Source: a virus
Length of the DNA stretch: 33,962 nt
Virus record (IMG/VR): IMGVR_UViG_3300032053_000277
Location: 1-33,962 of that record
Direction: 5' to 3' (one strand)
In this document: piece by piece, positions 1 through 33,962 of the stretch
Position numbering within the stretch: position 1 is the stretch's first letter
Layout: the number at the start of each line of letters is the position of its first letter
Made by a program: the position numbers and the translations under genes
Notes under the pieces: generated by a model
Seen by the model: only the letters and a program-made list of their open reading frames with translations
What the model was told of the DNA's origin: nothing
Databases searched by the model: none

Positions 1-1
1 G

Positions 2-214
2 AGCGAAAGCATAAGGGCAAGTCTGGGAGACCTTGACAAGTTGATACGGCTTGAGGAATTTATCCATGGCGGTCCCGACAGCCGGCCCGATGCACTGAGC
101 GGGATAGAGGGTATAATTAGGGAATTAGGGAAAAAAAGGGCGATAGAGCATAGGGATGTAATTGCCGAAGACCGAAAAATAATCAATGGAACAGGTTCAG
201 ACAATTCCGAATAG
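2..214 (+). CDS. Probable small terminase subunit, C-terminal part (5' end outside window)
   Basis: An open frame enters from the left edge and ends in TAG at 212-214, leaving 70 codons. The visible part is a charged, helix-rich tail with a GDLDKLIRLEEFIHGG stretch. That style of ending is common in small terminase subunits and other DNA-recognition proteins that precede the large terminase gene. It overlaps the next gene by 29 nt, so translational coupling is likely. The N-terminal DNA-binding part is missing, so the assignment rests on position and the C-terminal pattern. It could be another small DNA-binding protein. Confidence 0.55.
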   Translation, partial: SESIRASLGDLDKLIRLEEFIHGGPDSRPDALSGIEGIIRELGKKRAIEHRDVIAEDRKIINGTGSDNSE

Positions 215-2837
215 CATCAGGGACATCTGGGGTAGCGATGCACGCTATATCCAGCGATTCCTCTGTATCAGGGACAAGGTGGGGCGGATAGTCCCGTTCT
301 TCTTCAACCGGACGCAGGTGGCATACCGGCGGATGAAGGGGATGGAATTGGCCAGGAGGCGGGAGAGGGACAGGAACGCAAAGCCCCACTACCTTGTCCT
401 AAAATATAGGCAGGGGGGGATAACGACCGAGGAACAGGCGGAGAGTTTCTACCTGACGGCGACAAGGGAGAACCAGAGTCTTGTCACCCTTGCCCATGAC
501 AAGGCAAGCACGGTAGAGATATTCAGGATGGTCAACCTGTTTGACCGGAAACTTACGCCGGAGGTGAGGCCGGTCAGGGACTACGAGAACAAGGCCGAGA
601 TAGAGTATAAGGAACTCAATTCCAAGTTTCATATCGGGACGGCCGGGAACAGGACATTCGGGCGTGGCATGACACTTCAGCGGGCACATGGAAGTGAGAT
701 AGGATTATGGGGCAGGACCAAGACTGGTTATTCAATGAATGTGCAGGACATAGCCAACCTGATTGCCGGACTGTGCGAGGCATGTCCCTACGGCCCCGTG
801 GTGCTGGAGGGGACTGCCCAGGGTGCGAAGGGGTGGTTCTATGAGACATGGAATGAGGCTAAGAAGGGTGGGAACGACTGGATACCGGTATTCCTGCCCT
901 GGTTCATAGAGCCGATGAACTCATTTCCGTTTGAAATAGGTGAGGAAATAATCCTGACCGAGGAGGAGAAAAACTTCGTTGAAATGGTGGCAGGCAAATA
1001 TGGCATGGCAATCAGGCCGGAACAGATAAAGTGGCGCCGTGCCAAGCAGAACAGCCTCAAGGGACTATTTCAACAGGAGCATCCGGAATGTTTTACGGCT
1101 GATACGAAAATATCATTTCCCGATACCAATGGTCTTGATGTTTATAGAAATAAGCCGGAATGTTGCAAAGGTGAAAATGATGTTTTCCGCATTGAGACCG
1201 GGTTGGGTTATGCGGTTAAAGCGACGGAAAATCACCAATTTATGCTATCTGATGGTTCTTGGTGTCAATTAAAATGTCTGAAACAAAACGATTCCATCAA
1301 ATTATTGCCACCACGACTGGATGGAGAATATCAATATGTTTCATTAACCTACGACCTACCCATATTAAATAGTAGGATAAAAATAGATGAGGAACTCGCT
1401 GAATTTATCGGTGTTTTTATGGGGGATGGAAGTTTCTATAAGGACAAGAAGGGGAATTATTATAATCTAAGCATCGTATTTGACAGGCAGGATGCCGATG
1501 TCATAAGGAAGTATAAAAATTATCTAATTAAGGTATTCGGCAAAGTCAATGAAAGATTGACCGGGTCGAAGGATGGCGGGATAGAATTAAGGGTATCAAG
1601 CAAATGGTTGGACGTGCTGTTTGTTTCGTTGGATTTGGTGAGGCGGACAACCCCATCGGGACTCAAGAGTTCCGGAATAAAAAGAAAGGTTCATGTTCCC
1701 GACTATATTTTACGAAGCCCGAAGAGCGTGATTGCCTCTTTCTCAAGGGGGCTATTTGATGCCGATGGGTTTATCGGATACAGATATCCCCAGGTGAAAT
1801 TCTTTACGAAATATGAGGATTTTATGAGAGACATTCAGTTATTGTTATTAGGGTTCGGCATTACGGGTAAAGTAAATGCGGTAGTTAAAAAACATACTGA
1901 TGGGCACAATTATGTTGGCAGGGAATTATGTTTGCGGAAATCGGAAACGGAAGCATACATGAAGGAGATAGGTTTTATTTCAAAAAGGAAAAACAATAGG
2001 TGGATAAATAGAATACCTTTACATAGAGGCGGATGGAAGGGACATGGAATCGTATTTATTGACAAGATAAAGGAAATCAAATATATCGGTAAGGAATTGG
2101 TTTTTGACAGGGAGGTAATACCAGAACATTATTATTCTGCTAACGGATTTTATGTTCACAATTCTGATGTCACCGCCTTTCTGGTCTCCGGCCAGCACTA
2201 CTTTGATATATCAATCATAAACAAACTGGTTGAACTGTGCAAATCGCCGATAGAGGTAAGGGATGACGGATGCCTGACTGTCTGGGCCAGGCCGGTTGAG
2301 GGGCATAGGTATATCATAGGGGGTGATGTAGGGGAAGGTCTGCCTAACTCCGACTTCTCGGTCGGAGGGGTGCTTGACTACGAGACCTGCGAGCAGGTGG
2401 CCTGCCTGCGGGGCAGGTGGAAGCCGGAGGTATTCGGTGAGAAGATGGCGAAACTCGGATATGAATACAACACAGCATTGCTGGCTCCGGAGGCGAACAA
2501 CCACGGGCATAGCACGCTTAACACCCTACTGAATGCCATCCACTACCCGCGGCTCTATTATCATAGGGACTATGATACCACCAGCCAGTCCACCAAACTC
2601 GGCTGGCAGACAAATGCCAAGACCAGACCGACCATGCTTAGTGGCATAAAGATGGCGGTTGAGGACAACCTTATGAAAGTCAACTGTCCGATATTCCTGT
2701 CCGAGTGCCGGAACTTCCAGGACTCGGGCGAGGGAAAATACGAAGGCGACCATGATGATACAGTTATCGCCTGGGCCATTTGCTGGTCTGTTAGACAGAT
2801 AGGTTTTGGCCCCGAGCCGAGGGTATCGATGATATAA
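186..2837 (+). CDS. Terminase large subunit, interrupted in frame by an intein
   Basis: ATP-driven DNA packaging motor and headful/site nuclease. The 883-aa reading frame contains a 358-aa intein (residues 302-659); the mature protein would be 525 aa, normal for the family. The N-terminal ATPase half has a Walker A-like loop (LKYRQGGITT) and a Walker B-like HGSEIGLWG. After the intein comes the RNase H-like nuclease, with GGDVGEG (first Asp at about residue 714), a later acidic site in LLAPEANN, and a terminal GDHDDTVIAWA carrying the final acidic pair. The extein junction rejoins as QEHPE|SDVTAF, which matches the conserved QEYP..-EEAF-like segment between ATPase and nuclease. No strong Shine-Dalgarno precedes ATG 186; overlap with the upstream gene suggests coupling. 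Walker A departs from the classical GKT/S form, as in many related terminases. Confidence 0.93.
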   Translation: MEQVQTIPNSIRDIWGSDARYIQRFLCIRDKVGRIVPFFFNRTQVAYRRMKGMELARRRERDRNAKPHYLVLKYRQGGITTEEQAESFYLTATRENQSLVTLAHDKASTVEIFRMVNLFDRKLTPEVRPVRDYENKAEIEYKELNSKFHIGTAGNRTFGRGMTLQRAHGSEIGLWGRTKTGYSMNVQDIANLIAGLCEACPYGPVVLEGTAQGAKGWFYETWNEAKKGGNDWIPVFLPWFIEPMNSFPFEIGEEIILTEEEKNFVEMVAGKYGMAIRPEQIKWRRAKQNSLKGLFQQEHPECFTADTKISFPDTNGLDVYRNKPECCKGENDVFRIETGLGYAVKATENHQFMLSDGSWCQLKCLKQNDSIKLLPPRLDGEYQYVSLTYDLPILNSRIKIDEELAEFIGVFMGDGSFYKDKKGNYYNLSIVFDRQDADVIRKYKNYLIKVFGKVNERLTGSKDGGIELRVSSKWLDVLFVSLDLVRRTTPSGLKSSGIKRKVHVPDYILRSPKSVIASFSRGLFDADGFIGYRYPQVKFFTKYEDFMRDIQLLLLGFGITGKVNAVVKKHTDGHNYVGRELCLRKSETEAYMKEIGFISKRKNNRWINRIPLHRGGWKGHGIVFIDKIKEIKYIGKELVFDREVIPEHYYSANGFYVHNSDVTAFLVSGQHYFDISIINKLVELCKSPIEVRDDGCLTVWARPVEGHRYIIGGDVGEGLPNSDFSVGGVLDYETCEQVACLRGRWKPEVFGEKMAKLGYEYNTALLAPEANNHGHSTLNTLLNAIHYPRLYYHRDYDTTSQSTKLGWQTNAKTRPTMLSGIKMAVEDNLMKVNCPIFLSECRNFQDSGEGKYEGDHDDTVIAWAICWSVRQIGFGPEPRVSMI
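1089..2162 (+). mobile_element. Intein with LAGLIDADG homing endonuclease in the terminase gene
   Basis: Protein-splicing element of 358 aa. It begins with Cys302 (CFTADTKI, block A), has a block B TxxH (T347-E-N-H350), and ends with FYVHN659 followed by extein Ser660, the canonical His-Asn|Ser splice junction. Between the splicing halves lie two LAGLIDADG motifs, FIGVFMGDGSF (about residues 407-417) and SRGLFDADGFIG (about 520-530), each with its acidic residue intact, so the nuclease may be active. The insert is richer in A+T than the flanking extein DNA, consistent with separate ancestry. All splice residues appear present, so splicing should work. Confidence 0.93.
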
Positions 2838-2846
2838 GGAGTAAAT

Positions 2847-3038
2847 ATGAAAAAGTCAGAATGGTGCTTAGTTTCCTGTGATAATTGTGATGGGGATGGA
2901 TGGAAATTGGAGATGTTACCATGTTATGAAGGAACGATTTCCAGAAAGATAATATGTCCCAAATGTAATGGGATGGGTAAATACTTTATTCCAATGGATA
3001 AGGCATTAAAGAAATATCCGAAGGTAATAACGATATGA
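2847..3038 (+). CDS. Small DnaJ-type zinc-ribbon protein
   Basis: A 63-aa protein preceded by a good ribosome site (AAGGAG, 2836-2841). Two CxxCxGxG-like knuckles are visible, CDNCDGDG near residues 11-18 and CPKCNGMG near residues 37-44. They form a four-cysteine zinc site like one half of the DnaJ central domain. The rest is short and charged. The protein probably binds zinc and contacts protein or nucleic acid, but no specific role can be assigned. It sits directly after the large terminase and overlaps the next gene by ATGA (3035-3038), so the small genes here are translationally coupled. Confidence 0.7.
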   Translation: MKKSEWCLVSCDNCDGDGWKLEMLPCYEGTISRKIICPKCNGMGKYFIPMDKALKKYPKVITI

Positions 3039-3190
3039 ACAAACCCAGGCGGTGCCTTGTCTGCGACAGGCCAATCAGGAAGCCGAGGCATGTCCACGAG
3101 AAGTGCCAGGGTGGTGAGGATGATATCGGGGCCTGCGTAAGCAGGACAAGGCACACTAAGGGAAGGAAGGGAATACGGTATGACCCGTAA
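3035..3190 (+). CDS. Small basic Cys/His protein (51 aa), putative zinc finger
   Basis: Starts at the ATG of an ATGA overlap with the preceding gene and overlaps the next start at 3180. The N-terminal half has a CLVCDRPI knuckle and then H..H...C residues (HVHEKC), a plausible C-x2-C...H/C zinc site; the C-terminal half is very basic (RTRHTKGRKG). This looks like a small nucleic-acid-binding protein. Similar short zinc proteins lie near terminase genes in many phages, but I do not recognise the family. The coupling on both sides is the main support that it is real. Confidence 0.55.
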   Translation: MNKPRRCLVCDRPIRKPRHVHEKCQGGEDDIGACVSRTRHTKGRKGIRYDP

Positions 3191-3461
3191 GGGGCGGCCG
3201 CGCCACTACGACATTTTAGAGAGAGTGGTGCCGAAGGGGTGCGGAAGTAACGACCTGTTGAAATTGACGCAGTTCTTCTGGCGTAATGACAAGCCGATAC
3301 AAAGGGACTGGTTAGTGGAGATTGGACAGGACGAAAAACACGCCGGTCTGATATGGTGCCATCTTCCGGACGAGGTGAGGCGGGCGCTGGTAAGTGATGT
3401 GGATAGGTGGAGTGGGAGGGTTGACATTAATATATTTAATCATCAGATAAAAGGGAGGTGA
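3180..3461 (+). CDS. Hypothetical protein, 93 aa
   Basis: An ATG-initiated frame overlapping the end of the previous small gene by 11 nt. The protein is charged and Trp-rich (FFWRND, RDWLVEIG, LIWCHLPDEV, DRWSG), predicted soluble and mostly helical, with no signal peptide or membrane segment. I do not recognise the family. It is probably part of the small accessory operon between terminase and portal; the next gene begins 4 nt after its stop. A role in packaging or in modulating host functions is possible but not shown. Confidence 0.6.
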   Translation: MTRKGRPRHYDILERVVPKGCGSNDLLKLTQFFWRNDKPIQRDWLVEIGQDEKHAGLIWCHLPDEVRRALVSDVDRWSGRVDINIFNHQIKGR

Positions 3462-3465
3462 GCCA

Positions 3466-3654
3466 ATGATAAGCCGGCAGGAGGAGAAGGAGAGGGCGTT
3501 CATCAACTTTATTACTGCCAAGGCGAAGGAATTCGTGGGTAGCAATTTCTACGGGCGGATGGTAATAGAGATGAAGGCGGGCAATATCGTCTTCATCAGG
3601 ACGGAGCAGACGACACAGATGGAGGACTTGATAGTCAAGGAAAGTGGTGGTTAA
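3466..3654 (+). CDS. Small YezD/DUF2292-like protein (62 aa)
   Basis: Starts after a strong ribosome site (GGGAGGTGA, 3454-3462). The C-terminal half, with YGRMVIEMKAGNIVFIRTEQ, has the pattern of the small YezD/DUF2292 family: a G-x-V/M-x-hydrophobic strand, then a G-x-I/V-V-x-I strand and a Thr-Glu. The family function is unknown and it is frequent in phages and bacteria. The N-terminal half is helical and charged. It is the last gene of this small cluster; the following 215 bp hold a promoter and terminator. The family match is by eye only. Confidence 0.6.
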   Translation: MISRQEEKERAFINFITAKAKEFVGSNFYGRMVIEMKAGNIVFIRTEQTTQMEDLIVKESGG

Positions 3655-3683
3655 GATATTTTGCATAAAATAATATTATTTGC

Positions 3684-3711
3684 TTGATTTCAAATAATGG
3701 CACTGTATACT
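3684..3711 (+). promoter_or_regulatory. Sigma70-like promoter upstream of the portal gene
   Basis: TTGATT (3684-3689), a 16-bp spacer and TATACT (3706-3711), preceded by A+T-rich sequence. Predicted start is near 3718. It lies in the only substantial gap between the terminase and head genes. Confidence 0.5.
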
Positions 3712-3731
3712 TTATAACATATAAATGGCAC
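3696..3731 (+). repeat. Direct repeats AATGGCAC flanking the -10 box
   Basis: AATGGCAC occurs at 3696-3703 and again at 3724-3731, 28 bp apart, one copy on each side of the TATACT box. The placement fits an operator, but two 8-mers in A+T-rich DNA could be chance. Confidence 0.35.
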
Positions 3732-3856
3732 GATGTAATTTACGGTCTATAAAATTGAAACCAGTATGCACTAAGAAGATTTAAGTAGGCAAGTTCGGAT
3801 AGCGGAAGAACCGAAGTCCGGGCGACAGTCAACCGACTGCCGTTCGGACTTTTTTA
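3718..3856 (+). ncRNA. Candidate short leader/attenuated RNA ahead of the portal gene
   Basis: The interval from the predicted start near 3718 to the terminator at 3814-3856 would give an RNA of about 140 nt with no convincing reading frame. A second possible stem, TTCGG (3794-3798) with CCGAA (3811-3815), overlaps the base of the terminator stem by two nucleotides. The unit could therefore be an attenuator for the head operon or a free small RNA. This is inferred from promoter and terminator placement only. Confidence 0.3.
3814..3856 (+). terminator. Strong rho-independent terminator before the portal gene
   Basis: AAGTCCG (3814-3820) pairs with CGGACTT (3845-3851). The stem continues inward through G-T and G-C pairs and one A-C mismatch to CAGTC/GACTG (826-830/835-839 of the 3 kb block), with an AACC loop. 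A run of T residues follows (3850-3855), then ATTTT. It ends only about 14 nt before the portal ATG. Confidence 0.8.
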
Positions 3857-3869
3857 TTTTGGTCACGAA

Positions 3870-6800
3870 ATGAGCAAGATAAAGCGGATAGTCAGATACA
3901 AGCCGCCTGCCAAGAAGACAATTATTCCCGTCACCATAGAAAACAAGGCAGTCGCAGTCAAGCCGATATTGGATGAGAACACGCGAAGGTTTCTTGGGTT
4001 TGAGAAGGGCATCGGGAAGTTCCCGGCCGACCTGACATTCTTCCAATCGCTGAGGATGAGGATGTCCGGCGAGAATGTTATCGAGCCATATCGCCAGCAC
4101 GTCTGGGTGCATGTCGCCGTCAACACCATTGCCCAAAGTATAGCGTCCATCCCGTTCAAACTGGCGAGGGGCGAGGTCAAGAGCCCGAAAATCATAGAGA
4201 GCGGGCCGATATACAATCTCTTTATGAATCCCAATCCACACATGAGCCGACACCAGTTGTGGGAGGCGACGATGATTTACCTGGAACTGGAAGGCGAGTG
4301 CATGTGGCTTCTTGAGAGGCCGAAGGGTGCCGAGAATAAGTATAACATCCTACCGACCGAGATATGGCCGGTAAGCGGTAAGAATTTCAATCCGGTAATA
4401 GAAAATAACGTGTTTGTCGGGTGGAAATACCAGCCGATGGGAAGCGCCAAGGAGGAATACCTTACCCTCGCCCAGGTGATACAGTTCAAGTATTTCAACC
4501 CATACAACTACTACCGGGGACTGTCCCCGATAAGCGCCGCGAAGATGAGCATCGACCAGGACTGGAACGCGGCGAAATACAATCTCGCCTTCTTTGAGAA
4601 CTCGGCCGACCCGGGCGGGGTGCTAACCTACAAGGGCAATACCGGTCTCAATGACGACCAGCGGAAGGCAATCCGCGAGGGGTGGGAGGACAGGCACAAA
4701 GGTCCGAAGAACACCAGAAGGGTGGCACTGCTTGAGGGCGGGATGGAATACCAGCAGACGCAAGTGAGCCATACCGACATGCTTTTCCTTGAGGGCAGGA
4801 AATACAACCGGGACGAGATTTTCGCCATATACAAACTGCCCAAGTTTGAAGATTTGAACTTTGCTACGGCGAAGGTAAACGAGAGGTCATTCTGGCAGAA
4901 GACGCTCATCCCGAAGACGAACTACCTGATGGACATTCTTGAGGCAAAGGTATTCAAGTTCATAGAGGGTGGGGAGGTATGGGGATATTTCGACACGAGC
5001 GTGATTGAGGCGCTCCAAGAGGACTTCAATGCCAAGGTGGAGACTGGATACAAACTGTGGCAGATGGGATATCCCATAAACAAGGTGAACAAGCGTCTTG
5101 AGATGAACCTTGAGCCGGTGCCATGGGGGGACGAGATATTTGTGCCGTTCTCAATGACGCCGATAACATCACTGATGGGCGGGGAAGGCAAGCCACCAGA
5201 GGAGACCACGCCGCCCGCACCCGTGCAGGAGTCGGCAAGGAAATTACTACCTGCCAAGTCAACTCTCAAGATGGACAGGGACAAATACTGGAATGGGTAT
5301 GTGAAGATGATACTCGACCCGAATGAAAAGAAGTTTCAGAGCAAGATAAAACGGTATGTCTTTGAACTGAGGTCAGAGCAGTTAAAGAGACTGGAGAGTG
5401 GGAAGACGGCCGAACAGCGGACTGCTGTCACTAAACTTGACTCGTTTGAACTTGACCAGGTCCTGTTCGCACAGCAGGAGTGGGACAAGAAACTGAAGGC
5501 GCTTACCCGTCCCCTCTACGAGACGATAATGACGATGGCGGGCGAGCAACTATCCGAAGAGATGGGCGGACTGTTCCAGTTCAACCTCACCGACCCGAAG
5601 ATGCTGGCATTCCTTAATGAAAAACTAATAAAAGTGACTGACATAAACGATACGATAAGGGGCAACCTCAGGGAATCGTTGATGGAGGGCATAAATGCCA
5701 AGGAGACGATAGGGGAACTGCAGGACAGGGTGAGGACGGTATTCAACTTTACCTCTAACCGTTCGCTGACCATAGCGAGGACGGAGACGGCCCAGACCGC
5801 ATCGGGGACGAGGTTCCTGGTGATGAAACAGGAGGGGGTGGAATACCAGGAATGGCTCAGTGCGAGGGATGAACTGGTAAGGACGACCCCGTATAATCAT
5901 GCCATTGACGGTGAGGTTGTGGCGGTTGGCGACAGGTTCTCAAACGGACTGAGGTATGCGTCTGATGTAGATGGTGCGCCGGGGAACGTGATTAATTGTT
6001 TTATAGAGGGAAGAACTAAGGTATTTACTGACAAAGGATTTAAGAGTATAGCCCATATAAAAAGTGGGGACTCGGTTTTGACCCATAATGGTAGATTCAA
6101 GAATGTAACCAGGATATTCAAAGGAAGATTAAAAATTGGTTCGGAAGTAGTGAGAATAATATTACCAAAACGGCATGGTCGTTGCAGAAAAGGTGTGATA
6201 ACCACTACTCCTGAACATAGATTTTTAACTCAACGGGGATGGGTTGAGGCGAAAGATTTGATGCAGACTGATAAGTTAATGATAATGGCTGGATTCTGTG
6301 GACATTGCGGAAAGAAGATTCCTTATTACAGGAAGTTCTGCTCAAAACTTTGTTGGAGTAGAAAAACAGTCACAGAACAATGGAAAAACCCGAAGCACAG
6401 GGAAATCATTAGCCAAAAAGCATCAATCCAACTAAAAAAGGAATATGCCAACGGCACGAGAGACAGGAATGAGATAACGAAGGTGGCGAGAAAGAAGTGC
6501 TTTGAAATATACGGTGACGGTGGATATCTGAAATATGACCCGTCGGTTCACGAGAAAGGCAAGCAAGCAATCATAAGTAAATACGGTTCCACATTGAACA
6601 TGCTTAAGCAGAAAGCATTTTCGGCGCTTGGTAAGGCGGGGTGGTATGGTTCATCTCTTGATAGGGCGATGCAGAGATTTCTTGATAATAACGGACGCAA
6701 ATATATCCAACAACACTGGGTGGGAAGGAGGCGGGTGGATTTTTATTTGCCGGACGAGAAGATGTTTATTGAATGCGATAGTCAAGCCTATCATAATGAT

Positions 6801-7103
6801 GCACAAAAAGAGAGAAGGAGAGACTTGGAAATTCTACTGCAACATCCTGACCACCAAATGGCACATTGCAACTACGGTGGGAAAAAGCCGAGGTGGGAAT
6901 TCTTTGACCTGAAAGCATTGAATCATTCGGGAACTTATGAGTTCACCGAGATTGACATAAAGAAAATAGAGAAATACCAGATAAGGAAAACGATGCCATT
7001 GTATAACTTTGCGGTTCAGGATGATGAATCATATCTGGTTTATGGAATTGTTAGTCATAATTGTAGATGTCTTTGCACATTTTCACGGGCGCCCAAGGAA
7101 TAA
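3870..7103 (+). CDS. Portal protein fused to MuF-type minor head protein, interrupted by an intein
   Basis: The 1077-aa frame minus a 355-aa intein gives a 722-aa protein. Residues about 45-425 are an HK97-type portal, the dodecameric DNA channel at the capsid vertex, with typical segments HVWVHVAVNTIAQSIASIPF and the AKYNLAFFENSADPGGVL region. A Pro-rich linker follows (about 440-460). The C-terminal third is a MuF-like domain with ARTETAQTASG, HAIDGEV and a terminal N|CRC motif that the intein splits exactly. Portal and MuF proteins are usually separate, although fusions are known. ATG 3870 has no clear Shine-Dalgarno (upstream GGTCACGAA) and lies right after a strong terminator, so its expression probably depends on read-through or an unusual initiation. 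Confidence 0.92.
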   Translation: MSKIKRIVRYKPPAKKTIIPVTIENKAVAVKPILDENTRRFLGFEKGIGKFPADLTFFQSLRMRMSGENVIEPYRQHVWVHVAVNTIAQSIASIPFKLARGEVKSPKIIESGPIYNLFMNPNPHMSRHQLWEATMIYLELEGECMWLLERPKGAENKYNILPTEIWPVSGKNFNPVIENNVFVGWKYQPMGSAKEEYLTLAQVIQFKYFNPYNYYRGLSPISAAKMSIDQDWNAAKYNLAFFENSADPGGVLTYKGNTGLNDDQRKAIREGWEDRHKGPKNTRRVALLEGGMEYQQTQVSHTDMLFLEGRKYNRDEIFAIYKLPKFEDLNFATAKVNERSFWQKTLIPKTNYLMDILEAKVFKFIEGGEVWGYFDTSVIEALQEDFNAKVETGYKLWQMGYPINKVNKRLEMNLEPVPWGDEIFVPFSMTPITSLMGGEGKPPEETTPPAPVQESARKLLPAKSTLKMDRDKYWNGYVKMILDPNEKKFQSKIKRYVFELRSEQLKRLESGKTAEQRTAVTKLDSFELDQVLFAQQEWDKKLKALTRPLYETIMTMAGEQLSEEMGGLFQFNLTDPKMLAFLNEKLIKVTDINDTIRGNLRESLMEGINAKETIGELQDRVRTVFNFTSNRSLTIARTETAQTASGTRFLVMKQEGVEYQEWLSARDELVRTTPYNHAIDGEVVAVGDRFSNGLRYASDVDGAPGNVINCFIEGRTKVFTDKGFKSIAHIKSGDSVLTHNGRFKNVTRIFKGRLKIGSEVVRIILPKRHGRCRKGVITTTPEHRFLTQRGWVEAKDLMQTDKLMIMAGFCGHCGKKIPYYRKFCSKLCWSRKTVTEQWKNPKHREIISQKASIQLKKEYANGTRDRNEITKVARKKCFEIYGDGGYLKYDPSVHEKGKQAIISKYGSTLNMLKQKAFSALGKAGWYGSSLDRAMQRFLDNNGRKYIQQHWVGRRRVDFYLPDEKMFIECDSQAYHNDAQKERRRDLEILLQHPDHQMAHCNYGGKKPRWEFFDLKALNHSGTYEFTEIDIKKIEKYQIRKTMPLYNFAVQDDESYLVYGIVSHNCRCLCTFSRAPKE
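5997..7061 (+). mobile_element. Intein with zinc ribbon and Vsr-like (EDxHD) nuclease in the portal-MuF gene
   Basis: A 355-aa intein running from Cys710 (CFIEGRTKVFTDKGFKSI, block A) to Asn1064 (GIVSHN), followed by extein Cys1065. Block B is TTTPEHRFL (TxxH). The nuclease insert is not LAGLIDADG. It has a four-Cys zinc ribbon (C810-x2-C813-x10-C824-x3-C828), a basic helical linker, and a Vsr/DUF559-like core (about residues 929-990) with VDFYLP (Asp957), IECD (Glu968, Asp970) and His975. This arrangement matches the EDxHD homing endonuclease class described in phage inteins and introns. Insertion lies exactly before the conserved CRC of the MuF motif. Splice residues look intact. Confidence 0.9.
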
Positions 7104-7121
7104 TAAATAAGGAGGAACGGT

Positions 7122-7865
7122 ATGGAATTAACGAGAAAGGTAATGAACTTTGATGTGAAGGCGGTTGAGGGAAATGACAACGTCCTCGAATTCACCGGCT
7201 CGGACGAGACGGTGGACAGGGCGGGCGACATAATGACACTGGAGGGATGGGACCTGGAATCATACCTAAAGAACCCGGTCTTCATGCTATTCCACGACTA
7301 TCGCTCCCTACCGGTTGGCAAGGCGATTGAGGTGGTGAAGGATATGACGGCCAAGAAACTGAGGTTCAAGATAGAGTTTCCCACCGAGGACGTCTACCCG
7401 CTGGGACAGACGGTCAAGAAACTATACCAGAACAAGTTTCTCAACGCGACATCGGTCGGCTTTGTTCCGAAGAAGTGGGAGGCAAGGACGGACGAGTCAG
7501 GGAAGGAGGCCGTGGGAAGGAAATACCTTGAGCAGGAACTTCTTGAACTGTCGGCCGTCCCGGTGCCGTGCAATCCCAATGCCCTGATGGAGTCCTGTGG
7601 TAAGGGAATATTCACGGCTGACGAGTGCGTCAAGATGGAGGAGAGCGAGATAATCTCAAGGGAAACACTAACGGGCATACTGGAAAAACTCGGTGTCAGT
7701 GTCGTGATTAAGAACGCAGAAAATAAAATATGGGAGGACGACCCGGACTGGACTGAGATAAGATATCGGGTAAGGAATCCCGACCTGTTCGTAAGTAATA
7801 GTTTTAGGCGTAAGAAAATGCCTGGTATTAATATCTATATGATACTGGGAAAACTTAAAGGTTAA
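7122..7865 (+). CDS. Prohead maturation protease, N-terminal (catalytic) fragment
   Basis: HK97-type (U35) capsid maturation protease that trims scaffold/capsid N-termini inside the procapsid. The catalytic His is H58 (MLFHDYRSLPVG) and the Ser is S111 (NATSVGFVPKKWE); VDRAGDIM and LLELSAVPVPCNPNA are other family segments. After the protease domain (about residues 1-165), a C-terminal region (WTEIRYRVRNPDLF, SFRRKK, MILGKLKG) matches a domain that usually continues into an IQSLRFPK-AEHP segment. Here the frame stops at TAA 7863-7865 and that continuation is found at 8616. The gene is therefore split by the endonuclease gene at 7870. Ribosome site AAGGAGG lies at 7110-7116. The catalytic part looks intact. 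Confidence 0.88.
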   Translation: MELTRKVMNFDVKAVEGNDNVLEFTGSDETVDRAGDIMTLEGWDLESYLKNPVFMLFHDYRSLPVGKAIEVVKDMTAKKLRFKIEFPTEDVYPLGQTVKKLYQNKFLNATSVGFVPKKWEARTDESGKEAVGRKYLEQELLELSAVPVPCNPNALMESCGKGIFTADECVKMEESEIISRETLTGILEKLGVSVVIKNAENKIWEDDPDWTEIRYRVRNPDLFVSNSFRRKKMPGINIYMILGKLKG

Positions 7866-7869
7866 TAAT

Positions 7870-8619
7870 ATGCCAAAAGACAAAGAAAACTCATTTTATA
7901 GTAAAAAACTTTCCGAAGAACACAAAAAGAAAATAGGTCTTGCTCATAAGAGTTATATGAAAAGATTAGGACTTACCTTCAAAGGGAAAGAAAATCCATT
8001 TTATGGAAAACATCATACCGAAGAAACCAAGAAAAAAATGAGTTTAGCAAAAACAGGCAAAAGACTTTCTAAGGAACATATTGAAAAATGTGCTCAAGGA
8101 CATAGGGGCTTAAAATATCCGCCTAAAAGCGAAGAGGCAAGACTTAAAATAGGCATAAAATCAAAAGGTCATAAGATGCCAGATGTAACCAGAAAGGCAT
8201 TGTTAAAATCCCGTTTAGGTATACCACTATCAGCAGAACACAGAGAGATAATGAAAAAGATAATGTTAGGCAATAAACATGGGCAAAAACCCAAAGGATA
8301 TGAATATAAAACTCCTATTATGAAAAATATAAGAAATTCTATTAGGAATCAACAATGGAGACAGAATATTTTTATTAGAGACAATTTTACTTGTCAAAAG
8401 TGTAGAATAAAAAGCGGATGCGGTCATAAAGTTAGTTTTGAAGCACATCATATTACATCTTTCAAAAGTCTATTAGAAGAAGCCAAAAAATATATGCCAT
8501 TATTCTCTCTTTATGAAGCCGCAATGTTATATTCCCCGTTATGGGATATTAATAATGGTATAACTCTTTGTGATAAATGTCATGATTTAACCAGAATGGT
8601 TAAGAAGGAGAAATTATGA
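7870..8619 (+). CDS. NUMOD3/HNH homing endonuclease splitting the protease gene
   Basis: A 249-aa protein with several NUMOD3 DNA-binding repeats in the N-terminal two thirds (KLSEEHKKKIGLAHKS, TEETKKKMSLAKTGK, SEEARLKIGIKSKG, SAEHREIM), each a S/T-x-E-x4-K-I/M type helix. The C-terminal HNH domain has C175-x2-C178, AHHI (H193, H194) and a final NNGITLCDKCHDL. The gene is strikingly A+T-rich against its G+C-richer neighbours. It begins 4 nt after the stop of the protease fragment and ends in ATGA overlap with the next fragment (8616-8619). It therefore fills the whole insertion and leaves no room for a group I ribozyme. It is probably a free-standing homing nuclease that spreads by cutting uninterrupted protease genes. 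Confidence 0.92.
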   Translation: MPKDKENSFYSKKLSEEHKKKIGLAHKSYMKRLGLTFKGKENPFYGKHHTEETKKKMSLAKTGKRLSKEHIEKCAQGHRGLKYPPKSEEARLKIGIKSKGHKMPDVTRKALLKSRLGIPLSAEHREIMKKIMLGNKHGQKPKGYEYKTPIMKNIRNSIRNQQWRQNIFIRDNFTCQKCRIKSGCGHKVSFEAHHITSFKSLLEEAKKYMPLFSLYEAAMLYSPLWDINNGITLCDKCHDLTRMVKKEKL

Positions 8620-9152
8620 GCGAAGAAAAAAAAGATGAAGGATATTTTATCCAGTCCCTCCGTTTTCCTAAGCCCGAATGGAATCTTGAGAAGGCGAAGA
8701 AGTGGGTGGCAGAGCATCCGGACATCGGCAAGTCCTTTGATGACAAGTTACCGGAAGTCGGTTATCTTGACGATAAAGGAAATGTTATAAAACTGGAATG
8801 GATTGACTGCGATGCCGAGGGCAATCCCATCAAGCAAGATGATAATAACAAGGTAAAAGTTGAAGTGGCAACCGAGTCTGAAGGATTGAAGGAAATGATT
8901 GTCCAGATTCTTAATAGCATTGAACACGTATCGGTCGAACAGAAGATGATTCTGGAAGAAGTAAAATCAATCGGGCTAATGAAGGATGTTATCAAGGAAA
9001 TACTGGCGAGACTGTCCACCAAGGATGCGGGGGATGTCGTTCCCGTGGCCGATTCCGGCGACAAGCCAAAAGATGAGGCCTCAGGCGGGAAGGGCGTGTT
9101 TTCCGTCATTCTTGACATGGGGAGCAAAACCAGCAAGAACCTTGAGAAATAG
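8616..9152 (+). CDS. C-terminal fragment of the split protease gene, re-initiated
   Basis: A 178-aa protein whose first 40 residues (GYFIQSLRFPKPEWNLEKAK, then KWVAEHPDIGKS) are the expected continuation of the protease C-terminal region that stops at 7865. It has its own start in ATGA overlap with the HNH gene and a ribosome site (AAGGAG, 8606-8611). The remainder is acidic and coiled-coil-like (about residues 75-135), ending in a Gly/Lys-rich tail. That region could act as an internal scaffold, as scaffold-like segments fused to HK97-type proteases do. The fragment is in the same reading frame as the upstream fragment. Whether the two halves associate is unknown. Confidence 0.75.
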   Translation: MSEEKKDEGYFIQSLRFPKPEWNLEKAKKWVAEHPDIGKSFDDKLPEVGYLDDKGNVIKLEWIDCDAEGNPIKQDDNNKVKVEVATESEGLKEMIVQILNSIEHVSVEQKMILEEVKSIGLMKDVIKEILARLSTKDAGDVVPVADSGDKPKDEASGGKGVFSVILDMGSKTSKNLEK

Positions 9153-9186
9153 ACAGATAGGGAAAAAGAAGGAGGAAATAGTAACC

Positions 9187-10359
9187 ATGGAACCAAAAGA
9201 GAAGGAAGCAATGGAAATGCTGACCAAGATAAACGGCGGCATTGACGGGTTGAAGGGCGACATCACCGGTGTTAAGGACCAGGTGGCGTCCCTTGACCAG
9301 CGCATCGTGGTAGTCGAGAGTTCAATGAAGTCCCGGATACCATCGGTGCCCGGCGTGGACGGGGGCAAGGAAAAGTTCTCGTTCCAGAAGTTCTTCAACG
9401 CCATAGCGATAAAGGACTGGACCGACGCCGGCTACGAGAAGTCGGTTTGTGACGCGACCAAGAAGGTAATGACTGTCGGCGCTCCCACGGCTGGCGGATA
9501 CCTCGTTCCGCCAGAGGCAATGACGGAACTAATTCCCCTGCTCCGTGCCAAGAGCGTCTGCAGGGAACTCGGGGCCACCGCACTGGACGGCCTGACCGGT
9601 TCCCCGGTAACCATTCCGAAGCAGACGGGCGGGGCGACCGGCTACTGGGTAGCTGAGAATGCCGCAGTAACCCCAAGCGACCTTGCCACCGGGCAACTTT
9701 CGCTTACTCCCCGGACAGGAGGCGCATTGTGCGTGATGTCCAACCGGCTATTAAGGATGAGCAATCCCACGATTGAGAGTGTTGTCAGGAACGACATAGC
9801 CAAGACCCTTGCCAACCTTCAGGACCTCGCGGCACTGAGGGGGACTGGGACGGACCAGCCCACCGGCATAGCCAACACTGCCAACATCAATACCAAGGTG
9901 CTCGGAGCGGCCGGCGCCATTCCCACCATTGACGACATCGAGGCGATGCTGTTGGAGATTGAGGTGGACAATGCAGAGGCCGAGACTATGGGCATAGCGG
10001 TTAATCCGAGGATTTGGAGTGTTTTCCGCAGGATTAAAGACCTGGATGGGAAACCACTGCTCGTGATTGACATAGCATCGCCGTTTAAGGGGACGATATT
10101 CGGGATGGCAGTCAGAAAGACCACCCAGATACCGGTCAACCTGTCCAAGGGCGGCTCCACCAACCTGTCGGAAATCTACCTGGGCAACTGGGCCGACCTG
10201 GTAATCGCCACATGGGGTGGTATGGAGGTCATGGCCTCCCAGGAGACAAGCGACGCGTTTGCCAAGAACAACACCTGGATTCGCATCCTGCAGGATATCG
10301 ATGTCGGGCTGAGACACCCCGAGTCGTTCTGCCTGTGTGCTGATGCCAAGATTGCGTAG
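9187..10359 (+). CDS. Major capsid protein, HK97 fold
   Basis: A 390-aa shell protein. The N-terminal about 50 residues form a coiled-coil-like delta domain (MLTKINGGIDGLKGDITGVK region) likely removed by the maturation protease. The HK97 body begins around GAPTAGGYLVPPEAMTELIP and continues through the SPVTIPKQTGG segment, an N-arm/E-loop-like stretch and RGTGTDQPTGIAN. I chose ATG 9187 because a ribosome site (AAGGAGGAA, 9170-9178) precedes it; an upstream in-frame ATG at 8986 lies deep inside the preceding gene and encodes implausible sequence. It follows the protease genes in the usual order. A terminator-like hairpin follows. Confidence 0.93.
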   Translation: MEPKEKEAMEMLTKINGGIDGLKGDITGVKDQVASLDQRIVVVESSMKSRIPSVPGVDGGKEKFSFQKFFNAIAIKDWTDAGYEKSVCDATKKVMTVGAPTAGGYLVPPEAMTELIPLLRAKSVCRELGATALDGLTGSPVTIPKQTGGATGYWVAENAAVTPSDLATGQLSLTPRTGGALCVMSNRLLRMSNPTIESVVRNDIAKTLANLQDLAALRGTGTDQPTGIANTANINTKVLGAAGAIPTIDDIEAMLLEIEVDNAEAETMGIAVNPRIWSVFRRIKDLDGKPLLVIDIASPFKGTIFGMAVRKTTQIPVNLSKGGSTNLSEIYLGNWADLVIATWGGMEVMASQETSDAFAKNNTWIRILQDIDVGLRHPESFCLCADAKIA

Positions 10360-10374
10360 TTTGTATTTTAGGCG

Positions 10375-10416
10375 GGGGCGGGTAGTCAGATATCCGCCCC
10401 TTCCTTTGTTATTATT
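10375..10416 (+). terminator. Hairpin with weak T-tract after the capsid gene
   Basis: GGGGCGG (10375-10381) pairs with CCGCCCC (10394-10400) around a 12-nt loop, followed by TTCCTTTGTTATTATT. The T-tract is broken, so partial termination is more likely than full. This would keep capsid mRNA high relative to downstream genes. Confidence 0.5.
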
Positions 10417-10442
10417 AACGGGGCAAGAAAGGAGAAAATGGT

Positions 10443-10727
10443 ATGCCTAAATACGTGGTAAGGAAGGGTTATGTGTTTTTCCTCGGGGAGGGCGACAAGA
10501 CGGTTACCAAGAGGGCAGGGGAAATCATAGAGGTGACCGCCGACAAAATCAGGGGGCAGGACTGGAAGGTTGAGGAGGTCAAGGAAACCGCACCAGCACC
10601 GAAACCGGAGCCGACCCCGGCACCGGCCAAGGCGGTGGATGCGCCACCGGTTGACAAGGCGGTTAAGACGCCACCGGCCAATAAGTCAATAAGTAACTCT
10701 GCGGCGAAGAAGTCCGGCAAGAAGTAA
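10443..10727 (+). CDS. Small head-associated protein with Pro/Ala-rich tail
   Basis: A 94-aa protein immediately after the capsid gene, ribosome site AAAGGAGAA. Residues 1-40 look like a small beta-rich domain (YVVRKGYVFFLGEGDK); from about residue 46 the chain becomes a low-complexity Pro/Ala/Lys linker ending in KKSGKK. Proteins of this size and position are often head-fibre or decoration components or connector accessories, but I cannot assign a family. The charged, disordered tail suggests a flexible extension from the virion surface or a DNA-contacting tail. Confidence 0.7.
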   Translation: MPKYVVRKGYVFFLGEGDKTVTKRAGEIIEVTADKIRGQDWKVEEVKETAPAPKPEPTPAPAKAVDAPPVDKAVKTPPANKSISNSAAKKSGKK

Positions 10728-10741
10728 TTGCTGTTAGGGAC

Positions 10742-10773
10742 TTCCGCCGATAGCGGGCCTTGTGCCCGCGGAA
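10742..10773 (+). other. Compact hairpin in the gap before the connector gene
   Basis: GCGGGC (10753-10758) and GCCCGC (10764-10769) form a perfect 6-bp stem with loop CTTGT. TTCCGC (10742-10747) can instead pair with GCGGAA (10768-10773). No T-tract follows, so it is not a typical terminator. It may be an mRNA processing or stability element upstream of the ribosome site at 10784. Confidence 0.35.
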
Positions 10774-10798
10774 TCATATATAAAAGGAGCAAGGCAAA

Positions 10799-11620
10799 AT
10801 GAACCTTACGAATATCTACCGGGTCAAGCAATACATGAAGTTCGGATTCACCAATATTGATGATGACCACATCTTCAACCAACTTGTCCAGTCGGTATCC
10901 AAGATGATTGAGAACTCGCCGCTATTTGACCGCTATGCGGAAAAAGTGGAGAGGACGGAGACTTTTGATACCGAGTATGGGCAGGAGATATTCCCGCTCA
11001 GGGGCGTGCCGGTTGACACCGCCCTGACGTTCAAGGTGTGGCACGATATAGCGAGGGACTACGGCGACACCGCCCTCCTTGACGCGGACAACTACTATAT
11101 TGAGGGGGCGACCGGAATTCTGAAGGTTGACAACTTCACGGTGGCCAAGGGGAAGGGCTCGCTCCGGGTGCAGTATACGGGCGGACTGTCCCCACACACC
11201 GACCGGTTGACCGGGACGATTGAGACGGTCAGTGGGACATTCACATCGGGCGAGTTCGTTGGTGGAAGCCTATCCGGTGCGAGGGGGAAACTGGTCGGGT
11301 CGATAACGACCGGCGACACCGCCATAACGATAGTCGTGATAAACGGTATATTCGAGGCGAACGAAACGATTACCGGAGAGACGTCGGCAAAGACCTGCAA
11401 ACTGAAGACGATTACCCAGACACCCCTGGTGATGTCGTATCCCGACCTGGCGATGGCCTGCGACATGCAGTGTGCATTCCAGTTCCAGAGGAAGACCGAG
11501 GTAGGGCTGAGGAGCGTAAGTGTGGAGGGTGGTTCCATAAATACGTATGAGCCGACGGAGTTTTTACCCGAAGTTCGAAGGGTTCTCAGTTCATACAGAA
11601 GGATAGGGAGTATCGGATAG
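10799..11620 (+). CDS. Head-tail connector (gp6-like adaptor) with an inserted beta-rich domain
   Basis: A 273-aa protein. The N-terminal half is typical of the phage head-tail connector family that docks under the portal: helical start (VKQYMKFGFTN, DDDHIFNQLVQSVSKMIEN), then FPLRGVPVDT, the ILKVDNF strand and RVQYTGGLS. The C-terminal helices resume at PDLAMACDMQCAFQFQRK and finish with LPEVRRVLSSYRR. Between them, residues about 140-205, is an inserted Gly/Thr-rich segment of repeating G-x-F-x-x-G-E-x-V-x-G-x-x-S-G-A type, common as a beta-solenoid-like motif in other virion proteins. Without it the protein would have the usual size of about 200 aa. Confidence 0.75.
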   Translation: MNLTNIYRVKQYMKFGFTNIDDDHIFNQLVQSVSKMIENSPLFDRYAEKVERTETFDTEYGQEIFPLRGVPVDTALTFKVWHDIARDYGDTALLDADNYYIEGATGILKVDNFTVAKGKGSLRVQYTGGLSPHTDRLTGTIETVSGTFTSGEFVGGSLSGARGKLVGSITTGDTAITIVVINGIFEANETITGETSAKTCKLKTITQTPLVMSYPDLAMACDMQCAFQFQRKTEVGLRSVSVEGGSINTYEPTEFLPEVRRVLSSYRRIGSIG

Positions 11621-11621
11621 G

Positions 11622-12218
11622 ATGTCAATCGAGATACGTTTGGATTTGGAGGGTTTTAATAATGCTATTTCTGCTTTCCCCGGAAAACTTCTCGTTGAGA
11701 TGCGGAAGTCATTCCGGCAGGTGGGGGAGGATTTCATTGCCAAGATACAAAAGACGCTGGTCAGGGGGCACCTGAGGATAACCGGCGACTTAGCGAGGTC
11801 GTTCGGGAGGGTGGTGTTCGGGGAAAATCTCGAAGCATTGACATTGAGTATTTATTCGGGCAGCAAGTATGCGAGGATACACGAGAAGGGCGGGATAATA
11901 AAAGCCAAGCCAGGTAAGGCATTGGCCATCCCGCTTGACGCGGCGAAGACGGCGGGTGGAGCAAGTAGATATAAATCACCAAAAGAAATTCCCGACTTGG
12001 TTATGATTAAGAGGCCAGGAAGACCTCCATTACTCGTCAAACAGGTATCCAAGGGACGAGGTATGAATCGGAGAATAATGGGTATCCCAATGTTCGTCTT
12101 AGTTAAGTCGGTAATGATAAAACCTCAACTCGGAATGTTTGACTTGTGGGAAAAAGAGGCAAGCAATACCGCCACCATAATAAACGACGGGATTTCTGAA
12201 GTTGTAAAACGATTTTAA
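11622..12218 (+). CDS. Neck/tail-completion protein, HK97 gp10-like
   Basis: A 198-aa protein starting 1 nt after the previous stop. The N-terminal FNNAISAFPGKLLVEMRKSF, then LRITGDLARSF, and the pattern SGSKYARIHEKGGII (residues about 78-92) are hallmarks of the HK97 gp10 / neck family, which sits between connector and tail terminator. The middle part has a Lys/Arg/Pro-rich loop (KRPGRPPLLVKQVSKGRGMN), longer than in most members. No membrane segment is seen. The position after the connector supports the call. Confidence 0.75.
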   Translation: MSIEIRLDLEGFNNAISAFPGKLLVEMRKSFRQVGEDFIAKIQKTLVRGHLRITGDLARSFGRVVFGENLEALTLSIYSGSKYARIHEKGGIIKAKPGKALAIPLDAAKTAGGASRYKSPKEIPDLVMIKRPGRPPLLVKQVSKGRGMNRRIMGIPMFVLVKSVMIKPQLGMFDLWEKEASNTATIINDGISEVVKRF

Positions 12219-12227
12219 GGAGGAACT

Positions 12228-12725
12228 ATGAACGAGAAAATCAAGATTAGGGGAACGGGTTTTGCAGTCCTGACCAATATCAAGACGGGCGAGAAGAGAA
12301 TCATACCATTAAAGAACATAGTCACGAACGACGGGGACAGGTATTACGCCACCAAGGGCGCGGGCGAGTCCGCATACTTCACGGTGGGCGGTATGAGGCT
12401 GGGGACGGGTGTGGATGCGCCAGTGAAGGCCGACACGGACGTTGAGACGTTCCTTGCCGGTTCGGGCAAGGTCATTTACGCCACCTATCCCAAAACGAAC
12501 GATACCGACCCGGACAACACGGGGGCGGCGGTGGATAGTGTTAGTTGGTGCGTATCCTATGCCGCGGGGGAGGCGACCGGCGATAATATTTCCGAGTTGG
12601 CCATTGTGGATAACATAGTTACCCCGACCAAGGCACTGAACCATGCACTGTTTGCGGCGCCATTCAATAAGACGGCGGCCGATACCCTGAAGGTGTTCGT
12701 TAACCATAACTTATTGGGGACATAA
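12228..12725 (+). CDS. Virion-type structural protein of unknown role (165 aa)
   Basis: Ribosome site AAGGAGG at 12218-12224. The protein is beta-rich and Thr/Ala/Gly-rich, with a KNIVTNDGDRYYA opening and MRLGTGVDAPVKADTDVETF. This pattern (loss-of-turn VTNDG, then a GTG..AP..-TDT segment) is common in small phage structural proteins encoded between the connectors and the tail, some of which are tail-fibre or decoration components. No catalytic motif is seen. I cannot assign a precise role. Confidence 0.6.
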   Translation: MNEKIKIRGTGFAVLTNIKTGEKRIIPLKNIVTNDGDRYYATKGAGESAYFTVGGMRLGTGVDAPVKADTDVETFLAGSGKVIYATYPKTNDTDPDNTGAAVDSVSWCVSYAAGEATGDNISELAIVDNIVTPTKALNHALFAAPFNKTAADTLKVFVNHNLLGT

Positions 12726-12728
12726 CTG

Positions 12729-12968
12729 ATGGCAAAGACAGTAGGGGAAATCTGGACTCAGTATAGGCAACTGGACATCGGACTGATTGCGCAGAACGAG
12801 TCCGGCAGTTTGGGTGAGGACGAGTTCATCCGCCTGCACCTTCTCTGCTGGCTGAGGTGCGAACAGGAACTGATAGCGGGGGACTACCGGATGGACTATG
12901 CCGTAGACACGACCGGCAGGATGCGGTCTCAGGAGATACGGGAAAACATAGGCAGGCTGGAAGGATAA
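12729..12968 (+). CDS. Hypothetical protein, 79 aa
   Basis: Begins 3 nt after the preceding stop and ends 1 nt before the next start, so it is packed in the operon. The protein is charged and helical with two cysteines (HLLCWLRCEQELIAG) and no membrane segment or known motif. Its ribosome site is weak (GGGGACATAACTG), which suggests coupling to the upstream gene. It may be a chaperone or an assembly factor for the large neighbouring virion protein, but nothing in the sequence proves that. Confidence 0.55.
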   Translation: MAKTVGEIWTQYRQLDIGLIAQNESGSLGEDEFIRLHLLCWLRCEQELIAGDYRMDYAVDTTGRMRSQEIRENIGRLEG

Positions 12969-12969
12969 T

Positions 12970-14673
12970 ATGCTGGAACTTGCGGAAAAGAGGAAAGAGA
13001 ATAGCAAGACCTACGACCTTGGCGGGGGTAGGTTTGCCACCGATATTCACAAGGGTTCAGTCCACTACAAGGATGACTATGCGGATGGTGAGGAACAGTG
13101 GAAGGACATCAATACTACCATCAATGAAGTGGACGGGGCATTAACTGTAAGCAATGCCCCCTATAACCTCACTATTTACAATGACCGGATAGGGTTCAGG
13201 ATTGATTCCAAGATAGCGGGCTGGATTGAGATTGAGGTTAAAGGAAATCCTAACTTATCAAATAGAACCGTAAATGGCAACCGCATTACTTATATCAATG
13301 CCTTTGACGATATAGACATTATCATTGAGGCGAGGAATGAAGGGGCGGCAATCCTGAAGAAAATCAAGGTGAAGGTATCAAAGAAAATCAGGTATAAGAT
13401 TAAACAGAACAAGGGGGCGAGGCACCATAATGTTCAGGAGTTCCTAAACTGCACCGATGCAGAAGGCAATCAGGTTGAGGCATCGCAGGTCAGGGTGCTG
13501 GTGGATGAGAATGGCGATACCGAGACGCACGAACGGGTGGAGGACATAAAGGACAAGAAGATTGACGGGACTGAGCCAGTATATCCCGTTACGGTAGATG
13601 TAATTATAAACCCGCAGGTATCGGCAGGCACGGATGACGGGATGGGTTGTTCGGCCACTGGTTTTTGGTATCTGACTCTTGCCTATCTATACCTTGGAAG
13701 CCTGTTAGGAAATGAATACGGCACCGCCATCCGTTTTGCTCACGTAAATGTCCCGAAGGATGCAGTAATAGATGTGGCGTATCTTGCCTTCAACGCCTAT
13801 GGGAGCAATTCAGGGGTTACTTGCAGAGAATATTTCTATGTTGAAGACCAGGACAATCCTGTTACCTATTCCACCCTCGTTAATTTCATGGGCAGGGCTT
13901 GGTCCGACATAAGTGTAGCGTGGGATCCCGTTCCGGGCTGGGTGGAAGGCTACCCATACGTTACTCCATCTATAGTCTCACTGGTGCAGAGGATAGTCAA
14001 CAGGGCAGGCTGGGTAGCCAATAATGCGATGTCATTTGCGGGGGTATCCATTGGTTCTGGTAGCAATGCCTACCGTAGACCTTGGAGTTATAACGGTGCA
14101 TCTTGGTTAGCCCCGATACTGCATATTGAATATACCTATGGTGTTGCCATCGTCAAGGTGGTCAATGAGACGGAAGGGGTGGTTGACACGTCAGTGAGCA
14201 AACTGTTTCGGGCACTCGTGAAGGTGGTGAACGAGACGGCCGGACTGATCGAGTCGGTTGTTAGTAAGATGGGACTGGTCAGGGTAGTTAACGAGACGGA
14301 GGGGATAGGCGAGGAGATAGTCGCCGTGGGCGGGACGCCGATATTTGACCTCGTTCCCGAGTTTGAGTATGTCCAGAGGCACAGTTATTCCGTCTTGAAG
14401 TCGTCGTTCACGGACGGGGCGGTGATGAGGCGGGCGGTCCACGACAGGCGGATGAGGGAGTTTGACCTGCGGTGGAAGAATGCCACCAGGACGGAGAGGG
14501 ACAGGCTGGTGTGGCTATATAAGAACAGGCGGGGTAGGGCGGGCATAATGTTCTACGTCCCCGTAGACGAGTCATCCGAGATTAAGGTCAGGTTTTCCGA
14601 GGACAGCCTGAGCATTCCCAAGAAACAGCACGGAAACTACGAGATGTCCGTGAAACTTATAGAGGTATTGTAA
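12970..14673 (+). CDS. Large virion protein: DNRLRE/CBM-like sugar-binding domain plus gpM-like tail domain
   Basis: A 567-aa protein with several parts. Residues about 1-185 are a beta-rich region (YDLGGGRFATDIHKGSVHYK). Residues about 195-395 resemble the DNRLRE/CBM-type beta-sandwich: IRFAHVNVPKDAVIDVAYLA, then CREYFYVED, VAWDPVPGW and VQRIVNRAGWVANNAMSF, a pattern seen in secreted carbohydrate-binding proteins. Residues about 390-452 hold three short repeats centred on V(K/R)VVNET(E/A)G. The last about 110 residues (from FDLVPEFEY) resemble the small tail protein encoded at 24143, sharing R-F/EFD, T-ERD-L, FY-P-DE, IK and S-SIPKK-type positions. It may be a virion fibre or baseplate-associated adhesin. 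It lies just upstream of the glycosyltransferase cassette. Confidence 0.65.
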   Translation: MLELAEKRKENSKTYDLGGGRFATDIHKGSVHYKDDYADGEEQWKDINTTINEVDGALTVSNAPYNLTIYNDRIGFRIDSKIAGWIEIEVKGNPNLSNRTVNGNRITYINAFDDIDIIIEARNEGAAILKKIKVKVSKKIRYKIKQNKGARHHNVQEFLNCTDAEGNQVEASQVRVLVDENGDTETHERVEDIKDKKIDGTEPVYPVTVDVIINPQVSAGTDDGMGCSATGFWYLTLAYLYLGSLLGNEYGTAIRFAHVNVPKDAVIDVAYLAFNAYGSNSGVTCREYFYVEDQDNPVTYSTLVNFMGRAWSDISVAWDPVPGWVEGYPYVTPSIVSLVQRIVNRAGWVANNAMSFAGVSIGSGSNAYRRPWSYNGASWLAPILHIEYTYGVAIVKVVNETEGVVDTSVSKLFRALVKVVNETAGLIESVVSKMGLVRVVNETEGIGEEIVAVGGTPIFDLVPEFEYVQRHSYSVLKSSFTDGAVMRRAVHDRRMREFDLRWKNATRTERDRLVWLYKNRRGRAGIMFYVPVDESSEIKVRFSEDSLSIPKKQHGNYEMSVKLIEVL

Positions 14674-14688
14674 AAAGGAGGATGGGAA

Positions 14689-15018
14689 ATGAAGTCGTAT
14701 AATATAGGCGATGTCCAGACGCTTCTGGACGCAGTGCTGGTAGTCGGGGCGGGCGAGTCGGTCAGGGTCCCGTATGCGATGGCCAATCATTCATGGGAAA
14801 TAAAGGTTACAGGCGAGCCGACAGTTTGTAGTGTGAAACTACAGGGCAGTCTTGACGATGTCAACTGGTATGACCTTGACACGTCGGCGACCACGACCGG
14901 GGAACTGAGGCACGTGGCGAACAAGGCGGCCAAGTATGTCAGGGGTAATGTCATCACCCTGACGGACACGGTCAGTCCGGTAGCGACGGTGACGGTAAGA
15001 TGGTTCCCGGCACAATAG
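14689..15018 (+). CDS. Small beta-sandwich virion/decoration-type protein (109 aa)
   Basis: Ribosome site AAAGGAGGA at 14675-14683. The protein is beta-rich, with VKLQGSLDDVNWYDLD in the middle. That 'LQGS.D..NWyDL' pattern is common in small phage surface/decoration proteins with an Ig- or discoidin-like fold. There is no signal peptide or membrane segment. It lies between the putative adhesin and the glycosyltransferase genes, so it is a candidate target or carrier for glycan attachment, though that is speculation. The end, VTVRWFPAQ, is a typical terminal strand. Confidence 0.6.
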   Translation: MKSYNIGDVQTLLDAVLVVGAGESVRVPYAMANHSWEIKVTGEPTVCSVKLQGSLDDVNWYDLDTSATTTGELRHVANKAAKYVRGNVITLTDTVSPVATVTVRWFPAQ

Positions 15019-15031
15019 AAGGGAGATAGAA

Positions 15032-15982
15032 ATGGAAACAGTGGTAAGTCCGAGGTCAAAGCCAATCCTCAAGCATAGGGGGAGGAAGAAGGAAATCCTC
15101 ATCATGCGCCGGCAGGGCGGGATAGGGGATATCCTCAACAGCCGGATGATGTTTGAGGACATAAAGAAGTCTTATCCGGACAAGGGACTGGTCTATGCTG
15201 TGCCGGAGGAGTTCATTCCGTTGGTGTCCGACCACCCGTTCATAGACAAGGTGCTTGACTGGGAGCATATTAGCACCATGGGATGGTATATATTCGCCGA
15301 CATAACAAACAGGTGTGGTGAATACGAGCACCGGCACATGCCGAATGTTGACAAGCACCGGAGCGACATCTGGGCGGAAAGTGCCGGGATAAAACTGACT
15401 AACCATAATATGCACATATCGTTCAATGACGGTGAGATTGAGTTTGCGAAAGGCATCCTTGAGGGGATAACAAAACCGATTGTCACCATACAGCCGGTCT
15501 CGGCCCACCCGTCCAAGGACTGGCCAATGGATAGGTGGCAGGAAGTGGTAGATATCATAAGCAAAAATTATGGTTTTAGCATAATATGTTTCCATAATAA
15601 GGAATTACCAATCAAGAATGTCATAATGATGGGTGGAAATGTCAACCTGCGCGAGTGGATGGCGATAACAAGCCAGTGCGACCATGTCATCACGGTGGCG
15701 ACGTCAATGTATTGTCTTGCCAATGGACTGCATAAGCCGACCGTGGCGATATTCGGGTGCGAGGACTTGGACATATACGGCAGGTATTTTCCCGAAATGG
15801 TTCCGGTGCAGAGGCACAGGAAGAACAGTGACGGGTGGGGCGACTGCCCCTGCTGGCAGGCGTGGAAGGGATGCAGAAAAAATGACAACAAACCCGTCTA
15901 TCCGCCGCCATGCTTAAGTAGCATCACTGTTGACGAGGTGATGAAAGGGTTTGACAGATGCGTAAAGATGAGCCAAAAATAA
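15032..15982 (+). CDS. Glycosyltransferase family 9 (heptosyltransferase-like)
   Basis: A 316-aa GT-B enzyme predicted to transfer a sugar from a nucleotide donor to a growing glycan. The N-terminal Rossmann start is ILIMRRQGGIGDIL, with the GGxGD loop typical of ADP-heptose:LPS heptosyltransferases. The second domain begins PIVTIQPVSAHPSKDWPMDR and contains ITVATSMYCLANGLHKPTV, the donor-binding region. The C-terminus has CPCW..GC..C cysteines, as in other phage and bacterial GT9 members. Ribosome site AGGGAGATAG. It opens a five-gene cassette with short overlaps, inserted between connector-type genes and the tail terminator. The acceptor cannot be inferred from sequence. Confidence 0.8.
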   Translation: METVVSPRSKPILKHRGRKKEILIMRRQGGIGDILNSRMMFEDIKKSYPDKGLVYAVPEEFIPLVSDHPFIDKVLDWEHISTMGWYIFADITNRCGEYEHRHMPNVDKHRSDIWAESAGIKLTNHNMHISFNDGEIEFAKGILEGITKPIVTIQPVSAHPSKDWPMDRWQEVVDIISKNYGFSIICFHNKELPIKNVIMMGGNVNLREWMAITSQCDHVITVATSMYCLANGLHKPTVAIFGCEDLDIYGRYFPEMVPVQRHRKNSDGWGDCPCWQAWKGCRKNDNKPVYPPPCLSSITVDEVMKGFDRCVKMSQK

Positions 15983-16638
15983 AAAGAATATCCTCGGACT
16001 ATTATAATGAGAGGTATTTTACGGACAACTGGTATGACAATAACTCGTTTGCTTTGGACAATTTATTTCATAGAGAGATTGCGGAACTGTTCGTTGACAT
16101 TATGAAACCTCTTAAATACGACTCGGTGCTGTCAATAGGGTGCGCCCTTGGCAATGTTATTTACTGGCTGACCAAGATGGGATATGACGGGCACGGGATT
16201 GACATCTCGGAGTATGCGGTGAACCATACCCATATTCCGGGCAGGGTTACGCAGGGCGATGTGATAGATGGACTGCCCTACAAGGATGGCATGTTTGATT
16301 ACGTCTTCTCAAGGGACACGCTGGAGCATATAGCGGAGGAGCATATCCCGAAGGTGATAGCCGAGATGGAAAGGGTGTTGAGGGTGGACGGCGGGATGTT
16401 ACTGATGCCCGCGAACAACTTCAACGACAAGGAGGTCAAGAAGCAACTGAACTGCGCCGGCCCGAACCACGAGGATGGGAGCCACCTATGCGTCAAGTCG
16501 CCATACTGGTGGGCCGAGATGATGGAAAAGCATGGCAAGAAACTGGTGGTCGACTACAAGCGGACGCTCTATGGGATGGCTAATCAGATGGCGGAGAAAA
16601 ATTCGTGGACGGCATTGGTGGTGAGGAAGACGATATGA
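15958..16638 (+). CDS. Class I SAM-dependent methyltransferase (glycan/small-molecule type)
   Basis: A 226-aa methyltransferase overlapping the GT9 gene by 25 nt. Motif I is VLSIGCALGNVIYWL, the acidic end of strand 2 is GHGIDISEYAV, motif II/III is GDVIDGLPYKDGMFDYVFSR, and DTLEHI is the post-II helix. These match UbiE/Coq5-like and sugar-O-methyltransferase enzymes. No DPPY or NPPY DNA-methylase motif and no PC motif are seen, so DNA methylation is unlikely. Its place between two glycosyltransferases points to methylation of a sugar or of a sugar-carrying product. The ending overlaps the next gene by ATGA. Confidence 0.8.
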   Translation: MRKDEPKIKRISSDYYNERYFTDNWYDNNSFALDNLFHREIAELFVDIMKPLKYDSVLSIGCALGNVIYWLTKMGYDGHGIDISEYAVNHTHIPGRVTQGDVIDGLPYKDGMFDYVFSRDTLEHIAEEHIPKVIAEMERVLRVDGGMLLMPANNFNDKEVKKQLNCAGPNHEDGSHLCVKSPYWWAEMMEKHGKKLVVDYKRTLYGMANQMAEKNSWTALVVRKTI

Positions 16639-17744
16639 ACTCATATAAAATTATGAATTCTATTGATAAATGGAAAGATATGGCAGAAGCAATCAACTTT
16701 AAGGTCTATTTATATTATGGTGGTGGCTTGGGAGATTTAGTTCACCGCTTATATGATAGTTATTATTTACGGGCATTAAGACATATAAAGAAAGTTTTCC
16801 CCAATCTTAAAATTAATTTATTTATTGATACATCAAGAAGTATTGAATCAGCACGGGCATTATTTGAGACTAATCCTTATATTGATGAGATATATATTCA
16901 GAAACAAGATTTTACAAATCAAGATATTTACGCCTTTATGTCAAACTTACTCGGAGAGAGAAAGAATAATATCGGGATGTTTTTTCCTGAAATGGATAAT
17001 GAGATTGTGTTTCAAAGGGTGATTAATAGAATATATGTTTTATTATCTTTTCCGAGAATACGGGCGATTTCTATGGATAGTTTTTTTCAACAAATGAATC
17101 TTCAGATAAACGACTTCGATTCAGACGAGCCGAAGATATACCTGAAGCCGGACGAGAGGGAATATGGTGAGAAGATAATAAGGGGCTTGAGGGCGGACGG
17201 AAGCAAGGTTGTGGCAGTCCACTTCTTCTCGGGGCAGGAGACTAAGATGGTTAGCCCACAGGCGGCCAAGGAGATAATCGGTTGGCTGGTCACAAAGGGA
17301 TACAAGGTAATCATAATGGGAACAGGAAAAGAATCTAACCCTGAATCATACAATGGGGATGCAAGGGATATGGTATTAGTCCTAAGGAGTTACATAGGAT
17401 ATAAAAATATTACCTACTTATGCGACGACTCAGGCATAAGGAATAAGATTTCTATCATTGCCAACAGCGACTATATGGTGTGCAACGACAGTGGACTGAT
17501 GCACGTGGCGTGGTTCTACAAGGTCAAGACGGTATCATTATTGAGTCCCGATACTTTTGACCGATTCCAGAAGAGGGGTGGATATTACTGGGCGATAACG
17601 GATGGGATGCCGAACACGAGTTACATCCTTTTTGACAGGGGCAATAGGATGGTTGACGCGGAACTGGTCGGGAAGAGAATGGGGTGCTTGGATGAAAAAG
17701 AAAAGGAAAAGGCGGCCAAGAAGGACAAGGAAGCAAAGGGATAA
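16635..17744 (+). CDS. Second GT9-like glycosyltransferase, composition-mosaic
   Basis: A 369-aa GT-B protein. I chose ATG 16635 in ATGA overlap with the methyltransferase; an upstream in-frame ATG at 16605 has no better support. The N-terminal LYYGGGLGDLVHRLYDSYYL resembles the GT9 GGxGD loop. The C-terminal domain begins KVVAVHFFSGQETKMVSP, with KVIIMGTGKE and YMVCNDSGLMHVAWFYKVKT, the donor-binding DSG..H pattern of heptosyltransferases. The first about 155 codons (to about 17100) are clearly A+T-rich, after which the DNA returns to the G+C-richer style of the neighbours, suggesting a recombined N-terminal acceptor domain. The C-terminus is a Lys/Glu-rich tail. Confidence 0.75.
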   Translation: MNSYKIMNSIDKWKDMAEAINFKVYLYYGGGLGDLVHRLYDSYYLRALRHIKKVFPNLKINLFIDTSRSIESARALFETNPYIDEIYIQKQDFTNQDIYAFMSNLLGERKNNIGMFFPEMDNEIVFQRVINRIYVLLSFPRIRAISMDSFFQQMNLQINDFDSDEPKIYLKPDEREYGEKIIRGLRADGSKVVAVHFFSGQETKMVSPQAAKEIIGWLVTKGYKVIIMGTGKESNPESYNGDARDMVLVLRSYIGYKNITYLCDDSGIRNKISIIANSDYMVCNDSGLMHVAWFYKVKTVSLLSPDTFDRFQKRGGYYWAITDGMPNTSYILFDRGNRMVDAELVGKRMGCLDEKEKEKAAKKDKEAKG

Positions 17745-17820
17745 TGGACGGAACTACAAGGATGAGAAGCCGGAGTATACGGAGTGGCCGTCACTAAGGC
17801 CGATGGGAACGGATAGGTGA
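17692..17820 (+). CDS. Candidate small, very basic overlapping protein (42 aa)
   Basis: An ATG frame that starts inside the 3' end of the GT9-like gene in another frame and ends 4 nt before the next start. The first half is almost all Lys/Arg, the second half (EKPEYTEWPSLRPMGTDR) looks like ordinary protein sequence. The basic half may simply be the shadow of the Lys-rich tail it overlaps. The ribosome site is poor. It fills the 80-nt gap before 17825, which is the only reason to take it seriously. Confidence 0.3.
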   Translation: MKKKRKRRPRRTRKQRDNGRNYKDEKPEYTEWPSLRPMGTDR

Positions 17821-17824
17821 AACT

Positions 17825-18892
17825 ATGAAAAAATTCCTGATGATTCACGATATAAGCCAGAAGGAACTGGACGGCAACGATACCAACCTGATAAACAACT
17901 TCACCAACTGGGTGAGGTGCTTCACGGACTGGCGGAATACCACCGAGGTCGGAAGATGGGTTGATATGACACCACAGAAGTGCCAGGACTTTGAGTATGT
18001 GATGCTCCTGCTCATGACCGACCAGCGGGACGAAAAACTGAACAAGTTTCTTGAGATAGTTACTTACTCACAAAGGACTTATAAGACGATTATATATGTG
18101 GACGGCGTGGTCGGGTGGCAGATGAATCCGTTCTCTATCCAGAACAAGAAAAAGTATATGGACATGGTGAGCGCCTCGGACTACATCTTCCACTATGGCC
18201 TGCCGGAGAGCGAGGGATACTGGAAGGTGATAACGAGGGGCAGGGAGTCGCACAACATAGACCGCCCCCATCCGGTAGACTTTGCCAAGAAGTCGTTTGA
18301 CATAGAGCATCCGGTGGCAATAGAATACATCAAGCAGTTCGCCCTGAAAGACAGGAAAGAAATCATAGCGGTTGGCAAGTCGCTTAAGAACATCAACGAG
18401 GAGCGGAATGCCATATCATCCCTGTATGTGGCGGGGCAGTTGCAGAAGAAGACGGGCTGGCCGATAATAACCTTCGCAAATAATCCCCTGCCCGATAACG
18501 AGAAGAAGGCATATTACAAGGACCTGTGCGACATAGATGAAATCATAGAGATACCCGTTATGCGGTGGAACGACTACATCAAGATACTGGCACTGTGCAG
18601 GATAGGGATACACTTGGATTGCCTTGAGACGCGGGGTCAGGTTCCTCTTGACCACGCCTGCCTCAGAGTTCCGATGGTGTGTGCCGGCTCAGTGGCGGGA
18701 CAGAAGTTATTTCCTTATACATGGCTTAACCACTGCCGGGACATTGACAAGGCGCTGAAGATGGCATTTAAGTTAGTGGATGACAACAAGTTCAGGGACA
18801 AGGTGGTAGATTACGCCTATGACAAGGCGGAGGAATACTCGTTTGACAACACGAGGGCAAAACTTGAGAAGATACTGGGGGTGAAAATATGA
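17825..18892 (+). CDS. Putative GT-B glycosyltransferase (GT4-like)
   Basis: A 355-aa protein with ribosome site TAGGTGAAAC. The C-terminal half has the arrangement of GT4-like enzymes: KEIIAVGKSLKNINEERNAI (start of the second domain), then IITFANNPLPD, IIEIPVMRWNDYIKILALCR and IGIHLDCLETRGQVPLDHA, where the Glu of the ETRGQVPL-type segment would contact the donor. The N-terminal Rossmann half (FEYVMLLLMTDQRDEKLNKF, IIYVDGVVGW) is divergent. It is followed by an ATGA overlap with the next methyltransferase. The substrate is unknown; the context says glycan assembly. Confidence 0.65.
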   Translation: MKKFLMIHDISQKELDGNDTNLINNFTNWVRCFTDWRNTTEVGRWVDMTPQKCQDFEYVMLLLMTDQRDEKLNKFLEIVTYSQRTYKTIIYVDGVVGWQMNPFSIQNKKKYMDMVSASDYIFHYGLPESEGYWKVITRGRESHNIDRPHPVDFAKKSFDIEHPVAIEYIKQFALKDRKEIIAVGKSLKNINEERNAISSLYVAGQLQKKTGWPIITFANNPLPDNEKKAYYKDLCDIDEIIEIPVMRWNDYIKILALCRIGIHLDCLETRGQVPLDHACLRVPMVCAGSVAGQKLFPYTWLNHCRDIDKALKMAFKLVDDNKFRDKVVDYAYDKAEEYSFDNTRAKLEKILGVKI

Positions 18893-19659
18893 AATATAAT
18901 TCCGTTTTTTACGAATCCGATTTGATTGAGTTAAAAGAGCCGGTGGAGGAAATTACGACTCTCAGGAATAAACTTGTTATTGACCAGGGGATGAATATGC
19001 CCTGGAGTGTTACGCGCCCGTGGGAATATGCTAAGTTAATTAAGGCAAGCCAACCATTGATTCATCACGGTTCTGTTCTTGATATAGGTTCAGCCAATAG
19101 CGTCCTGCCGTTCTACTTCAACGACCGAGACTGCATGGTGCAGGCCTGCGACATAGAGATGCCCTCGGCGAAGGAATTGGATTACTATAAGAGATGCGCC
19201 ATAGGATACAAGCGGGCTGATATACTGAACCTGCCCTACAAGAAGGAGACCTTTGACTATGTTTTCTCGGTGTGCGTCCTTGAGCATATCTACCCGTTCA
19301 AGGATGATGATGATATTGTCAGGGAGACGATAAGGGCGTTCAGGAAGATAGCGAGGGTGCTGAAGCCGAACGGACTGACTGCCCACTCCTGTGATTTCTA
19401 TGTTAAGGACTTCAACACGTTCAGGACATACCATAGGGAACTACTTTCAAGGATAATACTGGGGTTGGTCGGGACATTCGTCCCGGTTGACGAGCCGGAC
19501 TACTCGATAGCCGACCCGGTCAAGTATTATATTGAGAACAACACCATCTATGGCAAGCCGGAGGAGAGGGAGGAGAAGCATCTTAAATATTTAAGGGAAG
19601 GCAAGGCGCCGGAGAACCTGTTCACCTGCGCCTCGCTGGTATTAAGGAAGGTGGAATAA
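18889..19659 (+). CDS. Second class I SAM-dependent methyltransferase
   Basis: A 256-aa protein starting in ATGA overlap with the glycosyltransferase. SAM motif I is VLDIGSANSVLPFYF, the strand 2 acid is in VQACDIEM, and ADILNLPYKKETFDYVFSVC then VLEHI form motifs II and III. The N-terminal extension (about residues 1-50) and the C-terminal region (HSCDFYVKDFNTFRTYHREL) resemble sugar or lipid methyltransferases. The first about 190 nt are A+T-rich relative to the rest, so this gene may also be mosaic. It closes the cassette; tail genes resume one nucleotide after its stop. Confidence 0.8.
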   Translation: MKYNSVFYESDLIELKEPVEEITTLRNKLVIDQGMNMPWSVTRPWEYAKLIKASQPLIHHGSVLDIGSANSVLPFYFNDRDCMVQACDIEMPSAKELDYYKRCAIGYKRADILNLPYKKETFDYVFSVCVLEHIYPFKDDDDIVRETIRAFRKIARVLKPNGLTAHSCDFYVKDFNTFRTYHRELLSRIILGLVGTFVPVDEPDYSIADPVKYYIENNTIYGKPEEREEKHLKYLREGKAPENLFTCASLVLRKVE

Positions 19660-19660
19660 T

Positions 19661-20113
19661 ATGAGCGATTCGGTCAGGGAAGACGTGATACAGAACCTGG
19701 TAACGACCCTGCAGGGGGTTACCAAAACTGCCGGATATAACATTACCATAAACCGGGTGGAGCGGATAAAGATGGTCGGGCTGGACATAAGGGAGTTCCC
19801 GACCGTCCTGGTAATACCGGCGGATGAGGTGAAGGAGCAGTCTCCGTCCGACAAGTATACCTGCCGGCTTGCGGTGACGCTGGAGTGCTGGATTCAGGAA
19901 TACGGGGACGTGAGTGCCCAGGTCAACATCCTGCTGGCCGACATAGAGAAGGCGCTGATGGTTGACCACACCAGGGGCGGGGTGGCAGTGGATACGAAAC
20001 TATTGGGCAACAGCGCATTCTACAACGAGGTAAACAAGCCCTATGGCGGGGTGGAGATAAGGATTGAGGTGCACTACCGGCACAAGTTCAGCGACCCGTA
20101 TACGGCGGGATAA
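19661..20113 (+). CDS. Tail terminator protein
   Basis: A 150-aa protein starting right after the methyltransferase stop. Its organisation (an N-terminal helix REDVIQNLVTTLQGV, central strands FPTVLVIPADE, CRLAVTLECWIQ, and the end GGVEIRIEVHYRHKFSDPY) is that of lambda gpU/HK97-type tail terminators, which cap the tail tube and bind the neck. The position directly before the tube gene agrees. No ribosome site of note; coupled to upstream translation. Confidence 0.7.
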   Translation: MSDSVREDVIQNLVTTLQGVTKTAGYNITINRVERIKMVGLDIREFPTVLVIPADEVKEQSPSDKYTCRLAVTLECWIQEYGDVSAQVNILLADIEKALMVDHTRGGVAVDTKLLGNSAFYNEVNKPYGGVEIRIEVHYRHKFSDPYTAG

Positions 20114-20133
20114 AACCAAATAAGGAGGTAGGT

Positions 20134-20286
20134 ATGGCGAAGGATGAGAAGGTGGTAGTTGAGACGGTCAATGGCGCCGTCACCGTCTATAAGGACAAGG
20201 ATGGCAAAATCATTCCGGACCCCAGCCTGGACAGTTCCAAGGCTGAGCCGGACAAGAAGAAGAACAAGGAGGTGAGAGACAGATGA
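20134..20286 (+). CDS. Small charged protein (50 aa) before the tail tube gene
   Basis: ATG 20134 follows a strong ribosome site (TAAGGAGGTAGGT) and the frame ends in ATGA overlap with the tail tube gene at 20283. The protein has a short beta-like N-terminus (VVVETVNGAVTVYKDKDGK) and a Lys/Asp/Glu-rich tail. I do not recognise a family. The strong initiation site and coupling suggest it is real; it may help set translation of the tube gene, which has no other good ribosome site apart from GGAGGTGAG inside this frame. Confidence 0.6.
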   Translation: MAKDEKVVVETVNGAVTVYKDKDGKIIPDPSLDSSKAEPDKKKNKEVRDR

Positions 20287-21206
20287 TTAGACGAAGATGC
20301 CAAGTTGCGGCAAAGGTAGAGACGACCGAGGGCGACGTGATTGCCCTTGCCAATTCGGACGTCGTGAGCAACACCTATGAGGCGGTCTACGATCCGGACG
20401 TAAAGTATTTCAAGCGCGACCCGTCGCGGTCCTCTCTTTCGCCCGCGGGCGGACGGGTGGGACAGAGGTCTTCCAAGATAAGTTTTAAGGTTGACCTGCA
20501 CGGTTCGGGTGCGAAAGGAACGGCCCCGTCCTACGGGACGCTCCTGAAGGCCTGCGGATTCACCGAGACAGTGGTGGCTTCCACATCGGTGACCTATACC
20601 CCGGCGTCAACGGCCATTCCGTCACTGACGATGGCGCTCTATCTTGACGGGATAGTCAAGAAGATAAGGGGGGCAAGGGGAACTGTTAGGTTCGTCCAGA
20701 AGGTCGGCGAGCCGGTTATGATGGAGTTCGAGTTTACGGGCGTCCTTGATTCCATTGCCACGGGTGCGATGCTGACCGGCGTGACATACTCCTCGGCGAT
20801 TCCGCCTGCGTTCCTCAATGCGGCGCTGATGATGGATTCCTACGCGGCGGTAATATCCGGCCTGACGATTGACATCGGCAACGACGTTGTCCTGCGGGAC
20901 GACCCGAACACTGCCGAGGGATACAAGTCGGCGGTGATAACGAAGCGCGACCCGAAGGGGACGATTGACCCCGAGATGTGTCTCATTGCGACCTACGATT
21001 TCCTGACGAAAATGACAACGGACGCCCTGGTGGCATTCACTGAGACGCTCGGAAGTGTTGACGGGAACAAGTTCGTCATCACGGCCCCGAAGGTGCAGTA
21101 TGCGGGGATGAAGGCCGGCGACCGGGGCGGGATTGATACCGTTCCGATGGACCTGATATTCGCCGGAAATTCTGGTGACGACGAGATAAGTATCCAGCAG
21201 TTATAA
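20283..21206 (+). CDS. Major tail protein (tail tube)
   Basis: A 307-aa beta-rich protein that would polymerise into the tail tube. It starts RRRCQVAAKVETTEGD, with ANSDVVSNTYEAVYDPDVKY, KISFKVDLHGSGAKG and YGTLLKACGFTETV, the typical layout of phage tail tube proteins of this group, and has an IRGARGTVRFVQKVGEPVMM strand pair. Length and position (between tail terminator and chaperones) agree. It starts from the ATGA of the small upstream frame. Confidence 0.82.
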   Translation: MIRRRCQVAAKVETTEGDVIALANSDVVSNTYEAVYDPDVKYFKRDPSRSSLSPAGGRVGQRSSKISFKVDLHGSGAKGTAPSYGTLLKACGFTETVVASTSVTYTPASTAIPSLTMALYLDGIVKKIRGARGTVRFVQKVGEPVMMEFEFTGVLDSIATGAMLTGVTYSSAIPPAFLNAALMMDSYAAVISGLTIDIGNDVVLRDDPNTAEGYKSAVITKRDPKGTIDPEMCLIATYDFLTKMTTDALVAFTETLGSVDGNKFVITAPKVQYAGMKAGDRGGIDTVPMDLIFAGNSGDDEISIQQL

Positions 21207-21248
21207 TGCTGGATTGAGTTTAGTAAAAGGCAAGAAAGGGGGTAATTT

Positions 21249-21620
21249 ATGCCAATAGCGATTGACCCGGGCAGGGTGGTGGACTACGTGCTTGAGTCGG
21301 ACAGGAAACTGCCTAAGGAGAAGCAGACCATTTTTAAGGTGAAGGTTCTCAGGGCGACGGAACTGGCACGCCTTCAGGACGAGTTCTCTGTCTTTAACCG
21401 TGACGGGAGTTTTACGATAAAGACCGGCTCGAAGGAACTTGCCATACTCGATATGGGGATAACCGGATGGGAAAACTTCAAGGACAGAAGCGGAAAGACG
21501 ATACCATTTGATGAGAAGAACCAGGACCGGTGGGATGTCCTGAGGCGGGACTATCGGACGGAACTGGCGAACTTCATCACCGAGCAGACGAGGTTGAGCG
21601 AGGACGAACTAAAAAACTGA
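21249..21620 (+). CDS. Tail assembly chaperone (gpG-like), zero-frame product
   Basis: A 123-aa protein that would coat the tape measure during tail assembly. Ribosome site GAAAGGGGGTAA (21235-21246). The N-terminal beta part (GRVVDYVLESDRKL, FKVKVLRATELARLQ) and the helical C-terminus (WDVLRRDYRTELANFITEQT) fit the gpG family. The last codons are CTA AAA AAC TGA, a perfect slippery heptamer directly before the stop, so a fraction of ribosomes should slip -1 to make the longer gpG-T type protein of about 248 aa. Confidence 0.8.
   Translation: MPIAIDPGRVVDYVLESDRKLPKEKQTIFKVKVLRATELARLQDEFSVFNRDGSFTIKTGSKELAILDMGITGWENFKDRSGKTIPFDEKNQDRWDVLRRDYRTELANFITEQTRLSEDELKN
21611..21617 (+). promoter_or_regulatory. 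-1 programmed ribosomal frameshift site, A AAA AAC
   Basis: The heptamer lies in phase CT[A AAA AAC] TGA in the chaperone frame, exactly matching the X XXY YYZ rule. The -1 frame continues without a stop to 21994. No close, strong downstream stem is obvious; GGGCAGG (21643-21649) can pair with CCTGCTC (21669-21675), but this starts 26 nt away. The stop codon abutting the site may itself favour slippage. Confidence 0.85.
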
Positions 21621-21994
21621 AAATCGGGGCGGGATTCTATGCGGGCAGGCTGAAGTTCAACTGCAAATCCTGCTCCGTGAACGGGCAACTGAGGGCGGAA
21701 AGGGGATGCGAGAAAGATTCCGAGAACCCCATCTTTGATGTTGACTGTGTCAGGTGCGGTGGCACTGACCAGAAATGTAAGATATGCAAGGGGTCGGGAA
21801 TAGAGACTTTTTACAGGTGTCCGGTGAAACTGGTGACGAATGATACGGTGATGATTATGAAATACTACAATTTCTTCAAGAAAGGACACTTGCCGGTAAC
21901 GGGTGGCCTGCTAAACCAGACCGCAGTTTTTTTGGAATCCATAGAGTTCATTGACCAAGAGGTAAAGAGGTTGCAGGCAACGGAGGACAAATAG
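21617..21994 (+). CDS. Frameshift extension of the tail chaperone (gpT-like), Cys-rich
   Basis: After the -1 slip the reading frame gives 125 more residues, from LKIGAGFYAG to the TAG at 21992-21994, 1 nt ahead of the tape measure ATG. There is no ribosome site of its own; a possible ATG at 21530 lies inside the upstream gene and encodes an implausible N-terminus. The extension is rich in cysteines: NCKSC near the start, CVRCGG and CKICKGSG in the middle, FYRCP after. The CxxC..CxxCxGxG arrangement is like the DnaJ zinc domain. In lambda the T part recruits the tape measure and tube; the same role is expected here. Confidence 0.8.
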   Translation: MKIGAGFYAGRLKFNCKSCSVNGQLRAERGCEKDSENPIFDVDCVRCGGTDQKCKICKGSGIETFYRCPVKLVTNDTVMIMKYYNFFKKGHLPVTGGLLNQTAVFLESIEFIDQEVKRLQATEDK

Positions 21995-23962
21995 ATGGCT
22001 GATAACCAAAAGACGCTTGAGATACTCCTGCGGATAAGGGACCTGGCCAGTGGTGAACTCAAGACATTCCAGAAGGGGGTCGGGGATGCCGGCAAGACAG
22101 TCGAAACAAGTTTTACCGAGGCTGGCAAGGCGGTCAGTTCGCTAAGGAATATGTTCGCATTGTTCGTCGGAGTTCCGATGACGATACAGGGAATTGTCAC
22201 CGCCGTCAAGACGCTGACCAAGGAAAGCATCTACTATGCCTCGGAACTCAAGAGCATGGCCTCATCCATGGGGATGACCACCGACCAGGTGCAGGTATTT
22301 AGAGCGGCCGCGATACAGACAGGGACAGACCTGAACCTGTTCCAGGCCGCGATATTTAACTTATCAAGGGAACTGGACATGCTTAGGAGTGGCAACACCG
22401 AGTCAATCCTAAAATTCAGGCAATTCGGAATAACGGTGGATGAGGTGCGGAATGGTTCACTTACACTTTATGATGCCTTCGGCCGGATTGCCAACCGACT
22501 TGGAACGGTCAAGGATGAATCAAAGAGGACGGCGGTGGCTCTGGACATATTCAGCAGGACTGGTGCAAGACTGAGTGATGTTTTCAAGGAGGCCGGAGGG
22601 GATTTCGGAGCATTCGCCGACAAACTCAGGAAGGAATTTTCCTTCTTGAATAGTGACGCCATTAGTCAACTTGACAGGACGCGGGTAGCGTATGATAAAT
22701 TCATTGAAGGTCTCAAGGCAAAGTGGCGGAGTTTCGTGGTAGAAGTAGCCGAGAGGGCAAGCGTAGGGAAATCAATCGAGAAGACTGTGGAATCGCTGGA
22801 GACCCTGCATAAAGCAATCAATAAAACCCTGTCCGTTCCAGGGGCAATGTGGAGCAACTTTGACTATGCCTTCCTGGCGATGTATCAGGATGCAATGAAA
22901 CTTGCCAAGGGTGGCGCTGACCTCAATACGGTTATTGTAATGATGAGAGCCAGAATGGACGCCTATGCGGCGACAGGAGACCATGTTGCCAAGATGACCG
23001 ATGTTGAGAGGAAGGCGTTTGAGTCTGCAAGGGAAGAGATTAACCTCCTATACAAGTCGGTTACCACGGTGACGGAATCTGATAAAAAACTTAACGATGA
23101 ATTACAGAATACGGATGAAAAACTTATCGAAGTCAATAAAAGTGTCGACGAAATTAACAGGACCGTTAAGGTGGAGATGGCAGATGCCCTATTCACGGCA
23201 GGAGGAAATTGGCAGATATACAGAATGACACTTGAGGAAATAAACAGGATACACAGGGAGGACTTCCCCGATGGCATTGAGGCGGTAAACAATGCCCTTG
23301 ACCAGTTGAAGGTTCAGGAAAAGGCGTATAACTTCAAGGAATCATGGACTTCGGCGATGAATTATGCAACAAACACATCAATCAACTGGGAACAGACTCT
23401 TGTTACCGGCATCAACAATGTGCGGGGGGCGATGTCCGACATGATGGTCACGATGATAACGAGGAGCGGGGAGGCGAGGAAGATCTACCAGGAGTTCCTC
23501 AAGTCCATCCTCAAGATGATAACCGACATGATGGCACAGAGGGCGGTGGCGAGTTTTATCACGATGATGGGGTTTGGAGCGGCTGGTAAAGTCCTCGGAA
23601 CATATGAGGCGGCTGGATACGAGGGTGCAGGAGAAGGATTAGGCGAAACCTTTGCAGTAGAGAAGGGTGGAATAATCGGCAGGTTCTCATCATTTCAGCG
23701 CGGTGGAATAACATCAGGCCCGACCCTTGGACTCATAGGCGAGGGGATGCAGAGAGAGGCCGTGGTGCCACTACCTGATAACCGCTCCATCCCGGTCAAG
23801 TTCGCCGATGGTGGAGGCAGGGCGGTCAATGTAACATTCAATATCATGGCCAATGACACGGCGGGGTTTGATAGCCTGCTGGCCAAGAGGAAGCCGCTGA
23901 TTACGGGCATGATTGCCGAGGCGATGCAGTCAAATAGGGACTTCAGGCGGAGTATGTCGTAA
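21995..23962 (+). CDS. Tape measure protein
   Basis: A 655-aa, largely helical protein that sets tail length and enters the host during DNA ejection. N-terminal coiled-coil segments (LEILLRIRDLASGELKTFQ) are followed by a hydrophobic stretch (MFALFVGVPMTIQGIVTAV, about residues 53-71), SMASSMGMTTDQVQVF and the RFGRIANRL-type region of the PhageMin/lambda-H group. The C-terminal about 100 residues are Gly-rich with GGIIGRFSSFQRGGITSG and LIGEGMQREAVVPLPDN, the classic tape-measure ending. At about 655 aa, a tail on the order of 100 nm is expected from the usual length relation. Confidence 0.9.
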   Translation: MADNQKTLEILLRIRDLASGELKTFQKGVGDAGKTVETSFTEAGKAVSSLRNMFALFVGVPMTIQGIVTAVKTLTKESIYYASELKSMASSMGMTTDQVQVFRAAAIQTGTDLNLFQAAIFNLSRELDMLRSGNTESILKFRQFGITVDEVRNGSLTLYDAFGRIANRLGTVKDESKRTAVALDIFSRTGARLSDVFKEAGGDFGAFADKLRKEFSFLNSDAISQLDRTRVAYDKFIEGLKAKWRSFVVEVAERASVGKSIEKTVESLETLHKAINKTLSVPGAMWSNFDYAFLAMYQDAMKLAKGGADLNTVIVMMRARMDAYAATGDHVAKMTDVERKAFESAREEINLLYKSVTTVTESDKKLNDELQNTDEKLIEVNKSVDEINRTVKVEMADALFTAGGNWQIYRMTLEEINRIHREDFPDGIEAVNNALDQLKVQEKAYNFKESWTSAMNYATNTSINWEQTLVTGINNVRGAMSDMMVTMITRSGEARKIYQEFLKSILKMITDMMAQRAVASFITMMGFGAAGKVLGTYEAAGYEGAGEGLGETFAVEKGGIIGRFSSFQRGGITSGPTLGLIGEGMQREAVVPLPDNRSIPVKFADGGGRAVNVTFNIMANDTAGFDSLLAKRKPLITGMIAEAMQSNRDFRRSMS

Positions 23963-24002
23963 TTAGTTACAGTGAAAGGGATTATACTATAAGGCAAGAA
24001 AT

Positions 24003-24152
24003 ATGCGGTTTTCAATCGGGACATATCAAATAACTGACATCCGGGCTCGTTTTTGGGGCATTATTGACGCATTACGGGGCATCAGGGAGGCAGGTTTGGA
24101 TATCCCATTGATTTTGGGAATATTTGAGGGAGGAGCAAGGCAATGCCAATAG
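24003..24152 (+). CDS. Small ORF between tape measure and M-like gene (49 aa)
   Basis: ATG 24003 to TAG 24150-24152, overlapping the next gene's start by 10 nt. The peptide (start MRFSIGTYQITDIRARFW, with a hydrophobic LDIPLILGIFEG near the end) has no recognisable domain. The upstream sequence has only a weak ribosome site (AAGGCAAG). It covers the 180-nt gap between two well-supported genes and ends in a coupling arrangement, so translation is plausible. It could equally be a leader for the downstream gene. Confidence 0.45.
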   Translation: MRFSIGTYQITDIRARFWGIIDALRGIREAGLDIPLILGIFEGGARQCQ

Positions 24153-24565
24153 ACTGCGGTTCCCAGCCGGTTGCCACCATACCGACCAATTATGACGAAC
24201 TACCAATCGGGACAGAAGGGTCGGCAATAGAAACATTCTTGTGGTTACCGGACTATACCATAGTTACGGAAGAGATGTTCGCCTCAGTGGAGAAGGAGTT
24301 CGAGAACGGATGCAGGGTGTCGTTCCCGACCCAGAACAGGACGCGCCGGAGGTTCGAGGTGAACTTCCTCAACCGGGACGAGACGGAGCGGGATGCGATA
24401 GCGGAGTTTATTGAAGCAAGGATAGGTGGGGAGGAGGCGTTCTACTTCACGCCGGAGGACGAGACAGTCGCCATAAAGGTTTGCCTTGACGGGGACGGCA
24501 TATCGATCAGCAAGAAGAACCCTGATATTTACGATTTGAAGGCAGTATTTTTAGAAATTTACTAA
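24143..24565 (+). CDS. Minor tail protein, lambda gpM-like
   Basis: A 140-aa protein with ribosome site GGGAGGAGCAAGG. A short N-terminus (DYTIVTEEMFASVEKEFENG) leads into RRRFEVNFLNRDETERDAIA, then EEAFYFTPEDETVAIKVCLD and a terminal YDLKAVFLEIY, the pattern of small tail-tip proteins between the tape measure and L-like genes. The C-terminal about 80 residues resemble the end of the large virion protein at 12970-14673. It is expected to sit at the tail tip and help attach the J-like protein. Confidence 0.7.
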   Translation: MPIDCGSQPVATIPTNYDELPIGTEGSAIETFLWLPDYTIVTEEMFASVEKEFENGCRVSFPTQNRTRRRFEVNFLNRDETERDAIAEFIEARIGGEEAFYFTPEDETVAIKVCLDGDGISISKKNPDIYDLKAVFLEIY

Positions 24566-24566
24566 T

Positions 24567-25181
24567 ATGAAGATAATACCACCAGTCCTCATAACTCAGA
24601 AGAATAAACTGTCAATCACGGAACCCTGGGTGCATTTATTTTGTGTCCAGGTAGACGATGACGATGCGATGTATCTGACGAACCACTCGGACGAGATAAC
24701 ATACGACGGGCACACATACAGTCCGTTCCCGGTCCAGATAGGGGAGAGCAGGGAGGACAGCAAGGGCAACCTTGAAACACTGACACTGGCGGTATCAAAC
24801 ATAGACAGGTCGGTAATGGCCTATCTCGAACTGAACGACGCCCTGATGGGTAACGAGGTCAGGATATACCTAATCAACAGGACGGATATGACACAGGCTA
24901 TTGACCTGGGGACATACCAGATAACCGAGGTGGTGGCGGACAGCATGGTGGCCAGCATAACGCTCGGCCACTGGAACTTCTTCAACATCAAGTTCCCGAG
25001 GAACAGGTTCATCCGGGGCAGATGCCGATGGCTATACAAGGGGATTGAGTGCGCGTATTCGGGCGGATACGATTCCTGCGACAAGACGCTTGACGGGGCG
25101 AGCGGGTGCCGGGCGCACAATAATGAGCCGCGGTTCGGGGGGTTTCCCGGAATACCGGCCGGAAGGTTCGTGGTGAGATAA
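24567..25181 (+). CDS. Minor tail protein, lambda gpL-like with Fe-S cysteines
   Basis: A 204-aa tail-tip protein. The N-terminal beta domain contains DDAMYLTNHSDEITYDGHTY and LTLAVSNIDRSVMAYLELND, typical of the DUF2163/gpL group. The C-terminal domain has four conserved cysteines, C153, C162, C171 and C181 (RGRCRWLYKG, IECAYSG, SCDKT, SGCRAHNN), spaced like the [4Fe-4S] ligands of lambda gpL, and ends in FGGFPGIPAGRF. The gene's TAA overlaps the ATG of the next gene by one base. The lambda-like order M-L-K-J is complete here. Confidence 0.82.
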   Translation: MKIIPPVLITQKNKLSITEPWVHLFCVQVDDDDAMYLTNHSDEITYDGHTYSPFPVQIGESREDSKGNLETLTLAVSNIDRSVMAYLELNDALMGNEVRIYLINRTDMTQAIDLGTYQITEVVADSMVASITLGHWNFFNIKFPRNRFIRGRCRWLYKGIECAYSGGYDSCDKTLDGASGCRAHNNEPRFGGFPGIPAGRFVVR

Positions 25182-25615
25182 TGATCAAGACAGAAATAAA
25201 ATACGACGACCTGATTGGAGTTCCCTTCCTACACAAGGGAAGGGATAAGAAAGTCGGACTTGACTGTCTCGGACTTATTCTTATAGTTTATCGTAGGGAA
25301 GGAATAGCGATTGATGACCCTTGCTCAGACTATGATGAGGATTGGTGCAAGAGTCCGGAAAAGGGCAACCCGATACTTGAGAACTACCATGCCAACTGGA
25401 GGAAACTGAGGGTATGCGAAAGGCCGGAAGTCCTTGATGCGGTGCTTTTCGGAAGCGAGGTGGACTACCCGATACACATCGGGATAGTGGTCGGCGAGGA
25501 CAGGGTCCTGCACTGCGCTAAGAACTACGGGGTGGTAATGAGCAGGGTATCAAGGCTGGGGAAGATAATCCACGGCTATTACAGATTGAAAGAACTGGAC
25601 AAGAAAGATGATTAG
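25181..25615 (+). CDS. Tail-tip NlpC/P60 peptidase, lambda gpK-like
   Basis: A 144-aa cysteine peptidase likely to cut cell-wall peptides during entry or to act in tail assembly. The catalytic triad is visible: C29 in GLDCLGL, H99 in DYPIHIGIVV and a third polar residue around H111 in RVLHC. It lacks the N-terminal JAMM domain found in lambda gpK, so it is a stand-alone NlpC/P60 form, as in many phages. The gene overlaps the J-like start by 8 nt, indicating coupling. No signal peptide is seen, in line with delivery by the tail. Confidence 0.82.
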   Translation: MIKTEIKYDDLIGVPFLHKGRDKKVGLDCLGLILIVYRREGIAIDDPCSDYDEDWCKSPEKGNPILENYHANWRKLRVCERPEVLDAVLFGSEVDYPIHIGIVVGEDRVLHCAKNYGVVMSRVSRLGKIIHGYYRLKELDKKDD

Positions 25616-28600
25616 GCTAAAGACCGTAAGGAATATTTTTGAACTGACCGGAAGGAAGTGCCGGCATATTGAATACAACCCGAGGCAACCGATTTCCTCA
25701 TACATACCGCAGGAGTTCCTGAGCCTCGGCCAGGGGATAAGGATAGCGTGGAACCAGAGGCCGGTCGGACTGGACAGGATTGATGGGATAGTCCCCCAGG
25801 ATAATGACGAGATTATGGTGGTGGTCATCCCGCAGGGTGCGGTGGGGGGTTTTCTTCTTCAGGCAGTTATTATACCCTATGTCATCGGTCGGGTGGTCGG
25901 CGCACTGATGGGCGACCCGGCCAAGTCATCCGCCCCGGCATACAGCACGTCCAAGGAGTTTTCTGATTCGGTGTCATACGGCTGGGACGGGATAAGAAAC
26001 ACGGTGAATAATGGCCAGCCGATTCCGGTGGTCTATGGCCAGCACAAGGTCGGAGGACAGGTGGTGCAGTTGTTCAGCCGGACGCCATCCAGCAACAAGA
26101 ACAAACTCTACATGCTCATCGCACTGGCCGAGGGGTGCATACAAGACATTAGCGGGCTTACGGGCGAACAGAACAACCTTACGGGAGGAAGCATCCCGTC
26201 CGGCATAAAGATAAACGGCAACGCAGCATCGCAATACAACGGGGTCTATGTCTCCACAAGAATAGGGGCGAACAACCAGTCTGTCATATCGGACTATAGG
26301 AATGTTACGACCAACGTCTACCAGGGGGTGACGCTGACATACGGGGTGGCCATCCAGAGAACGACAACTGGTGAGATAGAGGCATATGACATAAACCTCA
26401 ACTTCCCATCAGGGTTGTATAAGGTGGAGGACGACGGGGGATACGCATCCAAGTCGGTTATATTCTCGGTCAGGCACAAGAAGTCAGGCGGGGCATGGTC
26501 GACGCCGGTAACATTTACCGTGTCCAATAAGACCCGTTCCGAGGTTAATTACACCTACCGCAAGGACGACCTTGAACTGGGAATATACGACATAGAGATA
26601 ACGAGGACGACGGCGAACGACGGCGCGTCAACGGTGAGCATATCGGTATGGGAAAGCCACAATGAGATAACCTACGACGACCTGACATACCCGAACGTGG
26701 CGCTCCTGGCAGTGAGGGCGCTGGCGACCGACCAGTTATCCGGCGGGACACCTACGGTCACCTGCATTGTCAAGGGGAAACTGGTCTGGGTATGGAATGG
26801 AGACACCCCGCCCACGTTCACACAGGCGTGGAGCGATAATCCGGCCTGGTGCCTGATGGACCTACTGACCAATTCCAGATACGGCCTGGGGCAGTATGTC
26901 AATGTCGGCGACCTTGACTTGCAGTCCTTTAAGGATTTTGCGGACTACTGCGATGTCCATGTGGACGACGGGGCGGGCGGGATCCATCACAGATGCACGC
27001 TCAACATGGTCTTTGACGGGACGATGTCGGCCTGGGATGCGGTCAACCTGATATGCGCCACGGCAAGGTCGTCTCTGATAAAGTCCGGAAAGAAGATAAG
27101 GGTCAAGATTGAGAAGGCGGAAAGCCCGGTGCAACTGTTTACGATGGGGAATATTATTAAGGATTCCCTAAAGATAAAATATGTGTCAATCAGGGACAGG
27201 GCGAATTTTCTTGAGGTGCAGTTCCTCAACCAAAACAACGACTATGAGCAGGACATAATATCAATAGACGACCCGGACGCGTTCTCGGCGGGTGAGGACC
27301 TCCGCAAGGAAACGGTATCATTATACGGGATAACCCGTCCGGCGCAGGCATACCGGGAGGGTCTGTTCCAGATGCGGGTCAACCGCCATCTCAAGCGGAT
27401 GATAGAGTTTGAGGCGGGGGTTGATGCGATAGCCTGCGAGCCGGGGGATGTAATAAACTTTCAGCACGACCTTCCCGAATGGGGGGAGGGCGGAAGGGTG
27501 GTGTCGGCAACGGACGGGGGCGTGGTGCTCGACCGTCCCGTCACCATAGGGGGAAGGACATACCGGGTCAGGGTGAGGCTGAGTGACGACACGCAGGAGG
27601 AGAAGACGGTCAGCAATGGTCCGGGGACTTACACCTCGCTGTCGATTGTCGGCTCATGGACGACCATTCCCTCCGAGAATGACGTGTATTCCTTCGGTGT
27701 GGTATCGGTTCTCGTCAAGCCGTTCCGGATAACGGAGATAACGAGGGCGGGCGACCTAACAAGGAAGATAACGGCGATAGAATACAACGCCCTTATTTAC
27801 GATGATAATTTCGGAGAACTTGAGGATATAATCTACACCCAACTTCCCGACCCGCAGAAACTTCCGGACGACATCACCAACCTTGAACTGAGCGAGAGGG
27901 TGATGGTGCTTAATGACGGAACTCTGAAAAATGTCATAGACATAAACTTCACGATGCCGTCCCAGAATGAGGTGTCCTATGCCGACGTCTACTGGCGGGA
28001 GGACGGGACGGACTACTGGGAGTATGCCGGCTCGTCCAAGGATGGATACCATGTGATACAGGACAATGTGTCATACGGTATTACCTACGAGGTGGCGGTG
28101 GTGAACGTGTCGATATACGGGACCAAGAAAGACCCGGACGATGCCCCGTCCGATACCATAGGGATACAGGGGAAGACCGACAGGCCGTCCAATGTCACCG
28201 GACTGACCGGCTCAAGGATTGGCGACGTCCTCTACCTTGAGTGGACTGCCATAACCGAGAAGGACTTCCTATGCTACGAGGTGAGGGTGGGAGGAGAGTG
28301 GAACAGTTCAGTGGTGTTAGGGGAGGGGGTCAGCGAGAACAGGTTCCAGACTGCCAACTTCTCGCCCGGACTACAGACCTTCATGGTCAAGGCCAAGAAC
28401 ACATCCGGACTATATTCGCTGACGCCAGCCCTCTATATCATGGATGTCGGGGACAGGATAAATCAGAACGTCGTGATTGAGAGAGACGAGAAGGCGCTCG
28501 GATGGCCGGGCGTCAAGACGGACATGACGGTTGACGGGGACGGGAACCTGTTGCTGGACGAGGGCGAGTTAACCGGCCAGTATGAGATGCCGGTGATAGA

Positions 28601-29156
28601 CGTCGGTAACATCCTGACATCAAGGGTATACATAGACTACCTCGGGACGCAGGTCGGACCAACACCGGCGTGGGAGGACGCCACCTTCACGTGGGAGTCG
28701 GCCGAGGCGATTGCGATGACATGGGCTGGGCCGGCAGGGGACGTGATGGCATCGTCGGAGATAAGTTTCAGGACATCGCTGGACAACATCACGTGGACGG
28801 ACTGGAGGGAGTTCGTGGTCGGCGAATACCAGTTCCAATACCTGCAGATTAGGGTGGATGTAACCACGAGTGACATTGACTATTTGTTCAAGATAGAGAA
28901 GATGAACACGATGGTAGACGTGCCGGACGTGTTCGACTCGGACGAGGATGTCGTGCTGGTGGCTGGGGCTAATGACATATCGTTTGCCAAGACATTCGTC
29001 ACCATTCCTGCAATAGGTATATCGATTCAGGACGGGGCGCAGGGGGACTATTACGGAATAATAAACAAGGCCAGCACGGGATTCAGGATAACGGTCTACG
29101 ACTCGGCAGGTGTGCCGAAAATTTCGACCGTGGATTGGGTTTGCAGGGGGTATTAG
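25608..29156 (+). CDS. Central tail-tip / host-specificity protein, lambda gpJ-like
   Basis: An 1182-aa protein forming the tail tip. The first about 110 residues resemble gpI-like assembly domains (CRHIEYNPRQPISSY region) and end in a hydrophobic Gly/Ala-rich segment (about 83-104, GFLLQAVIIPYVIGRVVG). The J domain follows (PIPVVYGQHKVGGQ; WCLMDLLTNSRYGLG near residue 420; later CEPGDVINFQHDLPEWG). Two FnIII-like domains are recognisable at about 755-855 and 855-945 (RPSNVTGLTGS, LYLEWTAI). The C-terminal part is a beta-rich receptor-proximal region. The I and J functions may be fused here, since no separate I gene is found between K and J. Confidence 0.85.
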   Translation: MIRLKTVRNIFELTGRKCRHIEYNPRQPISSYIPQEFLSLGQGIRIAWNQRPVGLDRIDGIVPQDNDEIMVVVIPQGAVGGFLLQAVIIPYVIGRVVGALMGDPAKSSAPAYSTSKEFSDSVSYGWDGIRNTVNNGQPIPVVYGQHKVGGQVVQLFSRTPSSNKNKLYMLIALAEGCIQDISGLTGEQNNLTGGSIPSGIKINGNAASQYNGVYVSTRIGANNQSVISDYRNVTTNVYQGVTLTYGVAIQRTTTGEIEAYDINLNFPSGLYKVEDDGGYASKSVIFSVRHKKSGGAWSTPVTFTVSNKTRSEVNYTYRKDDLELGIYDIEITRTTANDGASTVSISVWESHNEITYDDLTYPNVALLAVRALATDQLSGGTPTVTCIVKGKLVWVWNGDTPPTFTQAWSDNPAWCLMDLLTNSRYGLGQYVNVGDLDLQSFKDFADYCDVHVDDGAGGIHHRCTLNMVFDGTMSAWDAVNLICATARSSLIKSGKKIRVKIEKAESPVQLFTMGNIIKDSLKIKYVSIRDRANFLEVQFLNQNNDYEQDIISIDDPDAFSAGEDLRKETVSLYGITRPAQAYREGLFQMRVNRHLKRMIEFEAGVDAIACEPGDVINFQHDLPEWGEGGRVVSATDGGVVLDRPVTIGGRTYRVRVRLSDDTQEEKTVSNGPGTYTSLSIVGSWTTIPSENDVYSFGVVSVLVKPFRITEITRAGDLTRKITAIEYNALIYDDNFGELEDIIYTQLPDPQKLPDDITNLELSERVMVLNDGTLKNVIDINFTMPSQNEVSYADVYWREDGTDYWEYAGSSKDGYHVIQDNVSYGITYEVAVVNVSIYGTKKDPDDAPSDTIGIQGKTDRPSNVTGLTGSRIGDVLYLEWTAITEKDFLCYEVRVGGEWNSSVVLGEGVSENRFQTANFSPGLQTFMVKAKNTSGLYSLTPALYIMDVGDRINQNVVIERDEKALGWPGVKTDMTVDGDGNLLLDEGELTGQYEMPVIDVGNILTSRVYIDYLGTQVGPTPAWEDATFTWESAEAIAMTWAGPAGDVMASSEISFRTSLDNITWTDWREFVVGEYQFQYLQIRVDVTTSDIDYLFKIEKMNTMVDVPDVFDSDEDVVLVAGANDISFAKTFVTIPAIGISIQDGAQGDYYGIINKASTGFRITVYDSAGVPKISTVDWVCRGY

Positions 29157-29183
29157 CGGAGAATCTTATAAAGGAGATTAAAA

Positions 29184-29711
29184 ATGAAGAAGGAAGCAAT
29201 CGGAAACATCCAGATATGCGATAGTGAATCCTTAAAAGGAAACCTTGCCAAGCAGTATGAGGCGGTAGTGATATTGTCAGACACAATCAGGACTGAGCAG
29301 TTGCCCAAGGACACCAGGTTGCCACTCCTGATATTTTACAAGCCAGCGCCGGCCGAGAAGTGGAGCGACAGGATGCAACAGGAACTCTGCAGTTTCATAC
29401 TGTCCAAGTCGCAGAAAGGGAACGTCCTGATATGTTCGGACAGTGGGGACTCAAGGGCGGTGGCGGCGGTAATCAGGGTGATGGTAAAACTTGGATTCAC
29501 CAAGAAGGATGCTACCAGGATAATCAAGGAAAGAACCGGTTTTGAGCCAAAGAAGGAAATAATGGATTCGCTTCCGGAGACGGACAACAGGAGTATGATT
29601 ACCGTCCTAAAGGAAACGCTCGGAGGCAATAAGGCGATTGACGCCACCATATTCCACCTGAAGAAAATTGGATTTACTGACAAGGAACTGACAAATATAA
29701 AAAAGGAGTGA
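29184..29711 (+). CDS. Unknown protein with tyrosine-phosphatase-like loop (CX6R)
   Basis: A 175-aa protein with ribosome site AAAGGAGAT. Around residues 79-105, GNVLICSDSGDSRAVAAVIR then VMVKLGFTKKDATRII resembles the strand-loop-helix of dual-specificity phosphatases (VLVHC-x5-R-S). Here the Cys84 to Arg91 spacing has six residues instead of five and the preceding His is missing, so catalysis is doubtful. The C-terminus has two short helical GFT-type repeats (LGFTKKDAT, IGFTDKELT). No membrane segment. It lies between the J-like gene and the tail fibre, an accessory location. It may be a fold relative without activity. Confidence 0.5.
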   Translation: MKKEAIGNIQICDSESLKGNLAKQYEAVVILSDTIRTEQLPKDTRLPLLIFYKPAPAEKWSDRMQQELCSFILSKSQKGNVLICSDSGDSRAVAAVIRVMVKLGFTKKDATRIIKERTGFEPKKEIMDSLPETDNRSMITVLKETLGGNKAIDATIFHLKKIGFTDKELTNIKKE

Positions 29712-29714
29712 AAC

Positions 29715-30617
29715 ATGTCGCAGACTTATACTGACATCCTATCAACGGACACGCTCTCGGACAGCAGACAGAACATACTGGACAGGGACGATGCATCCAG
29801 GAGTTGGTTCTTGGGGGCATCCGAGCCGACCGTGATGATGGCGGGCCAGCCGTGGATTGACACGACCCTCGGCCTCATCAAGGTCAGGAACTCTGGGAAC
29901 ACGGACTGGGTTGTGATTGGAGACTATGCCACGGAACTGGGGCACCTCCCGCTGACGGGCGGGACGATGACGGGCAAGATAACGCTGGATGGTAACCCGA
30001 CCGTAGCACTGCACGCCGTCCCGAAGCAGTATGTTGACCTATTCCTCCCGCTGACAGGTGGGTCACTATCCAACTATCTTACTCTGCATGCCGACCCGAA
30101 CTCGGCGATGAAGGCGGCGACCAAGCAGTATGTTGATGCCTCGGCGGGGGCGGTAGTTCCGAGCGGGACGCCGATGGTGTTCGTGCAGGCGACGGCACCG
30201 GTTGGCTGGACGCAGGACACGAGCCAGAACGACCGGATGCTGAGGGTGGTGAGCGGGGCGGGGGCGGGGATGGGCGGGACAGTGTCTCCCATTACATTAA
30301 GCCATGACCATGGTAACACTGGAAATGAGGCATCGCATACACATAATAGGAACAATCATACGCATAACTTGGCTGAAAGTTCTGCAACCTCAAATAAACA
30401 GGCAAGTGGAGAATATATTTACTATAATAACTATGATGATTACCTGAAGGCAGGACCATTGGCAACTCAGACTGGATATAATTCTTATAAGATAAAACGT
30501 TTCACTGAATCCGGTGGTAGCGGTAACACCGGAGTCGGGACATCACATAGTCACACAATAGCCAGTGCGACAATCGTTCCGTATTATTGGAACTGTATAG
30601 TTTGCACGAAGGACTAA
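29715..30617 (+). CDS. Tail fibre / collar-domain receptor-binding protein, His-rich tip
   Basis: A 300-aa protein with ribosome site AAAAGGAGTG. The N-terminus (about 1-75) is a head for tail attachment; two repeats follow, LPLTGGTMTGKITLDGNPTV and LPLTGGSLSNYLTLHADPNS, each ending in KQYVD. Then comes a phage tail collar domain (GTPMVFVQATAPVGWTQDT), and a tip rich in His pairs, SHDHGN, SHTHNR, NHTHN and SHSHT. HxH clusters of this type bind iron in T4-like fibre tips. The DNA of the tip (about 30300-30500) is A+T-richer than the rest, consistent with exchange of receptor-binding tips. Confidence 0.78.
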   Translation: MSQTYTDILSTDTLSDSRQNILDRDDASRSWFLGASEPTVMMAGQPWIDTTLGLIKVRNSGNTDWVVIGDYATELGHLPLTGGTMTGKITLDGNPTVALHAVPKQYVDLFLPLTGGSLSNYLTLHADPNSAMKAATKQYVDASAGAVVPSGTPMVFVQATAPVGWTQDTSQNDRMLRVVSGAGAGMGGTVSPITLSHDHGNTGNEASHTHNRNNHTHNLAESSATSNKQASGEYIYYNNYDDYLKAGPLATQTGYNSYKIKRFTESGGSGNTGVGTSHSHTIASATIVPYYWNCIVCTKD

Positions 30618-30650
30618 GGAATTAAAAAGGCAGGAAAGGGGGATAGGAAA

Positions 30651-31028
30651 ATGGAAGTAAAAAAGGTTTGCCCCTTCGGGGGCATGTGCGAGACGGCCAG
30701 GAAAGATGTGATGACAAGGTGCCACCTCTACACTAAACTGATGGGCAAGGACCCGCAGACGGGCAAGGACATTGAGGAGTGGGCTTGTGCCCTGGCGTGG
30801 TTGCCGACACTGCTGATTGAGAACACAAGGGAGAACAAAGGAAGTCAACTGGCATTTGAGTCTTTCAGAAACGAACTCACCAAGACAGCGATGATACTGT
30901 CGGCGAATATCATCGGTTTCACCCAAGGGCTTCCTGGGCTGGTTAATGAGATTAAGAGGCTGAGGGGTGAGAATATTATTGACATCCGCCCGCCAAACTC
31001 TACGGCACAGGTCAGCGGTTCCGAATAA
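30651..31028 (+). CDS. Cys-containing conserved-type phage protein (125 aa), unknown
   Basis: The N-terminal third carries four cysteines (C7, C13, C24, C46) in CPFGGMCETARK, RCHLY and ACALAWLP, a possible metal site; the pattern of CP-G-C ... RC-YTKL-G-NPQTG ... WGCA-AWLP is one I have seen in phage proteins of unknown role. The C-terminal part is helical with RLRGENIIDIRPPNST. No membrane segment or signal. It sits between the fibre and a membrane-protein group. Its function is not known. Confidence 0.6.
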   Translation: MEVKKVCPFGGMCETARKDVMTRCHLYTKLMGKDPQTGKDIEEWACALAWLPTLLIENTRENKGSQLAFESFRNELTKTAMILSANIIGFTQGLPGLVNEIKRLRGENIIDIRPPNSTAQVSGSE

Positions 31029-31046
31029 ACGAAAGGAGAGGCAACA

Positions 31047-31337
31047 ATGATGTCAACGGAGGACAGAACTTATCTTGAGGGAAAGTTCAGCGGAATTGAT
31101 GACAAGATAGACAACAATCGGGAGTGCATCTTCAGGAAACTGGATGACCAGCGAAAAGAGACGGCAGACATTATTAAGAACGAGATTGCCCAGCACTCCG
31201 ACAACCCGTGCAAGAACATCGTCACGCATGATAAGGACAGGCACGAGGGGATGATGCTGAAGGTTCTGGTGCTGATAGGGACGGTCATTGCCACCATCTT
31301 CGCGGTGTCGGAACTGATAGGGAGACTTGGCAAGTAA
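31047..31337 (+). CDS. Coiled-coil, tail-anchored membrane protein, XhlA/holin-like
   Basis: A 96-aa protein. Residues 1-65 are polar and helical, likely coiled coil (GKFSGIDDKIDNNRE); residues about 69-92 form one hydrophobic segment (LKVLVLIGTVIATIFAVSEL). This layout, cytoplasmic coil then C-terminal anchor, is that of XhlA-type hemolysin/holin accessory proteins in Gram-positive phages and of some lysis helpers. Ribosome site AAAGGAGAGG. It begins a set of three small envelope proteins. No endolysin gene lies beside it. Confidence 0.55.
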   Translation: MMSTEDRTYLEGKFSGIDDKIDNNRECIFRKLDDQRKETADIIKNEIAQHSDNPCKNIVTHDKDRHEGMMLKVLVLIGTVIATIFAVSELIGRLGK

Positions 31338-31358
31338 CTTGGTGGGAGGTGAAGGCAA

Positions 31359-31517
31359 ATGTGGTATCCGATTATTGCGGTGTCAGGCATAGTCATCCTG
31401 TGGATTGCCATATCCGTAATAACGCATATCCGTCGCAACAGGACGAATTGGTATGAGATAAATTATTATCGCAACTGGAATAGGAGAAACAAAAAGGGAG
31501 GTGATAAAGGCATATGA
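31359..31517 (+). CDS. Small single-span membrane protein (52 aa)
   Basis: ATG 31359 follows GGGAGGTGAAGG and ends in ATGA overlap with the next gene. Residues about 4-23 are one hydrophobic segment (IIAVSGIVILWIAISVI), followed by a basic, Arg/Asn/Tyr-rich tail (HIRRNRTNWYEINYY). This could be a holin-like, i-spanin-like or other envelope peptide. The good ribosome site and the coupling to the lipoprotein gene support a real gene and a common function. Confidence 0.6.
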   Translation: MWYPIIAVSGIVILWIAISVITHIRRNRTNWYEINYYRNWNRRNKKGGDKGI

Positions 31518-31915
31518 GACAGATTAGAATAGTATTGATTTCAGTTTTACTCTGCGTCGTTATGCTTGCCGGATGCAGGTTCGTCCGTGCCGTATATGAC
31601 GGTGTCATAGGCAACGAGACCGAAAGCACCAAGGCGGCACAGCAGATTAACAGTGCGGCTGACAACACCATCAGCGACGCCAAGGCGACCGGAAAGATTG
31701 ATACCGAAAAGATACTCGCCCTTGTCCAGATGATGAAGGACTATCAGACAAAGACTGAAAGCGAAAAGCCGAATTACCTTGAACTATTCGGGACGATGGT
31801 CGGAATAGGTGTCGGGACATATCTTGGCACAAGAAAAGTAAGGATGTCAAAGATAGGAACGGTTATAAATTCAATTCTGTCACTGGGTGGGAAGACTGAA
31901 ACCAAGAAAGCATAA
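31514..31915 (+). CDS. Phage lipoprotein (o-spanin-like or surface lipoprotein)
   Basis: A 133-aa protein with a type II signal peptide: basic start MRQIR, hydrophobic ISVLLCVVML, then the lipobox LAGC with lipidated C21. The mature part begins RFVRAVYDG and has a Gly-rich hydrophobic segment (YLELFGTMVGIGVGTYLGTR) around residues 93-110. Lipoproteins at this location often serve as outer spanins, acting with an inner-membrane partner such as the 52-aa protein just upstream, but the length is greater than typical o-spanins. It could also be a superinfection-exclusion lipoprotein. It ends the late operon before a terminator. Confidence 0.6.
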   Translation: MRQIRIVLISVLLCVVMLAGCRFVRAVYDGVIGNETESTKAAQQINSAADNTISDAKATGKIDTEKILALVQMMKDYQTKTESEKPNYLELFGTMVGIGVGTYLGTRKVRMSKIGTVINSILSLGGKTETKKA

Positions 31916-31951
31916 CTAATAAGGGGGAAATTCCTTTCTTGCCTTGCTTGC

Positions 31952-31980
31952 GAGGCGGGTGTCCCAAAGATGCCCGCCTC
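31952..31980 (+). terminator. Long-loop hairpin at the end of the late operon
   Basis: GAGGCGGG (31952-31959) pairs with CCCGCCTC (31973-31980) around a 13-nt loop. A pyrimidine run ACCCCTTTCTT follows but there is no clean T-tract. It lies 37 nt after the last late gene and may be an inefficient terminator or an mRNA 3' end stabiliser. Confidence 0.45.
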
Positions 31981-32014
31981 ACCCCTTTCTTGGTTGCACT
32001 ATATCTACGGCTTA

Positions 32015-32047
32015 GGGGCTCGCATTTGCGAGTCCCTTTTGCTTTTT
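32015..32047 (+). terminator. Rho-independent terminator
   Basis: GGGGCTCGC (32015-32023) pairs with GCGAGTCCC (32028-32036, one G-T pair) around a 4-nt loop, followed by TTTTGCTTTTT (32037-32047). Classic stem plus T-tract after the last late gene; ends the late transcript. Confidence 0.85.
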
Positions 32048-32079
32048 ATGTCCCTTGCCAATTATGCCTCTTTCTGAAA

Positions 32080-32115
32080 CCCCCTTATAACCCACCTAAA
32101 CCTACCCCAAACCCC
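32080..32115 (-). other. G-quadruplex-capable tract on the minus strand
   Basis: The + strand carries CCCCC (32080-32084), CCC (32091-32093), CCCC (32105-32108) and CCCC (32112-32115) with almost no G between. On the minus strand this is four G-runs with loops of 3, 11 and 6 nt. It sits between a terminator and an A+T-rich promoter region, in DNA with no gene. Confidence 0.45.
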
Positions 32116-32149
32116 TATAAAATATATTTGCATAATTTTTATATTTTTC

Positions 32150-32178
32150 TTGACAAAATCAGATAAATTTTATATATT
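32150..32178 (+). promoter_or_regulatory. Near-consensus sigma70-type promoter of the small-gene operon
   Basis: TTGACA (32150-32155), a 17-bp spacer and TATATT (32173-32178) in very A+T-rich DNA. Predicted start is 32185 or 32186. The -35 box is a perfect match and the spacing is optimal. This is the best promoter in the window and points to the small genes that follow. Confidence 0.85.
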
Positions 32179-32184
32179 ATATGT

Positions 32185-32282
32185 AGATGACGAGGATAAA
32201 ATTAAGTAATAATAACAAGGCAAGCCGGAGTCCCACCGGAGTCCCATCACAGCGGGACAGACTCGTCATCTCTCCGGCTTGC
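32185..32282 (+). ncRNA. Structured 5' leader with ABA'B' (pseudoknot) pairing
   Basis: Four arms can be seen. A is AGATGACGAG (32185-32194), B is GCAAGCCGGAG (32220-32230), A' is CTCGTCATCT (32262-32271) and B' is CTCCGGCTTGC (32272-32282). A with A' gives 10 bp and B with B' gives 11 bp, both perfect, and A' and B' are directly adjacent. The order A-B-A'-B' is that of a pseudoknot, or of two exclusive folds. Between B and A' is a smaller stem GTCCC (32241-32245)/GGGAC (32254-32258). An 11-bp tandem repeat, CCGGAGTCCCA at 32225-32235 and 32236-32246, gives alternative registers. Arm A begins at the predicted transcript start, so the 5' end would be sealed. The ribosome site of the first gene lies 10 nt after B'. 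No known riboswitch class is recognised. Confidence 0.6.
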
Positions 32283-32305
32283 TCTATTAAAAGGAGGTGA
32301 GTAAG

Positions 32306-32608
32306 ATGGATATTTTTAGATGTGAATGCGGCAGTCAATACCAACCACTTAATAAAAGCCAGCATCTCGCTGGCAAAAAACATCAAGCCTGGGAGGGGCG
32401 AAAAAATCTTATCGCTACGATACACGAAGCAACCGGCGTGCCGTCAACGTGGATTAACAGTCGTCTGAAAAAGGGATATGCCCCAAATCAGGATTGGCGA
32501 AAACTATATGAAAATTTCTCAAACAAACAAGCCACAGAGTATTTTTCCGGAGACGAAACAGAAGCCTTTGCGGAAGCACTTGACGATTTCCGAGAAGGAG
32601 GTGAGTAA
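32306..32608 (+). CDS. Small protein with U1/matrin-like C2H2 zinc finger (100 aa)
   Basis: First gene after the promoter and leader. I chose ATG 32306 because the ribosome site AAGGAGGTGA (32291-32300) has ideal spacing to it; the in-frame GTG at 32297 lies inside that site. Residues 4-26 form a finger with C6-x-C8-x11-H20-x5-H26, with the HLAGKKH ending typical of U1/matrin-type fingers, though the first pair is C-x-C rather than C-x2-C. The rest is helical (WINSRLKKGYAPNQDWRKLY), then acidic. Likely a nucleic-acid-binding regulator expressed early. Confidence 0.7.
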   Translation: MDIFRCECGSQYQPLNKSQHLAGKKHQAWEGRKNLIATIHEATGVPSTWINSRLKKGYAPNQDWRKLYENFSNKQATEYFSGDETEAFAEALDDFREGGE

Positions 32609-32609
32609 G

Positions 32610-32732
32610 ATGAAAACATATCTAATAGATGGTATCTGTGCGATAATCAGATTGACCAGCCGACTAAATTGCAAAGTAATAACAAAGTATTTCTGCGGGC
32701 AGTTACTAAATTTAACCAGATGCAAATATTAG
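32610..32732 (+). CDS. Small Cys-containing peptide (40 aa)
   Basis: ATG 32610, 1 nt after the previous stop, with ribosome site AAGGAGGTGAG (32595-32605). The peptide has four cysteines spread along its length (GICAII, LNCKV, YFCGQ, TRCKY) and is basic and partly hydrophobic. No known family. The strong ribosome site and operon position support translation. Confidence 0.55.
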   Translation: MKTYLIDGICAIIRLTSRLNCKVITKYFCGQLLNLTRCKY

Positions 32733-32752
32733 GTAATAAAAGGAGGTAAACA

Positions 32753-33043
32753 ATGCTAAACTGCACGAATGAGAATCATAAAAACTGCTCCGGACTAAGA
32801 GGCAACTGCTCCGGACTAAGGGGCAACTGCTCCGGACTAAGAGGTGAAATCTCCGCTTGCCTCTGGCTATGGAAATTCCCAATCGTCAAGATAGAGGGGG
32901 AAATAAATACTATCTGTGTTGGCTGTATGCATTTTACAAAAAAACCTACATACGAAGAGGTTAAAGCATACTGCACTAAAGAAGAATACAAAAAACTGAT
33001 AGCAATTTGGAAGGCGTTAGAAAAGATTTCCGTTATTAATTAA
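32753..33043 (+). CDS. Repeat-bearing Cys-rich hypothetical protein (96 aa)
   Basis: Ribosome site AAAGGAGGTAAAC. Near the N-terminus a seven-residue unit, NCSGLRG, is repeated three times in tandem (residues about 11-31) and encoded by three 21-bp DNA repeats. Downstream are further cysteines (SACLWLW, ICVGCMHF) and a helical Lys-rich end (EEYKKLIAIWKALEK). No family is recognised. A CxxC pair suggests zinc or disulfide chemistry. It belongs to the promoter-driven small-gene group. Confidence 0.6.
   Translation: MLNCTNENHKNCSGLRGNCSGLRGNCSGLRGEISACLWLWKFPIVKIEGEINTICVGCMHFTKKPTYEEVKAYCTKEEYKKLIAIWKALEKISVIN
32783..32845 (+). repeat. Three tandem 21-bp repeats inside the 96-aa gene
   Basis: Copies at 32783-32803, 32804-32824 and 32825-32845, beginning AACTGCTCCGGACTAAG, with only one or two differences between copies. 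The unit length keeps the reading frame, so copy number can change without breaking the gene. Confidence 0.9.
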
Positions 33044-33055
33044 AGGAGGTAACTA

Positions 33056-33355
33056 ATGCTAATAAAACAATCGTTAGTAAGGAAGATGTTTAAGTCGTCT
33101 GGTCAGCGGACACCAACCGGTTTTATAGACTGGCTCAACCTAATAGTTACTGCCACGGTAGAGCAGACGGTCAAGACTGGCGGTCCCTGCCTATCCGATA
33201 TCAGGGGAGTATCCACAAGGACGGGCAATATCGTCTATGGCAGGCATTTGGATGAGGCGATAAGGAGACTGGAGAGGGATGGACAGGATATTAATAGTCC
33301 CGGGTTAGCAATGGCGAAGGCCCGGGAAGTAGCGAAGGAGGTAATCAATGCTTAA
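33056..33355 (+). CDS. Hypothetical protein, 99 aa
   Basis: Ribosome site AAAGGAGGTAAC at 33042-33053. The protein is basic at its N-terminus (KQSLVRKMFKSSGQRTPTG), then a mixed helical part (FIDWLNLIVTATVEQTV) and a C-terminal helical end (LDEAIRRLERDGQDI, LAMAKAREVAKEV). The layout of a basic arm plus helices would suit a DNA-binding protein, but no motif is decisive. Its 3' end overlaps the next tiny frame. Confidence 0.6.
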   Translation: MLIKQSLVRKMFKSSGQRTPTGFIDWLNLIVTATVEQTVKTGGPCLSDIRGVSTRTGNIVYGRHLDEAIRRLERDGQDINSPGLAMAKAREVAKEVINA

Positions 33356-33419
33356 CCTATGCCTTCTGACTTGGTGCTTTCTGTTTATGATTGTAATTAG
33401 GGAAATATTAGGGAGATGA
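33348..33419 (+). CDS. 23-aa membrane micropeptide
   Basis: ATG 33348 with ribosome site AAGGAGG (33335-33341) and stop TGA 33417-33419. The peptide is almost entirely hydrophobic (LCLLTWCFLFMIVI) with Arg/Glu at the end, a single-span membrane micropeptide. The strong ribosome site is shared with no other start. It could also be a leader that positions ribosomes for the downstream gene. Confidence 0.45.
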   Translation: MLNLCLLTWCFLFMIVIREILGR

Positions 33420-33430
33420 AAGGAGATAAT

Positions 33431-33868
33431 ATGTATTATACACAACGACTGGAACTGATGATTGTCAGGGAGAAAACGAACAATCCCGCCTTTGTCACCT
33501 CGCCGAAGGAAATCTACCAGTGGGTGAGGCGGCTGGAGGATAGTGACAGGGAGAAGATGATTGCCATCTATCTTAATGCGGCCAACAAGGTTATCGGATA
33601 CCATGTTGTCTTTGTCGGCGCGACATCGAGTTGCACGGTAAGTCCGCGGGAGATTATCAAGATGGCGATTATGGTTAATGCCACCGCACTGGCGATTGCC
33701 CATAACCACCCATCGGGCCAGGCCGAGCCAAGCAGGGATGACAAGAGGTTTACCGATGACATGAAGACTGCTTGCAAACTGATGGGAATATCTTTCCTCG
33801 ACCATCTTGTGGTGGGCGATAAGGGTTTCTACTCAATAGAACACGAGAGAGGTGAGACTTATGAATAA
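33431..33868 (+). CDS. RadC-like JAMM-domain protein
   Basis: A 145-aa protein. I chose ATG 33431 because AAAGGAGAT (33419-33427) precedes it; an in-frame ATG at 33416 has no ribosome site. The body matches the RadC/JAB domain: TSPKEIYQWVRRLEDSDREK, then IYLNAANKVIGYHVVFVGA and the metal motif AHNHPSG-x4-PSRDD, followed by FLDHLVVGD and FYSIEH. The HxH...S...D zinc ligands are intact. RadC-like proteins are common in phages and mobile elements; the historic DNA-repair name is doubtful and a role against host defence or in DNA metabolism is possible. It lacks the N-terminal HhH part of chromosomal RadC. Confidence 0.85.
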   Translation: MYYTQRLELMIVREKTNNPAFVTSPKEIYQWVRRLEDSDREKMIAIYLNAANKVIGYHVVFVGATSSCTVSPREIIKMAIMVNATALAIAHNHPSGQAEPSRDDKRFTDDMKTACKLMGISFLDHLVVGDKGFYSIEHERGETYE

Positions 33869-33878
33869 GGAGGGTAAA

Positions 33879-33962
33879 ATGGGTGAACTAAAGAAGATGA
33901 CAGAGAACCGCAAGTTTGAGGGCGGAAGGCTTCTTCTTTCGTCCGGAGTGAGCAAGACGGTT
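33879..33962 (+). CDS. Start of an unknown gene, cut by the window edge
   Basis: ATG 33879 follows a good ribosome site (TAAGGAGGG, 33866-33874) 10 nt after the RadC-like stop. The 28 visible codons begin MGELKKMTENRKFEGGRLLL and stay open to the end. An in-frame ATG at 33861 lacks a ribosome site. Too little is visible to name a function. Confidence 0.5.
   Translation, partial: MGELKKMTENRKFEGGRLLLSSGVSKTV

Follow-up and report, generated by a model that had tools for sequence, protein, structure and literature searches.

Mobile elements in phage head and packaging genes

Phage terminases and head genes are known hosts of mobile elements. An intein in the terminase (TerL) is typical of crAss-like Delta phages, one of which has two inteins in this protein, and crAss-like Zeta genomes contain up to 14 introns and 3 inteins (PMC7886860). 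TerL inteins of mycobacteriophages have been described within the ATPase domain, close to its motifs (PMC5050341), and a minor head intein of the Mu-like cryophage AB09 is variable between near-identical phages (PMC7468147). The Gordonia phages Barsten, Sitar and Lennon carry inteins in MuF proteins, the Sitar protein being annotated as "capsid morphogenesis protein + intein". Endonuclease genes also reside inside essential genes whose halves are translated separately, as seen for mobE in nrdA of Aeh1 and mobA in gene 60 of T4, and overlapping stop and start codons are known for mobE of T4 (PMC2988022). The phiPA3 intron nuclease gp210 disables co-infecting phiKZ (PMC11620839).

The DNA analysed here, referred to as the window, is a linear IMG/VR virus record of 33,962 bases, consisting of one metagenome contig. 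The first 10.4 kb encode TerL, small ORFs, a portal-MuF fusion, a prohead protease and the major capsid protein in this order (Table 1), and three neighbouring head/packaging genes each hold one insert, with nuclease classes that are all different. The terminase intein belongs to the same intein family and the same LAGLIDADG type as the TerL inteins of crAss-like phages such as cr56_1, but its host TerL is not crAss-like. It shares TerL as a host with the mycobacteriophage inteins but lies in the QEYP...AF loop instead of the ATPase domain. The portal-MuF intein occupies the same N/CRC site as the Gordonia inteins (a slash marks the insertion junction), which lack its treble clef and its putative Vsr-like nuclease. 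The HNH gene in the protease gene resembles mobE and mobA in splitting an essential gene and T4 mobE in its overlapping stop and start codons, whereas its NUMOD3/HNH family and its prohead-protease host gene are different. Since there are precedents for each component and for heavy insert loads (PMC5050341, PMC7886860, PMC7468147, PMC2988022), the window clearly exemplifies a phenomenon that is already known. Very probably, three mobile endonuclease elements, unrelated to one another, invaded this one operon independently, after the split from the lineage of its closest relative, L002/L008.

Table 1. Features of the invaded head/packaging operon in the window
Feature	Position	Strand	Remarks
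TerL ORF	186-2837	+	holds LAGLIDADG intein
TerL N-extein, ATPase side	186..1088	+	95.7% aa identity to uninterrupted L002 TerL; phrog_2, phrog_38407
Terminase intein, 358 aa, LAGLIDADG type	1089..2162	+	LAGLIDADG_3, Intein_splicing; empty in L002, G001, G005
TerL C-extein	2163..2837	+	first ~90 nt locally foreign relative to L002
Portal-MuF ORF	3870-7103	+	holds intein
Portal-MuF N-extein	3870..5996	+	Phage_portal 1e-58, Phage_Mu_F 2e-7, phrog_2662 2.7e-99
Portal-MuF intein, 355 aa, Hint fold	5997..7061	+	empty in L008, G001, G005
CxxC...CxxxC treble clef in portal-MuF intein	~6297-6353	+	motif
Putative Vsr/EDxHD-type nuclease in portal-MuF intein	~6654-6911	+	profile matches
Portal-MuF C-extein (CRCLCTFSRAPKE)	7062..7103	+	continues L008 porExt 608-722 with no gap
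Prohead protease, first fragment, 247 aa	7122..7865	+	complete peptidase S78; last ~80 nt foreign
AAAGG, likely ribosome site of HNH gene	7857..7861	+	inside last codons of protease fragment
Free-standing NUMOD3/HNH homing endonuclease gene, 249 aa	7870..8619	+	NUMOD3, HNH_2
AAGGAG Shine-Dalgarno	8605..8610	+	5 nt upstream of ATGA overlap restarting second protease half
Protease second fragment, 178 aa	8616..9152	+	first ~60 nt foreign; 84.7% aa identity to C-terminal part of L008 protease
Major capsid protein, uninterrupted	9187..10359	+	Phage_capsid 3e-51; 94% identity to L008

Empty sites in collinear relatives

Three relatives, all metagenome fragments without read support, are collinear with the window. 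L002 and L008 are counted as one genome, as they come from the same metagenome and the end of L002 and the start of L008 are identical over 18 nt; the other two are G001 and G005. Across most of the head operon, L002+L008 is ~92-97% identical to the window at the nucleotide level, and its TerL, portal-MuF and protease genes are uninterrupted. G001 shows 79-81% identity in TerL and 65% in the portal gene, and G005 shows 60% in TerL. All three insert sites are empty in L002+L008, G001 and G005, and each empty site is covered by its fragment. Consistently, Intein_splicing has no match in the L002/L008, G001 and G005 records. The inserts have a GC content of 31-40%, all being AT-richer than the host genes (52-54%), and alignment with relatives shows that the catalytic or splicing residues are conserved in all three.

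The preliminary description of this DNA placed the inserts in three adjacent genes, assigned them to three different nuclease classes and read them as repeated invasion of one operon. The ORFs, Pfam matches and junctions confirm the coordinates and the adjacency, and the three classes are supported as well. Scoring of presence and absence, which it had proposed, finds no insert in any of the three collinear relatives; a shared set in all close relatives, which it had named as the sign of old vertical inheritance, is not what is seen, and the empty sites agree with separate acquisition. Since the closest known relatives lack every insert, the three appear to have been acquired recently and not inherited, and the view that they are independent gains of mobile elements by horizontal transfer is right in outline.

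The terminase intein and its host loop

The terminase intein consists of residues 302-659 of the ORF, with the junctions QEHPE/C...VHN/SDVTAF, and matches LAGLIDADG_3 (E 8e-16) and Intein_splicing (3e-9) of Pfam. Its splicing features, namely Cys1, the TENH block B, the C-terminal HN and the +1 Ser, are all present, and two LAGLIDADG helices with acidic residues, EFIGVFMGDGSF and SFSRGLFDADGF, are conserved in relatives. The uninterrupted homologue in L002 aligns contiguously to residues 1-525 of the TerL extein at 93%. Over its full length the intein is 36% identical to that of cr56_1 (NC_055890) and 32% identical to that of L065, whereas the TerL exteins of these phages barely align with that of the window (E 0.002 and E 0.09, respectively). 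In a tree of 24 inteins, the window groups with four crAss-like terminase inteins with a support of 96/97. In the extein tree, the TerL of the window sits with the empty L002, G001 and G005, and an extein tree forced to keep the window and the four crAss-like members together is rejected (AU p 0.0014). Only cr56_1 among these four is a named crAss-like phage; the other three are called crAss-like because their TerL exteins group with that of cr56_1. Both trees have long branches, and so the exact sister of the terminase intein is to be read with caution. These comparisons indicate that the terminase intein is related to the crAss-like terminase intein pool although its TerL is not. The suggestion in the preliminary description that the inserts reflect frequent co-infection by related phages in their habitat goes further than the data can support, and the nearest kin of this intein are in crAss-like terminases of unrelated phages.

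Terminase inteins are found at 36 loci, including L255, which lacks the N-side, in 25 extein clusters, and all of them lie in one loop. This loop always has five residues between P and the A or S of AF/SF ([YFH]P-x5-[AS]F). Insertion occurs at five codon registers, which are before P, P+0, P+1, P+2 and P+5, and the constant loop length means that the register differences are not alignment gaps. At least nine register changes are required on the tree of 24 inteins. The codon register of the window recurs in L065, L250 and L260, and the cr56_1 intein is inserted two codons earlier. One tentative hypothesis is that this family homes from allele to allele and may also re-enter the same constant-length loop at shifted codons, with flank replacement bringing its own C, S or T at the +1 position; in the window, an ancestral Asp would have given way to the +1 Ser.

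The portal-MuF intein

The portal-MuF intein corresponds to residues 710-1064, with the junctions VIN/C...SHN/CRC, and matches PT-HINT (3e-8) and Intein_splicing (2.5e-7) together with weak matches to MTES_1575 and DUF559. Its splicing features C1, TTPEH and SHN/C are present, and its predicted fold matches solved inteins with a Z of ~18. A fold search with the whole intein gives Hint-type matches only and is uninformative on the nuclease half. In the nuclease, D248, E259, D261 and H266 are invariant across 7 sequences. Pfam searches of the family detect MTES_1575 in 6/6 members, DUF559 in 5/6 and Vsr in only 1/6, at 0.04. The best PDB match of the nuclease profile is 3r3p, a "mobile intron protein" that we take to be I-Bth0305I. 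The R..DF...E.D....H core is common to both, but the similarity is weak (E 0.006), and I-Bth0305I sits in a group I intron whereas the portal nuclease is hosted by an intein. The conserved residues and profile matches make this a candidate EDxHD/Vsr-like nuclease.

The N/CRC site is occupied in seven diverged MuF lineages (the window, L003, L152, L153, L154/L155, L156 and L170), and L157, L158 and L171 carry the insertion at a second Cys site of MuF-like proteins. The L158 intein has lost its nuclease. L170 is a Bacteroidota assembly and L171 a Patescibacteria assembly. In 20 of 21 pairs the inteins are more alike than the MuF exteins, with mean identities of 47% and 32%, respectively. The two identities are correlated (r 0.68), suggesting that part of the family distribution may be due to shared ancestry. 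In IMG/VR, the portal intein alone as a query retrieves no relatives and an alignment of two sequences retrieves eight; a scan of the genome collection with the MuF intein profile returns mostly generic inteins, and only L170 and L171 were taken as true relatives. A literature search on MuF inteins found nothing relevant.

The split protease gene

The HNH ORF matches NUMOD3 (2.7e-10; two matches) and HNH_2 (5e-5), and its active-site pattern AHH...N...CH is conserved with relatives. The first protease fragment ends with GKLKG and a stop codon, the HNH ATG lies 4 nt downstream, and the HNH stop codon and the ATG of the second fragment overlap as ATGA. HNH relatives in L068, L071 and L073 overlap their neighbours in a similar way. 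The protease is a single ORF in L008 (419 aa) and G001 (502 aa). The split lies within an accessory region, ~90 residues downstream of the peptidase S78 domain (residues 52-157), and so the catalytic domain stays whole; the two protease halves presumably work together. The accessory region around the split is not recognised in G005, the accessory domain gives no match to phage records, and the L008 protease has no match in IMG/VR besides L008. The AlphaFold model of the uninterrupted protease has a mean pLDDT of 41, too low to tell whether the split lies in a surface loop. The HNH sequence has no match in the PDB. Kin of the HNH gene are present at other loci, four in G005 and one in G001, and none in L002/L008.

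A group I intron around the HNH ORF was rejected, as no Rfam match reaches the gathering level; the only match at E <= 1 is U6atac, which scores 18.3 against a 33-bit cut-off. Such an intron would moreover have just ~30 nt available around the HNH ORF. An intein or other spliced element was rejected as well, the gene being free-standing and splitting its host gene. A NUMOD3/HNH gene in the protease gene is as described before, whereas GKLKG is not conserved as a motif in the clade: empty alleles read GPLKSDPEGGTK or GPLKTDPTGGTK at this position, and the GKLKG version of the window looks imported or drifted. The earlier picture of neighbouring essential genes invaded at highly conserved motifs accordingly does not extend to the protease site, which is not a universally conserved essential motif.

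Flanking sequences and a model of invasion

Compared with L008, the left flank of the protease insert is 96% identical at the nucleotide level up to ~7778 and 61% identical after it (Fisher p 5e-19), and the right flank is 40-53% identical over the first 60-70 nt (40% in the first 24 codon columns) and 85% identical beyond. L008 and G001 share 70-74% identity in the split region but just 56% in the first part of the gene. The left flank of the terminase insert falls from 94% to 76% identity to L002 at the junction (p 4e-4), and the right flank has 57% identity in the first 30 nt compared with 86% beyond +90 nt (Fisher p 1.5e-4), whereas L002 and G001 are ~75% identical on either side of this site. 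The +1 residue of TerL is Ser in the window and Asp in L002, G001 and G005. The divergent flanks of the terminase and protease inserts appear to be co-conversion tracts; a possible alternative for the protease is that drift after splitting could mimic a foreign flank. The portal junction differs from L008 at 1 of 40 nt, and the lack of a tract here points to a donor with almost identical flanks or to a very short converted stretch. Exchange within the clade is suggested only by the portal intein, with flanks nearly identical to the empty allele, and by the HNH gene, with its kin in G001 and G005.

These observations lead to a model in which each element would spread during co-infection by cutting the corresponding empty site of another phage, with break repair then copying the element in. 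TerL and portal-MuF would be restored by protein splicing, as the splicing residues of both inteins are intact. The HNH insert cannot splice and splits the protease gene beyond the part for the catalytic domain; the second half would restart at the ATGA overlap behind a strong ribosome site, giving two chains. The terminase and HNH inserts would have arrived with stretches of donor flank, and the terminase insert may thereby have brought the Ser needed at +1.

Alternative explanations

Recombination lets phages exchange an insert-bearing allele for an empty one, and nuclease loss within the portal intein family is known in L158, so that an ancestor might have had all three inserts and its other descendants lost them. 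Such old vertical inheritance is very unlikely, because it demands precise loss of three inserts in three lineages, the flanks in the window are foreign whereas the empty alleles agree with one another, and the terminase intein and extein phylogenies conflict. An assembly or annotation artefact, which a single metagenome contig with no reads could in principle contain, is scarcely credible: the two inteins keep the reading frame and their junction residues are intact, the host genes continue beyond every junction, and each insert family turns up independently in other assemblies, at identical or similar sites. Packaging HNH proteins occur beside terminases, and the location of the HNH ORF in a head/packaging operon would suit such a protein. 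Its NUMOD3 repeats, the split protease gene, the relatives without a gene here and the kin at unrelated loci, such as beside a helicase-loader-like gene, nevertheless make it highly improbable that the ORF is a packaging protein instead of a parasite.

Invasion by three independent elements explains how the inserts arrived, and a further proposal, compatible with it, addresses why the set persists: three nucleases directed against essential head genes might disable co-infecting sister phages, and the cluster would be kept for the benefit of the phage. All three inserts target head/packaging genes, L008 retains a near-perfect portal target (39/40 nt), and gp210 of phiPA3 acting against phiKZ provides a precedent (PMC11620839). 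On the other side, the terminase and protease target regions of the sister phage differ strongly from those of the window, and the clustering could be due to chance or to the strong conservation of head genes, since conservation promotes homing at any place. We regard selection for such a benefit as rather unlikely.

Implications

The operon offers an unusually clean natural experiment, with three unrelated inserts in one operon set against three collinear empty relatives, in which three nuclease classes can be compared directly for gain, donor relationship and co-conversion. It links an intein in the terminase of a non-crAss phage with the pool of crAss-like terminase inteins, and reveals that MuF inteins bearing a putative Vsr-like nuclease form a family that is spread across phages and even found in Bacteroidota and Patescibacteria assemblies. 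If terminase inteins do re-enter their loop at shifted codons, this would be a way for inteins to relocate by means of flank replacement. The staggered registers make the acquisition of a usable +1 residue by inteins directly testable.

Intein insertion sites

Across 25 extein clusters, terminase inteins (loci L148, L065 and L247-L279, and the window) share a common insertion loop of constant length, [YFH]P-x5-[AS]F, within which they are found in five different codon registers, and the +1 residue is Cys, Ser or Thr in every case. Related inteins of MuF type occupy a second insertion site, HPRLDM|CDD, in loci L157 and L158; compared with the L157 intein, that of L158 has lost the nuclease and retained the zinc ribbon.

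Gene content and the HNH family

The small-ORF region between TerL and portal is unlike in the window and in L002, which together with L008 is taken as the genome of one collinear relative.

Coordinates of the features compared
Record	Position	Feature
Window	1060-1120	stretch compared at the terminase intein insertion site
L158	5468-6058	intein at HPRLDM|CDD
L157	1452-2546	intein at HPRLDM|CDD
Window	2835-3220	TerL-portal interval; additional 63-aa ORF, similar to DnaJ CXXCXGXG zinc region
L002	6658-7446	TerL-portal interval; ~790 nt additional to window
Window	12221-14386	~2.2 kb; 78 nt instead in L008
Window	12228-12725, 12970-14673	ORFs given for this ~2.2 kb stretch
Window	15032-19659	several glycosyltransferase- and methyltransferase-like genes (judged by eye), within structural gene region
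Window	33416-33868	right-end ORF; putative RadC/JAB-like motif HNHPSG
G005 (record of L163)	40403, 41307, 49046, 53212	relatives of window HNH
G001	30787	relative of window HNH

Relatives of the window's HNH number five across the further collinear relatives G005 and G001, all at loci other than the window's, against none in L002/L008. The window's HNH appears to belong to a family whose members have moved between loci in this group of phages.

Follow-up and report, generated by a model that had tools for sequence, protein, structure and literature searches.

Vsr-type homing enzymes are known from phage introns (PMC11878797, PMC12350094, PMC3943268), and Vsr-type endonucleases of phrog_559, given as VSR endonucleases, are carried by terminase introns in the Bastillevirinae (PMC11878797). 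Inteins have been reported in the portal and terminase proteins of mycobacteriophages, and for the terminase intein both splicing and cleavage of intein-free alleles have been demonstrated (PMC5050341). EDxHD enzymes are unmentioned in that paper, and a 2020 review of inteins names four homing-enzyme families, the Vsr type not among them (PMC7765530). An intein in a Mu-like F protein was described in 2004, in the gpF of a Methylococcus capsulatus prophage; its nearest relative was an archaeal IF-2 intein, and no recognisable endonuclease was reported (PMC517821). MuF inteins, Vsr-type homing enzymes of introns and inteins of packaging genes are all already known, then, and what seems to be little described is a family of Vsr-type elements in MuF. 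Our literature search, which did not extend to the founding papers, returned no paper combining 'intein' and 'MuF' and no description of a Vsr-type intein in a MuF protein; priority is uncertain. Vsr-type homing enzymes were reportedly first described by Dassa in 2009.

The window, by which we mean the whole stretch of viral DNA analysed here, is 33,962 bases long, the length of the virus record. On its plus strand, to which the coordinates of this gene and its parts refer, an open reading frame at 3870..7103 runs uninterrupted over its whole length and encodes a 1077-aa precursor, a portal-MuF fusion interrupted by an intein. Pfam finds Phage_portal at residues 80–400 (1e-58) and Phage_Mu_F at residues 595–710 (1.7e-7), and the N-extein (3870..5996) comprises the portal domain (80–400) and the MuF domain (595–709). 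The 355-aa intein occupies 5997..7061, from Cys1 to His354-Asn355: the codon of Cys710 begins at nucleotide 5997 and that of Asn1064 ends at nucleotide 7061, followed by Cys1065-Arg-Cys. The C-extein, CRCLCTFSRAPKE and a stop codon, takes up 7062..7103, with Cys1065 as the +1 nucleophile and the same junction present in an intein-free relative (L268, below). The window has a single splice end directly before CRC and none of 100 shuffles has any, so that chance does not account for it. Like the M. capsulatus element, this is an intein in a MuF protein, the likeness being at the protein level, and its best NCBIfam match is also an IF-2 model; unlike that element, it carries a recognisable nuclease. 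The mycobacteriophage inteins are likewise in phage packaging proteins, at other sites of other host proteins (PMC5050341).

The intein is recognised by PF14890, PT-HINT and TIGR01443, with the Intein_splicing match of Pfam covering residues 743–1064 (2.5e-7) and the intein_Cterm score of NCBIfam above its own cut-off. The residue set of a class 1 intein is complete (Cys1, Thr71-x-x-His74, His354-Asn355 and Cys+1). In an alignment of 22 sequences (alignment A1), T71 and H74 of the N-terminal splicing half (5997..6281) are invariant and C1 nearly so, while H354 and N355 are invariant in the C-terminal half, which spans 6942..7061, matches TIGR01443 and ends YNFAVQDDESYLVYGIVSHN. A model of the whole intein built from the 22 sequences has a mean pLDDT of 84, and its splicing halves superpose on the Mtu RecA intein (2imz) with a Z score of 17.8 and 1.9 Å over 135 residues, as for a HINT fold. 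The first-pass annotation had read Cys710 and HN1064|Cys1065 as intact splice residues and had placed the insertion directly before the CRC of a portal-fused MuF domain; residues, profiles, the predicted HINT fold and the empty allele described below all bear out the first claim, and the passage from Asn1064 to Cys1065-Arg-Cys the second. That the insertion does not splice, and simply inactivates the MuF domain in frame, is very improbable given the full set of splicing residues, the excellent predicted HINT fold and the presence of the remaining head operon (protease and capsid).

Judging from sequence and modelled structure, we put at about 0.8 the probability that a tailed phage here carries, in its portal-MuF gene, a mobile class 1 intein that spreads by homing. 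The precursor would fold with its HINT domain and splice itself through Cys1, Asn355 and Cys+1, leaving the 722-aa portal-MuF protein intact and setting free the intein of 355 aa. A four-Cys ribbon and a helical arm would guide the free intein to its target DNA, the Vsr/EDxHD-type nuclease would cut intein-free MuF genes near ...GTGATTAAT/TGTAGATGT..., and the element would spread when the break is repaired from the copy that has the intein.

The most direct evidence for mobility is the intein-free form of the same gene. A search with the N-extein identified two contigs, L262 and L268, whose protein sequences are 94% and 98% identical, respectively, to that of the window; both are from metagenome 3300032053, and they may or may not come from one genome. 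L268 reads GNVINCRCLC without a break, CRC following directly on VIN. When 5997–7061 (1065 nt) is removed from the window, a gap-free alignment of 1037 nt with L268 results, in which 37 positions differ (96.4% identity); the insertion is therefore precise, preserves the reading frame and is missing from a close relative. The intein-free L268 allele suggests that the window's intein is a recent arrival, and a near-identical phage without the intein, taken together with the dozens of related copies that other phages carry at this position, argues for a real mobile element. Window and L268 also constitute a natural matched pair for testing splicing and cleavage. Homing nucleases can in principle put unprotected co-infecting phages at a disadvantage, and the finding of a near-identical intein-free phage in nature would suit a nuclease that serves mainly in competition between phages, cutting co-infecting intein-free relatives, with its spread secondary. 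The data do not distinguish this from ordinary homing, the two readings are not exclusive, and we consider competition improbable as the main role.

Between the splicing halves lie three parts. The four-Cys ribbon (6297..6353; Cys101, Cys104, Cys115 and Cys119) is defined by conservation, C101, C104 and C115 being invariant and C119 nearly so in alignment A1, and by weak Pfam matches to treble-clef and zinc-ribbon domains; its cysteines stand where the initial reading had put them, ahead of the nuclease. It leads into a helical arm, a probable DNA-binding region (6345..6632; helices 117–212 in the predicted model), and ribbon and arm together match phrog_3339, 'homing endonuclease', at 7e-8. 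The nuclease domain itself is at 6636..6938 (Asp222, Asp248, Glu259, Asp261, His266 and Arg275), an assignment resting on profile, fold and residues. Taken alone, the window's domain matches Pfam weakly (MTES_1575 5e-4, DUF559 0.015). Across the family the signal is clearer: DUF559 is matched by 21 of 22 members (best 4.5e-15), MTES_1575 likewise, and Vsr by 11 of the 22 (best 5e-7). A profile of 48 inserts finds the DUF559 protein 3hrl at 6e-13, I-Bth0305I (PDB 3r3p) at 8e-11 and Vsr (1cw0) at 0.0025, and all 48 aligned inserts match phrog_559. That PHROG family is labelled HNH endonuclease, yet it matches every one of these Vsr-type inserts. Pfam gives no match to LAGLIDADG in the MuF intein, although the phage's other intein, in terminase, does match it (8e-16), and none to HNH, in keeping with the first-pass annotation.

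As fold searches with the whole intein list only HINT structures, the insert was modelled separately. The model (pLDDT 89) superposes on I-Bth0305I (3r3p_A) with a moderate Z score of 9.2, 2.7 Å over 79 of 97 residues, and on Vsr with 8.7. Two mitoribosomal chains rank slightly above 3r3p and Holliday junction resolvases below it, as expected for one nuclease superfold. A Foldseek search of the PDB with the insert model gave no match under 0.001, and the fold claim is based on the sequence profile and VIA-align. Among homing enzymes with solved structures the EDxHD prototype I-Bth0305I is the nearest, and on profile and modelled structure the nuclease is a homologue of it within the Vsr/DUF559/EDxHD group. 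Structure prediction of the intein and a profile search against Vsr/DUF559 families had been proposed earlier as checks, and both agree with the original reading, in the HINT fold and the I-Bth0305I-like insert on the one hand and in the 3hrl, 3r3p and Vsr matches on the other. The motifs VDFYLP, IECD and a later YH are likewise where they had been noticed. I-Bth0305I, other EDxHD enzymes and the phrog_559 nucleases share the homologous domain and likewise lie inside self-splicing elements of phage genes (PMC11878797). The I-Bth0305I and phrog_559 enzymes are found in introns, whereas the window's enzyme is in an intein; compared with I-Bth0305I and EDxHD enzymes it also has Asp for the first Glu, and its arm starts with the four-Cys ribbon.

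The active site supports the EDxHD assignment for the group more fully than for this copy. Asp248, Glu259, Asp261 and His266 are invariant in 57 aligned sequences, Asp248 and His266 being the central Asp and His of the EDxHD active site, and Arg275 is present in 56, the remaining one having a gap. At intein position 222, the aligned counterpart of the first 3r3p Glu, 49 of the 57 sequences (the window being counted) have Glu, four have Gln (L078, L184, L187, L192) and four have Asp (the window, L130, L133 and L194). The stretch after His266, the region of the last EDxHD Asp, is variable among relatives and reads KERRRD in the window. Most of the family thus has EDxHD in its strict form, and this copy a modified one: the class named by the first-pass annotation stands by profile and fold, and the window lacks the Glu from which EDxHD takes its first letter. 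Because the first catalytic acid is Asp, cutting by the window's copy is something that we infer. The substitution could mean that splicing is intact while the nuclease is dead or dying, the element being kept since its imprecise removal would kill an essential head gene, and frequent nuclease loss elsewhere in the family (deletions in L058, L102, L042, L017, L197 and L202) would agree with such a course. We regard this as unlikely, since the reading frame and all other conserved nuclease residues are intact and the existence of an intein-free allele in L268 suggests recent acquisition. Moreover, Asp222 seems to be tolerated, as it is shared by L130, L133 and L194, and the insert of the L133/L194 pair has a dN/dS of 0.18.

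The MuF insertion site had been thought rarely documented, an expectation that did not hold. Single-sequence searches with the window's intein found no relative in viral contigs, no full-length match among phages and weak matches in the PDB; relatives surfaced only through a pattern joining the splice end to CRC. A scan of viral contigs at the DNA level for Tyr-x3-Gly-x3-His-Asn|Cys-Arg-Cys and close codon variants, with intein starts located by a local HMM, yielded at least 120 loci with an intein ending exactly before CRC. Among the 120 matches listed, 31 end like the window's intein (..DESY..), 88 are of another type (GHVYNLQT..) and one is neither. Isolates carry such inteins as well. The MuF inteins of Gordonia phages Barsten and Nordenberg occupy the window's site (VIN|C...HN|CRC), and Vibrio phage 1.266.O has one at an equivalent site (HN|CRS) of a head-region protein; the annotations of these phages contain no product called intein. 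They match the window in the splicing part only (25–43% of the query), and no Vsr-type nuclease was found in them. Comparison of insertion sites, together with the 2004 report of a Mu-like F intein, thus identifies the MuF site, at the sequence level, as a common intein target and not a rare one.

The second intein type at this site (GHVYNLQT...WYVANGIITHN) is represented by L012, L024, L043 and about 85 further loci among the matches listed; it is often about 300–350 aa long, with no recognised nuclease. An EDFHGDG-like motif lies within the insert of many of these inteins, and an HGD-like motif is found in 67 loci, all types together, among the matches listed.

A profile search independent of CRC gave 110 relatives, of which 80 loci were kept, representing 58 distinct inteins. 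The nuclease motif is present in 50 of the 58, and 47 end before a Cys-Arg/Asn-Cys/Ser triplet; Phage_Mu_F is matched by 57 of 66 host segments. Four inteins (L143, L160, L184, L197) are inserted two residues further on, before the second Cys, and three (L168, L175, L198) ahead of the last Cys-rich stretch in a MuF-like protein that Pfam does not place in Phage_Mu_F. The MuF gene of L197 holds two inteins, the C-terminal end of another lying ~30 residues upstream of the Vsr-type remnant. Fusion to portal seems common among relatives, as the N-extein has at least 450 residues in 17 of 58. A scan of bacterial and archaeal genomes contributed one true relative, L203 from a Bacteroidota MAG, with the same CRC site and the nuclease present; its other matches were mostly different inteins, many at VEG|C...HN|C[TS]AP in an unrelated host protein and without the nuclease motif.

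Among 72 distinct family members, 54 have the Vsr-type nuclease, four have HNH and 14 have lost the nuclease by deletion or decay, surviving as mini-inteins or remnants (L058, L197 and L202 among them). The four HNH forms (L036, L199, L200, L201) are of the ribbon-bearing intein type, with HNH replacing the Vsr-type nuclease in what amounts to a nuclease swap. The splice-domain tree requires 14 changes of nuclease state, at least six of them forced by well-supported branches. Intein and host identity are weakly correlated (Spearman 0.31), and L199 and L201 have splicing parts that are 79% alike in MuF hosts that are 25% alike; intein kinship is thus partly independent of host kinship. The searches gave no further window-like intein of high identity, and selection was measured in other relatives, where an insert dN/dS of 0.09–0.18 in four close pairs demonstrates, as far as substitution rates go, purifying selection on the nuclease. 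These values and the uncoupled kinship fit a homing cycle. The window's splicing domain groups near HNH-bearing inteins (support 85), yet the insert most like its own is that of L018 (59%), which may hint at module exchange.

A broader proposal is that phage MuF proteins host a large intein family whose usual homing enzyme would be a four-Cys ribbon with a Vsr/EDxHD nuclease, not LAGLIDADG or HNH, and which would move between unrelated phages, insert at two or more neighbouring sites in the Cys-rich MuF end and include all stages of the homing cycle. We hold the odds on this proposal to be even. If this is so, no large class of EDxHD inteins would have been documented in nature before the MuF inteins; the mini-inteins and nuclease-swapped members of the family also offer material for work on the gain and loss of intein mobility.

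The window contains other elements. Its terminase large subunit (186–2837) has a second intein at about 1089–2162, with LAGLIDADG_3 (8e-16), that is absent from the related contig L262. At 7122–9152, a NUMOD3+HNH gene (7870–8619) splits the prohead protease into two frames, giving 247 aa, the HNH gene and 178 aa in place of the single 419-aa gene of L268. Immediately to the right of the HNH insert the sequence has diverged strongly (56% over the first 50 bases), a pattern that co-conversion with a different donor would leave. A group I intron or other RNA was considered, and the window gave no Rfam match at gathering score. Between the head and tail genes, 15032–19659 encodes two family 9 glycosyltransferases and a methyltransferase, an unusual cargo for the structural region of a phage.

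Follow-up and report, generated by a model that had tools for sequence, protein, structure and literature searches.

A phage head-maturation protease gene divided by a free-standing HNH endonuclease gene, probably through homing

Background

How can the gene for a head-maturation protease stay in use when the gene of an endonuclease lies within it? This question is raised by a stretch of viral DNA of 33,962 nucleotides (IMG/VR record IMGVR_UViG_3300032053_000277, positions 1 to 33,962; hereafter the window). The original prediction, made from the letters and their open reading frames, was that a prohead protease gene is split in two by a free-standing HNH gene, with its C-terminal part re-initiated. 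In the present study, we compared the locus with uninterrupted relatives, modelled the protein and searched for introns. The best overall explanation, which we hold with good though not full confidence, is a homing insertion that is not removed by splicing, followed by a fragment that is started by signals of its own, so that the gene would be in two pieces.

The divided locus

Three open reading frames of 247, 249 and 178 amino acids follow each other end to end on the + strand (Table 1), with a portal-MuF gene on their 5' side and the major capsid protein gene on their 3' side. The first of them, fragment A, is a prohead protease according to Peptidase_S78 (PF04586; 28.7 bits, cut-off 21) and to the PHROGs family of head maturation proteases (phrog_80, E 1.3e-23); the prohead protease model TIGR01543 gave 32.7 to 34.3 bits, which is below its cut-off of 59. 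The middle frame matches NUMOD3 (40.5 bits) and HNH_2 (23.5 bits), each above the cut-off, and is thus a homing-type endonuclease. The third frame, fragment C, matched nothing in Pfam or NCBIfam, nothing in PHROGs below E 0.012, and none of 50,697 phage records.

Table 1. Features of the divided protease locus, in positions of the window
Feature	Position	Strand	Basis
Fragment A: prohead protease catalytic domain and first half of the C-terminal module	7122..7865	+	TAA stop at 7863-7865
First half of the head module of about 75 aa (predicted strands b1 and b2, BRX-like core)	7731..7862	+	Module HMM positions 4-42; secondary structure from AlphaFold2 models
Foreign 5' flank, about 70 nt, read as a co-conversion tract	7793..7862	+	GC3, DNA identity, residue polarity
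Free-standing NUMOD3-HNH homing endonuclease gene, 249 aa	7870..8619	+	ORF list, profile matches
Shine-Dalgarno site AAGGAG for fragment C, within the 3' end of the HNH gene	8605..8610	+	Sequence; duplex energy
Fragment C: rest of the module, followed by a C-terminal tail that is acidic and helical	8616..9152	+	ORF, match to the sister
Second half of the head module (predicted strand b3 and helix a1, BRX-like core)	8619..8723	+	Module HMM positions 36-73
Foreign 3' flank, about 60 nt, outer edge less sharp	8620..8679	+	GC3, DNA identity to the sister
Major capsid protein gene, directly 3' of fragment C, as in the sister	9187..10359	+	Phage_capsid 174.8 bits; 94% identity to the sister

Uninterrupted relatives

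A sister contig (IMGVR_UViG_3300032053_000416, L002), the DNA of which is about 96% identical to the window over the protease core, has a single open reading frame of 419 amino acids that spans both fragments: its residues 1-244 are 95% identical to fragment A and its residues 250-419 are 85% identical to fragment C. A more distant relative (L187), 54% identical to the sister protein, likewise has one frame of 502 amino acids in the order A, then C. Comparison of both fragments with these uninterrupted proteases thus agrees with the predicted split by a free-standing HNH gene. The end of fragment A had also been expected to run normally into a QSLRFPK segment, and two further relatives indeed keep this segment after GKLKN without a break, one reading GKLKN...QALRFPK (L089) and the other GKLKN...IQSLRFPK (L090). 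The sister and the outgroup L187 carry GPLK where the window has GKLKG, a difference that we ascribe to the foreign origin of the window's flanks (see below). Since the sister and the outgroup agree in sequence at the insertion point, the uninterrupted form is ancestral, and the comparison shows that fragments A and C were formerly one gene.

Eighty loci with relatives of the HNH protein were kept, the best of them with 40-46% identity over most of the protein and up to 56% over short stretches. A tblastn search with the sister protease was made on a set that consisted of the window copy, two sister copies, these 80 loci, L084 and L085; the protease was found in none of the 80 HNH-relative loci, apart from weak matches at E 0.45 and above. 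A smaller free-standing HNH gene, 45% identical over residues 99-238, lies among the downstream genes of the outgroup phage (L006:2986-3474), which suggests that related endonucleases move within this phage group.

A second mobile element is found nearby. The portal-MuF fusion gene is interrupted at 5997-7061, immediately ahead of its conserved CRC motif, by an intein that contains a Hint domain and a nuclease segment resembling Vsr/DUF559; neither the sister nor the outgroup has this intein. The phage thus carries two mobile elements in neighbouring head genes, the intein and the HNH gene, and near relatives lack both.

The module at the break

The break sits inside an unnamed module of about 75 amino acids, in a hairpin loop between two predicted strands, and the length of this loop differs among relatives. 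A search with three copies of the module gave 80 IMG/VR loci, some of them near duplicates, and tblastn added two phage genomes, Roseobacter phage CRP-831 and Synechococcus phage S-CBS1. The module HMM spans one open reading frame in all 82 of these other records (80 contigs and 2 genomes), a count that favours unbroken copies, since the complete module served to confirm candidates; the intact copy of the sister lies at L002:964-1209. Only in the window is the module divided, with HMM positions 4-42 in fragment A and 36-73 in fragment C, and thus no part of the module is lost.

With seven sources that repeat other records set aside, the window included, the module is C-terminal to the protease in 41 open reading frames and N-terminal in 9. 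In 16 frames that carry it no protease was detected, 4 are protease-capsid fusions, and the remaining frames either hold a second copy or are truncated at the end of a contig. The module and the tail form a gene of their own in L090, behind a protease with an attached methyltransferase domain. This locus (L090:3397-5918) consists of a prohead protease fused to a SAM methyltransferase domain, followed by a cysteine-rich open reading frame of 146 amino acids. Two module copies per frame, with no protease detected in that frame, were observed in L194, L195, L196 and L200. Among 68 copies compared with PHROGs, none matched below E 0.039, and a pattern scan of genomes gave 153 stretches, none of which was confirmed as the module. 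The module is presented here as an undescribed, common part of phage head proteases, which can now be named and tested.

Predicted structure of the protease and the module

When the sister protein was modelled with AlphaFold2 (32-row alignment, mean pLDDT 71.6), the protease domain and the module were predicted with confidence, whereas the tail was poorly ordered. Over residues 14-148, the model aligns with T4 gp21 (5jbl) at Z 11.1 and an rmsd of 3.0 for 125 residues; it also matches herpesvirus proteases, that of varicella-zoster at Z 10.8. The protease domain is thus predicted to have the herpes-protease-like fold, and Foldseek with the whole sister model found nothing under E 0.001. In this model, the protease domain ends near residue 163, well ahead of the break, which falls between the predicted strands 237-241 and 252-259 (numbering of the sister protein). 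The catalytic domain is accordingly whole in fragment A.

For the module modelled separately (68 rows, pLDDT 89.6), the best Foldseek matches were the BRX domain of plant RLD2, 6l0v and 6l0w (probability 1.00 and 0.99, E 0.099 and 0.21). VIA-align superposed the module on the RLD2 BRX domain at Z 5.9 with an rmsd of 1.8 over 54 of 61 residues, and the next entry beyond these two reached Z 3.6. The three-stranded sheet and helix of RLD2 are present in the module model. The BRX family model PF08381 gave 20.5 bits for L085, 17.3 for L084 and 14.8 for the sister L002, all below its cut-off of 24.5, and no match for L187; none of 20 records exceeded the cut-off, and matches below it occurred in 4 of 14 control genomes as well. 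When the module profile was compared with two BRX sequences, E was 0.0078 but the probability 5%, so that homology to BRX is left open and the module is called BRX-like rather than BRX. We conclude that the split module has a predicted fold like that of the plant BRX domain, with weak support from sequence. The BRX domain itself is called plant-specific in PMC11165835.

Two chains or one

Fragment A retains the whole catalytic domain, while fragment C would supply strand b3 and the helix. The third strand of RLD2 is described as binding a partner hairpin through extension of the sheet (PMC6941992). By analogy, fragment C, the first element of which is this strand, may be held by the first two strands of fragment A. 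On a slight balance of the evidence, the most likely working form would be a protease of two chains, with b1 and b2 of fragment A paired to strand b3 and the helix of fragment C. A much stronger version is doubtful, namely that the head protease is obligately two-chain through strand complementation across the split BRX-like module, and that this module, which is common in the head proteases and capsid polyproteins of phages, is truly related to BRX.

Alternatively, fragment A alone may suffice, fragment C being dispensable or dying and the function of the module lost by the phage. The entire catalytic domain lies within fragment A, the part of fragment C outside its flank is less constrained than the core (dN/dS 0.27 vs 0.04), and in one relative (L088) a protease of about the same size does not match the module. 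However, fragment C has neither a frameshift nor a stop in comparison with the sister, its start site is kept, and outside the flank there is no surplus of changes on the side of the window (5 window-only and 4 sister-only). Furthermore, many relatives keep the module within or beside the head protease. Sufficiency of fragment A is thus unlikely in our judgement, and we return to the two-chain protease as the preferred form. The intact frames and the even rate of change suggest that the phage tolerates the split protease, with the caveat that a recent insertion would likewise give even rates without functional reassembly.

Foreign flanks and the arrival of the element

The coding sequences on both sides of the HNH gene differ from the rest of the protease gene. 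Third codon positions have a GC content of 68.6% in the core of fragment A and 56.1% in the rest of fragment C. In the 5' flank this value is 25.0% and in the 3' flank 35.0%, nearer to the 23.8% of the HNH gene; the flanks are endonuclease-like in codon composition. Compared with the sister, both flanks are saturated with synonymous changes, whereas the divergence at such sites amounts to 0.17 for the core and 0.27 for the rest of fragment C. In the 5' flank, the DNA of the window is 62% identical to that of the sister, compared with 96% in the core. Between the sister and the outgroup, in contrast, this flank is better conserved (76%) than the core (63%), and at seven of its residues the window alone departs from the other two, while the sister alone does so at none (p 0.016). 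The 3' flank has 45% DNA identity to the sister with five window-only and two sister-only residues (p 0.45), and the polarity is therefore weaker on this side; a second patch of low identity at 8731-8790 (45/60) blurs its outer edge. The residues of the window in the flanks still fit the family (SFRR, GKLKG, IQSLRFPK).

These observations indicate that about 70 nt on the 5' side and about 60 nt on the 3' side came in with the element, and they form the pattern to be expected of homing in which flanks of a diverged donor were co-converted. Co-conversion of flanks is documented for the homing endonucleases of T4 in PMC2988022. The endonuclease would have broken the empty allele, and repair of this break from a diverged, AT-richer donor allele probably copied the free-standing HNH gene into the hairpin loop of the C-terminal module of the head-maturation protease gene, with adjoining donor coding sequence of about 70 nt on one side and about 60 nt on the other. 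A degenerate pattern for the KMPGINIYM segment, used in the search for the donor allele, matched only the sister and outgroup contigs.

A different reading of such a junction, prompted by the derivation of the virus record from a metagenome, is that the window arose as a chimera in assembly or represents a rare variant that is defective. However, protein homology is in register on both sides of the insert, and the foreign flanks encode the correct segments of the module. The same phage also continues upstream and downstream, and such a combination is not what a random chimera would produce. A chimera or defective variant is therefore very unlikely.

Expression of the pieces

In the homing insertion that we prefer, the element would stay in the mRNA unspliced, and fragment A would be translated to its own stop. 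Shine-Dalgarno sites precede both 7122 and 8616, and each piece would thus have its own start. The HNH gene starts 5 nt past the stop of fragment A, with 7 nt from the end of the coding sequence of A to the HNH start and 0 nt between the HNH gene and fragment C. The ATG of fragment C at 8616 overlaps the HNH stop as ATGA (8616-8619), and AAGGAG lies 5 nt ahead of it. None of the 21 ATGs within the HNH gene equals its duplex of -8.8 kcal/mol; among 717 ATGs on the + strand, however, 8.2% reach this energy, and the site is therefore supportive rather than proof. The stop/start overlap and the Shine-Dalgarno site would let ribosomes start fragment C, in line with the re-initiation that had been proposed. 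RNA hairpins over the starts were not convincing (z of -1.95 around the HNH start, -1.28 around that of fragment C).

No Rfam intron family matched positions 7000-9300 up to E 5, and the group I catalytic core (RF00028) was unmatched, whereas the T4 nrdB intron was found at E 7.2e-7 with the same settings in an equal stretch of T4, which is a single control. The same search on 20 HNH-relative loci gave tRNAs only and is void as an intron control. An intron in the gap was accordingly rejected, and the predicted arrangement, in which the HNH gene fills the gap and is coupled by ATGA at its end, is borne out by the sequence. An intein is ruled out by the TAA at 7863, which precedes the insert.

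NUMOD3-HNH genes are frequently intron-borne. A self-splicing intron that escaped detection might therefore hold the HNH gene, the mRNA being joined into one protease message. This would suit the common frame of fragments A and C, which makes an in-frame join possible (as it would be for one third of random insertions), and a weak match (17 bits, cut-off 56) of the HNH frame to a model for endonucleases of group I introns. With so little sequence outside the HNH gene, no intron family found where that of T4 nrdB was, and a start codon and Shine-Dalgarno site of fragment C that would be pointless, such an intron is nevertheless highly improbable.

Comparison with known genes in pieces

The split protease shares those features of genes in pieces made by homing endonucleases that can be tested in sequence. 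T4 gene 60 also has a translational bypass, whereas none would be needed for the split protease. The T4 topoisomerase genes 39 and 60 resemble the present case in that they are split by an HNH insertion, mobA, and their two polypeptides make one enzyme, according to PMC2988022. In Aeromonas phage Aeh1, the same source describes a free-standing HNH gene, mobE, that splits nrdA, a gene contiguous in relatives, as here. The pieces of Aeh1 nrdA form an active ribonucleotide reductase (PMC2988022), while for the head protease such an assembly is our proposal. Furthermore, mobE lies in a functionally critical region (PMC2988022), whereas the break described here falls in an accessory module.

Gene 43 of Aeromonas phage 25 is likewise a split phage gene with an adjacent endonuclease gene, seg43, and its two products co-purify (PMC2988022). 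In contrast to the present case, seg43 is an endonuclease of the GIY-YIG-type seg group, its host gene is that of a DNA polymerase, and the split may predate the endonuclease (PMC2988022). HNH genes of group I introns in terminase, lysin or polymerase genes, described for example in phages Moonbeam and fRuSau02 (PMC4299906, PMC5618024), also interrupt phage genes; those elements are removed by RNA splicing, however, while no intron was found here.

A search of literature titles and abstract openings found no head protease split by a free-standing endonuclease. The endonuclease-split phage genes described in PMC2988022 are those for enzymes of nucleotide and DNA metabolism. The target here, by comparison, is a protease of head assembly, and a near-isogenic empty allele is known. 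For the question of how a structural gene copes with an invader, the locus is thus a clean natural experiment: the catalytic domain is spared, the break falls in a loop of variable length, and a downstream start lies within the end of the invader. Like the known genes in pieces, it would owe its form to an endonuclease, and it appears to preserve the footprint of the homing event.

Follow-up and report, generated by a model that had tools for sequence, protein, structure and literature searches.

The virion operon of the cluster O mycobacteriophage Corndog contains, between the portal and protease genes, a run of genes (gp35-gp38) encoding an O-methyltransferase, two glycosyltransferases and a putative N-acetylglucosaminyltransferase; these enzymes were found in infected cells and are missing from the reported list of virion proteins, and the authors proposed a complex modification of the capsid with methyl groups and glycans (PMC4351075). 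Glycosylation has been reported for the phages Che8, Corndog and Myrna, and in Che8 and Myrna, phage-encoded glycosyltransferases glycosylate capsid and tail tube proteins (PMC12363180). In the Rhodococcus phage Peregrin (cluster CB), a glycosyltransferase (gp60) and a methyltransferase (gp49) are read as a virion glycosylation system (PMC13313380). The chlorovirus PBCV-1 protein A064R, in which two rhamnosyltransferase domains are fused to a sugar-2-O-methyltransferase, belongs to the virus's own pathway for a methylated glycan (PMC7019647).

Here we analyze a stretch of viral DNA of 33,962 nucleotides (IMG/VR record IMGVR_UViG_3300032053_000277; hereafter, the window) that carries a cassette of two GT9-type glycosyltransferases, two methyltransferases and a putative sugar enzyme among the genes for virion proteins. 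The five genes probably form a late-expressed unit in which a short methylated glycan is made in the cytoplasm and joined to at least one virion protein. Sugar attachment and chain extension, drawing on nucleotide sugars of the host, would fall to the two GT9-type enzymes and to the GT-B-like product of ORF4, and methylation of the glycan to MT1 and MT2. The product would be placed on its virion acceptor(s) during assembly, perhaps conferring, for example, particle protection or altered adsorption. The preliminary description of this locus suggested that the phage decorates either its virion or the host surface with a methylated oligosaccharide. Synthesis of such a glycan is a reasonable reading of the cassette, and the virion is favored over the host surface because of the position in the late operon, the absence of membrane segments and the Corndog precedent, although a virion acceptor is a point that we infer, along with co-transcription of the genes, glycosyltransferase activity of ORF4 and sugars as the methylation substrate.

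Organization of the cassette and its neighborhood

The cassette and the relevant neighboring genes are the following:

11622-12218, + strand: neck or tail-completion-like connector gene (phrog_6367, E = 1.3e-12; phrog_26, E = 0.0022)
12970-14673, + strand: g12970, variable gene that borders the slot on its upstream side
14689-15018, + strand: g14689, 109-aa protein directly upstream of the cassette
15032-15982, + strand: GT9a (ORF1), GT9-type glycosyltransferase, 316 aa (PF01075, E = 2.9e-11)
15958-16638, + strand: MT1 (ORF2), class I SAM methyltransferase, 226 aa (Methyltransf_11, E = 9.4e-15)
16605-17744, + strand: GT9b (ORF3), second GT9-type glycosyltransferase, 379 aa from GTG 16605 (PF01075, E = 8.3e-8)
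17825-18892, + strand: ORF4, putative GT-B-fold sugar enzyme, 355 aa, no family match
18889-19659, + strand: MT2 (ORF5), class I SAM methyltransferase, 256 aa (Methyltransf_11, E = 3.1e-11)
19661-20113, + strand: tail terminator, one base past MT2, downstream edge of the slot (phrog_4204, E = 3.7e-14)
20283-21206, + strand: tail tube or major tail-type protein (phrog_290, E = 8.9e-18)

The cassette (GT9a-MT1-GT9b-ORF4-MT2; 15032-19659) is confirmed to be real, and because the entire array was found again, with the order kept, in two other phage contigs, a chance assemblage is not at issue. The original perception of five genes on the + strand, including two GT9-like glycosyltransferases and two SAM methyltransferases, was correct, all four of these enzymes scoring above the respective Pfam cut-offs. 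The genes had also been said to overlap each other, which is the case at three of the four internal junctions (25 bases between GT9a and MT1, and 4-base ATGA overlaps for MT1-GT9b and ORF4-MT2) but not between ORF3 and ORF4, which are separated by an 80-base gap. These values count ORF3 from ATG 16635, a likelier start than GTG 16605; the ATGA start is likewise present in the close relative (L001). Similarly, of the two proposed flanks, connector and tail terminator, the latter lies immediately downstream, but the neck-like gene does not abut the cassette, with four genes (12228-15018) intervening.

The C-terminal ~110 aa of g12970 have homologs directly before the cassette in its two other bearers (L001 and L019) and directly before the terminator in two relatives (L040 and L059). 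The g14689 protein is 94% identical in L001 and has no significant match in Pfam, phage tblastn or PHROG searches; speculatively, it could be a virion protein or the acceptor. The idea that g14689 is a relocated version of the small protein encoded after the major capsid protein (MCP) gene in relatives was not supported (hhalign score 13.7 vs 8.2-11.2 for eight shuffles, probability 0.4%). When the tube C-termini and the small post-MCP protein were compared by eye between bearers and non-bearers of the cassette, no bearer-specific feature was found. The slot next to the tail terminator likewise singles out no acceptor.

The GT9-type glycosyltransferases

Against the 22-bit curated cut-off of PF01075, GT9a scores 43.6 and GT9b 32.3 bits, compared with 40.3 for GT9b of L001 and 39.9 and 24.3 in the distant relative (L019); the E-values for GT9b in the two relatives are 2.9e-10 and 2.3e-5, respectively. 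In profile searches, GT9a, which has the N-terminal motif GGIGDI, matches heptosyltransferases (3tov, 1psw and 2gt1), and GT9b matches 1psw (6.7e-4). The similarity to WaaC/WaaF (2gt1, 1psw) involves a common Pfam family and a matched C-terminal donor domain, but the cassette enzymes fall far under every NCBIfam heptosyltransferase cut-off, with GT9a scoring 48 vs 185, 30.6 vs 170 and 30.1 vs 135 against the LPS heptosyltransferase I/II/III equivalogs, and GT9b 25.3 vs 135. The donor site of GT9 enzymes includes a conserved loop of the D(S/T)G-x-x-H type. In GT9b, this loop reads NDSGLMH in the window and L001, and CVSGFMH in L019, with CVSG for NDSG; in the alignment of GT9a, VATSMYC (VATSMFC in both relatives) occupies the place where the usual DSG-type loop is expected. 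These departures tell against the proposed glycan role.

These family connections bear on the possibility that, late in infection, the cassette acts on the host surface by altering the glycan of the LPS core, O-antigen or capsule, for instance, so that released virions do not stick to debris or so that other phages are excluded. The GT9 profiles are named after LPS heptosyltransferases, and the best-known GT9 enzymes are the soluble cytoplasmic ones that build the LPS core, so family membership agrees equally well with an acceptor in LPS; moreover, the nearest cellular relative of GT9a that was found (L015, 25% identity) adjoins an apparent capsule-export cluster, as judged by eye from its neighbors. 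Such a role nevertheless appears unlikely, given that expression with the late operon would come late for superinfection exclusion, that the cassette includes neither a flippase nor a polytopic membrane protein, and that an integrase (PF00589) is absent from all three records tested, possibly fragments, giving no sign of lysogenic conversion.

ORF4, a putative GT-B-fold enzyme

The initial assignment of ORF4 as GT4-like is unproven and was not retained, with zero profile support in Pfam, NCBIfam and PHROGs. Searches of Pfam and NCBIfam to E<=0.1 and of PHROGs to E<=0.01 gave no match, and extension of the Pfam search to E<=10 yielded chance-level matches only; no GT4-type Pfam profile was matched by ORF4 of the window and L001 to E=10 or by that of L019 to E=1. 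The protein contains a conserved motif, LDCLETRGQV(P/A)LD, which we take to resemble the E-x7-E loop of GT4, but the hhalign comparison with ten cellular GT4s was not significant (probability 0.5%; score 19.3 vs 12.2-15.3 for six shuffles). No cellular relative of ORF4 was detected among 398 genomes of one phylum, but this search had no positive control and its negative outcome carries no weight.

An AlphaFold (AF2) model built from three sequences is of low confidence (pLDDT 52, pTM 0.47), and one built from two near-identical sequences (pLDDT 34.8) was set aside. With the former model, the top Foldseek rows are all of the GT-B type (best E = 2.3e-5), and VIA aligns this low-confidence model with the polysialyltransferase 5wc6 (Z 10.0, rmsd 4.1, 161 residues aligned), the GT-B-type matches covering mainly residues 99-352. 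The model tentatively links ORF4 to GT-B-type enzymes. The best Foldseek rows are non-hydrolysing UDP-GlcNAc 2-epimerases, which have a GT-B-like fold, and this is compatible with an alternative in which ORF4 is a nucleotide-sugar 2-epimerase-type enzyme involved in donor synthesis, or the cassette instead modifies a glycan that is lipid-linked or a small molecule and has another purpose (such as a secreted or storage glycoside). With a model of such low confidence, and with the highest-Z rows mixing transferases and epimerases about one Z unit apart, this scenario seems rather improbable.

The methyltransferases

MT1 and MT2 score 55.5 and 44.2 bits, respectively, against the Methyltransf_11 cut-off of 21.2 and contain recognizable SAM motifs I (VLSIGCALG and VLDIGSANS, respectively). 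MT1 also matches the methyltransferase family phrog_27380 (3.8e-17), and the top NCBIfam match of MT2 is the mycofactocin oligosaccharide methyltransferase MftM (5.6e-9, far under the cut-off); in NCBIfam, neither protein reached any sugar-specific methyltransferase family above its cut-off. The cassette of L019 encodes, between MT1 and GT9b, a third methyltransferase with weak similarity to the Rhamnosyl O-methyltransferase/CmcI family (RMNT_CmcI, 0.0043).

Phage glycosyltransferases that act on DNA are known (PMC12619734), and the cassette might, by that analogy, glycosylate and methylate the phage DNA or make a hypermodified base. Several observations make this quite unlikely. As originally reported, DNA-methylase motifs are missing: neither methyltransferase of the window contains [DNS]PP[YFW] or PC; L019 MT2 does contain NPPW (NMPW in the window), but N-terminal of the SAM motif. 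A thymidylate synthase/hydroxymethylase-type gene (PF00303) is absent from all three records tested (the search with PF12851 was uninformative, the controls being silent). In addition, tight packing of five genes among tail genes is atypical of DNA-modification loci.

Conservation of the cassette and coinheritance with virion genes

In both other bearers, the order and slot of the five genes are those of the window, with identities of 68-94% in L001 and 46-53% in L019. The latter values fall within the range for the virion genes of the window and L019, namely, TerL 58-62%, portal 47-67%, J 54%, tail tube 57-59%, tail terminator 49%, MCP 45%, adaptor 41%, neck 35% and tape measure 31%. In L001, the terminator and the tube are 94% and 72% identical, respectively, so in three phages, the cassette accompanies the tail terminator and tail tube genes, even where identity has fallen to ~50%. 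In the MCP tree, the cassette bearers form one group (92/70). Eight distinct relatives with a readable slot lack the cassette, and in these, the neck and terminator genes are adjacent or one gene apart. The arrangement had been called uncommon, and so it is among the relatives, where GT9 was found in 2 of the 46 records, but a multi-enzyme set of glycosyltransferases and methyltransferase in a virion operon has been described previously. Scans of viral contigs with ORF4, GT9b, MT2 and the tail terminator returned only the close relative or nothing; because L019 surfaced only through a scan with the MCP alignment, absence from such pattern scans is weak evidence.

The dN/dS ratios against L001, obtained for 11 of 16 genes (MCP, g21530, tape measure, adaptor and J were left out), are 0.05-0.15 for the cassette (GT9a 0.15, MT1 0.08, ORF4 0.05, MT2 0.05; for GT9b, dS is saturated at 3.1), and, to judge from these ratios, all five cassette genes are under purifying selection. 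The preliminary description named a random passenger with no conserved neighbors as the outcome that would refute it; across the relatives, the terminator and tube are conserved alongside the cassette, and the maintenance of order and slot, together with purifying selection, indicates that it is not such a passenger. A selfish or neutral moron-like element that landed in the virion operon by happenstance could account for the missing cassette in those eight relatives and for GT9b, with its G+C of 0.40, below that of the neighboring genes, and its status as the least conserved cassette member in L001, and this phage does gather insertions, as seen from its homing endonucleases and inteins, but this explanation, already weakened by the conservation of order and slot at ~50% identity and the low dN/dS, is further at odds with the virion-like GC3 of the other four genes and is very improbable.

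Comparison with known systems

If the cassette indeed directs methylated glycan synthesis on virions, phages beyond actinobacteriophages have evolved their own virion glycan pathway with different enzymes, the case for virion glycosylation as a phage trait that recurs, and not a mycobacteriophage quirk, would be strengthened, ORF4 would found a family of sugar enzymes invisible to current profiles, and the five proteins would be a compact set open to expression and assay. A more specific version, which we offer tentatively and regard as possible but doubtful, concerns siphophages of probably outer-membrane bacteria. These would have their own means of virion glycosylation, with enzymes unrelated to those of the actinophages: a methylated oligosaccharide, which perhaps contains heptose, would be assembled on a protein of the tail or neck by two heptosyltransferase-type (GT9) enzymes, ORF4 as a representative of a GT-B family not described before, and two or three methyltransferases, all encoded in a fixed slot just ahead of the terminator.

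In the literature searched, mostly non-subscription papers, we found no virion operon described as containing a cassette built around GT9 enzymes. Several large phages (L003-L006 and LR756511) encode a single GT9a-like protein, 27-40% identical across almost all of GT9a, but with other neighbors and no further cassette gene detected. The gtr serotype-conversion cluster, which consists of a membrane flippase and a polytopic glucosyltransferase near an integrase, differs from the cassette, in which none of the five proteins contains a membrane-type hydrophobic stretch (maximum KD19 1.19) and the three records, possibly fragments, lack PF00589. The likeness to A064R is one of description, with no homology claimed, this being a single three-domain protein of a eukaryotic virus that acts with rhamnose. 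The Peregrin genes, 49 and 60, are separate in the published account, in contrast to the compact cassette of the window. Che8 and Myrna also encode glycosyltransferases, the comparison with the cassette being by tblastn only, and none of the five proteins had a tblastn match to any mycobacteriophage record. Corndog comes closest, with a run of glycosyltransferases plus a methyltransferase within the virion structural operon, but it has one methyltransferase vs two or three in the cassettes of the window and L019, and the locations differ (portal-protease vs before the tail terminator). The host envelopes probably differ as well: Corndog infects an actinobacterium, whereas the tail-tip genes of the window phage (L, NlpC/P60 and J) are of the lambda type, a hint of an outer-membrane host, if nothing decisive. 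Thus, given the Corndog precedent, the idea of a glycosyltransferase/methyltransferase cassette in a virion operon is not new; the enzymes and the insertion point are different here.

Organization of the late region and the cassette

The window covers a whole virus record (33,962 bases) and resembles a tailed-phage late region in its gene content, with the portal gene followed by those for the protease, MCP, adaptor, neck, cassette, tail terminator, tube-type protein and tape measure, and with tail-tip genes (lambda-like L, NlpC/P60 and J).

186-2837, TerL
3870-7103, portal fused to a MuF-like domain
15032-15982, + strand, GT9a (ORF1)
15958-16638, + strand, MT1 (ORF2)
16605-17744, + strand, GT9b (ORF3)
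17825-18892, + strand, ORF4
18889-19659, + strand, MT2 (ORF5)
19661-20113, tail terminator

The five cassette ORFs of the preliminary description are all present at the coordinates given there. Because the genes are tightly packed, we infer co-transcription with the tail genes: the upstream gene g14689 lies 13 bases from GT9a, overlaps amount to 25 bases (GT9a-MT1), 4 bases (MT1-GT9b, counting GT9b from the ATG at 16635) and 4 bases (ORF4-MT2), and the gaps are 80 bases (GT9b-ORF4) and 1 base (MT2-terminator). Predicted promoters across the region are in modest excess (14, compared with 8.6, sd 2.7, in shuffles), and predicted terminators show no excess over shuffles.

GT9a and GT9b match GT9 (2.9e-11 and 8.3e-8, respectively), and MT1 and MT2 match Methyltransf_11 (9.4e-15 and 3.1e-11), all exceeding the Pfam cut-offs; the members of each pair are mutually related (hhalign, 96.8% and 97.4%, respectively). 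ORF4 is recognized by none of the profile libraries searched. Its AlphaFold model, built from three sequences (identities 91% and 46%), has a pLDDT of 52, and the top Foldseek rows are GT-B-type sugar enzymes throughout, the best being UDP-GlcNAc 2-epimerases (2.3e-5), with polysialyltransferase, CapG, BshA, trehalose-phosphate synthase, OGT and WaaG among the others. VIA-align against 5wc6 gives Z 10.0 (rmsd 4.1, 161 aligned), and many other rows come within a few units of that score. Because transferases and epimerases have the same fold, we describe ORF4 as a putative GT-B-fold sugar enzyme, leaving the reaction unspecified. The preliminary assignments thus hold for the GT9 enzymes and the methyltransferases but not for ORF4, whose GT4 label is unproven, the profiles being silent and the structural matches mixed.

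Conservation and distribution of the cassette

The close relative L001 (IMGVR_UViG_3300032053_000416) carries the complete cassette at the equivalent position, with amino acid identities of 85, 86, 68, 91 and 94% for GT9a, MT1, GT9b, ORF4 and MT2, respectively, and of 94, 72, 91 and 49% for terminator, tube, neck and J. The corresponding dN/dS values are 0.15, 0.08, 0.07 (dS saturated), 0.05 and 0.05 for the cassette genes, and 0.05-0.16 for virion genes. The MCP starts at a conserved ATG at 9187, the mechanical ORF start being too early (8986-9186); over the full ORF range, the L001 counterpart contains a stop. The distant relative L019 (IMGVR_UViG_3300009285_000009) is the second bearer, with best tblastn identities of 53, 53, 50, 46 and 47% in the same cassette order, and of 49% (terminator), 57-59% (tube), 58-62% (TerL) and 54% (J). 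Its GT9a is part of a longer, 524-aa ORF, and an extra methyltransferase (L019:16524-17186; Methyltransf_24 3.3e-18, RMNT_CmcI 0.0043) is placed between MT1 and GT9b.

Scanning with the MCP alignment yielded 81 related loci, of which 80 were retained, and ORFs across the slot were read in 12 loci and, in addition, in L019. The cassette was found in L001 and L019, whereas nine loci have adaptor and terminator homologues without it (eight distinct ones, L018 being nearly a copy of L017); L022 and L055, with no terminator match, were left out of the count. The terminator directly follows the neck or neck-position gene in L017, L018, L020 and L030, and one gene intervenes in L024, L028, L031, L040 and L059. 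Profile searches, in which many records are fragments, are in agreement and detected PF01075 in 2 of 46 records, PF08241 in 4 of 46, PF13692 in 0 of 27 and PF00535 in 1 of 27. On the MCP tree (28 rows), the bearers (support 92/70) are explained by one change, and 1 of 500 shuffles gave a value as low; this is compatible with a single gain in one lineage. The cassette-less L059 (IMGVR_UViG_3300013120_000254) has a possible other sugar module upstream of the portal (432-3110; Methyltransf_11 and GT2 matches), adjoining an ORF with, by eye, a radical-SAM-like cysteine motif.

Beyond this lineage, GT9a is the one cassette gene with clear full-length relatives: a single gene in each of four contigs from large phages (L003-L006; 32-40%) and in LR756511 (L091; 27%), where the neighbors differ and further cassette genes were looked for without any being detected, and one cellular gene (25%, confirmed by genome scan) that by eye adjoins capsule-export-like and sugar-nucleotide genes. 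GT9b, ORF4 and MT2 had zero tblastn matches among 50,697 phage records; MT1 had nine partial ones (26-31%). The large phages have a repeated neighborhood of their own: a virion-like protein of ∼190 aa precedes the GT9a-like gene in L004-L006 and LR756511, and in all five the gene is followed by an ORF of ∼80 aa and a protein of ∼337 aa, actin/Hsp70-like by eye.

Inteins and other variable elements

TerL holds an intein that includes a LAGLIDADG endonuclease (LAGLIDADG_3 8.4e-16; Intein_splicing 3.2e-9); L019 TerL lacks it, the matches stopping at residue 301 and restarting at 661 with the DNA adjacent. The portal/MuF gene likewise contains an intein (∼5999-7058; PT-HINT, Intein_splicing), which carries a restriction-like endonuclease domain (MTES_1575/DUF559-like, 933-985); this one is missing from L001, where the DNA on both sides is ∼96-98% identical. 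Also not in L001 is an HNH homing endonuclease gene between protease and MCP (7870-8619; NUMOD3, HNH_2), which has relatives at other places in L019. The 12228-14400 region, flanked by DNA 82-90% identical to L001, comprises two small genes (one phrog_5417/tail-fibre-like) and a ∼456-aa N-terminal extension of the upstream gene g12970, all absent from L001; the shared C-terminal part of g12970 resembles the lambda-M-like g24143 (25%). The record ends with a RadC-family gene (33416-33868; NCBIfam RadC 2.5e-39, below cut-off).

Proposed function and comparison with known systems

In the likely mechanism, soluble cytoplasmic glycosyltransferases, produced alongside tail proteins, would draw on the host's nucleotide sugars and directly modify a virion protein that is folded or being assembled, after which the methyltransferases would cap hydroxyls; the five proteins contain no flippase or membrane segment. 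Because L019 adds a third methyltransferase with all else kept, an end product tuned by methylation would fit. The earlier proposal, decoration of capsid or tail, or late host-surface modification, with a methylated oligosaccharide, is supported in part: the array is conserved in the late operon. Judged by position or precedent only, the candidate acceptors would be the tail tube, MCP and g14689.

The strongest rival is modification of the host surface, as GT9 is an LPS family, but the cassette is placed late and no integrase was found in the three records. A role in DNA modification is disfavored, given that PF00303 was not found in the three records and that MT1 and MT2, as the preliminary description had it, are without DNA-methylase motifs (the PF12851 search carries no weight, its controls being silent). 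A neutral passenger is likewise disfavored by the conservation of and selection on the cassette, despite the lower G+C of GT9b (0.40), which suggests a possible later arrival or exchange of this gene.

Modification of the virion has precedents. In Corndog, an O-methyltransferase, two glycosyltransferases and a putative N-acetylglucosaminyltransferase are encoded between the portal and protease genes, and the study describing them proposes that the capsid carries methyl and glycan modification (PMC4351075); Che8, Corndog and Myrna virions are reported to be glycosylated (via PMC12363180), Rhodococcus phages with a glycosyltransferase and methyltransferase are described as likewise interpreted (PMC13313380), and chlorovirus PBCV-1 is reported to join two glycosyltransferases and a sugar methyltransferase in a single protein (PMC7019647). 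The cassette has its logic in common with these systems, but homology is not detectable (tblastn, mycobacteriophage records); what is new here is a complete array deeply conserved in a fixed slot, together with the ORF4 family unseen by profiles.

Follow-up and report, generated by a model that had tools for sequence, protein, structure and literature searches.

A candidate pseudoknot leader RNA at the head of a phage operon with an exchangeable first gene

The DNA analyzed here (the window; IMG/VR IMGVR_UViG_3300032053_000277, a metagenomic record of 33,962 bases) belongs to a tailed phage whose terminase, portal, capsid and tail genes lie on the + strand. Behind the end of this late operon, a strong promoter-like site points into ~98 nt in which two long complementary arm pairs interlock in the order A-B-A'-B'. 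The locus thus raises the question of whether this leader is a selected RNA structure, and what it would do for the genes that follow. Two related metagenomic phages, L005 and L006, carry the element at an equivalent place, and the features of the region are as follows.

32014-32037, +: terminator-like hairpin at the end of the upstream late operon (10 bp, 7 GC, then TTTTGCTTTTT)
32105-32149, +: A+T-rich, UP-element-like stretch 5' of the promoter (76% A+T), partly common to five related phages
32150-32178, +: sigma-70-type promoter TTGACA-17-TATATT, matching the consensus at 11/12 positions
32185-32194, +: arm A, AGATGACGAG, reverse complement of A', holding an AUG at 32187-32189; same letters in L005
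32187-32300, +: possible leader ORF of 37 codons (weak evidence), traversing the structure and ending in the Shine-Dalgarno sequence (SD) of the next gene
32195-32219, +: linker L1, 25 nt, A+T-rich and single-stranded; identical in L005
32220-32230, +: arm B, GCAAGCCGGAG, reverse complement of B'
32225-32246, +: 11-bp tandem repeat of CCGGAGTCCCA (copies at 32225-32235 and 32236-32246), absent from L006
32241-32258, +: inner hairpin P3, GTCCC-ATCACAGC-GGGAC (GTCCC 32241-32245, GGGAC 32254-32258)
32262-32271, +: arm A', reverse complement of A
32272-32282, +: arm B', abutting A' without a gap; homology with L005 ends here
32306-32608, +: first gene past the leader; its 100-aa product has a Cys/His-rich N-terminus and matches no family; unrelated genes stand here in L005 and L006

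The promoter and the interlocked arms

The promoter boxes (TTGACA at 32150-32155 and TATATT at 32173-32178, separated by a 17-nt spacer) form the top-scoring promoter in the scanned 30-34 kb region, in agreement with the initial annotation, which had called the promoter near-perfect. A TTGACA-type promoter is found at the equivalent position in L005, L006 (12/12), L092 and the fragment L218, and positions 32061-32149 of the window are 89% identical to L005. The transcript start, predicted from the -10 spacing only as the first purine 7 nt past the -10 box, falls at 32185. The operon is headed by small accessory genes and RadC and is probably an early operon, as judged by its position and by the downstream RadC and nuclease-like genes. 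Elsewhere in the window, the terminase ORF (186-2837) harbors an intein bearing a LAGLIDADG homing domain, and another intein-like insert, showing Hint and a weak restriction-endonuclease-like match, is present in the portal/Mu-F fusion ORF (3870-7103).

A letter-by-letter check agreed with the earlier description of perfect 10- and 11-bp interlocked stems with adjacent A' and B', and both the inner hairpin and the 11-bp tandem repeat are present in the window. Such an arrangement had been thought unlikely to arise by chance, and perfect interlocked 10 + 11 bp pairs indeed occurred in 0/60 dinucleotide-shuffled windows (both strands). Interlocked 9 + 9 bp pairs occurred 0.03 times per shuffled window, and a flush 10-bp A arm was found in 0.005% of shuffles when B was held fixed. 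Nested folding of the leader alone gave z = -3.55.

The computed stem energies are -14.6 kcal/mol for A, -21.3 kcal/mol for B and -7.2 kcal/mol for P3, and the best nested folds reach -32.4 kcal/mol (with B) and -27.9 kcal/mol (with A). The energies of A and B suggest that both stems can coexist. A pseudoknot holding both is plausible because the stems compete for no bases, and by our estimate it would be favored by several kcal/mol after the usual knot penalty; the 25-nt linker should be long enough to span the 21-bp stack. Two mutually exclusive states, which had been offered as an alternative, are not required, given that the stems share no nucleotides.

Pairing in related phages

The 1182-aa tail protein, used as a query, retrieved L005 and L006, and L092 and L218 came from later searches. 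These four were the only close kin among matches to the tail protein, the 29184 gene, the 33056 gene and RadC; the remaining tail-protein matches (L007-L011 and L093-L097) are distant. Genes neighboring the element are 76-84% identical between the window and L005. Within it, the A-linker-B stretch (46/46) and A'-B' (22/22) are identical, the hairpin stretch falls to 71% identity, and identity just past B' is 12%, with homology resuming at 32739. The L005 version of P3 (GTCCGC-GCATCT-GCGGAC) differs in its letters from that of the window and retains the pairing.

L006 retains all three helices. Its arms A and A' consist mostly of different letters from those of the window, with A' one base from B', while arm B is near-identical apart from a double change (A-U to G-C) and a single G-U. 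Helix A of L006 takes the form of two stacked helices (7 + 8 bp), AGGGGAG/CTCCCCT and CCGATGAA/TTCATCGG, whose 15 Watson-Crick pairs were equalled in 0/5000 shuffles; the 7-bp flush helix by itself has p = 0.016. The L006 arm begins ~6 nt past its predicted transcript start, which means that the element does not conserve a flush 5' end. Hence the proposed start exactly at arm A accords with the prediction of 32185 in the window, and it is not essential to the element, being shifted in L006. L006 also lacks the 11-bp tandem repeat, which does not bear out its inclusion as a part of the element.

In an alignment of the three sequences, 97% of cells pair, as against 0/500 shuffles reaching this value and 38-49% in slid controls, and 6/26 pairs are changed on both sides compared with 1.9 in shuffles; this count leans toward the structure, because the register of the L006 A arm was picked to fit it. 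The number of full copies is three, and the window and L005 are 91% identical across the promoter-leader stretch. In these few sequences the arms do covary, which is the outcome that the initial annotation had asked of relatives. The promoter-like site, the arms, their conservation and their covariation are features of the sequences themselves. Because the L005 hairpin changed yet stayed paired, and arm A of L006 was rewritten yet stayed paired, the pairing appears to be under selection. Taken at the level of sequence, the element is very probably a real structured RNA selected for its pairing.

The other two relatives are partial or lack the structure. L218 is cut by its contig end inside the element, its last letters (GTCATCTCTCCG) being those of the A'/B' junction of the window, and no B partner is visible in what remains. 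Pairing is possible between its SD-AUG segment, GGGGGAAAGATGAT, and GTCATCTCTCC, whose letters are those of A'/B' in the window. In L092 the promoter and an SD-AUG are present, and no pseudoknot was found there. Downstream of the first gene of L092, at 21270-21303, is a hairpin (CGGCTTGA..TCAAGCCGG) with letters resembling arms B and B'.

Known families, further copies and the first gene

Rfam 15 gave no match in the window at the gathering threshold, and in a permissive search the best match to the leader was MicC, at 19.6 bits against a gathering threshold of 90. The leader DNA had no real match in phage and plasmid collections. An IMG/VR scan for GCAAGCCGG-N40..70-CGGCTTGCT returned 78 stretches, among which the promoter and a flush A arm were present only in L005 and L006. 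A promoter-plus-B scan found the structure in none of the 80 loci among the matches listed, and the IMG/VR scans yielded no additional complete copy among the matches listed. Bacterial and archaeal genomes, scanned twice, yielded no relative, and the related records contain no second copy of the element. An identity as tRNA or tmRNA was dropped. For a hammerhead or HDV ribozyme no core was seen, the topology is wrong, and there is no Rfam ribozyme match. In HDV-like ribozymes two pseudoknots are nested, P4 sits between P1' and P2', and there is a catalytic core; here A' abuts B', leaving no room for P4, so the fold does not correspond.

The first downstream ATG, at 32306, follows the end of B' (32282) at the 24-nt distance given by the initial annotation. 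The identity assigned there to this gene did not hold up: no library gave a zinc-finger match, and searches of general, phage and defence libraries returned nothing convincing for its product. The first gene after the leader encodes 100 aa in the window, 53 aa in L005 and 79 aa in L006, and these products are mutually unrelated. Since homology between the window and L005 resumes only at 32739, different small genes occupy the interval between the leader and that point. The leader persists while the following gene swaps, which indicates that it belongs to the promoter and operon head rather than to any one gene. Thus, of the suggestion that this is a new phage regulatory RNA, what stands is a structured leader with conserved, covarying stems and no Rfam match; control of a zinc-finger gene in particular does not stand, as the leaders of L005 and L006 precede unrelated genes.

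A possible translational switch and its alternatives

In the window, L005, L006 and, up to the contig end, L218, the structure is traversed by an ORF that opens at the arm-A AUG. It ends inside the next SD in the window, at an ATGA overlap with the next ATG in L005, and by in-frame fusion in L006. The chance of such an open frame is 0.11-0.33 per leader. Divergence in the hairpin alters four residues, with no conservation at the protein level. Selection on the leader ORF for a protein product is unsupported, in that amino acids change where RNA pairing persists. In L006 the two A helices cover both the SD (GGGGAG) and the AUG (CCGATGAA) of an ORF with SD spacing, and in L218 SD and AUG are apparently covered too, through the A'/B' junction pairing. 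Arm A of the window and L005 contains the AUG only, with 2 nt between it and the predicted transcript start and no SD before it; when the leaders are aligned on their promoters, this AUG does not fall where the other AUGs do.

We propose that a strong host-type promoter heads the operon and that its transcript begins with the element, a ~100-nt leader RNA acting in cis. In the predicted fold, A would pair with A' and B with B', and the abutting A' and B' would let the two helices stack coaxially, with the A+T-rich linker bridging the stack and P3 placed in the second loop. Arm A would carry the signals for starting translation of the first reading frame past the promoter. A:A' would then mask ribosome entry and B:B' would lock the mask, such that ribosomes could load only before the 3' half is transcribed, or when a factor (a phage protein, a host protein or the ribosome) opens the fold. 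The pseudoknot may in this way determine when, or how strongly, translation occurs at the operon head, whichever accessory gene follows. We rank this masking of initiation first because SD and AUG (L006, apparently L218) or the AUG (window and L005) fall in arm A; as a mechanism read from position, it is put forward tentatively. Against it stand the small number of full copies, two of the three being so nearly identical, the displaced AUG without SD in the window and L005, the lack of protein-level conservation in the leader ORF, the missing B partner in L218, and L092 with its promoter and SD-AUG and no knot.

Several other functions would make use of the same features. The leader ORF could instead serve an attenuation or leader-peptide switch, which we consider unlikely: ribosomes on the ORF would cover B and block the B:B' stem, whereas in the untranslated state B:B' would form and either stop transcription or mask or expose the next start site, so that translation of the ORF is coupled to the next gene. 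An ORF spanning the structure, with its 3' end in the next SD, at an ATGA overlap or fused in frame, would suit such a switch, as would the U-rich tails past B' in L005 (TTATTTT) and L006 (TTTTCTT) and the alternative partner of B' in the start region of the next gene of the window. However, the window has no U-tract past B' (CTCTATTAAAA), a B-B' loop of 41-64 nt is unlike an intrinsic terminator, and the open frames are just mildly improbable, with residues that vary where pairing is constant. The U-rich tails also bear on a free-standing small RNA (a type III or AbiF-like RNA antitoxin, or a trans-acting phage RNA) ended by B:B' and the tail. Its ~100 nt with both ends paired, and the order of promoter, structured RNA and small gene in one transcript, resemble AbiF/RCd22 and type III antitoxin systems (PMC12373285). 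This is nevertheless very unlikely, as the window lacks a terminator tail, no ToxN, Abi_2 or other toxin family is found downstream (Pfam, NCBIfam, PADLOC), and downstream proteins are unrelated among phages with the same RNA, the reverse of what is expected of an RNA-toxin pair.

The position directly past a strong promoter, independent of the next gene, and the sequence conservation of B and single-stranded L1 would be consistent with processive antitermination, in which RNA polymerase, bound by the nascent leader, would resist termination across the operon. HK022 putL likewise lies just downstream of PL (PMC9378689), and the put sites are short structured RNAs right behind early phage promoters. 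They consist of two tandem stem-loops of ~70 nt, unlike the interlocked ~98 nt here, which has no Rfam match. In L006 the downstream region (to 23500, ~6.3 kb) contains a single weak + strand terminator-like site, and such sites are fewer overall than in shuffles. With the region nearly terminator-free there would be little to suppress, and we regard this function as quite unlikely. Pairing of the first nucleotides could also protect the operon mRNA from 5'-dependent decay. The predicted start is the first base of A in the window and L005, and the coaxial model buries the 5' end at the A/B junction, but the distance from start to arm, 0 nt in those two, leaves single-stranded 5' tails of ~6 nt in L006 and ~10 nt in L218, and a plain hairpin would suffice without a pseudoknot; protection as the function is highly improbable. 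Least probable is that the inverted repeats act as DNA (an operator, replication origin or recombination boundary). Homology of the window and L005 does end at B' and resume at 32739 with an exchanged cassette between, and the intergenic stretch is A+T-rich and conserved. Yet the A-B-A'-B' order cannot make a single cruciform, the promoter points into the element, and the changed letters of L006 arm A with pairing kept would be unexpected for a protein-binding DNA repeat.

Returning to masking of initiation, the closest known system is the gene 32 mRNA pseudoknot of T4, T2 and RB69, an autogenous translational operator. The T4 knot is located 67 nt 5' of the start codon and serves to nucleate binding of the ssDNA-binding protein that the gene itself encodes (PMC3014915). 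Both are phage leader pseudoknots near the mRNA 5' end, with coaxial helices, an A+U-rich single strand and proposed control of translation initiation, and the two-helix, stackable leader pseudoknot of the gene 32 type is present here as sequence only. In contrast to gene 32, helix A itself would contain initiation signals, the helices have more base pairs, the linker is arranged differently and the next gene is variable; no ssDNA-binding protein gene follows the leader, where unrelated small proteins without a family match are found. In the E. coli rpsO (S15) operator, the translation start region forms part of a pseudoknot, which can prevent initiation (PMC8470358). The present knot covers SD and AUG in L006 and apparently L218, and in the window and L005 an AUG without SD; unlike rpsO, no ribosomal protein gene is downstream, and topology and loop lengths differ. 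A 2010 review considered the T4-type gene 32 knot as possibly the sole viral example in translational autoregulation (PMC3014915). Translation-controlling phage leader pseudoknots are very few, and the element adds a compact, covarying candidate without a database record. It may, though this is doubtful, represent an undescribed class, a leader pseudoknot that masks initiation at the operon head as a gene-independent controller of an exchangeable first-gene cassette. If it is such a fixed controller, phages could drive new accessory cargo without evolving fresh regulation each time.

Repeats are found around the small genes. An 18-nt ribosome-binding-site cassette, AAGGAGGTGAGTAAGATG, is repeated exactly at 32291-32308 and 32595-32612 and occurs in L005 before unrelated genes, making it a possible seam of gene cassette exchange. 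L005 has tandem strong hairpins between small genes at 19760-19900 (CGCCCTGCAACGGGGGGCG, GGGCCCGGCG..CGCCCCGC), in two copies. At 32783-32855 of the window, 21-nt repeats encode NCSGLRG in ~3 copies, with many more copies at 20065-20370 of L005.
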